This document shows, piece by piece, positions 1-40,455 of a stretch of DNA of 40,455 nucleotides. A program made the translations under genes and the position numbers. The stretch spans positions 1 through 40,455 of the forward strand of contig JAJRDU010000315.1 of NCBI GenBank assembly GCA_028748685.1. The letters are read 5' to 3'. Under the pieces are notes generated by a model. That model worked only from the letters and a program-made list of their open reading frames with translations, did no database searches and was not told the DNA's origin. Numbering within the stretch: position 1 is the stretch's first letter; every line of letters begins with the position of its first letter. This DNA is from Methylococcaceae bacterium. GTDB taxonomy: Bacteria > Pseudomonadota > Gammaproteobacteria > Methylococcales > Methylomonadaceae.

Positions 1-146
1 ACAACGTCGAAGCTATTTGCCGGATAGAACAAATCGTGGAATTGAATATCGGTCATTCGCTGATTGCGCAGGCGTTGTTCTGTGGCTTGGAGCTATCGGT
101 CCGGGACATGAAACGGGTGATGAGGGAAGCGCGGTTGCACCGTTAG
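1..146 (+). CDS. pdxJ: Pyridoxine 5'-phosphate synthase PdxJ, C-terminal fragment
   Basis: Only the last 47 codons are in the window, read from base 3 to the TAG at 144-146. The peptide contains [19 protein letters not shown] followed by VRDMKRVM. This is the characteristic C-terminal end of PdxJ, with the phosphate-binding NIGH motif and the final helix. PdxJ condenses 3-amino-2-oxopropyl phosphate with 1-deoxyxylulose 5-phosphate to give pyridoxine 5'-phosphate, the last ring-forming step of DXP-dependent vitamin B6 synthesis in the cytoplasm. The next gene starts 4 bp downstream on the same strand, so the two are probably co-transcribed. The family call is inferred from a short tail but the motif is distinctive. 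Confidence 0.85.
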
Positions 147-150
147 TTTC

Positions 151-891
151 ATGCAGACTGAACTCGAATTTTATCAATTGACTGCGGTGGGTGACCGCGA
201 GATTAATCAGGATTGCATGGCGCATAGGGTATGCGCCGATTATGCGGTGTTTGTGGTGGCCGACGGTTTGGGCGGGCATCATGGCGGCGAAAAGGCCTCG
301 CATTTCTTTTGCCGGGGGCTGTTACTGCTTGCGGCTATTTATCAGGAACAAATCAAAACCAAGGGGCAGGCAGCGGTTAAGGATTGGGTGGCGGCTACGG
401 TGGTGAAAATGCGCGAGCTTTTCGCTGATGATCCTGAGGTACGTAATGCCCACACCACCTGCGCGATTCTGTATCTGGACCGGACGCAGGTTATCACCGC
501 GCATTGCGGTGATTCGCGGATCTACAGGCTCAACTCGCGGGAAGTGTTATGGCGCACACGCGATCACTCGGTGATTCAGGAGTTGTTCGATGAAGGATTG
601 ATAGGTGAACGTGACATGGGGGTTCATCCCGATCAGCATCGGCTGACGCGTAGCATCAATGCGTTGATTGAGCCTTCCGTCGATATACAAACTTTTCCCG
701 CCATGCAAAGTGGAGAAACCTTTATTTTATGTAGCGACGGTTTCTGGGAGGCCATCAAGGAGCCGGAGTTATTGCTGTTGGCTCAGCCTGAAAGCGGTAA
801 GTCAGAGCTTAAGAAGATTGCGCAGATGATGATACTGAGAGCGGGAGGCAGAAGCGACAATGTCACCGTGCAGTGGGTGAGAAAGCTCTAG
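151..891 (+). CDS. PP2C-family serine/threonine protein phosphatase
   Basis: This is a 246-residue, single-domain PPM/PP2C phosphatase with no membrane segment or signal peptide. Metal-binding signatures are visible in order: the N-terminal GDREINQD (Asp21), VADGLGGHHGGE with Asp38-Gly39, CGDSRIYRL in the middle, CSDGFWE, and a C-terminal RSDNVTV with Asp236-Asn237. These are the aspartates that hold the two Mn/Mg ions in bacterial Stp/PrpC enzymes. It should dephosphorylate phospho-Ser/Thr proteins in the cytoplasm. No partner kinase gene is present in the window. Related phosphatases sit in type VI secretion or Hanks-kinase loci, but nothing here supports such a role. The ATG lies 4 bp after the pdxJ stop and has only a weak ribosome site, so translation may depend on pdxJ. 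Confidence 0.9.
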   Translation: MQTELEFYQLTAVGDREINQDCMAHRVCADYAVFVVADGLGGHHGGEKASHFFCRGLLLLAAIYQEQIKTKGQAAVKDWVAATVVKMRELFADDPEVRNAHTTCAILYLDRTQVITAHCGDSRIYRLNSREVLWRTRDHSVIQELFDEGLIGERDMGVHPDQHRLTRSINALIEPSVDIQTFPAMQSGETFILCSDGFWEAIKEPELLLLAQPESGKSELKKIAQMMILRAGGRSDNVTVQWVRKL

Positions 892-896
892 ATTAA

Positions 897-948
897 TAGG
901 TAGTGGACAGTAGAAAGTGGAAAGTCGAAAATCACTCCCCACTATCTA
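897..948. terminator. Candidate bidirectional terminator hairpin
   Basis: An inverted repeat pairs TAGGTAGTGG (897-906) with CCACTATCTA (939-948), 10 bp with one G-U pair. It lies between two convergent genes, the PP2C phosphatase and the sigma-54 activator. The loop is long (about 32 nt, purine-rich) and no strong T-run follows, so termination is inferred mainly from position. Confidence 0.4.
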
Positions 949-1014
949 ATTCCTTCTTAGGCTAACTTCAAGTATCGTCCGAAGCGGCTGTTGCCAAATC
1001 CGGATGGAATATAG

Positions 1015-1971
1015 CTAGTGGGTCGCCAGTCCGTGTTTCTGGATACGGTACAATAGCGTATCTCTGGAAATACCCAGTAGGCGTGCCGATTTGCTGCGGT
1101 TGCCCTTGGTTCTGACCAGTGCCTGATAAATCATGTCGGCTTCAAGCGCATCAAGTTGTACGCCAAACTCAGGCAGAATAAACTCGCTGCTGGATGTCGA
1201 GGCAATGGCACGATTGAATTCACGAGGCAGATTTTCGGGCTCGATGACACGACCGGAAAGCAATATGCATAGACGCTCGCAAAGATTGCGTAATTCGCGG
1301 ACATTACCCGGCCATTGGTAGCTGCGCAGGGCTTTCAGGGTCTGTCTGCTGAATGTTGGCATCTCCAGCGAATGTACGGCGGCGAAATGAGCGAAGAAAT
1401 GTTTGGTGAGTAGATCGATATCTTCTCGGCGCTGATGCAAGGCAGGCAATTCCAGAGGGACGACATTCAGGCGGAAATAAAGGTCGTTACGAAACTCACC
1501 GCTTGCAATCAGCTCGTTTAAATCCGAGTTGGTTGCTGCAATGACGCGGACATTGACCTTATACGGTTTGGTGCCACCCACGGGCATGCATTCACCCGAT
1601 TCCAGAAAACGCAATAATTTCGACTGGATGGAGAGCGGCAAAGAATTGATTTCATCCAAGAACAAGGTGCCGCCGTCGGCCGCCTGAAACAGGCCTTGTT
1701 TATCAGCCACGGCACCTGTAAATGCGCCTTTTTTATGGCCAAATATTTCCGATTCGACCAAACTTTCCGGCAGGGCTGCGCAGTTTAAAGTGATAAAAGG
1801 TTTGTTGGCTCGAGGGCTGTCTTTTTGAATAGCGGTAGCCAGAACCTCCTTTCCGGTACCGGTTTCCCCCTTGATCAGCACGGTGACATCGGTCGCCGCG
1901 ACTACCCGAGCGCTACGAATTAATGCTTCCAGTGCTGGAGATTGACCAATAATCGAATTGAAATTATCCAC
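1015..1971 (-). CDS. Sigma-54-dependent transcriptional activator lacking an N-terminal input domain
   Basis: This 318-residue protein starts directly with the AAA+ domain. Walker A GETGTGKE is at residues 35-42, the sigma-54 contact loop GAFTGA at 82-87, and Walker B GTLFLDE near 101-107. A Fis-type helix-turn-helix closes the protein (GNRSKSARLLGISRDTLLYR). It should remodel RNA polymerase-sigma54 at -24/-12 promoters. There is no receiver, GAF or PAS domain, so control must come from a partner protein as with PspF, or from expression level. The GTG start is supported by a GAGAGG Shine-Dalgarno 8 nt upstream. It starts 12 bp after the stop of the DsbD_2-like gene, so the two probably form one minus-strand transcript. 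Its target genes cannot be told from sequence. Confidence 0.88.
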   Translation of the reverse strand: MDNFNSIIGQSPALEALIRSARVVAATDVTVLIKGETGTGKEVLATAIQKDSPRANKPFITLNCAALPESLVESEIFGHKKGAFTGAVADKQGLFQAADGGTLFLDEINSLPLSIQSKLLRFLESGECMPVGGTKPYKVNVRVIAATNSDLNELIASGEFRNDLYFRLNVVPLELPALHQRREDIDLLTKHFFAHFAAVHSLEMPTFSRQTLKALRSYQWPGNVRELRNLCERLCILLSGRVIEPENLPREFNRAIASTSSSEFILPEFGVQLDALEADMIYQALVRTKGNRSKSARLLGISRDTLLYRIQKHGLATH

Positions 1972-1983
1972 GGAAAAAACCTC

Positions 1984-2709
1984 TCAAAACGTCATGATAT
2001 GTTGGACACGCATCGGGTTCAGCGACGGAAATGCGGCCAGCAGTGCAAAAACAATAAAAAGAACGCCGACAACGCGCTTGAATCGCTGGGCCCTGGAAAG
2101 CCGAGTCAGCAATGGGGTAATTATACCTACACCCATCACCGCAGGTAAAGTACCTAAACCAAAAGCGAACATAGTAATGGCGCTGTGGACGATGTTGCCG
2201 GTCGTCGCCGCGAGTGCCAAAGCCGTATAAATCAGGCCGCAAGGCAGCCAGCCCCAAATCATACCGAATAACAGGGCTTGGCTACGGCTCTTGACCGGAA
2301 TCAGTTTACGTCCAAACGGTTCTATGAGTTTCCAAAAACGGGTGCCCAGCTTTTCGATATAGGCGAACCTGGGAAACCAACCGCCCAGATATAAACCGGC
2401 TCCGGTCATGATGGCCGCCGAAATCAATTGTAAAAGGCGGTGGGCCTGGCCTTGGGTAAAAGGCAGGCTTAAAAAACTTTCCAGTACGCCGACTACTGCG
2501 CCGGCCAAACCATAACTGATAATCCGACCCAGGTTGTAATTGAGGACAATGCCGAATAAGCGTGTCTTGCTGTTGCGCAGCTCAGGGCTGAGGCTAAAGG
2601 TTAGGGTGCCGATGATCGAGCCGCACATGCCTATACAATGCAGGCTACTGAGTAGTCCCATCAGAAGAGCGGCTAGATATGAGGCATTAAAATCGAGATA
2701 AAGATGCAT
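1984..2709 (-). CDS. DsbD_2/TauE-SafE-like multispanning membrane protein
   Basis: The protein has 241 residues and about six hydrophobic segments. Two paired motifs identify the family: HCIGMCG at residues 24-30 and WGWLPCG at 152-158, each placing cysteine inside or next to a membrane helix. These mark the 'cytochrome c biogenesis transmembrane region' type often annotated as sulfite exporter TauE/SafE. In other proteobacteria, relatives lie beside cbb3 oxidase assembly genes (ccoGHIS) and are suspected to handle copper or thiols. No cbb3 genes are in this window, so that role is only a possibility. It is followed 12 bp later by the sigma-54 activator gene. The start ATG at 2709 gives the expected short N-terminus before helix 1. 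Confidence 0.8.
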   Translation of the reverse strand: MHLYLDFNASYLAALLMGLLSSLHCIGMCGSIIGTLTFSLSPELRNSKTRLFGIVLNYNLGRIISYGLAGAVVGVLESFLSLPFTQGQAHRLLQLISAAIMTGAGLYLGGWFPRFAYIEKLGTRFWKLIEPFGRKLIPVKSRSQALLFGMIWGWLPCGLIYTALALAATTGNIVHSAITMFAFGLGTLPAVMGVGIITPLLTRLSRAQRFKRVVGVLFIVFALLAAFPSLNPMRVQHIMTF

Positions 2710-2795
2710 GTCCTGGATATGTCCGTCGTGTATGAAGAAGCCCGCTACGGATTATAAACGCTTTCCGTTGACGAGGGTTATTCCGGTGGGCGTGG

Positions 2796-3704
2796 TTAAC
2801 GGGATACGCAAACCTGGTTACGTCCGCGGTTCTTGGCTTGATATAGCGCATCGTCGGCGGCTTGCAGCAAATTTGTCGCGCTACTGTAATTATGGGCGTG
2901 CAGCGTTGCTACGCCGATGGAAATGCTGATGAAAGGTAAAGGATGGCCGTGAATGTGGGGTATTTTAAGTGTCTCTATTGCTTGCCGGTATTGTTCCGCT
3001 CTCAGTAAGGCACCAGTACTATCGGTGTGCGGTAGCAAAATAGCGAACTCTTCGCCGCCGAGACGGGCGACCATGTCTTCGGCGCGTTGGGTGTTTTGCT
3101 GTAACGTAGCGGCGAGTTGTTTCAGACATTCGTCGCCGGCCGGGTGTCCATAGTAATCGTTGTATTGTTTGAAGCAGTCTATGTCGAGCATTAGCAAAGA
3201 CAGCGGCATCATGGAGCGGTTGGCTTGATTCCATTGTCTGACGATGGCCGCATCGAATGCTCGGCGATTGGAAAGCTCCGTCAAACCGTCCAGAGAGGCA
3301 AGTTTTCCCAGCAAATCGGTTTTGGTTTTTAACTGGATCTGGGTTCTGACTCTGGCCAGGACGATTTGCGGTGAAAACGGCTTGGTAATGTAATCGCTGC
3401 CACCGATTTTAAAGCCGAATACTTCATCCTCTTCGTTGCGTTTTGAGGTCAGAAAAACGATCGGTATGTCCCGGGTTTTGTCCAAGGATTTTAATTGCCT
3501 GCATATGTCATAACCGTCCATGTCATCCAGCATGATGTCCAGCAGGATCAAGTCCGGTTGTTGGCTGGTAGCGATATGCAGGGCCAGATTGCCTTGCACG
3601 GCTACCTTCACGGTGTAATAGGGTTCCAATATACTTCTGATCAGGTCGAGATTTTCCGGGCTGTCGTCGACGGCAAGAATGGTGTGGCTGGTTTTTGTAT
3701 TCAT
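2796..3704 (-). CDS. Response regulator with GGDEF diguanylate cyclase domain (PleD-like)
   Basis: The 302 residues comprise a CheY-type receiver and a GGDEF domain. The receiver has the acidic pair Asp13-Asp14, phospho-acceptor Asp56 in LLDIMLDDMDGYD, and the conserved Lys in TKPF. The cyclase active site is GGEEF. An RxxD inhibitory site (RAED) sits exactly five residues before it, so product feedback by c-di-GMP is expected. The enzyme should make c-di-GMP from two GTP when phosphorylated. The ATG at 3704 lies 3 bp after the stop of the upstream hybrid kinase, which makes that kinase the obvious phosphodonor through its HPt domain. The output (motility, biofilm or exopolysaccharide) cannot be read from the sequence. 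Confidence 0.92.
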   Translation of the reverse strand: MNTKTSHTILAVDDSPENLDLIRSILEPYYTVKVAVQGNLALHIATSQQPDLILLDIMLDDMDGYDICRQLKSLDKTRDIPIVFLTSKRNEEDEVFGFKIGGSDYITKPFSPQIVLARVRTQIQLKTKTDLLGKLASLDGLTELSNRRAFDAAIVRQWNQANRSMMPLSLLMLDIDCFKQYNDYYGHPAGDECLKQLAATLQQNTQRAEDMVARLGGEEFAILLPHTDSTGALLRAEQYRQAIETLKIPHIHGHPLPFISISIGVATLHAHNYSSATNLLQAADDALYQAKNRGRNQVCVSR

Positions 3705-3707
3705 GGC

Positions 3708-6700
3708 TTACGCATCCAGTTGAATCAGAAGTTGCTCGAGGGTTAGTGCGGCATCGACAAACTGGTAATTGGCGATTTGTTTTTTGATGGGCAATAGCCC
3801 CGCCGTCAGTTTGTCGTCACCGATTGCGGCCAGAATCCGGTCGAGTTGCTGATCGGCATCCGAATCGAATGCTTCTAGCTTGTCGAGTAGTTGCGACAAT
3901 TGTTGCCGGATTTCGACGTCGGGTAAGCTTGCTTGGCGAGCGATAAGTGGCTCGTCGATTGTAAGGGTGTTATTGATGCTGGTGATCACTTTTGACATTT
4001 CCTGCGCCGCCGTGGTGATACAGGCGTCTATGCAAGGAATGTTGGCGATATTGGGACGATAGATGTCCAGCGCTTCTTCTAGCCGCAGCAAATGCCCCTG
4101 CAACTGTTGGGCGCCGAGAGAGCCGGTTAGACCTTTCAGGGTGTGAACCAGATGATAAACTTTATAAAAATCATTGGCGATGAAGGCGCTACTGATTTCG
4201 TCCATGCTAAGCGCGTGATTCGCGGCGAATTTTTGCAAAATCTTGCGGTAAACGGCGTGGTTGCCGGCGGTATATTGCAGACCGATACCGCTATCGATGC
4301 CATACAGATACGGGATAATCTCGGTCTCGCCATCGTGGGCGATGTCGGGGTTTCGAGGCTGGATCCATTTTAAGAGTGTGGTATACAGCGTTTCCGGCAA
4401 TATTGGTTTGCTAATGAAGTCGTCCATGCCGGCTTGCAGGCATTTGTTACGATCATCGCTCATCGCGTTGGCGGTCATCGCAATCACTGGCAGATTTTTA
4501 CAAGACTCCATGGCTCTTAATTGGCGAGTGGTTTGATAACCATCCATAACCGGCATTTGAATATCCATCAGCACACAGTCATATTGGTTTTGCCGGAGTT
4601 TTTCCAGCGCAATATTGCCGTTTTCGGCAATATCTACCTGTAGCTGGGCTTGTTCCAGTAATTCGATAGCGACGATACGGTTGACTTCATTGTCTTCGAC
4701 CAGCAGGATGCGTGCGTCGCGAATATACTGAAGTTTACTGGTATCGATCCCTGTTCGCCGACGATGTTCACCAGCGTGACGAACTGTCGCCGGATCGGTA
4801 ATACCCAGTGTGACGGTGAATATGAATGTAGATCCTTCGTTTTCGCGGCTGTTAACGCGGATGTCGCCGCCCATTTGTTCGACCAACTGTTTGCAAATTA
4901 TCAAGCCTAGGCCGGTACCGCCGTATTTTCGGGTGACGCTGCTGTCGCCCTGACTGAAGGCCTGAAAAAGTCGGGTCTGGTTTTCCTCACCTATGCCAAT
5001 ACCGGTATCGGTAATGCTAAATTGTAGACGAGTCTGATCGGTGGTGCGGCTAAGTTCTTTTAGGTTGATCCTGATTTCTCCACGTTCCGTAAATTTTATG
5101 GCATTGCCTATCAGGTTTATCAGTATCTGCCGCAAACGCTGAGGATCGCCAACCACGGCATGATGAGCGTTGTAGGCGGCGGGGCGGATCAGCTGTATGT
5201 TTTTCCGGGCACTGAGCTCGGACATGGTTGAATAGACATGATCCAGGACTTCCTCCAAAAGAAAGGGCACCGCTTCCAGGCGCATTTTTCCCGCTTCCAT
5301 TTTAGAAAAATCCAGAATGTCGTCGACGATGGTCATCAAGGAATGGGAGGCCGTCTCCACCCGCTCAAGGTAGTCGCGCTGTTTGGAGCTGATATTGCCG
5401 TTAAGGCACAGCTCCACCAGCCCGATAATCGCATTCATCGGGGTTCGGATTTCATGGCTCATGTTAGCGAGAAATTCGGATTTTATACGATTGGCTTGTT
5501 CGGCCTGTTGTTTGGCTTCCAACAAGCGTTGTTCAATTTTTAGGCGTTCGGTGATGTCTTGCAGAGTCCCCTGAATACCGGTGACCTTCTGATGGAGATC
5601 GCGAATGATTTTGCCGCGCTGATGAACATGGCGCACTTCGCCGCTATTCAGCACAATCCGATGCCTAAAGTCGACGATACCGCTTGCACTCGCTTCATGT
5701 ATCGCCGTTTTGAACAAGCGCCGGTCGTCGGGATGAACGAGTTGCGACAGAAAATTGGCAAAATTGGGTATGAAGCGAGTTCGGCTGGTGCCGGTGATGC
5801 GGTACATCTCATCCGACCAACTGAACTGGTTGTCGGATAGATACCAATGCCAGTCGCCGATTTGTGAAATGTTTTGCGCGTCCAGTAGTCGTTGCTTCTG
5901 ATCCTGTAGTGCGTCGATCGCCCGGCTTCTTTCCAGTTCGGCGGTTATTTGCAGGGCGAACAGTTTCAAAATATCTTCGGCGAATAGCAGGTCGGGGACG
6001 GGGCGGCAATATAAGGCCAGCACAAAACCGAAGGTTTGTTGTTGAATATCTTGCAAGGGAATGCCGATATAGCCCTCTATCCCATGCTCCTGGAGCCATG
6101 TGTCGTCCGGAAAATGTTTGAGCACGTTTCTTCGATAAGAACAGGTTTTTCCGGTGGCGATATTGGCGCAAGGCGTGTTGCGTAAGTCGAATTCAACGTT
6201 GTCGATGATTTTACCCTGCGCGCAAAAGGACAGCGAGCGAGCCTGGGTCGGTTCATAAATTTCACCTATGATGATGTAATTGGCGCTCAGCGCTTCGGCG
6301 GCCAATTGGGTCAGATTATCTAGCGGCGAAACGCTGCTCTTTTCCCGTCTGGTGGAGACGATGCTCCTGATCACGCTGTTTTGTTGTAGTTGCCGGGTAA
6401 TGTCGGTTACCAAGCCTTGGTATTCGAGCACATCGCCTCCCTCGCTACGGCTCACCATTTTTCGGTCTTGTAGCCACTTGATGGCGCCGTCTTGGGAAAC
6501 GATGCGGTAAGGTTGATGTAAAATTTCTTGGCAATTGCCATCAAGGGCGCAACGGCCGATTTCCTGAACGAAGGTTTCGAGATCTTCCGGATGGATTAGG
6601 TTCAGATAACAAATTTTGTCGGTGAGCAGTTCTCGAACACTGTAACCGAGCAGGCTCTTGACGTTTTCAGTGGCAAACATTATCGGTAAGCCTTCCGAAT

Positions 6701-7697
6701 TTCGCCATTCCAGGGCGACAGAGGCGCTTTGGTTGATTATCTGAAATGTGGTTTGCAAACTGCTTTCCGACTGCTTGCGGGCCGTGATGTTCTGATGCGT
6801 GCCACATAATCGGCTCGGTTGCCGGGTGGCTGGATCGTATGCCACTACCGCGCCGGATCCTTGAATCCATATCCAGTGCCCCTGTTTGTGCTTCATGCGG
6901 AATTCCGCCACATAGGGTTGGCCGGAGGCGATATGCTCGGCAATCAATTGTTGCACTCTATCTTGATCGTCAGGGTGGATGCGCGTATTCCAGTCGCTGA
7001 TATAACAATCTAGTTCATCCTGGTCGAGGCCAAGCATTTCTAGCCAGCGTTGATTGACGATGTGTTTGCCGGTCAGATAATCCCAGTCCCAAAATCCCAG
7101 GCCGGCGCCCTCTATCACCAAGGCAAGCTGTTCTTCCGCCTGTTTGTAATCAGAAATATCGAGATGGAGTTGAATTAGCGGCGCCGCAGCGTGGTTGCCG
7201 AGCTTGTTGAGCGAAATTCGCTGCCATTGCTGGTGGCCGAATGCAAAATCGGCAGCGGCTAGTTCCTTGCCTGTTTTGATGTGTTGGCAGAGCATGCATT
7301 CGGTTTCACTATTAGTCGGAGGATGAAACCAATCGTGTACGGGCGCACCGATAATCTCGGTGGGGGTTTTGTGGATGGTAAGAGCGGCGGCCCGATTGAC
7401 GGTTTTGATGATGCCGAGGCTGTCGACCAATATCGCTGGCTGCGGAATGTAGTCGTAGCAGTCCGCAGCGGTCGATAGTTGTAATAAAAAAAACTGCCGT
7501 CGCTGGTAAAAATATCCAATGAGAACGGCACAAACCAATAACGGAATGGTGCTGTTTAACCAGTCGGAGAAAGCGGGAGATTGCTCTGATATTCGCAAGT
7601 AAAGGGTGGTCGCAAAGCCAAAAAGCATCAGTAAAAATGCAGCGATCAGCCCTCGATGGGCTTTTTGATCGGCGATTTTTACGGATTTTAGTGTCAT
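3708..7697 (-). CDS. Hybrid sensor histidine kinase, multi-PAS/GAF with receiver and HPt
   Basis: This is a very large inner-membrane kinase of about 1329 residues. Two hydrophobic helices near the N-terminus are separated by only about 12 residues, so there is almost no periplasmic sensor. Four PAS/PAC modules follow, with a GAF domain (around residues 455-595) between the third and fourth. Next come HisKA with [13 protein letters not shown] near residue 750, a HATPase with N-box [10 protein letters not shown] and G-boxes DTGIGIG and GGTGLGL, a receiver with [11 protein letters not shown] near 1045, and an HPt with HTLKG near 1185. The layout resembles BarA/ArcB-like phosphorelay kinases that sense cytoplasmic or redox signals. 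An in-frame TTG at 7718 would add seven residues; the ATG at 7697 is preferred although neither has a clear ribosome site. It is co-transcribed with the GGDEF regulator. Confidence 0.93.
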
Positions 7698-7795
7698 GCT
7701 GAGTGTCGGTGATTCCAAATGCGCGGTTTAACAAAACTAAATCTTAAACTGGGTGGCGGCAGTTATGAAAGACAATTCCTATATTTGAGATGTTG

Positions 7796-8782
7796 TTAAC
7801 AAACCCGAAGCTTGTATTCGGCGCCAGGCCGTTCCTTAACCAGTCGGGGAACCAGGTAGCCGGGTAGGCTGCATTGCATCTGCTCCATAATTTGTTTGGC
7901 GCGGTTTTCATCAATCGCAAAGTGGCCCGTGCCGCTGGCGTGATCGAGTAAATGCAGATAATAAGGCAGGATGCCGAATGCAAACAACTGTTCGCTAAGC
8001 CGGCAAAGGGTTTCGTCGTCATCATTGATGTCCCTTAGCAATACGCTTTGATTGAGAAGAGTGACGCCGCGTTGCCTTAATTGGCTACAGGCCGCGCCGA
8101 CTTCAGTGCTTAATTCGTTGGCATGATTGGCATGGATCACCAGCACGATTTGTTTGCCGGTTTGGAGCAGATTGTCCATTAACGGTAACGTAATGCGCGA
8201 CGGCAATACCACCGGTACGCGACTGTGAATACGGATGCGCTTCAAATGGCCGATGCCGCCTAGTTTCTTCAGCAAGTGCCCAAGTTTATCGTCATTCAGC
8301 AGCAAGGGATCGCCGCCGCTAAGTATCACTTCGCTGAGCTCCTGGTGAGAATCGATGTAGTCCATGGCCTGTTGTAGCTTCTGGCTGGACAGTTGCAACT
8401 CGCCGTAAGGGAAGTTTCTACGGAAGCAATAACGGCAATGTACCGCGCAGGCTCCGGTCACGATCAGTAACACCCGGCCCCGATATTTATGAATGAGGCC
8501 GGCGGCGGCTACCGCATTCAGATCGCCGACCGGATCGTGACTGTAACCGGGATAGTCGCGGAGTTCATCCCGTAGCGGTAGCACTTGTCTTAATAGCGGA
8601 TCGTTCGGGTTGCCGGGTTCCATGCAGTCTACAAATCCGCGCGGCACGCGAAGCGGAAACGATTTGATCTCACTTGGTAGCGGTAGCGAATCAGGGGCAA
8701 TTTGTAGATGTCGGCATAGCGTTTCGACGTCGGTAAATGCCTCGCTGAGTGCCTGTTGCCAAGGGGCGGTTTTGTAGTCCAA
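7796..8782 (-). CDS. epmB: EF-P (R)-beta-lysine-forming lysine 2,3-aminomutase EpmB
   Basis: This is a 328-residue radical SAM enzyme. The CxxxCxxC cluster motif is Cys112, Cys116 and Cys119 in [30 protein letters not shown] and [15 protein letters not shown] match the lysine 2,3-aminomutase/YjeK family. It converts (S)-alpha-lysine to (R)-beta-lysine, which EpmA attaches to elongation factor P. The length agrees with E. coli EpmB (about 340 residues). The start is TTG at 8782, preceded by a GGAG five bases upstream. The first later ATG would remove the conserved [19 protein letters not shown] region. It is transcribed divergently from efp, with promoters sharing a gap of about 75 bp. Confidence 0.94.
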
Positions 8783-8794
8783 TGTTGCTCCGGT

Positions 8795-8823
8795 TTCCGA
8801 TTAAAAATCTTATCCATTATAAT
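8795..8823 (+). promoter_or_regulatory. Candidate sigma-70 promoter for efp-epmA
   Basis: A perfect TATAAT lies at 8818-8823, 33 bp before the efp ATG. The hexamer 17 bp upstream (TTCCGA, 8795-8800) is a poor -35 match, so activity would rest mainly on the -10. The gap between the divergent epmB and efp genes is short, which limits where the promoter can be. Confidence 0.5.
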
Positions 8824-8856
8824 CGTCAGACTTATTGTTTGTTTCACGAGGAAAAA

Positions 8857-9426
8857 ATGGCGATTTATAGCACCAACGAATTTAAGGGCGGTTTGAAGAT
8901 CATGTTGGACAACGACCCTTGTTCGATTATCGAGAACGAGTTTGTCAAACCTGGCAAGGGCCAGGCGTTCAACCGCGTCAAGATCCGCAATCTGAAAACC
9001 GGCCGCGTGATCGAACGGACTTTTAAGTCCGGCGATACCGTGGAAGGTGCGGATGTCGTCGATAGGGATATGCAATATCTGTATAACGACGGCGAATTCT
9101 GGCACTTCATGGTGCCCGATACCTTCGAGCAATATCAGGCCGACAAAAATGCCGTCGGCGAAGCACTGAAATGGTTAAAAGAGCAGGACATGTGCATCCT
9201 GACCCTGTGGAACGACTCTCCGTTGTCCGTAACCCCTCCCAACTTCGTTGAACTGGCGATTACCGAAACCGATCCGGGCCTGAAAGGCGATACCTCGGGC
9301 GGCGGCGGCAAACCCGCGACTCTGGAAACCGGTGCCGTGGTGCGGGTGCCGTTGTTTGTACAGATTGGCGAAGTCATTAAAGTCGATACCCGTACCGGCG
9401 AATACGTCTCACGCGTTAAAGAATAG
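8857..9426 (+). CDS. efp: Elongation factor P
   Basis: EF-P of 189 residues rescues ribosomes stalled on polyproline stretches. The modification loop reads [15 protein letters not shown], with the target lysine at residue 34 exactly as in E. coli. The C-terminal S1-like/OB region ends [12 protein letters not shown], typical of the family. The ATG at 8857 is preceded by ACGAGGAAAAA, a good ribosome site. The reading frame stays open upstream but no family residues are encoded there. The stop codon overlaps the epmA start by one base (TAGTG), giving tight translational coupling. The neighbouring epmB and epmA supply and attach beta-lysine to Lys34, so this is a beta-lysylated EF-P rather than the rhamnosylated or unmodified type. 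Confidence 0.98.
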
Positions 9427-10406
9427 TGGCAAACCGCTGGCAACCGGCCTGCGATATTCCGCATTTGCGCCTGCGGGCGCGGATGCTGGCCGACATCCGG
9501 CGGTTTTTCGCCGATCGAGATGTGCTGGAAGTGGAAACTCCGCTGTTGTGCCGGGCCACCGGCACCGATCCTCAGCTGGATTTCTTTTCCACCACCTTTC
9601 ATTCAATTCCCAAAAATCCAACCTTGTTTCTGCAGACTTCGCCGGAGTTCGCGATGAAACGCTTGTTGGCTGCCGGCAGCGGTAGCATCTATCAGATCTG
9701 CAAGGCGTTCAGGAACGGCGAAAGCGGCCGTTCGCATAATCCGGAATTCACGATCCTGGAGTGGTATCGGGTCGGTTTTAGCCTGAAGCAATTGATGGAC
9801 GAGGTGTCCGAATTATTGCAAGGCTTGCTGGCGCCTGCATTCGAGGATTTGAATGTCAGGCAGGTCAGCTATCAGCATATTTTTCAAGAAATCACCGGCC
9901 TGGAACCCTTGGTATTTGACGAGCAGGCGTATCGGCGATACGTGCAGATCGCCGGATTTCCCGAGGCTGTTGATTTGTGTGGCGACGAACATGGCTTATG
10001 GCTGGATTTTATCTTTAGTCATTGCGTGCAGCCGGCGATGGCAGCGGGCACACTCTATCTGGTTCATGATTATCCCGCCATTCAGTCCTCGCTGGCGCGC
10101 ATTCATCCGGGCGACGCCAGGGTTGCCGAACGCTTCGAGGTATTTGTCAACGGCATGGAATTGGGAAACGGCTTCTTTGAACTGAGCGATGCGGTCGAGC
10201 AAGAAACCAGGTTCGATAGGGAAATCGCTCATCGTCAGGCACACGCGTTGGCCAGTGTCGAAAAAGATCACTTGTTGCTGGAAGCCCTGCGAGCCGGTCT
10301 GCCGGATTGCAGCGGCATAGCCTTGGGTCTGGACAGGCTTTTGATGATAGCGGGCAATTGCCGGAGCATCGACGAGGTGCTGGCGTTTCCATTGAGCAAT
10401 GCCTGA
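9426..10406 (+). CDS. epmA: EF-P beta-lysyltransferase EpmA (GenX/PoxA)
   Basis: This 326-residue class II lysyl-tRNA synthetase paralogue lacks the anticodon-binding domain, as expected for EpmA. Class II motifs are present: motif 1 region DRDVLEVETPLL, motif 2 AFRNGESGRSHNPEFTILEW, and motif 3 GIALGLDRLLM. NGMELGNGFFEL is the usual lysine-pocket segment. It activates (R)-beta-lysine with ATP and transfers it to Lys34 of EF-P. The GTG start at 9426 shares its first base with the efp stop. A weak GC hairpin plus T-run follows at 10438-10456. Confidence 0.96.
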   Translation: MANRWQPACDIPHLRLRARMLADIRRFFADRDVLEVETPLLCRATGTDPQLDFFSTTFHSIPKNPTLFLQTSPEFAMKRLLAAGSGSIYQICKAFRNGESGRSHNPEFTILEWYRVGFSLKQLMDEVSELLQGLLAPAFEDLNVRQVSYQHIFQEITGLEPLVFDEQAYRRYVQIAGFPEAVDLCGDEHGLWLDFIFSHCVQPAMAAGTLYLVHDYPAIQSSLARIHPGDARVAERFEVFVNGMELGNGFFELSDAVEQETRFDREIAHRQAHALASVEKDHLLLEALRAGLPDCSGIALGLDRLLMIAGNCRSIDEVLAFPLSNA

Positions 10407-10437
10407 ACACCTCAAGGCCACAGGCGCGAAAGTTTAC

Positions 10438-10456
10438 GCCGGCTGACCGGTTTTTT
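10438..10456 (+). terminator. Candidate rho-independent terminator after epmA
   Basis: A short stem pairs GCCGG and CCGGT around a CTGA loop and is followed at once by six T residues. The stem is only five pairs, so it is likely a weak or partial terminator. It lies between epmA and the downstream cytochrome-like gene. Confidence 0.45.
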
Positions 10457-10500
10457 ATCGCTATCGAAAATCTTCCTGTTTTCAATCTCTTCACCCCGTT

Positions 10501-11235
10501 ATGACAAAACGTTACACCCGTTTCAGCGATATTTCAGTTAGCGAAAGAATCTTGAATACCGTCTTCCTGTTGACGATAGGCCTGGGCTACATCATGGCCC
10601 TGGTCAACATGTATTACGCCCACCAGGGCCGTGACGGCAAGCCGGGGCTATCGATCGACGACATCGTGATCCTGTACCACGGTTCCAATGATCAAACCCG
10701 GCTGGGCTCGGCGATCAACGGCATCATGCTGCCCAACCTCAAATACAAGAGCGACAAGGAAGTGATCCTGAAATGGATACAGGATGGCGCCGAACAGCAG
10801 GCTTACAAGGATGAAATCGCGCCGATTCTGGAGCGTGACTGCGTTCATTGCCATTCGCCCGCCGTCAATCCTTCCTTGCCGGATTTGACAGGCTATGGTG
10901 GCGTGTCCGAAGTGGCGCGCTCGGGTGGGGCGTCCTTGCCGGTTCTGGTCAGGGTGTCGCATATACATTTGTTTGGCATCGCCTTCATCCTGTTCTTCAT
11001 CGGCAAGATCTTCCTGCTTTGCGACATCAATATCTACGTCAAACGGGTGGCGGTGATCATTCCTTTCGCGGCGATGCTGTTGGATGTGATGTCATGGTTT
11101 ATCACCAAATCGCTGTCGGGATTTGCTTATGTCGTGGTTCTCAGCGGCGCGTTGATGGGGCTATCCATGGGCGTGCAGATTTTGTTAAGCATTTATCAGA
11201 TGTGGTTTTATGCCAAGGAACCGGCCAAGACATGA
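10501..11235 (+). CDS. Membrane-anchored cytochrome c-like protein of unknown function
   Basis: This 244-residue protein has one N-terminal hydrophobic helix (about residues 17-37), a hydrophilic segment of about 110 residues, and three C-terminal helices (about 151-172, 178-198 and 207-230). The hydrophilic part carries a single covalent heme motif, Cys114-Val-His-Cys117-His118, in the context DCVHCHSP, resembling small c-type cytochromes of the planctomycete-cytochrome kind. If the heme is attached by the Ccm system, this domain must face the periplasm, with the N-terminus inside. Two histidines at the start of helix 2 (VSHIHLFG) could be additional metal or heme ligands. I do not recognise a named family. 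It follows epmA by 94 bp on the same strand, but a role in EF-P modification is not implied by its features. Confidence 0.75.
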   Translation: MTKRYTRFSDISVSERILNTVFLLTIGLGYIMALVNMYYAHQGRDGKPGLSIDDIVILYHGSNDQTRLGSAINGIMLPNLKYKSDKEVILKWIQDGAEQQAYKDEIAPILERDCVHCHSPAVNPSLPDLTGYGGVSEVARSGGASLPVLVRVSHIHLFGIAFILFFIGKIFLLCDINIYVKRVAVIIPFAAMLLDVMSWFITKSLSGFAYVVVLSGALMGLSMGVQILLSIYQMWFYAKEPAKT

Positions 11236-11321
11236 CCTTCCAATGGTATGCAGCGAATAAGGGGGATGGGCTGGCTTGGGATGTAAGCATGCCGTATGAC
11301 TCGTGGCAGAAAGAGAGCTGA
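11232..11321 (+). CDS. Possible 29-residue peptide overlapping the cytochrome-like gene stop
   Basis: An ATG overlaps the stop of the preceding gene (ATGA) and opens a 29-codon frame, rich in Trp, Asp and Lys, that ends in TGA at 11319-11321. The overlap would allow re-initiation. There is no recognised motif and the frame is short enough to occur by chance. Confidence 0.2.
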   Translation: MTFQWYAANKGDGLAWDVSMPYDSWQKES

Positions 11322-11583
11322 TCAACGCATTTTGCCCGCATAGGGGATTTTTTCTTTACAATACGCGCCTCTGAAATCTTGAACTCAGCGGATTCCCACC
11401 TTGTTAGTCAGAAAGTTGCAGTACCCAGCATGATTAATATGTCGGCTGTCAATATGTTGGCTGTCATCAACGCTTTTGTGCATAGCCCGATGGATAACGG
11501 ATTGACCGGCTATCTCCCGATGCGGCTGTTATCCGAGGGAGCGTCCGCGCCCCGAATGCACCGGAAAAATCGGGTTTGACGTA
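11322..11583. other. Intergenic leader before the ligase-dehydratase gene, with 15-bp tandem duplication
   Basis: No confident gene is seen here. A TACAAT at 11357-11362 is a possible -10 element, but no good -35 accompanies it. At 11437-11466 a 15-bp unit, ATATGTCGGCTGTCA, is repeated in tandem with one mismatch. A frame from ATG 11430 to the TGA at 11577-11579 would encode 49 residues with the repeated pentapeptide NMSAV/NMLAV. It ends 4 bp before the next gene start, so it may be a leader peptide or simply chance. Confidence 0.35.
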
Positions 11584-13272
11584 TTGATCGCGCTATCCGA
11601 CTTATTGGCGGCCGATGAAAGGCAGCAGCCTATCGCGTATCATCAGGGGAGTTATGTCCGTTTCGAGGAATTCAAGGCCTCGGTTGTTGGCTGGATGCAA
11701 CGATTCGCGGAGGAGCCGTGTCGAGCCTATGCACTGTATACCGACGATGCCTATCCGTTTGCTACTCTGTTATTTGCGCTTCTTTATGCGGGCAAGGAAG
11801 TCTGGATAGCGGGTAACAATCGACCCGGCACGGCCACGCTCTTGCTGCAAGCAGGTTGCCGATTAATCGGCGACTGGCATTCGACCGAGACGCTGGATGC
11901 CTCCGGCCGGCCGGTAGGCGATGCGGGCCCAATTTTGTTGCCCTTAAATCCGGACCGGGCCCGGTTAGTGATTTTTACCTCCGGCTCCACTGGTGAAGCC
12001 AAGCCGGTGATAAAGCGCCTCAGCCAGCTACAGGCCGAGGTCGACACATTGGAACGGCAGTGGGGCACGCTGTTGTCGCGCGCCGAGGCGTTGGCTACCG
12101 TCAGCCATCAACATATCTATGGCTTATTGTTTCGGGTGTTGTGGCCGCTGTCGGCTGGACGTTGTTTCCATAGCCGCATGGCGATCAGTCCGGAAGTGTT
12201 ACTTCAGCAATCAAAAAATGCCTATTGGGTCGCTAGCCCGGCGCACTTGAAACGCCTGGATCAAAATTCGCCCTGGGGAGGGCTGGCGCGGCTGGCCGCA
12301 ATTTTCAGCTCCGGCGGGCCTTTGCCGCATTCCGCCGCGCAACGGATTTTAGCCAATGGCAATCGGGCGGCGATTGAAGTTTACGGCAGTACCGAAACCG
12401 GTGGCATCGCCTGGCGGCAACAGCCTGATCCGGCCTGGACCTTGTTTGAGGGTATGACCTTAAGCCCGGACGACTCTGGCACGATGTTGCATTCGCCTTA
12501 TTTGCCGAACGATGAGGGGTTAAGACTGGATGACCGCATCCGGCTGGAGGCCGATGGCCGTTTCTTACTGCTGGGCCGCGAGGACCGTATCGTCAAGATC
12601 GAGGAAAAGCGTTTGTCCTTGACCGAGTTGGAGCAGCGGCTAAGCGATACGCCATGGATAGAGGAGGCGGTGGTACTGGTGATCGAAAAGGGGCGGGATT
12701 TAGTGGCCGCTGCGGCGGTGTTAAGCGCCGAAGGTCGGGAATATCAGAAAACAAATGGACGAAAGGCCTTGATCAGGCAATTGCGGGAGGCTTTGCATCA
12801 ATGGTTCGACGCCGTGGTGTTGCCCCGGAAATGGCTGTTTCTGACGCATTTGCCCGTTACGCTGCAAGGCAAGGTTGAAACCCGACTCTTGGAACAACTG
12901 CTGGCTGCGGACAGCGATAAATTTCCGCATCTGCAAACCTGCAGACTTGAAGCCGATTGCGCCGAATTGCTGATCAAGGTGCCGGAGGATTTGCTTTATT
13001 TTCGAGATCATTTTAAAGGTCACCCGATATTGCCTGGCGTGGTACAAATCAGTTGGGTGGAGCATTTCGGGAAAATGCTGTTTCCTATAGCCACGGCTTT
13101 TTCGCAATTGGAGGCGGTCAAATTTATAAAAGTTATCCAGCCCGGCCGCGAGCTGAAACTGAAATTGCGCTGGAAAGCCACTAGCGGCAAATTGTGTTTT
13201 AACTTCAGTTCGGAACAACAAGCTTATAGTTCGGGGCGGCTGGTTTATGCCGGAAAGCACCGCGAAAGCTAG
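11584..13272 (+). CDS. Fused AMP-dependent acyl/aryl ligase and ApeI-like hotdog dehydratase
   Basis: This 562-residue protein has two domains. Residues 1 to about 440 are an adenylating ligase: P-loop FTSGSTGEAKP at 131-141, adenine-site EVYGSTETGG, LLGREDRIVKIEEKRLS, and the late catalytic lysine in LQGKVETR. Residues about 455-562 are a 3-hydroxyacyl-ACP dehydratase hotdog fold, with FRDHFKGHPILPGVVQ matching FabZ/ApeI. The same pair, separate or fused, occurs in aryl polyene, flexirubin and xanthomonadin clusters. There the ligase loads an aryl acid onto a carrier protein and the dehydratase acts in each chain-extension cycle. The start is taken as TTG 11584; the frame is open further upstream but has no ATG or GTG, and no strong ribosome site is visible. 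It is followed by an ammonia-lyase that could provide the aryl acid. Confidence 0.85.
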   Translation: MIALSDLLAADERQQPIAYHQGSYVRFEEFKASVVGWMQRFAEEPCRAYALYTDDAYPFATLLFALLYAGKEVWIAGNNRPGTATLLLQAGCRLIGDWHSTETLDASGRPVGDAGPILLPLNPDRARLVIFTSGSTGEAKPVIKRLSQLQAEVDTLERQWGTLLSRAEALATVSHQHIYGLLFRVLWPLSAGRCFHSRMAISPEVLLQQSKNAYWVASPAHLKRLDQNSPWGGLARLAAIFSSGGPLPHSAAQRILANGNRAAIEVYGSTETGGIAWRQQPDPAWTLFEGMTLSPDDSGTMLHSPYLPNDEGLRLDDRIRLEADGRFLLLGREDRIVKIEEKRLSLTELEQRLSDTPWIEEAVVLVIEKGRDLVAAAAVLSAEGREYQKTNGRKALIRQLREALHQWFDAVVLPRKWLFLTHLPVTLQGKVETRLLEQLLAADSDKFPHLQTCRLEADCAELLIKVPEDLLYFRDHFKGHPILPGVVQISWVEHFGKMLFPIATAFSQLEAVKFIKVIQPGRELKLKLRWKATSGKLCFNFSSEQQAYSSGRLVYAGKHRES

Positions 13273-13417
13273 CGTCGTTCCGATTGAAATATACGAGCAT
13301 GTCGACGCGAACAGGCTAGCCGCGCGGCGGAGCAGGGTTATGCTATGTGTTTGCAGAACTATTACCTGCAAGCGCCCTTACAATGGTTTAATTTTTTACG
13401 ATTTTTGGCGGATTTAA
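13247..13417 (+). CDS. Possible 56-residue ORF bridging ligase and lyase genes
   Basis: An ATG inside the 3' end of the ligase-dehydratase gene opens a frame that ends at 13417, 8 bp before an internal ATG of the lyase gene (13426). The N-terminal part (SVVPIEIYEHVDA) faintly recalls the first strand of family 2 glycosyltransferases, which occupy this position in many aryl polyene clusters. The rest does not. It could be a scar of a deleted gene or noise. Confidence 0.2.
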   Translation: MPESTAKASVVPIEIYEHVDANRLAARRSRVMLCVCRTITCKRPYNGLIFYDFWRI

Positions 13418-14955
13418 ACGCGGTAATGAATCAGGAGAAAGTGCTGTTCGATGGCACGGTGTTAAGCATCGAAGACATAGCCAGGCTGGCTCGGCGGCAG
13501 GCGGGAGTGGAATTGAGCCGACGAGAGGAATTCATCGTCCGCATCGACAAGGGGGCGGCTTTTATCGATACTCTGCTCAAGGAAGAAGGCTGTGTGTACG
13601 GTGTCACCACCGGTTATGGCGATTCCTGCACCGTCGCGGTGCCTGCCGATCTGGTCGATCAACTGCCCATTCACCTCTATACCTTTCACGGTTGTGGACT
13701 GGGCGCTTATTTCGATGCCGAGCAGACCAGGGCCATCCTGGCGGCGAGGTTGGCCAGTCTGGCTCGCGGTTTTTCCGGTGTACGCTACCGTTTGCTGGAA
13801 CAAATCGCCACTTTGTTACAATACGACATCCTGCCCTTGATCCCCCAGGAAGGCTCGGTTGGCGCTAGCGGCGACCTTACGCCCTTGTCTTATCTGGCTG
13901 CGGTGCTGGCCGGCGAGCGGGACGTGGTTTATCAAACGCAGCGACAACCGGCGGTCGACGTCTTCAAGGTATTGCACATAGCACCGCTACGCTTCAAACC
14001 CAAGGAAGTCTTGGCCATCATGAACGGCACGGCGGCGATGACCGGTATCGCCTGTCTAGCCTGGCAGCGCGCCGAATATCTGTCGCGGCTGACGACCCGA
14101 ATCACCAGTTTGGCGGTGTTGGCGCTGCAGGGCAATGCTTACCATTTCGACGATAAACTGTTTTCGGTAAAGCCGCATCCGGGGCAAACCAAAGTCGCCG
14201 CGCGAATTCGGGAAGATCTGGAATTGCACGGCGAAGCGCCGCGCAACGACAGCCGCTTGCAGGATCGCTATTCGCTACGCTGCGCGCCGCATGTGATAGG
14301 CGCACTGGAAGATGCCTTGCCTTGGCTGAGGCAATTGATCGAAACCGAGCTGAACAGCGCCACCGATAATCCTATCATCGACGCCGAAGGCGAGCATGTA
14401 CTGCACGGTGGCCATTTTTATGGCGGCCATATCGCCATGGCTATGGATACGCTAAAAACCGCCGTCGCCAATCTAGCCGATTTGCTGGATAGGCAAATGG
14501 CGCAATTGCTGGACGTCAAATTCAACCATGGTCTGCCGGCCAATCTATCCGGTGCGCCAGGCGCGCAAGCCATGCTCAACCATGGTTTCAAGGCCGTACA
14601 AATCGCCGTTTCGGCCTGGACGGCGGAAGCCTTGAAACTGACCATGCCGGCCAGTGTGTTCTCCCGATCCACCGAATGCCATAATCAGGACAAGGTCAGC
14701 ATGGGCACCATCGCGGCTCGGGATTGCATTCGCATCATAGAATTGACCGAACAAGTGGCTGCCGCAGCCTTGATTTCGACCGTGCAAGGCGTTGAACTGC
14801 GCGGCTCGGCCCTGCAATTGGGCGGCGACATGAAAACCACCTTTGAGCAATTGCGGGAACTGGTACCAACATTGACCACCGATCGCGCCCTGGAGGGCGA
14901 GTTGCGCTTATGCGTCGAGCTGATACGCCGGCAACATTGGCGCTTGTACGAATAA
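13345..14955 (+). CDS. MIO-type aromatic amino acid ammonia-lyase (HAL/TAL/PAL family)
   Basis: The 536-residue enzyme contains the cofactor-forming tripeptide Ala174-Ser175-Gly176 in GSVGASGDLTPLSYLAAVL. The active-site loop is YGVTTGYGDS near residues 85-94. The family also shows the NGTAAMTG and TDNPII segments. It should eliminate ammonia from His, Tyr or Phe. The loop that sets substrate choice reads LYTFHGCGLG, with Phe114-His115 where hut-type histidine lyases usually have Ser-His. No hut genes are nearby, while an aryl polyene-type ligase-dehydratase lies just upstream, so formation of an aryl-acrylic acid such as coumarate is more likely than histidine breakdown. The start at 13345 has AGGG seven bases upstream. 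An alternative ATG at 13426 would give 509 residues, closer to the family's usual length. Confidence 0.88.
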   Translation: MCLQNYYLQAPLQWFNFLRFLADLNAVMNQEKVLFDGTVLSIEDIARLARRQAGVELSRREEFIVRIDKGAAFIDTLLKEEGCVYGVTTGYGDSCTVAVPADLVDQLPIHLYTFHGCGLGAYFDAEQTRAILAARLASLARGFSGVRYRLLEQIATLLQYDILPLIPQEGSVGASGDLTPLSYLAAVLAGERDVVYQTQRQPAVDVFKVLHIAPLRFKPKEVLAIMNGTAAMTGIACLAWQRAEYLSRLTTRITSLAVLALQGNAYHFDDKLFSVKPHPGQTKVAARIREDLELHGEAPRNDSRLQDRYSLRCAPHVIGALEDALPWLRQLIETELNSATDNPIIDAEGEHVLHGGHFYGGHIAMAMDTLKTAVANLADLLDRQMAQLLDVKFNHGLPANLSGAPGAQAMLNHGFKAVQIAVSAWTAEALKLTMPASVFSRSTECHNQDKVSMGTIAARDCIRIIELTEQVAAAALISTVQGVELRGSALQLGGDMKTTFEQLRELVPTLTTDRALEGELRLCVELIRRQHWRLYE

Positions 14956-15006
14956 TTGCGGGAGCTTCTTGCCCTTTATTCCACTCGTCGGTGCGGGTAC
15001 CGACTT

Positions 15007-15118
15007 TAAGGAAGCGCTGATTAAGTCCTTCGACAGGCAGTACGAATGTTAAGTGGTTGATTCCGTTCGTGGTTCGGTAAGCTCGTCACGAACGGAATCA
15101 ACGTGTTTAAATTAACCG
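15007..15118. repeat. Dispersed palindromic (MITE-like) repeat, copy A
   Basis: The segment begins TAAGGAAGCGCTGATTAAGT and contains TCCTTCGACAGGC. It then shows a perfect 16-bp inverted repeat, GTTGATTCCGTTCGTG (15056-15071) with its complement at 15087-15102, around a 15-nt loop. A related copy in inverted orientation lies at 21668-21814. It also sits at the end of the ammonia-lyase gene, between convergent genes, and may act as a terminator. Confidence 0.75.
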
Positions 15119-15143
15119 TCGCGATAGCGACAGCTTAATGGGG

Positions 15144-16151
<1,008 letters not shown>

Positions 16152-16154
16152 CGT

Positions 16155-17426
16155 TTACAGTCTCGCATCGGTTTGATAGGCGGGGAACAGGTATTTGAGG
16201 TCGTAAATAATCGCCTGTTTCTTACCCAAAGCTCTGATTTCCGCTATCGGCATTTGCCTGAATTGCTCATGAGCGACGGCCAGGATTATGGCATCGTATT
16301 GGCCTTGATTCGTTTTTTCAACGGGACGGATGCCGTATTCTTCGAAGGTTTCATCGCCATTCACCCAGGGATCGTAGACATCGACGTTGACACCGTAGGT
16401 TTTCAATTCCGCAACAATATCGACTACTCGGGTGTTACGAATGTCGGGGCAGTTTTCCTTGAAGGTCAGGCCCATGATCAACACCTTGGCATCCTGAACC
16501 TGGATGCGTTTTTTCAGCATCAGCTTGATCAATTGCGATACCACGTAGGCACCCATGCCGTCGTTGATGCGGCGGCCGGACAAGATCACTTCCGGGTTGT
16601 AGCCTATGGCTTGGGCCTTGTGTGTCAGGTAGTAAGGATCGACGCCTATGCAGTGGCCGCCGACCAGGCCGGGGCGGAAGGGCAGAAAGTTCCATTTGGT
16701 GCCGGCCGCCAGCAAGACTTCTTCGGTATCGATGCCGAGTTTGTTGAAGATCAGCGCCAGCTCGTTGATCAGGGCGATGTTGACGTCGCGCTGGGTGTTC
16801 TCGATCACCTTGGCCGCTTCCGCCACCCTGATGCTGCTGGCCTTGTGGGTTCCGGCGGTGATGATGCTTTTATAGAGTTGATCGACTCTTTCGGCGATTT
16901 CAGGCGTTGAACCGGAGGTGACCTTAAGGATATTGGTGACCCGATGTTGTTTGTCGCCGGGATTGATACGCTCGGGGCTATATCCGACGAAGAAATTCTT
17001 GTTGAAGCTCAGGCCCGAGACTTTTTCCAGGATAGGCACGCAGACTTCTTCGGTCGCGCCGGGGTAGACGGTGGATTCGTAGATCACGATGTCGCCGGCC
17101 TTGATGACCTTGCCCAGGGTTTCGCTGGCTTTTTCCAGCGGGGTTAGATCGGGTTGTTTGTGTTCGTTGATCGGCGTCGGCACCGTGACAACATAGACGT
17201 TACAAGCGGCGATATCATGCAGATTGGCGCTGTAGGTCAGGTGGCTGGCTTGGGCCAGTTCTTCCGGGCTGACTTCCAGGGTGTGATCATTGCCCGCCCG
17301 CAATTCGTCGATGCGGTGTGGGTTGATGTCAAAGCCCACCGTTGGATATTTGCGGCCAAACTCCACGGCCAGCGGCAAACCGACATAACCTAGTCCAATC
17401 ATGCCGATTTTGATCTGGTCTAACAT
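16155..17426 (-). CDS. UDP-N-acetylglucosamine-type nucleotide-sugar 6-dehydrogenase (TviB/WbpA-like)
   Basis: The protein has 423 residues. The NAD site is [18 protein letters not shown]. Middle-domain signatures are [10 protein letters not shown] and [23 protein letters not shown]. The catalytic cysteine lies in [16 protein letters not shown]. The C-terminal UDP-binding domain includes [15 protein letters not shown]. It oxidises a UDP-hexose(amine) to the uronic acid with two NAD. The TviB/WbpA branch acts on UDP-GlcNAc, so this is the likely substrate, but UDP-glucose is not excluded. The start was set at 17426, where AGAGGAG sits about ten bases upstream; an ATG at 17471 would add 15 unconserved residues. 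It is paired with the downstream epimerase. Confidence 0.9.
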
Positions 17427-17484
17427 GTTTTGTAACTCCTCTACCTGGCACTCTCTTGTCAACGAATGCATGAAAACATTTAAC

Positions 17485-18102
17485 TTATTTTTTAACGATA
17501 ACGCCCCACGCCGCCAGCCAAACTTGCGCCTCGTAACTCTCCGCGGATTTCGGCAATTCGCCGCTTAGTATCAAGCCCAAGGTGTGCTGGATAATGCCGA
17601 AGAAATAAGCATATGCCAACACGGGATCCAAGGATCTTATTTCCCCTTCCTTAACGCCGTTTTGCAGGATGCGCTTGATTTTATTAAACGGTGCCGTTTC
17701 CAATAAGGGCGGCTGTTCCGGCAGAAACTCGCCCACGTTGATAAATAATAAAAAGCGGACGATTTCCGGAGCTTCATCCGTCAGTTTGAACAACAAGTCG
17801 ACAATTTCCCTTAATTGTTCGGAAGACTTGCGGTTTCTACGGCGAATATCGTCTATCGATATGCTCAGGCTGTCGAGGATATTTTCCCTCAACGCCAGGG
17901 CGATGGCCTGTTTAGTCTTGAAATGTTGATAAATACCGTTAGCGGTTTTTAGCCCGACCGCATCCTTGATGTCGGGCAATGAGGTATTGAAATAGCCTTT
18001 CTGGGCGAATAGCTTTAAAGCGGCTTGTAAAATTTCATCCTGGCTAACAGTTTTGTTCGGACTGTTTTCGGTTTCAGTTTCTAATTGTAATTCTTGTTCC
18101 AT
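17485..18102 (-). CDS. TetR/AcrR-family transcriptional regulator
   Basis: This is a 205-residue regulator. A glutamate-rich extension of about 20 residues precedes the DNA-binding domain, which reads [19 protein letters not shown], then a helix-turn-helix ending in [17 protein letters not shown]. The helical C-terminal ligand domain has no specific signature. It lies between pgsA and the nucleotide-sugar genes, all on the minus strand, with a 58-bp gap before the dehydrogenase ATG, so it could belong to the same transcript and regulate the sugar genes or itself. A small palindrome overlaps its own upstream region. Confidence 0.88.
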
Positions 18103-18112
18103 GCTCTTATAT

Positions 18113-18129
18113 ACAGCGTTACCTGCTGT
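18113..18129. promoter_or_regulatory. Possible TetR operator palindrome
   Basis: ACAGC and GCTGT arms flank a 7-bp centre, 10 bp upstream of the TetR-family start codon. Such a site would fit autoregulation, but the arms are only five bases long and no second copy was seen. Confidence 0.25.
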
Positions 18130-18172
18130 TTTCTCTTAAGGTATGTCGCAGTATTCAACGCTGCGGTTATTG

Positions 18173-18733
18173 TTATTCTCTAAGGGTCGAAAGGGCGGCA
18201 ACGAGGTAATTGACCATCGACCATAGCGTTAATATAGCCGACAAGTATAACAGCCAGTAACCTATGCTGTTGATCGGCAGCCCGAATAAATCGTCGCGAT
18301 ACAATAGGAGACTGACGGCCGCCATTTGCGCGGTGGTCTTCCATTTTCCCAGTTGCGAAACCTTGACCTTGGCGCGCTGACCGATTTCGGCCATCCATTC
18401 TCTTAGCGAGGCAATCGTGATTTCCCGGCCTATGATCACCGCAGCAGGGATTGCAAGCCACGGGCTGGCTTCGTCTTGAACCACCAGAACCAGCACGAAG
18501 GCGACCATCAATTTATCGGCGACGGGGTCGAGAAAGGCGCCGAAGGGGGTTTCCAGGCTCATCTTTCTGGCCAGATAACCATCCAACCAGTCGGTAAAGC
18601 CGGCAAACATAAAAATCAAGGTGCAAGCCAGTTTGGAATATTCCCACGGCAAATAAAACACGATTGCCAGCAATGGGATCAATGCTATTCGCAATAATGT
18701 CAGATAGGTGGGTAGGGTAAATTTAACTGCCAT
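18173..18733 (-). CDS. pgsA: CDP-diacylglycerol-glycerol-3-phosphate 3-phosphatidyltransferase
   Basis: This is an integral membrane enzyme of 186 residues with four to five hydrophobic helices. The CDP-alcohol phosphotransferase motif DGYLAR, followed by GAFLDPVADK, supplies the conserved D-x2-DG-x2-AR-x8-G-x3-D-x3-D pattern. It makes phosphatidylglycerol phosphate, the precursor of phosphatidylglycerol and cardiolipin. Its start overlaps the end of uvrC by 11 bp. The uvrC-pgsA adjacency is conserved in gammaproteobacteria. Unlike E. coli, no tRNA genes follow. Confidence 0.95.
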   Translation of the reverse strand: MAVKFTLPTYLTLLRIALIPLLAIVFYLPWEYSKLACTLIFMFAGFTDWLDGYLARKMSLETPFGAFLDPVADKLMVAFVLVLVVQDEASPWLAIPAAVIIGREITIASLREWMAEIGQRAKVKVSQLGKWKTTAQMAAVSLLLYRDDLFGLPINSIGYWLLYLSAILTLWSMVNYLVAALSTLRE

Positions 18734-20564
18734 CTTGATGGTGAAATATATCGTATATTCGTTGTGCTAATTGCCGGCTAATGCCCTCGATTCCTGCCAG
18801 CGCATCTACTCCCGCGCTGGATACGCCCTGCAGGCCGCCAAACTGTTTCAACAACATCTGCCGCCGTTTCGGTCCTAGGCCGACGATGTCTTCCAGCACC
18901 GATTGCTTCTTGGCCTTGCCACGACGCTGCCGGTGTCCCGTGATCGCAAATCGATGCGCTTCGTCGCGAATATGCTGTATCAGCAACAAGGCGCTGGCGC
19001 CCGGCGTTACATCCAAAGGCTGCTCGCGATCGGGCAGAATTATTTTCTCCATGCCCGCCTTGCGGTCCGGGCCTTTCGAAACGCCGACTATCATAACATT
19101 GTTTATCTCCAATTCCGCCAGCGCCTTTTGGGCTTCGCCGACCTGACCCTTGCCGCCGTCGATCAGCAAAATGTCCGGGGCAGGGTGTTCGCCCTGTTTG
19201 ATGCGCTTGAAACGGCGCAATACCGCCTGATGGATGGCGGCGTAATCATCGCCGCCGGTGACGCCTTCGATATTGAAACGCCGGTAGTCGGATTTGACCG
19301 GCCCTTCACGATCGAATACTACGCAGGAGGCTACGGTTTGTTCGCCCTGGGTATGACTGATGTCGAAACATTCCAGGCGCTTAGGCGTGTCGCTGCAGCC
19401 CAGCTCTTGTTGCAGGCTGACGAAGCGCGCATGCAGGCCCTGCTTGTCGGCCAACTTGGCGGCAAGCGCATTGTCGGCATTGGTCAGCGCCATTTGCAGC
19501 CACTTCTGGCGTTCGCCGCGAACATTAGGGGAAATGGCAACCGCGTGTTTGGCCTGGCCGCTCAATACTTCGATCAAGAGTTCGCTTTCCGGTAAGGGAT
19601 GGCTGACGATCAGTTCGTGCGGGACCGCCTTGTCCAGATAATATTGGCTGATGAAGGCCTGCAAGACCAGCGCCGGATCGTTGTCGTCACCCATCTTAGG
19701 GAAAAACTGCCGGTTGCCGAGATTCTGGCCGCCCCGGATGAAGAATACCTGCACGCAGGCCGCATCGCCCTTGGCGGCGCAGGCGATGATGTCGACATCG
19801 CCTTTTTCGCCCTCGACGCAATGTTTTTCCAATACCGCGCGAAGACGCTGGATTTGGTCGCGGTGGGCGGCGGCTTCCTCGAATTCGAGCTTGGCTGAGG
19901 CTGCTTCCATCTTCGCCACCAGGCTGTCGATCAACAGCCCGCCCTGGCCCTCAAGAAACAGGATGGTATTGTCGACGTCGTTTTTATATTGTTCCTTGCT
20001 GATCAAGCCTACGCAGGGGGCGGTGCAGCGTTCGATCTGGTATTGCAAACAGGGCCGGGAGCGGGCGTTGTAATAGGAATCCTCGCATTGGCGGACCGGA
20101 AAGATTTTTTGCAGCAGCTTCAGTGTTTCCTTGACGGCGACGGCGCTGGGGTAGGGGCCGAAGTATTTGCCCTTGCGCTTCTTGGCGCCTCGGTGATAGG
20201 CCAGTTGCGGGAAATCGTGAAAACTGGAAATGAACACATAGGGGTAAGACTTGTCGTCCCTCAGGCTGATGTTGTAGCGCGGCTTGTGGCGCTTGATCAG
20301 CTGGCTTTCCAATAATAAGGCTTCGCCTTCGGTATGGGTAACGGTGACTTCTATCGAAGCCACTTTCGCGACCATCGCCGTCTGCTTGGGCGGAGCCGAT
20401 TGCTTGCGGAAATAACTGGAGACGCGGTTCTTGAGGTTCTTAGCCTTGCCTATATAAATGATCTCGCCCTTGGCGTCGATCATTCTATAGATGCCTGGAC
20501 GCTTGGTGAGCGTCTTTAGAAAGGCTTTGATATCAAAGCCATGGTTTACAACTTCTTCGTTCAC
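18723..20564 (-). CDS. uvrC: Excinuclease ABC subunit C
   Basis: UvrC makes both incisions during nucleotide excision repair together with UvrB. The 613-residue protein has an N-terminal GIY-YIG nuclease domain (RPGIYRMIDAKGEIIYIGKA) and a cysteine-rich patch, CEDSYYNARSRPCLQYQ, then CTAPC. A UVR UvrB-binding segment (KLEFEEAAAHRDQIQRLR), an RNase H-like 5' nuclease domain beginning CFDISHTQGEQ, and C-terminal helix-hairpin-helices follow. The start is assigned to GTG 20564, two bases after the glycosylase stop, because it gives the family's usual length (E. coli 610) and coupled translation. The longer frame upstream lies inside the glycosylase gene and has no family similarity. Confidence 0.95.
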   Translation of the reverse strand: MNEEVVNHGFDIKAFLKTLTKRPGIYRMIDAKGEIIYIGKAKNLKNRVSSYFRKQSAPPKQTAMVAKVASIEVTVTHTEGEALLLESQLIKRHKPRYNISLRDDKSYPYVFISSFHDFPQLAYHRGAKKRKGKYFGPYPSAVAVKETLKLLQKIFPVRQCEDSYYNARSRPCLQYQIERCTAPCVGLISKEQYKNDVDNTILFLEGQGGLLIDSLVAKMEAASAKLEFEEAAAHRDQIQRLRAVLEKHCVEGEKGDVDIIACAAKGDAACVQVFFIRGGQNLGNRQFFPKMGDDNDPALVLQAFISQYYLDKAVPHELIVSHPLPESELLIEVLSGQAKHAVAISPNVRGERQKWLQMALTNADNALAAKLADKQGLHARFVSLQQELGCSDTPKRLECFDISHTQGEQTVASCVVFDREGPVKSDYRRFNIEGVTGGDDYAAIHQAVLRRFKRIKQGEHPAPDILLIDGGKGQVGEAQKALAELEINNVMIVGVSKGPDRKAGMEKIILPDREQPLDVTPGASALLLIQHIRDEAHRFAITGHRQRRGKAKKQSVLEDIVGLGPKRRQMLLKQFGGLQGVSSAGVDALAGIEGISRQLAQRIYDIFHHQDGS

Positions 20565-20566
20565 GG

Positions 20567-21208
20567 CTATTGGTTTAGCAATTTCCGGATGTCGGCAAAC
20601 ACCGCCGCCAGCATCGCCATGCTCAGGCGTTTGGTTTGCACGTTGTAGCGGCTGCAATGGTAGGAACTGACCAACTTGTTGCCGTCCGGCAGGTCGAAAA
20701 TTTGATGGTGAACGAATTTGGCGGCGTTGGCCTTCAAGCCATAGGCGCGCAGCACGGCCTGATGAGCGATGTTGCCCAAGGCCAGAATCACCGACTTATC
20801 CGGCAGCGTCTTGAGCTCCGCCGCTAGATAAGGATTGCATTGCTTGATCTCGTCGCCGGTCGGTTTGTTTTGTGGCGGCAGGCATTTCACGGCATTGGTG
20901 ATGCGGCAATTCGTCAACTGCAAGCCGTCGCTCAAACTGGTCGATTGCAACTGGTTGCTGAAGCCGAAATCGTATAAGGCTTGATACAGCAACAAACCGG
21001 CATAATCGCCCGTAAACGGCCGGCCGCTGGCGTTGGCGCCATGCATGCCGGGCGCCAGACCCACGATTAACAGTCTTGCTCGCGGGTCGCCGAACGGCGC
21101 GACCGGGCGGGCGTGATAATCGGGGTGTTTTTGTTTGACGTCGTCGAGGAAGCCTGCCAGCCGGGGGCAGGAACGGCATTCTTGATTGAAATAGGGGGAG
21201 TGGGGCAT
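20567..21208 (-). CDS. Family 5 uracil-DNA glycosylase (UDGb-type), 4Fe-4S
   Basis: The 213-residue enzyme removes uracil, and in this family also hypoxanthine and some oxidised bases, from DNA. Family-5 signatures are FGDPRARLLIVGLAPGMHG, GRPFTGD and NAVKCLPPQNKPT. The iron-sulfur ligands are Cys11 and Cys14 (ECRSCPRL) and a second pair separated by 14 residues (KC...QC). The motif after GLAPG lacks the polar residue of family 1 enzymes, as in Thermus UDGb. The start is ATG 21208, which gives the family's N-terminus. An in-frame ATG at 21307 falls within a palindromic repeat and adds a basic stretch with no similarity. It sits just upstream of uvrC, forming a small DNA-repair operon. Confidence 0.88.
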   Translation of the reverse strand: MPHSPYFNQECRSCPRLAGFLDDVKQKHPDYHARPVAPFGDPRARLLIVGLAPGMHGANASGRPFTGDYAGLLLYQALYDFGFSNQLQSTSLSDGLQLTNCRITNAVKCLPPQNKPTGDEIKQCNPYLAAELKTLPDKSVILALGNIAHQAVLRAYGLKANAAKFVHHQIFDLPDGNKLVSSYHCSRYNVQTKRLSMAMLAAVFADIRKLLNQ

Positions 21209-21297
21209 AAAAATGGTTTGGTCTAAAATCGGGAGGATTTTACCCGATTGGGGGATTTGTTGTTTTTTGTGTGAGGTTGGTTTAGAAGTCGGTTTCA

Positions 21298-21319
21298 CGA
21301 AAAACATCCATGTTTTTCG
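21298..21319. repeat. Compact 10-bp palindrome
   Basis: CGAAAAACAT and ATGTTTTTCG flank a 2-base centre, making a nearly perfect 22-bp palindrome upstream of the glycosylase gene. It may be a repeat boundary or a cruciform-forming site; no function is assigned. Confidence 0.6.
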
Positions 21320-21452
21320 CCCTTCGGGTGCGATGCATGCAATTCGGATATCCTGCCGATTTGTCCGTCCAAGAGCTCCGGTGCTCGGCGCGGCAAACGG
21401 GAGAAAACATCCCGAAATTTGAAGGGAAATCCCGTTTGATTTTAAAAAAACA

Positions 21453-21531
21453 TAGCCTCGATGCAGTGAAACGGAATCGAGGGATCATAGGCTTCGATTA
21501 TCCTCGATTCCACTGCGTTGCATCGAGGCTA
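21453..21531. repeat. Interrupted palindromic repeat element
   Basis: Outer arms TAGCCTCGATGCA (21453-21465) and its exact complement (21519-21531) enclose inner arms GAATCGAGG (21474-21482) and CCTCGATTC (21502-21510), with unpaired 8-base segments between. The folded structure would be a two-stage hairpin of 22 bp total stem. It resembles the REP/MITE class of intergenic palindromes. Confidence 0.75.
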
Positions 21532-21667
21532 CTTGTTGGCCGGGAAACCTGGTGGGCACGCTTTTGAGCCTACGTGGAATCGAAGGTTTGCAAAACACGA
21601 TTGGCTATCGCGAAGCCTGGTTCCAACACCGGAGGGCGGTATTATAGGTTGCGCTCGCAACGGTCAT

Positions 21668-21814
21668 TAAGGAAACTCTGAATAAATTGATTCCACTTAT
21701 GGTTTGACAAGCCTGTCCTGAGAGAAGCCGAAGGTCCTACCGCCAACGGAATCAGCCACTTACCGTTCGTCCTTATGCCTGTGGGTACTGGGCCTGTCGA
21801 AGGATTTATCAGCG
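21668..21814. repeat. Dispersed palindromic (MITE-like) repeat, copy B
   Basis: The left end, TAAGGAAACTCTGAATAAAT, resembles the start of copy A at 15007. The right end, GCCTGTCGAAGGATTTATCAGCG, is the inverse of GCTGATTAAGTCCTTCGACAGGC in copy A. The core also carries a diverged form of AAGTGGCTGATTCCGTT in reverse. The element thus has imperfect terminal inverted repeats and is related to copy A. No transposase is encoded. Confidence 0.7.
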
Positions 21815-21839
21815 TGGCCGGGTTAAAATGCCTTTCGTA

Positions 21840-21915
21840 CTTCAAATTTCGGTTTGTTTAGCCCATCAACCCATCCTCGCCTAGGGAGAGGGTGATGATG
21901 CGCCGAAATTTGAAG
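21840..21915. repeat. CTTCAAATTTCGG inverted repeat with nested GGGAGAGGG hairpin
   Basis: CTTCAAATTTCGG (21840-21852) pairs with CCGAAATTTGAAG (21903-21915). Inside lies CCTCGCC-TA-GGGAGAGG (21875-21891), a shorter hairpin closely similar to one at 33073-33093. The structure precedes the glutathione transferase stop side and could also terminate that operon. Confidence 0.65.
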
Positions 21916-21937
21916 TGCGATGACTATAATTAGCTGG

Positions 21938-22546
21938 TCAGTCGTCAAGATCGGCGATGCCGGGCATGCCGACGTACCCAGGCAGGGCTTGAATTCGCGT
22001 CAGCCATAGTCGTATCGCCGGAAACTCTTCCAGCGACACGCCGCCTTCCGGCGCCAGTGCCACATAGGAATAACAGGCTATATCGGCGATCGTCGGCAGT
22101 TCGCCGGTCAGCCATTGCCTAGTCGACAGGTGTGGCTCCATGATTTCCAGAGCCTGTTTACCGAGCGCCTGACATTGCGCTATGTCCCAGGGGCGGTTGA
22201 ATTTTTTGACGGCTCTGGCTCTCGCCAGCCCGTAAAGAATTTCGTTTTGCGAGACGCTGAGCCACTGCATCACTTCCGCCATTTTTGTTGCTTCCAAGGG
22301 CAGCCATTGTTCGTCGCCATATCGCCGGGCCAAATAGAGCAATATCGCCGAGGAATCCCAAATTAGCGTGCCTTCGTCCTCCAAGATCGGCACTTGGCCG
22401 CGCGGATTCAGTTGCAGAAACGCCGCCGATTTATGCTCTCCTTTCCAAAGGTCGACGGCCACGGATTCGTATTGCAAGCCGAGTAGCGCACACATCAGCC
22501 TGACTTTGTAACAGTTACCCGATAACTCCATGTCATGGAGCTTCAT
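21938..22546 (-). CDS. Glutathione S-transferase family protein
   Basis: This 202-residue cytosolic GST has an N-terminal thioredoxin-like domain (SGNCYKVRLMCALLGL; NPRGQVPILEDEG; DSSAILLYLARRYG, the glutathione-binding loops) and an all-helical C-terminal domain with the TIADIACYSYV capping motif. The catalytic Ser/Cys region is S9-G-N-C12. The substrate is unknown. The ATG is preceded by GGAG seven bases upstream and overlaps the end of the AlkB-like gene by 14 bp, so it is the third gene of the hemerythrin-AlkB-GST operon. Confidence 0.9.
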   Translation of the reverse strand: MKLHDMELSGNCYKVRLMCALLGLQYESVAVDLWKGEHKSAAFLQLNPRGQVPILEDEGTLIWDSSAILLYLARRYGDEQWLPLEATKMAEVMQWLSVSQNEILYGLARARAVKKFNRPWDIAQCQALGKQALEIMEPHLSTRQWLTGELPTIADIACYSYVALAPEGGVSLEEFPAIRLWLTRIQALPGYVGMPGIADLDD

Positions 22547-23135
22547 TGGTTTCTCCTTTATAGTCGCTTGCCGGAATGACCTTGCGGAAGGTCAAGTTAA
22601 TACGGCCTTTGGTGTGATTTCGAGCTAGGGGCACGCAATGCAGCCAATGATGTTGAAAATCGGGCTGCATGATTAACAGTGTGCCACTGCGCAAGGGTAT
22701 TTGGTCCTGTTCGGAAGATTTTTTATGCCGGAAAGCGAATTGCCTTTCCGCGCCGAACGTTAACGAGGCGATAAAGGGTCGTTCGCCGAGTTCCGGTTCG
22801 TTATCCGCATGCCAGCCGACGTAATCGTCGCCGTCGCGATACAGATTAACCAAGACCGAATTGAAGTGAAAATTTAAAAAGGCTTCAAGCTTCGTGCGGA
22901 TATCGGAAAGCAAGGACGTCCAAGGACGGGTTTGCAGCAGGTTGTTACTGTAACTATAGCTAATGCCGGGGTCGGCGTGCCAGGTTTGCAGCCTGGGCAA
23001 GGTAAATCGGCGTCCGGCAACGGCGTAATGGTTATCGGGCCAGTCTTGTTCATGCAGCAGGTGTTGATAGATTCGTTCGCTTTCGGCGCTATCGTAAAAT
23101 GCTTCGACAACTTCGATGTCGGGGCAGGGCGTCAT
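22533..23135 (-). CDS. AlkB-like Fe(II)/2-oxoglutarate-dependent dioxygenase
   Basis: The 200-residue protein resembles ALKBH2-type DNA/RNA demethylases more than E. coli AlkB in length and motif spacing. The iron ligands are His109 and Asp111 in WHADNE and His166 in LHCVP. The 2-oxoglutarate site is the arginine pair in RINLTFR (178 and 184). The substrate-side segment YSYSN and NLYRDGDDYVGWHAD are family hallmarks. It should remove N-alkyl lesions such as 1-methyladenine by oxidation, using O2. The start at ATG 23135 has GGAG eight bases upstream. A GTG at 23153 would overlap the hemerythrin stop as GTGA and add six residues; either gives coupled translation. Confidence 0.9.
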   Translation of the reverse strand: MTPCPDIEVVEAFYDSAESERIYQHLLHEQDWPDNHYAVAGRRFTLPRLQTWHADPGISYSYSNNLLQTRPWTSLLSDIRTKLEAFLNFHFNSVLVNLYRDGDDYVGWHADNEPELGERPFIASLTFGAERQFAFRHKKSSEQDQIPLRSGTLLIMQPDFQHHWLHCVPLARNHTKGRINLTFRKVIPASDYKGETNEAP

Positions 23136-23149
23136 CGATCCGACTCCGG

Positions 23150-23536
23150 TCACTGATTTTTAATGTGTGTCGCCAGCGCGCTGTCCATAGTAGCGACATG
23201 TAATTCGAACCATTGCGGTAGACGTTCCCGGACAAACGAGCGGCCAAAGCTAATCATGCCTTTGTCGACCCGGCCTTGAAATTGTTTGAATTCGCCCAAA
23301 ACCCGATGGTGTTCGCCTTTATGTTCGGTTTCCGCCGGAAAAGCGAATGCTTGCATGAGCCGGTTTTCGCGTTCGAAATGCTGTTCGGTATGTTCCGACA
23401 GTTGCCGGAACAAAGCCGGAAAATCCGCATTGCTGGAGGCAACCAGCTGGTTCAACAGGCTAATAAATTCGGCATGATCCTGGTCGATCGGATCATAGCC
23501 AACGGTACGCGTATTGGTCTGTTCGACTAATGCCAT
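23150..23536 (-). CDS. Bacteriohemerythrin
   Basis: This is a 128-residue single-domain hemerythrin. The diiron ligands are visible with canonical spacing: His21, His53 and Glu57 in HTEQHFERE, His72 and His76 (HKGEH), then His113 and Asp118 in HVATMD. It binds O2 reversibly at a diiron site. In Methylococcus a homologous protein delivers O2 to membrane methane monooxygenase, which suits the suspected methanotroph host. The ATG has a strong upstream GAGGTGA. It leads an operon with the AlkB dioxygenase and a GST, both just downstream, pointing to an additional link with O2-dependent repair or oxidative stress. Confidence 0.92.
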   Translation of the reverse strand: MALVEQTNTRTVGYDPIDQDHAEFISLLNQLVASSNADFPALFRQLSEHTEQHFERENRLMQAFAFPAETEHKGEHHRVLGEFKQFQGRVDKGMISFGRSFVRERLPQWFELHVATMDSALATHIKNQ

Positions 23537-23620
23537 TTAGGTTCACCTCATCCTTCATCAAAAATAAGAGTCACGCGGCTACGCCACAGCTTTTTTGAAA
23601 CGCAGGATACATGCCAGTTC

Positions 23621-23671
23621 GGCGGTAGCGCAAGGTTGGTTGAAGAAAAGTGCTTGAATGGCGGTAGCGCA
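23621..23671. repeat. 12-bp direct repeat upstream of hemerythrin
   Basis: GGCGGTAGCGCA occurs at 23621-23632 and 23660-23671, 39 bp apart, in the gene-free stretch between the hemerythrin operon and the small divergent gene. It could be a regulator site spaced by nearly four helical turns, or chance. No protein is suggested. Confidence 0.35.
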
Positions 23672-23821
23672 TGGGCTGCCGGTAAATTGGCGAATCTGCA
23701 AAAAAAACGGCAAGGATTTGCCTATGTATTTTCTATCCAATTGTTATTTAATGAAATATTGGCTCAGGCCCGACTTATGCTTTTTATATATCGAGGGTAA
23801 GCAGCATTTAGGGTGAGCGCC

Positions 23822-24034
23822 ATGAAAACCAAATACAACGAAATCAGGGAATTGAACAACGAACGTAACGCATTTTTCGAAACCTTGAGTCAACAGTTTA
23901 TTGCCGTGACCGGCTGTGGTGTCTACGTTTACCTCAGCCCGGTCGACATCAATGGCTTGTTCAACCAGTTTATGGACGGCAACATGCCTATCAAGATCTT
24001 CGTAAGGCAATGCGTCAAAAATGTGGTGCATTGA
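23822..24034 (+). CDS. Small protein of unknown function (70 residues)
   Basis: The frame encodes a 70-residue soluble protein with an N-terminal charged helix (KYNEIRELNNERNAFFETL) and a more hydrophobic middle containing TGCGVYVYLSP. Composition and codon use look like real coding sequence. AGGGTGA lies just upstream of the ATG, and an in-frame GTG at 23813 would add three residues. It is divergent from the hemerythrin operon and convergent with the flavoprotein gene. I do not recognise a family. Confidence 0.6.
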   Translation: MKTKYNEIRELNNERNAFFETLSQQFIAVTGCGVYVYLSPVDINGLFNQFMDGNMPIKIFVRQCVKNVVH

Positions 24035-24046
24035 TGCAGTGCTGGA

Positions 24047-24075
24047 GTGTGGGGTCCTGTTAAAGTAACCCACAC
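24047..24075. terminator. Candidate hairpin between convergent genes
   Basis: GTGTGGG (24047-24053) pairs with CCCACAC (24069-24075) around a 15-base loop. It lies between the 70-residue ORF and the convergent flavoprotein gene. No T-run follows, so terminator activity is uncertain. Confidence 0.35.
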
Positions 24076-24118
24076 ATCTATCAATGCTACAGAAAAGGCG
24101 TTTGCCCTTTGGCTAAAA

Positions 24119-25858
24119 TCAATAAACATCCCTGACATAGCGCTTGTCCTTCTTCAGCTGATTGACGTAATCAACCGCTTCCGCCTCGGATTTGTGGCCA
24201 TGTATCCGAATCACGTCGTGCAAGGCCTGATCAACGTCTTTCGCCATCCGATAGGCATCGCCGCAGACGAAGAAGTAGCCGCCTTGTTCCAGCCAGGCAT
24301 AGAGTTCGGCGCCATTTTCCTTCATCCTGTCCTGCACGTAGATCTTCTCTTCCTGATCGCGGGAGAAGGCCAGATCCAGGCGCGTCAGCAGGCCGCCGGC
24401 CTGCATGGCTTCGATTTCCTCGCGGTAGATGAAGTCGGTGGAGGCGTTGCGGTCTCCGAAGAACAGCCAGTTCTTGCCGGGTGCCTTGCGGAATTCGCGT
24501 TCCTGCAAGAAGGCGCGGAACGGCGCGATGCCGGTGCCGGGGCCGACCATGATCATCGGCAGGCTGTCGTCGTTGGGGACGCGGAAATGGTTGTTGGGGG
24601 TGAAGAAAATCCGCACATCGGTATTTTCATCGACCAAGTCCGCCAAATAAGTAGAGCAGACGCCTTTGTGTCCACGGCCGCGCGCGTCGTAACGGACGCT
24701 GGCGACGGTTAAATGCACGCTGTCCGGATGTTTCTTGCCGCTGGAGGAAATCGAGTAGGCTCGGTGTTGCAAGGGTTTCAGCAGCGCCAAGAATTCGGCG
24801 GCGGAAAATTCGACGCCGGGGAATTGCAACAACAGGTCGAGGATGTCGCGGCCCCACAAATAATCGGCCAGTTTATCCTTGTCTCCGGATAGCAGTAGGC
24901 CGCCCAGTTCTTGGTCGCCGGAGCGGTTGGCGATTTCCTCTATCAATTCCTTGCTGGGCAGCTTGATCTCGAAATGGGTGCGCAAGGCTTCCGACAAGGT
25001 CATCAAGTCGCCGTTCACCGGCTCGTCTTCCGCGCCGGTGCAGCCCAGCGCCTTGACGATGTCGGCTACCAACTCGGGACAGTTGCTCGGGATCACGCAC
25101 AAGGCGTCGCCGGCTTCGTAACTAAGATTGGAGCCTGCGATGGATATTTCGTAATGGCGGGTTTCCTTCGATGAATCCAGCGCGGTGACGATGCGGTTGA
25201 CGCGCATTTTCGCCGGGAAGGGGTTTTTGCGATTGTAAACCGATTTGGTGGTATGGGTTTCGGTATCCATGACCGCGACCGTGGTCGCGCCATCCGCCAT
25301 CAAGGGGATGACTTCGCTGATCCATTTTTCCGCCGGTGTTTCGAAATCGACGTCGCAATCGACACGATCGAACAGGCGTTTGGCGCCCAGAGCGGCCAGG
25401 CGGTTATCCCAGTCTATGCCGGCTTGGCAGAACAGATCGTAGCTAGTATCGCCCAAGGCCAGTACCGAATAATTGACATTATCCAGGCGCGGCGCGGTAT
25501 CGCGGTTGGCGGCTTCCCAGAGCATTTCGGCGTTGTCGGGCATCGCGCCTTCACCGTAGGTGCTGGTGATGATCAGCAAATACTCCATGTTGGCCAATTG
25601 GCCGATTTCCACTTCGTCCATGCTCTTGACCGCCGGCATCAGGCCGTGGCTCTTGGCACGGGCGGCGGCATCGTTGGCAAGAGACTCGGAATTGCCGGTC
25701 TGGCTGCCGTAAAGTATGTGCAAGGTGCGGGCATCGACGGGACTGATGCTGCCGGCGCTACGCACCATATGGCTGTGCATGCCGGCAAAAAAGCCGCCTA
25801 GCCAGGCGCGTTGCGTGTCACTGTAGGGGGCGTTTTGGGGGATAAAAGGTGCTTTCAT
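24119..25858 (-). CDS. CysJ-like diflavin reductase (sulfite reductase flavoprotein alpha subunit)
   Basis: This 579-residue enzyme has the cytochrome P450 reductase layout. An N-terminal flavodoxin domain carries the FMN loop LYGSQTGNSES, with TSTYGEG and LGDTSYD. Next come a connecting domain and FAD-binding RAYSISSSG with GVCSTYL, then an NADPH-binding module (VGPGTGIAPFRAFLQ; CGDAYRMAKDV). It ends KRYVRDVY, as CysJ proteins do. It would pass electrons from NADPH through FAD and FMN to a partner hemoprotein, normally sulfite reductase CysI. No cysI is in this window, so a different acceptor is possible. It is the minus-strand gene after the long glutamate synthase, separated by a strong hairpin. 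Confidence 0.88.
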   Translation of the reverse strand: MKAPFIPQNAPYSDTQRAWLGGFFAGMHSHMVRSAGSISPVDARTLHILYGSQTGNSESLANDAAARAKSHGLMPAVKSMDEVEIGQLANMEYLLIITSTYGEGAMPDNAEMLWEAANRDTAPRLDNVNYSVLALGDTSYDLFCQAGIDWDNRLAALGAKRLFDRVDCDVDFETPAEKWISEVIPLMADGATTVAVMDTETHTTKSVYNRKNPFPAKMRVNRIVTALDSSKETRHYEISIAGSNLSYEAGDALCVIPSNCPELVADIVKALGCTGAEDEPVNGDLMTLSEALRTHFEIKLPSKELIEEIANRSGDQELGGLLLSGDKDKLADYLWGRDILDLLLQFPGVEFSAAEFLALLKPLQHRAYSISSSGKKHPDSVHLTVASVRYDARGRGHKGVCSTYLADLVDENTDVRIFFTPNNHFRVPNDDSLPMIMVGPGTGIAPFRAFLQEREFRKAPGKNWLFFGDRNASTDFIYREEIEAMQAGGLLTRLDLAFSRDQEEKIYVQDRMKENGAELYAWLEQGGYFFVCGDAYRMAKDVDQALHDVIRIHGHKSEAEAVDYVNQLKKDKRYVRDVY

Positions 25859-25923
25859 TTTGTTACCAACTTTGGACCGTTACTCGCCGGTCCGGTCATT
25901 TTATAAGTCAACGATAAACCAAC

Positions 25924-25958
25924 GTAGGCTGGGTTGCGCTTCGCTTAACCCAGCCTAC
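25924..25958. terminator. Strong 12-bp hairpin between long gltB and cysJ-like gene
   Basis: GTAGGCTGGGTT (25924-25935) and its perfect complement AACCCAGCCTAC (25947-25958) enclose GCG-CTT-CGC plus TT, which extends the stem. It is downstream of the long glutamate synthase on its strand and upstream of the flavoprotein start. The motif resembles a widespread intergenic repeat, so it may be a mobile palindrome that serves as terminator or mRNA stabiliser. Confidence 0.6.
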
Positions 25959-25973
25959 ATCTACCGATTTACG

Positions 25974-28900
25974 TTAAGCTGTTTCGCTTTCCAACATGTT
26001 TTGAACGATGGTCAGACTTTCCAGGCTCGCGAGGTTTTTGTCGACGGACGGCAAGCCCGCCAAAGCCTGACGGTTGAATCGGTCCTGCTCGATAATCCAG
26101 GCCGTTGAGCCGATCGAGTAGATGCTCTGTACGTCGCGCAGCATTAGCGTGGTTTTGTAATCATTCAGGCGTTTTTCCGCCATCAACGCCGCCAATTGCG
26201 TATCGTCGTATTGACTGTAGGCTTCGCGGATGTTTTTGATCAGAGCATCCTGCAACTTGCGCGGCCTTTCCAACACCAGTTTGTAAGCGTGTTTGTCGAT
26301 CGACGCCTGAGTCAGCGGTTGGCCGGCCTTGTTGAGCTGATCCTTGGCGATTTGCTGCGCTTTGTCGATCACCGCGTAGCTGTTGATCAGTTTCAGCGTC
26401 AGTTCGCTGTCGGTTTCGCCGTAAGCCGGTATCGCGCCGTTGAACAAGGCCGTATTGTTGGTATAGGCTTGTTTGATCTGGGCGATCTGGTTTTGGGCAA
26501 ACGCCACGGCCAGTTCCTCTATCATGGCCTTGCGGTCCAAGGCTTTGCTCAAGTATTCGGCGGTTTGGGTTCTGTTCAGCCACAACGGCAGCGCGAACTT
26601 GAAGTGTTTGCGCTGGTTCGCCCAGTCGGCCAGAATAGCCTTGGCTTTTTCGGAACCGGTATATTCGATGTGTTGTTCCAGCATGTACAGGATGAATTGT
26701 TCATGGCTGGCGGCTGCATCGCTTCCATCGGCCAAACTGTGGATGGTTACCGAGGTGTCGTCGTACAAGTCCTGTAAACGGTTTTCCGGGTCATACTGGT
26801 AAGCGTTGCCGCCGGACATGCCGGTGCAGAAGCCTTTGCCGAAACCGCCCAGGTTCAATACCGCGCCGTTGATCATGTATTCGCAGGCGAAATCGCCGAC
26901 ACCTTCCACCACAGCCATCGCCCCGGAATTGCGCACCGCGAAACGGTCGCCGGCCTCGCCGTTGATGAAGGTCTTTCCGCCGGAGGCACCGAACAGTGCA
27001 AAGTTGCCGATCAGCACGTTTTCGCCGGGCTGGTTGGAGCCGCCGCCGGGCGACTTGATGATGATAACCCCGCCGCAAGCGGTTTTGCCGACACCGTCGT
27101 TACAGGTGCCGGTGTGTTCCATGAGCATGCCGTCGTTATTGAATGCCGCATAACTTTGACCGGCCGAACCGTGGGTGCGGATGACGATGGTGTCATCGGG
27201 CAGGTAACGGCGGCCGTGCTGGTTGGTGTAGACGATTTTGCTGGTGGCAACTTGTTCAGCGCTCAATTCGTATTGCAGGAAGCGCTCTAGATCGATAGCG
27301 GTTTGGCCGCCCACCGATTTGTTGCGGTTGTTGAGCTTGAATTCGCCGCCTTCGATGACCACCTGTTTCTGGCCCTTTTCAAATAACGCCGATTGGACGC
27401 GAGGGAAGATCAAATCATCGATGGCAAAGTCTTTTTCCAGATAGATCGGTTTTTCGATCTTGATTTCCTGGACTTCGGCCAGCAGTTTTTGCAGGTGAAT
27501 CTGGCCAACCATGCTCGGATGATTGATCAGATGCAGCAGCTCGGTCTTGCCGCGGATTTCTTTCAGGCTGCTGTAGCCGAGGTCTGCCAGGATTTCCCGG
27601 ACTTCGTGGGCCAGGTTCATGAAGAATTGCGCCAATACGCGCGGGTCGCCCTTGAATTCCTCGTGAGCGGTGGTCAGGCCGGCCGGGCAGCGGATGTTGC
27701 AGTTTTTTGCCATTACACAGCGTAGCATCATCAGCGCCGTGGTGCCGAACTCGAAGGAGTCGCCACCCAGGATAGCGGATTTCACCACGTCGGTGCCGTT
27801 TTGGTGGGCGGCGCTGCAACGCAGGATGACTTTGTCGCGCAAGCCGTTGGCAGCCAGCGCCTGGTGCACTTCGGCGATGCCAATTTCCGGCGAACGGCCG
27901 GTGTTTTTCAAGCTGGTGACCGCCGCCGCACCGGTACCGCCGGTGTTGCCGGCGACGTTGATCACATCGGCGCCGGCCTTGGCGACGCCAACAGCGATGG
28001 TGCCAATGCCTTCCGACGAGACCAGTTTGACGACCACGCGCACGCGTGCCGCCTTGGCGTCGTGTATCAATTGCCCCAAGTCTTCGATCGAATAGGTGTC
28101 GTGATGCGGCGGCGGGCTGACCAGTTCCACTTTCGGGGTGCCACCGCGCAACGCGGCGATTTCCACCGACACTTTCGGTGCCGGCAACTGGCCGCCTTCG
28201 CCAGGTTTTGCGCCCTGGCCGATCTTGATCTCGATTTCTTCCAGATTCGGGTCGGCCAGGAAGCCTGCCCAGACGCCGAAACGGCCGGAGGCGAACTGTT
28301 TGATCTTGCTGGAACGTATGGTGCCGAAACGGCTGGAATGTTCGCCGCCTTCGCCGGAGTTACTCATTGCGCCGGCGATGTTGGTGCCTTGCGCCACCGC
28401 TTCGTGGGCTTCGGCCAACAACGCGCCGTGACTCATCGCCCCCGATGCGAACGTCGGGGTGATTTCATGGGCCGGCTGTACCCGATCCAGCGTGATGCGC
28501 GAACGCGCACTGCGAATGTTGGCCAGATAATGATAAATCACGCTATCGGCGCTGTTGGTGTGGACGCTGATCGCATCGTTGACGATGCTGAACGTAAACG
28601 CGTTACCGGCAAAGCGTGTGCCGAGATGTTGGGCCAATTGTTCCAGTCGAGAGCTGCTGGATGCTTCGCTAAAGCTCAATTTGAATGTCGTATCGGTTTG
28701 TTCAACCTTCAGGCCGCGAATCAGATAATTATTGTTGCCATACAGATCCTGGCTGCCCAGCAAGCGATCGAACTCGGCCTTGCTGTTGGCGGCGCTGATG
28801 TCGACCGGAAATTCCATCACATCCCGCAATGCGGCGGGACGGTTGGCGCGTTCCAGGGCTAGATTGCGGGTGAAACTGCGATAGGCCGGGGTGATGCCGA

Positions 28901-31454
28901 AGGCGTCGATTTGCTCCGGGGTGCGTTTCTCGTAGCCGAAATCGCAATAGGCAGTGTCGCTGACTTCCAGTGCTTGCTGCTTCGGTACATAAAGAATCGG
29001 TTCGTCGGTCATGGCGATGTATTCGCGCACGGCGGTATTGCCGAAGGTGTGACCGGCGCCTTCCTGACGCTCCTTGAACAGGCCCAGGAAAGGTATGTCG
29101 TTTTCGGTCTGTACCGACAAGGCCTTGTGATGCCATTCGGTGTTGCTGGCGGCGATGTCGGCATAACGCACGCCGCCGACCGAAGCATGAATGTTGGGAA
29201 AATAGGTTTTCAGCTTGGGCTCGTCGGTATCCAGATAGTTGGATTCGAAGAATTCGCCGCCGATATAGCTTTCCACAGTACACAGGCCGAATTTGCCCAT
29301 GGTTTTCATCAGCGATTTTTCGACGCCTTTCTGGAAGTTGTACAGGGCTTTTTTACGAGTGTCCTGATCCGGATATTCGGTCATCACCCGGCTGTGTACG
29401 CTGATAGGGCAGATGGCCGAGGCGCCAAAACCCAGTATTGTCGCCACGTCGTGCGGGCTGGCGGCCTGGCCGGTTTCCAGAATCAGAGAGGAATTGAAGC
29501 GCAAACCCTGTTTAACCAAATGCTGGTTGGCGGCGGCAATCATCAGCAGGGCGGGAATCGCCGCCTGGGTTTTGCTGATATGGGTGTCGCTGAGGATGAT
29601 GATGCCGGTGTTGGCGCGCGCCGCTTGTTCGACGCGTTCACAAACGGCCGTCAACGCCTGTTCCAGCGACTGTTCGTTGTTTTTTGCGTCCTCGAAATCC
29701 GGCGTGTACAGCATGTCCAGGGTGATGGTTTTTACCTGGTTTTGCCGGCGGATTTGCTCCAGCTGGGTGCGTTGCAGGATAGGCGATTCCAGCATCAGCT
29801 GTTTGCTGTGTTCATCCGAAAAAGTGGGTTTGGCACCGAGTGCAACCCGCAGGGTCATGCCGTCGCTTTCGCGCAGAGAATCCAGAGGCGGATTGGTGAC
29901 TTGGGCGAAGCGCTGGCTGAAATAGCGCGACATGCCGCCTTCCGTCGCGCTCAAGGCGTTCGGCGTCAGGCCGTAACCCATGGCCGAAACCTTTTCCAGG
30001 CCGGTTTGCAGCATGGGGTCGAGCAGGAATTTAAAGCTTTCCTGATTCAAGGAATACGCGGTGTGGCGTTGGTCGACATTCAGCTCGTGCTCGTCGCTGA
30101 TTTCCGATAGCTCGACTTTCGGTAAATCGTCCATGTGGATGCAGCTTTGCGCCAGCAAGGCTTTGTAGTTTTTTTCCTTGGCCAGTCGCTCCATGACTTG
30201 ATGGCTGTCGTAGGATTCGCCGGTGCCGTGGTCGAAATACAGCATGCCGCCGGCCTCGATGCGGCCACGGCGCAGCACTTGCTCGGGCGGAAAGTCGATC
30301 TGGCCGGCTTCGGACATCACGGCCAAATAGTCGGCGGTCTCGACCGAACGCAAGGGACGCAGGCCCAAACGGTCCAGACGGGCGCCGACGCGGATGCCGT
30401 CATTGAAAATCAAGGCGGCCGGGCCGTCGTTCTTCTCTTCGTACAGGCTGAAATATTCCAGCATGGCCCGCACTTCGTCGGACAAGGTGCTGTCGTTTTC
30501 CCAGGCCGGCGGCATCATCGCCAGAATTGCGGTGACGATGTCGAGCTTGTCTTCGTTGATGCGGCGGGTCAGAGTTTGATCCAGGCGGCTCGAGTCGGAC
30601 TGCCCGCAGGGGAAAACCACGTGCTTGTTGTTTTGGCGGGCGATGGCGTTTTCGCTGAGGCGATTTTTCTTGTCGGTATTCAGTTCGCCGTTGTGCGCCA
30701 TATAGCGGAACGGCTGGGCCATCATGGTTGCCGGCGCGGTGTTGGTGGAAAAACGGGTGTGGAAGAACAGGGTACTGATCTCGTGGTCGGCGTCGTACAA
30801 GTCGATGAAGTACGGAATGACTTCAAACGAATTCAGGCGACCTTTGTAAACTTGGGTGCGGGAACTCATCGACAGCGGATAAAAACCGGCCAGCTCGGGA
30901 CGGGTAAAACCTTCGACTTCTATGGTCAGCAGGGCGTTCTGGATGTGTGTTTCGAACTGCTCATGGCTTGCCTCTTTCAATGCGGCGGGCCGGCCGAAAA
31001 CCACTTGTTTGATCGGTAGCTGGGCCTTGATGGCGGCGGCGTTCAAGACACTATTGTCTACGGGGACTTCGCGCCATTTGATGATGGGCAGTTCGAATTC
31101 CTTGAAATGTTCTTCGACCAGTTTTTGTGCGGCGGAATCGTAATGGGCGTGATCTTCCGGAAAAAAGAAATTGGCGACGCCGAATTGACCCAGTTCCAGC
31201 GTGGCAATGCCGGTAACCTTACGGAAAAACTTTAAAGACAGGTCGATATTGACGCCCGCGCCGTCGCCTATGCCTTCGGCGCTCATGCCGCCGCGGTGCG
31301 GAATGGTGCATAAGGCTTCGTGCGATTTGACCAAAACGTCGTGGGTTTGCTGGCTGTCTTTGCGGGTGATGAAGCCTACGCCGCAGCTGTCCTGCGATAA
31401 TTCTGCATTGTAAAGCATGTCTACTGTATTGTTTTTCTGGGCGTTTTTACTCAT
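25974..31454 (-). CDS. Long-form glutamate synthase large subunit paralogue
   Basis: At 1826 residues this exceeds typical GltB (about 1500). The usual domains are in order. The glutaminase begins at Cys24 (DSCGVGFI), which becomes the N-terminal nucleophile after removal of the propeptide. A central domain follows, then the FMN/2-oxoglutarate synthase domain ([38 protein letters not shown]) and the GXGXG helix. The iron-sulfur loop reads CVMAKNCNIRC, spacing x5 and x3, one residue shorter than the standard x5/x4. About 190 extra residues follow the normal end and are mostly helical. It makes glutamate from glutamine and 2-oxoglutarate and needs an electron donor; no small subunit adjoins it. 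It is transcribed divergently from the ubiquinone hydroxylase across 257 bp. Confidence 0.9.
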   Translation of the reverse strand: MSKNAQKNNTVDMLYNAELSQDSCGVGFITRKDSQQTHDVLVKSHEALCTIPHRGGMSAEGIGDGAGVNIDLSLKFFRKVTGIATLELGQFGVANFFFPEDHAHYDSAAQKLVEEHFKEFELPIIKWREVPVDNSVLNAAAIKAQLPIKQVVFGRPAALKEASHEQFETHIQNALLTIEVEGFTRPELAGFYPLSMSSRTQVYKGRLNSFEVIPYFIDLYDADHEISTLFFHTRFSTNTAPATMMAQPFRYMAHNGELNTDKKNRLSENAIARQNNKHVVFPCGQSDSSRLDQTLTRRINEDKLDIVTAILAMMPPAWENDSTLSDEVRAMLEYFSLYEEKNDGPAALIFNDGIRVGARLDRLGLRPLRSVETADYLAVMSEAGQIDFPPEQVLRRGRIEAGGMLYFDHGTGESYDSHQVMERLAKEKNYKALLAQSCIHMDDLPKVELSEISDEHELNVDQRHTAYSLNQESFKFLLDPMLQTGLEKVSAMGYGLTPNALSATEGGMSRYFSQRFAQVTNPPLDSLRESDGMTLRVALGAKPTFSDEHSKQLMLESPILQRTQLEQIRRQNQVKTITLDMLYTPDFEDAKNNEQSLEQALTAVCERVEQAARANTGIIILSDTHISKTQAAIPALLMIAAANQHLVKQGLRFNSSLILETGQAASPHDVATILGFGASAICPISVHSRVMTEYPDQDTRKKALYNFQKGVEKSLMKTMGKFGLCTVESYIGGEFFESNYLDTDEPKLKTYFPNIHASVGGVRYADIAASNTEWHHKALSVQTENDIPFLGLFKERQEGAGHTFGNTAVREYIAMTDEPILYVPKQQALEVSDTAYCDFGYEKRTPEQIDAFGITPAYRSFTRNLALERANRPAALRDVMEFPVDISAANSKAEFDRLLGSQDLYGNNNYLIRGLKVEQTDTTFKLSFSEASSSSRLEQLAQHLGTRFAGNAFTFSIVNDAISVHTNSADSVIYHYLANIRSARSRITLDRVQPAHEITPTFASGAMSHGALLAEAHEAVAQGTNIAGAMSNSGEGGEHSSRFGTIRSSKIKQFASGRFGVWAGFLADPNLEEIEIKIGQGAKPGEGGQLPAPKVSVEIAALRGGTPKVELVSPPPHHDTYSIEDLGQLIHDAKAARVRVVVKLVSSEGIGTIAVGVAKAGADVINVAGNTGGTGAAAVTSLKNTGRSPEIGIAEVHQALAANGLRDKVILRCSAAHQNGTDVVKSAILGGDSFEFGTTALMMLRCVMAKNCNIRCPAGLTTAHEEFKGDPRVLAQFFMNLAHEVREILADLGYSSLKEIRGKTELLHLINHPSMVGQIHLQKLLAEVQEIKIEKPIYLEKDFAIDDLIFPRVQSALFEKGQKQVVIEGGEFKLNNRNKSVGGQTAIDLERFLQYELSAEQVATSKIVYTNQHGRRYLPDDTIVIRTHGSAGQSYAAFNNDGMLMEHTGTCNDGVGKTACGGVIIIKSPGGGSNQPGENVLIGNFALFGASGGKTFINGEAGDRFAVRNSGAMAVVEGVGDFACEYMINGAVLNLGGFGKGFCTGMSGGNAYQYDPENRLQDLYDDTSVTIHSLADGSDAAASHEQFILYMLEQHIEYTGSEKAKAILADWANQRKHFKFALPLWLNRTQTAEYLSKALDRKAMIEELAVAFAQNQIAQIKQAYTNNTALFNGAIPAYGETDSELTLKLINSYAVIDKAQQIAKDQLNKAGQPLTQASIDKHAYKLVLERPRKLQDALIKNIREAYSQYDDTQLAALMAEKRLNDYKTTLMLRDVQSIYSIGSTAWIIEQDRFNRQALAGLPSVDKNLASLESLTIVQNMLESETA

Positions 31455-31711
31455 TGCTATCCAGATCCTGTCTTGCCGGTTTAATGCACCACCCGGTAAT
31501 TGCCCTGCCGATAGTGCTGTTTATGGTTTTTCTGCCTACTGCGTGTTAGAGTCATCGAAAGCGGTTAAAACCATGCATGTGAACTCTATTTTCGGTAAGC
31601 GAAACTTTTTAATCATATCATGCGGCGCGTTATCTGTCATTCGGCCAGGGATGGACAGGCTTCCAACCGCTAGTTTTTGCCTTTATTTTCAAGACTCTGT
31701 GATGAATCGAT

Positions 31712-32926
31712 ATGAAAGAAGAATTTGATGTGGTGATCGTGGGCGGCGGCATGGTCGGTTCGGCCGTGGCGTGTTGTCTGGGCGGCAGCGACTTGAAAGT
31801 GGCCGTGATAGAAACCCAGGTGCCGGAAGCATTCTCCGCCGATCAGCCGCACGATTTACGGGTTTCCGCGCTGAGCATCGCCTCTAAAAATATTCTGGAA
31901 GCCGTCGGTGCCTGGCGGGGCGTCACTTCGCGCCGTTGCTGCCCGTTCAAGCGCATGCGGGTCTGGGAAGATGCCGGCGACACCCTGTTCGATAGCGACG
32001 ACATTCGATATCCGGAACTGGGCTATATCGTCGAAAACAGAATCACCCAACTGGCCCTGCTGGACAGGCTACCGAGTTTCGACAATGTACAGCTGCTGAT
32101 GCCGCAAACTATCAGCAAAATAAATTATGACGGCCATGAATCGGAGGTCGTGCTGGCCGACGGCCGAGTATTGCACGCCAAATTGCTGGTGGCCGCCGAC
32201 GGCGGGCAGTCGCGGGTCCGGCAGGTCGTAGGCTTGGGCGTGACCAGTTGGGATTACAATCAGCATGCCCTGGTGATCTACATCGAAACCGCTTATCCCC
32301 AGCAGGACATTACCTGGCAGCGCTTCGTGCCCAGCGGCCCGCAAGCATTCTTGCCTTTGCCCGGACCTTACGGTTCCATCGTCTGGTATCACTCGCCGGA
32401 CGAGGTGCGGCGCCTGCAGGCCTTGCCGTATGAGCAATTAAAAACCGAGCTGGTCAAGGCGTTTCCCGATTGTCTGGGCGAAGTGAAACAGGTGTTGGGC
32501 GTGGCCAGCTTCCCGCTCAAGCGCCAGCATGCCCAGCATTACATCAAACCGGGCGTGGCCTTGGTCGGCGACGCCGCGCACATGATCAATCCCTTGGCGG
32601 GGCAGGGCGTCAACATCGGTTTGCTGGATGCGGCGGCCCTGGCGGAAGTGTTGGTTCAGGCTCAAAGCCAAGGCAAGAACATCGCCGATTTAGCCGTGCT
32701 GCAACGTTACGAAAGCCTGCGCCGTAACGAAAACCTGAAAATGATGACGCTGATGGATGTGTTCTATCGCTGTTTCAGTAATGACATTTTGCCGGTGAAA
32801 TTGTTGAGAAATATCGGGCTGGGCCTGGCGCAACGCATCACGCCGGCTCGCAAGAAAGTCATGAAGGCCGCAATGGGGCTGGAAGGCAACTTGCCGAAAT
32901 TGGCGCGCGGCGAAACGCTGGTTTAG
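31712..32926 (+). CDS. UbiH/UbiF/VisC-family FAD-dependent ubiquinone hydroxylase
   Basis: This is a flavoprotein monooxygenase of 404 residues. FAD-binding dinucleotide fold VVIVGGGMVGSAVACCLGG opens the protein, the DG motif is AADGGQSRVR, and GDAAHMINPLAGQGVNIGL binds FAD ribityl near the C-terminus. It hydroxylates the benzoquinol ring in ubiquinone biosynthesis. The form resembles UbiF (C6 position) but the position cannot be fixed from sequence. The ATG 31712 is the first suitable start; no overlap with neighbours exists. The gene sits between the two glutamate synthase loci, which are not functionally related to it. Confidence 0.9.
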   Translation: MKEEFDVVIVGGGMVGSAVACCLGGSDLKVAVIETQVPEAFSADQPHDLRVSALSIASKNILEAVGAWRGVTSRRCCPFKRMRVWEDAGDTLFDSDDIRYPELGYIVENRITQLALLDRLPSFDNVQLLMPQTISKINYDGHESEVVLADGRVLHAKLLVAADGGQSRVRQVVGLGVTSWDYNQHALVIYIETAYPQQDITWQRFVPSGPQAFLPLPGPYGSIVWYHSPDEVRRLQALPYEQLKTELVKAFPDCLGEVKQVLGVASFPLKRQHAQHYIKPGVALVGDAAHMINPLAGQGVNIGLLDAAALAEVLVQAQSQGKNIADLAVLQRYESLRRNENLKMMTLMDVFYRCFSNDILPVKLLRNIGLGLAQRITPARKKVMKAAMGLEGNLPKLARGETLV

Positions 32927-33072
32927 CCCGAAATTGCCCCGGCTCGCTTGGGCTTGCTTAAACACCTGTAAAACCAATAAAATTGATCGCTTTTTTCATT
33001 CCACCATGAATGACTATAGGCGGCTAATGCTTGGTGTTTAGCATTTCGTCAAAAATAAATCCGCATCTTGCT

Positions 33073-33093
33073 CCCTCGCCCTATGGGAGAGGG
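33073..33093. repeat. CCCTCGCCC/GGGAGAGGG hairpin
   Basis: CCCTC-G-CCC pairs with GGG-A-GAGGG around a TAT loop (one G/A mismatch). It lies between the ubiquinone hydroxylase and gltB, where it could terminate the former. A similar structure occurs at 21875-21891, suggesting a dispersed palindromic repeat family. Confidence 0.55.
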
Positions 33094-33206
33094 TTGAGGG
33101 TACACACGGGGAAGTTATTTTAGTGGAATCCTTAGCTATGCCAATCTCCCGGACGGAGAATATCGTCCCCGTCTTTTCGCGCAGTTCTAAAATGAGGTGT
33201 ATGCCC

Positions 33207-36200
33207 ATGGTTCATCGGTTGTTGCCCCCAAAACAAGGGTTATACGATCCACGTCACGAACACGATGCTTGTGGTGTCGGTTTCATCGCACATATCAAGG
33301 GCCGGAAGAGCCATGACATCGTGCGGCAAGGTTTGGAAATTCTCGAGAATCTTACCCATCGTGGCGCGGTGGGAGCCGACCCATTGGCTGGCGATGGCGC
33401 GGGGCTGTTGCTGCAACTGCCCGACACGTTTTTTAGCGCGCAAGCGGCCAAATTAAACATCGTGCTCCCGGCAGCCGGCCATTACGCAGTAGGCATGGTG
33501 TTTCTGCCGCGCAACGCCAACAGCCGCGCCGAGTGCGAAAAGATTCTGGGCGATTTCATCGTCGCCGAAGGGCAGACCGTGCTGGGTTGGCGCGACGTAC
33601 CGGTGGACAATTCCGGGCTAGGTGAATCGGTTAAGGCCGTGGAACCCTTCATCCGTCAGGTTTTCGTCGGACGCGGCGGCAACTGTGCCGATCAGGATGC
33701 TTTCGAACGCAAGTTGTTCGTGATCCGCAAACAGGTGGAAAATGCCATTCGCGAGCGCAATCTACAAGATGGCGGACAGTTTTATGTGACCTCGCTGTCT
33801 TCACGCACCATTACCTATAAAGGCATGCTGCTGGCCGATCAGGTCGGTGTGTTTTATAAGGATTTGTCGGACGAGGCCATGGTCAGCGCACTGGCACTGG
33901 TTCATCAACGTTTTTCCACCAACACTTTTCCAACCTGGGACTTGGCCCACCCGTTCCGGATGATAGCCCACAACGGCGAAATCAACACCGTGCGCGGCAA
34001 TGTCAACTGGATGGCGGCGCGCCGCCAAACCATGGCTTCCGAGATACTCGGCGAGGATTTGAAAAAAATCTGGCCGCTGATTGGTGAACATCAATCCGAT
34101 TCTGCTTGTTTCGATAATGCCTTGGAGCTGTTGGTGGCCGGAGGCTATTCCATGGCTCATGCGATGATGTTGCTGATACCGGAAGCCTGGGCCGGAAATC
34201 CCTTGATGGACGATAATCGCAGGGCTTTCTACGAATACCATGCGGCGCTGATGGAGCCCTGGGACGGGCCGGCGGCGGTGGCGTTCACCGACGGCCGCCA
34301 GATCGGCGCCACGCTGGACCGAAACGGCCTGCGTCCGGCCCGTTATCTGGTGACCGACGATGATTACGTGCTGATGGCCTCGGAAATGGGCGTGCTGACC
34401 ATCCCCGAACACAAGATCGTCAAAAAATGGCGTTTGCAGCCGGGCAAGATGCTGCTGATCGACATGGAGCAGGGCCGCATCATCGACGATGCCGAAATCA
34501 AGGCGCAATTGTCCGAGCATTATCCTTACCAGGACTGGCTGGATAAAACTCAGATTCAGCTTAAGGATCTTCCCCAGGCTATAGCGCCCGTGCCGGTGGA
34601 TGCTCAAACCCTGCTAGATAGGCAGCAGGCTTTTGGCTATACCCAGGAAGACATCAAGGTAATCCTAAAGCCCATGGGTGCCAGCGGGCAGGAGCCGATA
34701 GGCTCGATGGGCGTGGACGCGGCGCCGGCGGTGCTGTCCAGCCGAGCCCGCCTGCTTTACGATTATTTCAAGCAGGGCTTCGCCCAGGTCACCAATCCGG
34801 CCATAGACCCGATCCGCGAAGAACTGGTGATGTCCCTGGTATCGCTGGTCGGCCCGCGCCCCAATCTATTGGGCCTGCATGGTGGCGACGGCCACATGCG
34901 CCTGGAAGTGCAGCATCCGGCATTGAGCAATCAGGATCTGGAGAAAATCCGACACATCGAACACAGCCAAAAAGCCTTCCGCACCAAGACCTTGAGCATC
35001 TGCTATACCGTCGATCAAGGCGCATCGGGCATGGAAAAGGCCCTGGAACGCTTGTGTAACGAAGCCGAGCAAGCCGTTGTCGAAGATCATAATATTCTGA
35101 TTCTGTCCGACCGGGCCATGGATATGGACCACATCGCCATTCCGGCCTTGCTGGCAACGGCCGCCGTGCATCACCACTTGATCAAGGTCGGCCTGCGCAC
35201 CAGCGTCGGCCTGGTGGTGGAAACCGGTGAAGCGCGAGAGGTGCATCATTTCTGTCTGTTGGCGGGTTACGGCGCCGAAGCGGTCAATCCCTATCTGGCG
35301 CTGGAAACCCTGTCGCAGTTGCGCGCTACGCTGCCGGATGCTCCCAGCGAGGAAGAAGTCCACAAGCGTTACATCAAGGCGGTGGACAAAGGCATCCTGA
35401 AGGTGATGTCTAAAATGGGCATTTCCACCTACCAATCCTATTGCGGCGCGCAAATTTTCAACGCCATAGGGCTGTCGGAAGATTTTCTCAATCAATACTT
35501 CACGGGCACCTTGAGCACCATAGGTGGCGCCGGCATCCGCGAAATCGCCGAGGAAACCCTGCGCCGCCATCGCCTGGCCTACAGCGATGCGCCTTTGTAT
35601 CGCAACGCGCTGGATGCGGGCGGCGAATATGCTTACCGGGTACGCGGCGAAGACCACGTCTGGACGCCGGAAACCATCGCCAAGTTGCAACACGCCACGC
35701 GCGCCAACGATGCCAAGACCTACGCCGAATATTCCAAGCTGATCAACGAGCAAAACGAGCGGCTGGTCACGTTGCGCGGCCTGATGGAATTTAAGTTTGC
35801 CGATCAAGCCATCCCGCTAGCCGAAGTGGAGCCGGCCAAGGACATCGTCAAGCGTTTCGTCACCGGCGCGATGTCGTTTGGCTCCATTTCCTACGAAGCT
35901 CACACCACGCTGGCCATCGCGATGAATAGGCTGGGGGGCAAATCCAATACCGGGGAGGGCGGCGAACTTCCGGAACGCTTCAAACCGCTGGAAAACGGCG
36001 ATTCGATGCGCTCTGCCATCAAGCAGGTGGCTTCCGGACGTTTCGGGGTTACGGCCGAGTATCTGGTCAACGCCGACGACATTCAGATCAAGATCAGCCA
36101 GGGAGCCAAGCCCGGAGAAGGCGGGCAGTTGCCGGGCCACAAGGTGGATGCCACCATCGCCAGGGTTCGGCATTCCACGCCCGGCGTGGGTTTGATTTCG

Positions 36201-37838
36201 CCGCCGCCGCACCACGATATTTATTCGATAGAAGACTTGGCGCAGCTGATTCACGATCTGAAAAACGTTAACCCCAAAGCCCGCATAAGCGTCAAGCTGG
36301 TGTCGGAAGTGGGTGTGGGTACGGTGGCGGCCGGGGTTTCCAAGGCGCATGCCGACCACGTCACTATTTCCGGCTACGACGGCGGCACCGGCGCCAGCCC
36401 CATCACCTCGATCAAGCACGCTGGTCTGCCCTGGGAAATTGGTCTGGCCGAGACTCACCAGACCCTGGTGCTGAACAAGCTGCGGGGACGTATTTGCGTG
36501 CAGGCCGACGGCGGCATCCGCTCCGGCCGCGACGTCGCCATTGCAGCGTTGCTGGGGGCCGACGAATTCGGATTCGCCACCGCGCCCTTGATCGTGGAAG
36601 GTTGCATCATGATGCGAAAATGCCATCTGAACACCTGCCCGGTCGGCGTCGCGACGCAAGATCCGGAGCTGCGCAAACGTTTCACCGGCCAGCCCGAGCA
36701 TGTGATAAATTTCTTCTTCTTCATTGCCGAGGAATTGCGGGAAATCATGGCCAAGCTGGGTTTCCGCAGTGTCGCGGATATGATAGGCCGCACCGAAAAA
36801 CTGGATATGCGCCGCGCGGTGGAACATTGGAAAGCGCAGAAACTGGATTACTCGCGCATTTTGTATAAACCGGAGGTTGGTCCGGATGTCGCCATCCGCC
36901 AGATCGAAGCCCAAGACCATGGTCTGGACAAGGCTTTGGATCACGCCTTGATCGCTCAAGCCAAACCGGCGCTGGAAGACGGCCAACCGGTAAAAATCCA
37001 AACAGCTATCCGCAACTTTAACCGCACGGTCGGCGCCATGCTCTCCGGCGAAGTCGCCAGACGCTATGGCCATAAAGGCTTGCCCGACAACACCATACAT
37101 ATCCAGGCCAAAGGCACGGCCGGACAAAGTCTCGGAGCTTTCCTGGCGGCCGGCATCACGCTGGAGCTGGTCGGCGAAGGCAACGACTATGTCGGTAAAG
37201 GTTTGTCCGGTGGACATATCATTATTTATCCGCCCAAGGAAACCCCTATCGTCGCCGAAGAGAATATCATCGTCGGCAACACCGTGCTGTATGGCGCCAT
37301 TTCCGGAGAATGTTATTTCCGAGGTGTGGCTGGCGAACGTTTCGCGGTGCGAAATTCCGGCGCTCTTGCGGTGGTGGAAGGCGTGGGCGACCACGGCTGC
37401 GAATACATGACCGGCGGCGTGGTCGTGGTGTTGGGCCAGACCGGACGCAATTTCGCGGCGGGCATGTCCGGCGGTGTCGCCTATGTACTGGATGAGGACG
37501 GCACGTTCGAGAAGCGCTGCAATCTGGCCATGGTGGAACTGGAACCGGTGCCGGTCGAAGACGCGGCGCTGGAAACCCTGGATCACCAAGGCGGAGAGCT
37601 TGAGTCGCATGGTCTGGTCGACATCATGCACAATATGACGGGCGACGACGAACGTCGCTTGCGGACGCTGATCGAGCGTCACCGCCACTACACAGCCAGC
37701 AGCCGCGCCAAACATATTCTGGATAACTGGAATGCCTTCCTGCCGCGCTTTGTCAAAGTGATGCCGGTGGACTACCGTGTCGCCCTGGAAGCCATGCGCC
37801 AAAGTCAGGCTGAAACCGATAGCCGCTTGCATGGCTAA
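33207..37838 (+). CDS. gltB: Glutamate synthase (NADPH) large subunit
   Basis: The conventional 1543-residue GOGAT alpha subunit. The glutaminase nucleophile is Cys22 in [10 protein letters not shown] after a short propeptide. Synthase-domain motifs are [29 protein letters not shown] and [15 protein letters not shown]. The 3Fe-4S loop is [18 protein letters not shown] with canonical x5/x4 spacing. The C-terminal GXGXG beta-helix is complete. It transfers the amide of glutamine to 2-oxoglutarate, with electrons from GltD. The start was chosen at ATG 33207, nine bases after GAGG; ATG 33201 and GTG 33123 are further in-frame options. gltD follows after 88 bp on the same strand. Confidence 0.96.
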
Positions 37839-37926
37839 TTCCGTCAGCCTTCTCTTTCCCGGCGAAGGGGAAGGCCAGGCATGGGATTTGAACGTTCAAA
37901 GTACATTTTTTTCGAGGTAGTACAGC

Positions 37927-39366
37927 ATGGGTAAACCAACCGGCTTCATGGAATATGAACGGCAAGACCGGTCCTACGACCAGGTCGAGAAACGGGTCAA
38001 ACATTATCGGGAATTCGTGATTCCCTTGAGCGAAGAGCAGGTTCGCACCCAGGGCGCGCGTTGCATGGATTGCGGCATTCCCTATTGCCACAACGGCTGC
38101 CCGATCAACAACATCATCCCCGAATGGAACGATGCGGTATACCAAGATGACTGGCGGAACGCGCTGGAAATTTTGCATAGCACCAACAATTTCCCCGAGT
38201 TCACGGGCCGGATTTGTCCCGCGCCCTGCGAGGCGGCTTGTACCCTGAATCTTGACGAAGCGCCCGTTGCCATCAAGACTATCGAATGCGCCATCGTCGA
38301 CAAAGCCTGGGAAAATGGCTGGATACATCCTCAAATCGCCCCGCACCGTAGCGGCAAACGAGTCGCGGTGGTCGGTTCCGGCCCGGCCGGTCTGGCTTGC
38401 GCTCAGCAATTGGCCCGTGCCGGTCACGATGTCACCCTGTTCGAAAAGAACGACCGTATCGGTGGATTGATGCGTTACGGCATTCCCAACTTCAAGCTGG
38501 ATAAAAGCCTGATCGACAGGCGCATGGCGCAAATGGAAGCCGAGGGCGTGGAGTTTCGCACCAACGCCTGTGTCGGCAAGGACATATCCGCCGCGCAATT
38601 GGTCACCGACTACGATGCCGTGGTGCTGGCCGGCGGTTCGGAAAAACCGCGCGATTTGACAGTTCCCGGTCGCGAACTGGGCGGCGTTCGCTTTGCGATG
38701 GAATTTTTGACCCAGCAAACCAAGGTGGTGTTGGGCGACGGCATTCCCGAAAGCGATCGCATTTCCGCCGAAGGCAAGCATGTGGTCGTCATCGGCGGTG
38801 GCGATACCGGATCGGACTGCATCGGCACCTCGATTCGCCAAGGCGCGGTTTCCGTCACCCAGTTGGAGCTCTTGCCCAAGCCGCCGGAAAAAGAAAACAA
38901 ACTTAGCACCTGGCCCAATTGGCCGAACAAATTACGTACCTCCAGCTCTCAGCAGGAAGGCTGCGCACGGGATTGGTCGGTCGAAACCCTGGAGTGCCTT
39001 GGCGAAAACGGTCGCGTCAAGGAAATCCGTTGCCGCCGCCTGGAATGGAAAAATGTCGACGGCCGCTGGATCAGCGAAGGCATATCCGGTAGCGAATTCA
39101 CGCTTAAAGCGGACTTGGTGCTTTTGGCTATGGGCTTCGAGCACCCGATTCAGGAAGGTTTGTTAGCCGAGCTAGCGGTAGCGGTGGATGCCCGCAAAAA
39201 TGTTGCCGCCAATACCGATAACTATAAAACATCGCTGGACAAGGTGTTTGCCGCCGGTGACATGCGCCGCGGTCAGTCGCTGGTGGTGTGGGCGATTCGC
39301 GAAGGCCGGCAATGCGCGCGAGCGGTGGACGAGTTCCTGATGGGAAACTCGGATTTGCCGCGATGA
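37927..39366 (+). CDS. gltD: Glutamate synthase (NADPH) small subunit
   Basis: The 479-residue FAD/NADPH oxidoreductase partner of GltB. The N-terminal 4Fe-4S region has [13 protein letters not shown] and [12 protein letters not shown]-binding [21 protein letters not shown] and the NADPH site [18 protein letters not shown] follow, and [18 protein letters not shown] closes the FAD site. It feeds NADPH electrons into GltB. A GAGG lies nine bases before the ATG. It could in principle also serve the long paralogue upstream, which has no small subunit of its own. Confidence 0.96.
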
Positions 39367-39708
39367 GAGTGGGCTAAGAAATTTAACCTTGCAAAAAGCG
39401 AAAGGATCAAGATCACGCTGTAATAATAATTTATTTTTACGCCTCATTGCTCGCAGTTGACGGAACGAACAGAATAACCGGGGAGGATGGCCAGGTTTGA
39501 CCATATTACTGTTTTGGTGAGTTTGGGTTTGTCCGTATGCGCAATTCGAGGTCATTCAGGCCCGGAGTGAACCTTAGAAAAAACGGCTAGAATTTCTCTG
39601 CTGGTGCAAATGTTGATCGGCTCGGTTCGGCCAATGGACTAAACCGCTACGCGCTAGGGGAGTCTGTGCAGCAAAGCCTGAGGGTGATTGACAGCATATC
39701 TTTTTTTT
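39367..39708. other. Gene-free stretch after gltD
   Basis: About 340 bp with AT-rich patches and no credible gene or clear terminator. A TTGACA at 39688-39693 is a good -35 hexamer, but the match 17 bp downstream (TATCCA) is poor. It probably contains the outer edge of the decayed IS91-type element that follows. Confidence 0.4.
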
Positions 39709-39749
39709 CCTATCCAAGAAACGAGGCGATCCGCCTTGTTTAAGATAGG
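39709..39749. repeat. Long hairpin preceding the recombinase remnant
   Basis: CCTATC (39709-39714) pairs with GATAGG (39744-39749). Inside, AAAC and GTTT, then AGGCG and CGCCT continue the stem to a 3-base loop, with a small asymmetric internal loop and one G-U pair. It ends 9 bp before the recombinase-remnant ATG. In IS91-type elements hairpins occur near the replication ends, so this may be element-derived, or it may be a regulatory hairpin. Confidence 0.6.
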
Positions 39750-39758
39750 AACAGTGTC

Positions 39759-39947
39759 ATGAATTCGACAGACAAACCCGTCAGCCCGTTGCGCCAAAGC
39801 ATGATCGACGACATGTGGATGCGCAAATTGTCACCCAAAACTCAGACCAGTTATATCCGTGTCGTGAAGCGATTCGCGAATTTCTTGGGCCGGTCACCGG
39901 ATTCGGCTAGCGTGGAAGATTTACGCAGCTATCAGTTGCACTTGTGA
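39759..39947 (+). pseudogene. Truncated tyrosine recombinase (IS91-associated), N-terminal remnant
   Basis: The 62-residue frame reads LRQSMIDDMWMRKLSPKTQ, then SYIRVVKRFANFLGRSP, then a TGA shortly after LRSYQLHL. This is the SAM-like N-terminal domain of the tyrosine recombinases that accompany IS91-family transposases, normally around 300 residues. The catalytic domain with its Arg-His-Arg-Tyr residues is absent. The transposase remnant begins 48 bp later, so the rest of the recombinase gene has been deleted. Confidence 0.8.
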
Positions 39948-39995
39948 GGTGGTGGTCCGATCGAGACTTTGCAACCCATGTAGTACGGCAAGCTT

Positions 39996-40180
39996 ATGGC
40001 GTGCCTCGCGCTAGAGGTAGCGGATATTTTCCGCGCCTATGGTGCCGCTTGGCGAGATACTCAGTGTGACCATCTGCGTCTGGGGCAGCTGAAAGTCATG
40101 TTCGCCATCAAGCAGTGTCGTACCGCGGCACTGGGCGTTCATGTCTTGTGTTGTCCGGCTTGCCAGCGCCAAGCCATTTT
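39996..40180 (+). pseudogene. IS91-family transposase, N-terminal remnant
   Basis: About 61 codons match the start of IS91-type Y1 transposases: LEVADIFRAYGAAWRDTQ, LGQLKVMFAIKQCRTAALG and the first zinc-binding knuckle HVLCCPACQR. In intact proteins this is followed by a SCRNRHCPKC segment and the HUH-type relaxase core; here the match ends near 40180. The frame runs to 40289 without similarity. The remaining sequence to the window end shows nothing I recognise. The element is therefore non-functional. Confidence 0.8.
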
Positions 40181-40455
40181 GAAAGTCTGGATCACGCCAC
40201 ACCTCAGGGTCGATGGAAACAGTGCCGAATTTATAGTGGCACACCCAGTCGGTCGAAGGGTATCGAATCTCTATTCGTCACGATATTGAGCTTCTGCGGT
40301 TTGGCCAAGGGGTTGGCAAAATCTGTGCGGTAATACACCGAAGTTTACCCTGCAAGGCGAAGTGGACTTGTCTTTCGCAGTATTTCGAATGCAACGGATG
40401 GCTTTAATGAAATCCGAGAGACGTCTATAGAAACGGGCCGGCACCTTGATAAGTG
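40181..40455. other. Unassigned sequence after the IS91 remnant
   Basis: No gene family, terminator or repeat is recognised. Short open frames exist on both strands but none has a start, ribosome site and similarity together. It could be the flank exposed by the deletion that truncated the transposase. Confidence 0.4.

Follow-up and report, generated by a model that had tools for sequence, protein, structure and literature searches.

Why should an adenylating ligase and an aromatic amino acid ammonia-lyase stand together in a Methylococcaceae genome with no chain-extension gene beside them? The pair lies in the window, a stretch of 40,455 nucleotides from contig JAJRDU010000315.1 (assembly GCA_028748685.1, hereafter C315). 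An earlier note on this DNA offered two answers: a split starter module that makes and loads an aryl acid for an unlinked cluster, or an independent small pathway. We find that the pair is best explained as what is left of a lyase-type aryl polyene (APE) cluster, namely its priming module, a reading to which we assign a probability of about 0.7.

The pair resembles the initiating genes of a known pathway

The features discussed below are as follows.

11430..11576, + strand: perhaps the eroded tail of ApeG, a membrane protein of COG4648 type; weak match
11584..13272, + strand: predicted ApeH-ApeI fusion, an AMP-forming aryl-ACP ligase with a hotdog dehydratase at its C-terminus; 562 aa, TTG start
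12979..13215, + strand: ApeI-like dehydratase domain within the fusion (PF22818), where PDB chains 3esi_A and 6qsr_A match
13294..13410, + strand: decayed C-terminal remnant of an LpxL-type acyltransferase, found by profile; in relatives this gene lies between ligase and lyase
13423..14955, + strand: MIO aromatic amino acid ammonia-lyase (PF00221)

The domain matches confirm the earlier description of an adenylating ligase fused to an ApeI-like dehydratase directly upstream of a MIO lyase. In the fusion, PF00501 (AMP-binding) covers residues 98-284 (62.8 bits) and PF22818 (ApeI-like) residues 466-544 (47.9 bits), and the motifs FTSGSTGEAK, YGSTETG, LPVTLQGK and HFKGHPILPGVVQ are present. Its top NCBIfam model is TIGR02372 (4-coumarate-CoA ligase), at 126.1 bits and below the cut-off of 334.7. 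From its domain and gene order, we assign the ligase half as a putative ApeH (AasS-like) with the corresponding predicted activity. The lyase ORF, annotated at 13345-14955 (+ strand, 536 aa), matches the PF00221 aromatic lyase family at 534.5 bits and carries the MIO ASG motif. Codons 1-26 of this ORF (13345-13422) are non-lyase sequence and contain the acyltransferase C-terminal end. The lyase proper has a better start at 13423 than at 13345, and a second copy of the gene, on contig C77, begins at the same Met.

An AasS-like ligase (ApeH) with an ApeI dehydratase, and an ammonia-lyase downstream of both, characterize the lyase-type APE pathway, and the window has each of them. The annotated order in Pseudoalteromonas is ligase, dehydratase, glycosyltransferase, acyltransferase, ammonia-lyase. 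The APE cluster on plasmid pTHAF3_a of Pseudoalteromonas sp. THAF3 has the same order of ligase, dehydratase and lyase, with a lyase 58.2% identical to that of the window. However, on the plasmid the ligase and dehydratase are separate genes, a glycosyltransferase and an acyltransferase separate them from the lyase, and genes for chain extension adjoin. The pair belongs to a kind of system that is already known.

The fusion, which had been considered unusual, is common in the family: among 151 family genomes, 55 have it as a single uninterrupted alignment from end to end, with an in-frame stop in 4 of these 55 rows. It has also been published: in Acinetobacter baumannii CRAB C1 (PMC8041823) ApeI is fused to the C-terminus of ApeH and forms a heterodimer with ApeP. 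That ApeH, however, lies within an APE cluster and was assayed with 4-hydroxybenzoate. A search of a phage collection with the ligase returned only five records, all partial matches of 25-28%. In flexirubin synthesis (PMC3992019), the ammonia-lyase FlxA and the 4-coumarate-CoA ligase FlxY start a polyene. The window holds the same type of enzyme pair, but its lyase scores 331.8 against the FlxA equivalog model, which has a cut-off of 700.

In the pathway we propose, the lyase, whose likely substrate is Tyr or Phe, would release p-coumaric acid from tyrosine (or cinnamic acid from phenylalanine) by deamination. This aryl acid would then be adenylated by the ligase half of the fusion and loaded onto an acyl carrier protein. 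Dehydration of the beta-hydroxy intermediates would fall to the ApeI half, probably paired in a heterodimer with an ApeP encoded elsewhere, and chain extension to ketosynthases on other contigs. On this reading, ligase and lyase were formerly separated by a glycosyltransferase and an acyltransferase gene, and both of these were deleted in place.

A scar marks the loss of neighbouring genes

Comparison of the window's ORFs with an APE protein set found no APE-type ketosynthase, carrier protein or ketoreductase, as the earlier note had stated. The glycosyltransferase and acyltransferase genes are both absent between ligase and lyase. In the place of the latter, the scar at 13294..13410 scores 40.8 bits against a profile of 19 acyltransferase C-termini, and the best of 12,000 shuffled frames scores 8.6. 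The acyltransferase scar is carried by G000, the genome of the window, by G071 and G023, and by C77. Because both intervening genes are missing and an acyltransferase scar precedes the lyase, the apparent island is a cluster remnant. On the other side of the pair, the possible remnant of ApeG, the usual gene before the ligase in relatives, sits where expected and stops close to where the ligase begins; its score is 5.2 bits, and 3 of 1000 shuffled segments scored higher.

We then surveyed 151 family genomes, which include 11 of the 36 other genomes of the genus compared here. The ligase or fusion is found in 67, the lyase in 66 and both in 65, and 63 of those 65 also have the same ketosynthase type (66 of 151 overall). 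Frameshifted and two-piece genes were retained in these counts. Fusion matches were kept at 45% identity or more (67 of the 93 genomes matching at 1e-20) and ketosynthase matches at 60% or more (66 of 91 genomes); G121 has only a 5' piece of the ligase. Of 13 fetched family loci holding both genes, 9 have a glycosyltransferase and an LpxL-type acyltransferase between the fusion and the lyase; the locus annotation, with ORFs called by a greedy script, left out L001-L007, L017 and L018-L047.

The distance between ligase and lyase, approximate since it was taken from alignment ends, was 1-2 kb in 41 of 56 measured pairs, more than 2 kb in 12 and less than 1 kb in 3 (G000, G071 and G023, the genomes with the scar). 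The window has 72 bases to the annotated lyase ORF and 150 to the lyase proper. In the other nine of the 65 genomes (G003, G016, G031, G066, G107, G114, G116, G138 and G141) the main matches are on separate contigs or far apart on one (G016, G107), and in G116 the contig with the ligase also bears a fragment of the lyase. Several stages of erosion can be distinguished: the acyltransferase is absent between ligase and lyase in G023, the glycosyltransferase and acyltransferase are both absent in G071 and in the window genome, and ligase and lyase are apart in G003, G031, G107 and G141. We agree that isolation from the chain-extension genes is unusual, and it is consistent with a stepwise erosion also visible in relatives. 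Given the APE gene order around the pair in relatives and the deletion scar, an independent small pathway lacks support.

APE genes on other contigs and a possible exchange of starter unit

If the pair is a split starter module, then chain-extension genes should be present elsewhere, and the earlier note proposed a genome search for APE ketosynthases and carrier proteins. Contigs C79, C322 and C46 of the bin together carry APE ketosynthases, a chain-length factor, a ketoreductase, a carrier protein, and dehydratases of the ApeP and ApeI types. Ketosynthase, chain-length factor, ApeP, ApeQ and ApeR are present on these contigs rather than adjacent to the pair. No ApeH-like ligase besides that of the window was found in the bin (77% complete), where other adenylating domains gave weak matches on C137 and C287. 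Urocanase likewise gave 0 matches in this 77% complete bin, compared with matches in 5 of 14 control genomes. These results support the split starter module. With 77% completeness and 4.1% contamination, C46 and C77 could be another strain's, and an ApeH could sit in the missing part.

C79 and C322, whose sequences share an identical overlap of 121 bases, form a second, different (type-1) APE cluster that lacks the ligase ApeH. It is collinear with the type-1 cluster of the same genus (G094, L097). The G094 cluster, however, has a standalone ApeH-like ligase absent from C79, and the G094 genome has no lyase match at 1e-60. C322 carries one ApeF-like ACP and an eroded ApeE. An ApeE-like ACP was read by eye on C137, as was a LolA-like neighbour of a 24% MMPL relative, the only match in a search of the bin for an MMPL exporter of APE type. 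C46 retains a type-2 ketosynthase, ApeP and a methyltransferase.

These observations raise the possibility, itself less likely than not, that the pair primes the type-1 cluster and that a cinnamoyl or coumaroyl starter replaces 4-hydroxybenzoate. All six other type-1 survey genomes (five by annotated stretches, G135 by coordinates) have a standalone ApeH-like ligase next to their FAD and ketosynthase genes, encoded on the opposite strand. On C79 this position is a 206-base gap with no trace of ApeH by profile and blastn matches of only 13-20 bases, and the bin yielded no further ApeH-like gene. G000 alone among the 151 genomes has both ketosynthase types, and the lyase and fusion, both under constraint here, are absent from the six other type-1 genomes. 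Against this, the bin is incomplete, a match between the ligase and the C322 carrier protein is hypothetical, and the genes retained on C46 indicate that the type-2 product may still be made. The eroded ApeE also occurs in relatives that retain ApeH: in hand-picked segments, G120 alone has an intact ApeE, and in G061, G094, G117 and G038 it was degraded or could not be found. We therefore gave the loss of ApeE on C322 no particular weight in favour of a starter swap. We also rejected the ApeI on C322 as bearer of a ligase scar, because a free-standing ApeI is found in other type-1 clusters too.

A swap of starter units between two APE systems is plausible, but with a bin that is 77% complete it is unproven. 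A more elaborate version, which we regard as somewhat doubtful, is a chimeric pathway formed by reciprocal loss. Type 1 would have lost its 4-hydroxybenzoate ligase ApeH, type 2, the older of the two, would have shrunk to the lyase, the fusion and the ketosynthase, ApeP and methyltransferase of C46, and the starter module would prime the other machine with a changed head group.

Both genes have been under constraint

A rival reading makes the pair a relic, decaying and functionless after another APE cluster took over. The absent neighbours and the scars flanking the genes, one of the acyltransferase and perhaps one of ApeG, agree with such decay. So does a promoter scan: of 3 sites in total, against 2.8 expected, none precedes the ligase within the scanned stretch. 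However, both ORFs are intact with their catalytic motifs, and the copies of the pair on C315 and C77 have diverged under purifying selection. The dN/dS between them is 0.091 for the lyase and 0.139 across the fusion's final 235 codons, indicating that both genes were under constraint. We consider a mere relic improbable. Rather, the surviving priming module appears to have been kept by selection, possibly since it now feeds the second pigment cluster elsewhere in the genome.

The two copies share 90.5% DNA identity in the lyase, 82.1% in the fusion and 62.6% in the gap between the genes. The latter is only somewhat above the 53.2% obtained by aligning their unrelated downstream flanks, so that the view of the C77 scar as the same event depends mainly on its 14-bit match to the acyltransferase profile. 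The two genes have unequal dS values (0.36 and 0.70), so lyase and fusion may have separate histories.

Lyase and fusion fall together with G079 and G107 of the genus (100/99), and we dropped contamination from another genus as a source of the pair. UvrC on the window contig and OadA on C79 both have genus members as best matches, which also counts against such contamination. The block beside the pair (epimerase, dehydrogenase, TetR, a 186-aa gene and UvrC) is kept in all six fetched genus genomes, and the pair is absent from these conserved stretches in all six. Two further genes were considered as provenance tests. GlgP, adjoining the C77 copy, allowed no decision on a second strain, the only other GlgP being 47% identical. 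Fpg on C46 (own identities of 70.1-74.9%, against 65.3-79.3% among six other genus genomes) was compatible with the genus and not decisive.

Finally, a role in histidine degradation, with the lyase as HutH and the ligase unrelated, is very improbable and was dropped: histidine ammonia-lyase models are the lyase's best curated matches, but its 416.5 bits fall below their cut-offs of 524 and 539.15, the bin (77% complete) yielded no urocanase, the lyase accompanies the fusion in 65 of 67 genomes, and FlxA, likewise predicted to be a histidine ammonia-lyase, proved to use tyrosine and not histidine (PMC3992019).

Implications

In methanotrophs, the pair and its relatives represent break-up stages of a very widespread pigment cluster. 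Since the initiating APE genes of this family can be unlinked from the ketosynthases, programs that search for compact clusters may miss them. The locus is also a candidate natural example of an APE machine with an exchanged starter unit.

A conserved pair of probable initiation genes

The ligase-dehydratase fusion and the ammonia-lyase are what remains of the initiation step in a lyase-type aryl polyene (APE) cluster that has eroded, and both are apparently still in use. APE clusters have been reported as dominant in Methylococcaceae (PMC11964084) and as present in all Methylobacter analysed (PMC12810054). The pair consists of:

11584-13272, + strand, AMP-forming ligase fused to an ApeI-type dehydratase (PF00501 + PF22818)
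13345-14955 (annotated ORF), + strand, aromatic amino acid lyase (PF00221)

A motif check found both the ligase motifs and the dehydratase stretch HF-G-P-LPGV-Q in the fusion, and the ASG motif in the lyase. The TFHGCG stretch of the lyase was matched in 17 of the 20 lyase rows printed, among which L011 and L048 are the same gene. The usual residue pairs are His-Leu for tyrosine, Phe-Leu for phenylalanine and Ser-His for histidine. When aligned to a tyrosine aminomutase, the window lyase has Phe-His at the position of that enzyme's Ser-His.

Within the same window, 10501-11235 encodes a protein of 244 aa that carries a CxxCH haem-type motif and matches neither Pfam nor NCBIfam models at 0.01. 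Two divergently oriented glutamate synthase large subunits of 1826 and 1571 aa lie at 25974-31454 (-) and 33123-39366 (+), the second probably followed by a small-subunit gene.

We surveyed 151 family genomes for the components of lyase-type (type-2) clusters. The fusion (at least 45% identity) occurs in 67, with a full-length alignment in one piece in 55; the lyase occurs in 66, as does the matching ketosynthase (at least 60% identity). Fusion and lyase occur together in 65 genomes (Fisher p 3e-39 for this association, kinship between genomes ignored), and all three genes in 63. Of 15 rows listed from outside the family, 7 show the fusion aligning in one piece, all of them Burkholderia, Cupriavidus or Caballeronia replicons; in the other 8, all Pseudoalteromonas, the alignment splits into two pieces that fall on separate genes. 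Therefore, our bin, G000, shares both the fusion and the pairing with other genomes; the earlier note had called the fusion unusual, and it proved to be already known. In the named genome collection, a search covering close relatives placed ligase relatives in Methylobacter sp. STD1_208, Candidatus Methylobacter favarea and one Methylococcaceae bin (three loci, 57-60% identity). A divergent ligase-dehydratase fusion was seen in G122, G145, G139, G068 and G086, which belong to genus g20 of the same family; it has 29-30% identity, its open frames span 548-564 aa, and it may represent a fusion lineage of its own.

The pair as a deletion remnant

With its parts named by Pfam, the core run in family genomes such as G136, G053, G004, G014 and G102 is ApeG (a membrane protein), fusion, glycosyltransferase, acyltransferase and lyase. 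Both middle genes lie between fusion and lyase in 9 of the 13 fetched loci holding these two. Of the other four, G071 lacks both, G023 has the glycosyltransferase alone, and in G079 and G043 the ORF caller detected just the acyltransferase. The annotated genes of Pseudoalteromonas sp. THAF3 follow the order chain-length factor, acyltransferase, two carrier proteins, hypothetical protein, AMP-binding protein, thioester dehydrase, glycosyltransferase, acyltransferase, ammonia-lyase, thioesterase, two hypothetical proteins, FAD oxidoreductase, DUF3261, ketosynthase, hotdog protein, FabG and ketosynthase.

Among 56 genomes measured, fusion and lyase are 1-2 kb apart in 41, more than 2 kb in 12 and less than 1 kb in three: G000 (72 bases), G071 (234) and G023 (788). 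A profile built from the C-terminal 70 residues of 19 acyltransferases detected an acyltransferase C-terminal end directly before the lyase in each of the four short gaps to which it was applied (40.8 bits in the window, 38.6 in G071, 14.0 in a second copy of the pair on contig C77 and 11.2 in G023); the best of 12,000 shuffled frames reached 8.6 bits. In the window this scar is in frame with the lyase, so the lyase annotation has 26 residues too many at its start. ApeG normally precedes the ligase, and a weaker ApeG trace lies upstream of it (5.2 bits, a score exceeded by 3 of 1000 shuffled segments). Judged by these sequence traces, the island is a deletion remnant of an APE cluster. The isolation of the pair, also singled out in the earlier note, is indeed an unusual state and is explained as cluster erosion.

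The second copy of the pair, with its ligase truncated by the end of C77, is either a second locus or another strain. Its lyase protein is 93% identical to the window lyase and groups with it in the tree. Both copies carry the scar, suggesting that the deletion preceded their split. DNA identity is 90.5% for the lyase and 82.1% for the fusion, against 62.6% in the 107 bases that align across the gap separating them; the flanks 3' of the lyase are unrelated DNA and align at 53.2%. Between the copies, the lyase has a dN/dS of 0.091 (dS 0.358 over 509 codons) and the final 235 codons of the fusion have one of 0.139 (dS 0.703), the unequal dS calling for caution in reading constraint. If the deletion predates the split, both genes would have been constrained after the cluster broke up. 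A glycogen phosphorylase gene adjoins the C77 pair (L008, 1-495), and just one further relative of it was found in the bin, at 47% identity.

A second APE cluster in the same bin

The metagenome bin comprises 3,676,105 bases on 337 contigs (completeness 77.02%, contamination 4.1%), of which the window spans contig C315 from end to end. Trees of lyase and fusion place it with G079 and G107 of its genus (100/99). UvrC from the window contig and OadA from contig C79 have genus members as best matches (89% and 90% to G094), and the five genes adjoining the pair, epimerase to UvrC, keep their order in all 6 of the genus genomes that were retrieved. Contig C46 is compatible with the genus in a weak test. 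The APE genes on other contigs are:

C79: FAD oxidoreductase, ketosynthase, ApeP dehydratase, start of FabG
C322: remainder of C79's FabG, ApeR-type ketosynthase, chain-length factor (PF13723), acyltransferase, one ApeF-like carrier protein, ApeG-like protein, standalone ApeI dehydratase, glycosyltransferase (read by eye), LpxL-type acyltransferase
C46: type-2 ketosynthase, ApeP and methyltransferase together

The ends of C79 and C322 have 121 identical bases in common, so the two very probably form one cluster (type 1), which is collinear with the G094 cluster. The type-1 ketosynthase shares 52% identity with the type-2 ketosynthase of C46. Six further genomes of the 151 have the type-1 ketosynthase (49-52%), and G000 alone has both types. 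In all six, a standalone ligase like ApeH, the aryl ligase, adjoins the ketosynthase on the opposite strand (five in annotated stretches, G135 by coordinates), and none has the lyase or fusion. ApeH is absent from its usual place on C79, where a 206-base gap holds no trace of it. A search of the whole 77.02% complete bin with ApeH of G120 returned only the window fusion; adenylation domains on C137 and C287 match ApeH weakly. G000 carries another APE cluster that seemingly lacks a ligase of its own.

ApeE, the starter carrier protein, is degraded or not found in type-1 clusters of the genus (L015 7300-7800, L068, L069, L079, L097), being intact only in G120 among six looked at; ApeH is kept in the other genomes. 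C137 also bears a third set resembling polyene or lipid genes, identified for the most part by eye (L098, G000:C137:20001-40000, 10094-18955), with an ApeE-like carrier protein, ApeG-like protein, LolA-like protein, MMPL exporter, lipoprotein, FAD oxidoreductase and adenylation domain, and no ketosynthase of its own within that stretch. On C287 (L014, 5116-14269), a 1950-aa protein adjoins an acyl ligase and a TauD-like dioxygenase; judged by a ketosynthase match, and by eye for the rest, it may be a hybrid with carrier, ketosynthase, adenylation and thioesterase parts.

Proposed function

The flexirubin enzymes FlxA and FlxY offer an analogy for the window lyase and ligase. FlxA, predicted as a HAL, turned out to use tyrosine (PMC3992019), and ApeH reportedly adenylates 4-hydroxybenzoate and transfers it to a carrier protein without a CoA intermediate (PMC8253772). 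By analogy with FlxA/FlxY, the lyase would make coumarate or cinnamate, which the ligase half of the fusion, by analogy also with ApeH, would load. In A. baumannii CRAB C1, ApeI fused to ApeH forms a heterodimer with ApeP (PMC8041823; also PMC8358021); the ApeI half here would be expected to do so with ApeP of C46 or C79.

Among the matches listed for limited terms in the open-access literature, we found no paper on APE cluster break-up or starter exchange in methanotrophs. The enzyme set itself is real and ordinary, and its state is unusual. A possible starter swap is the part worth testing.
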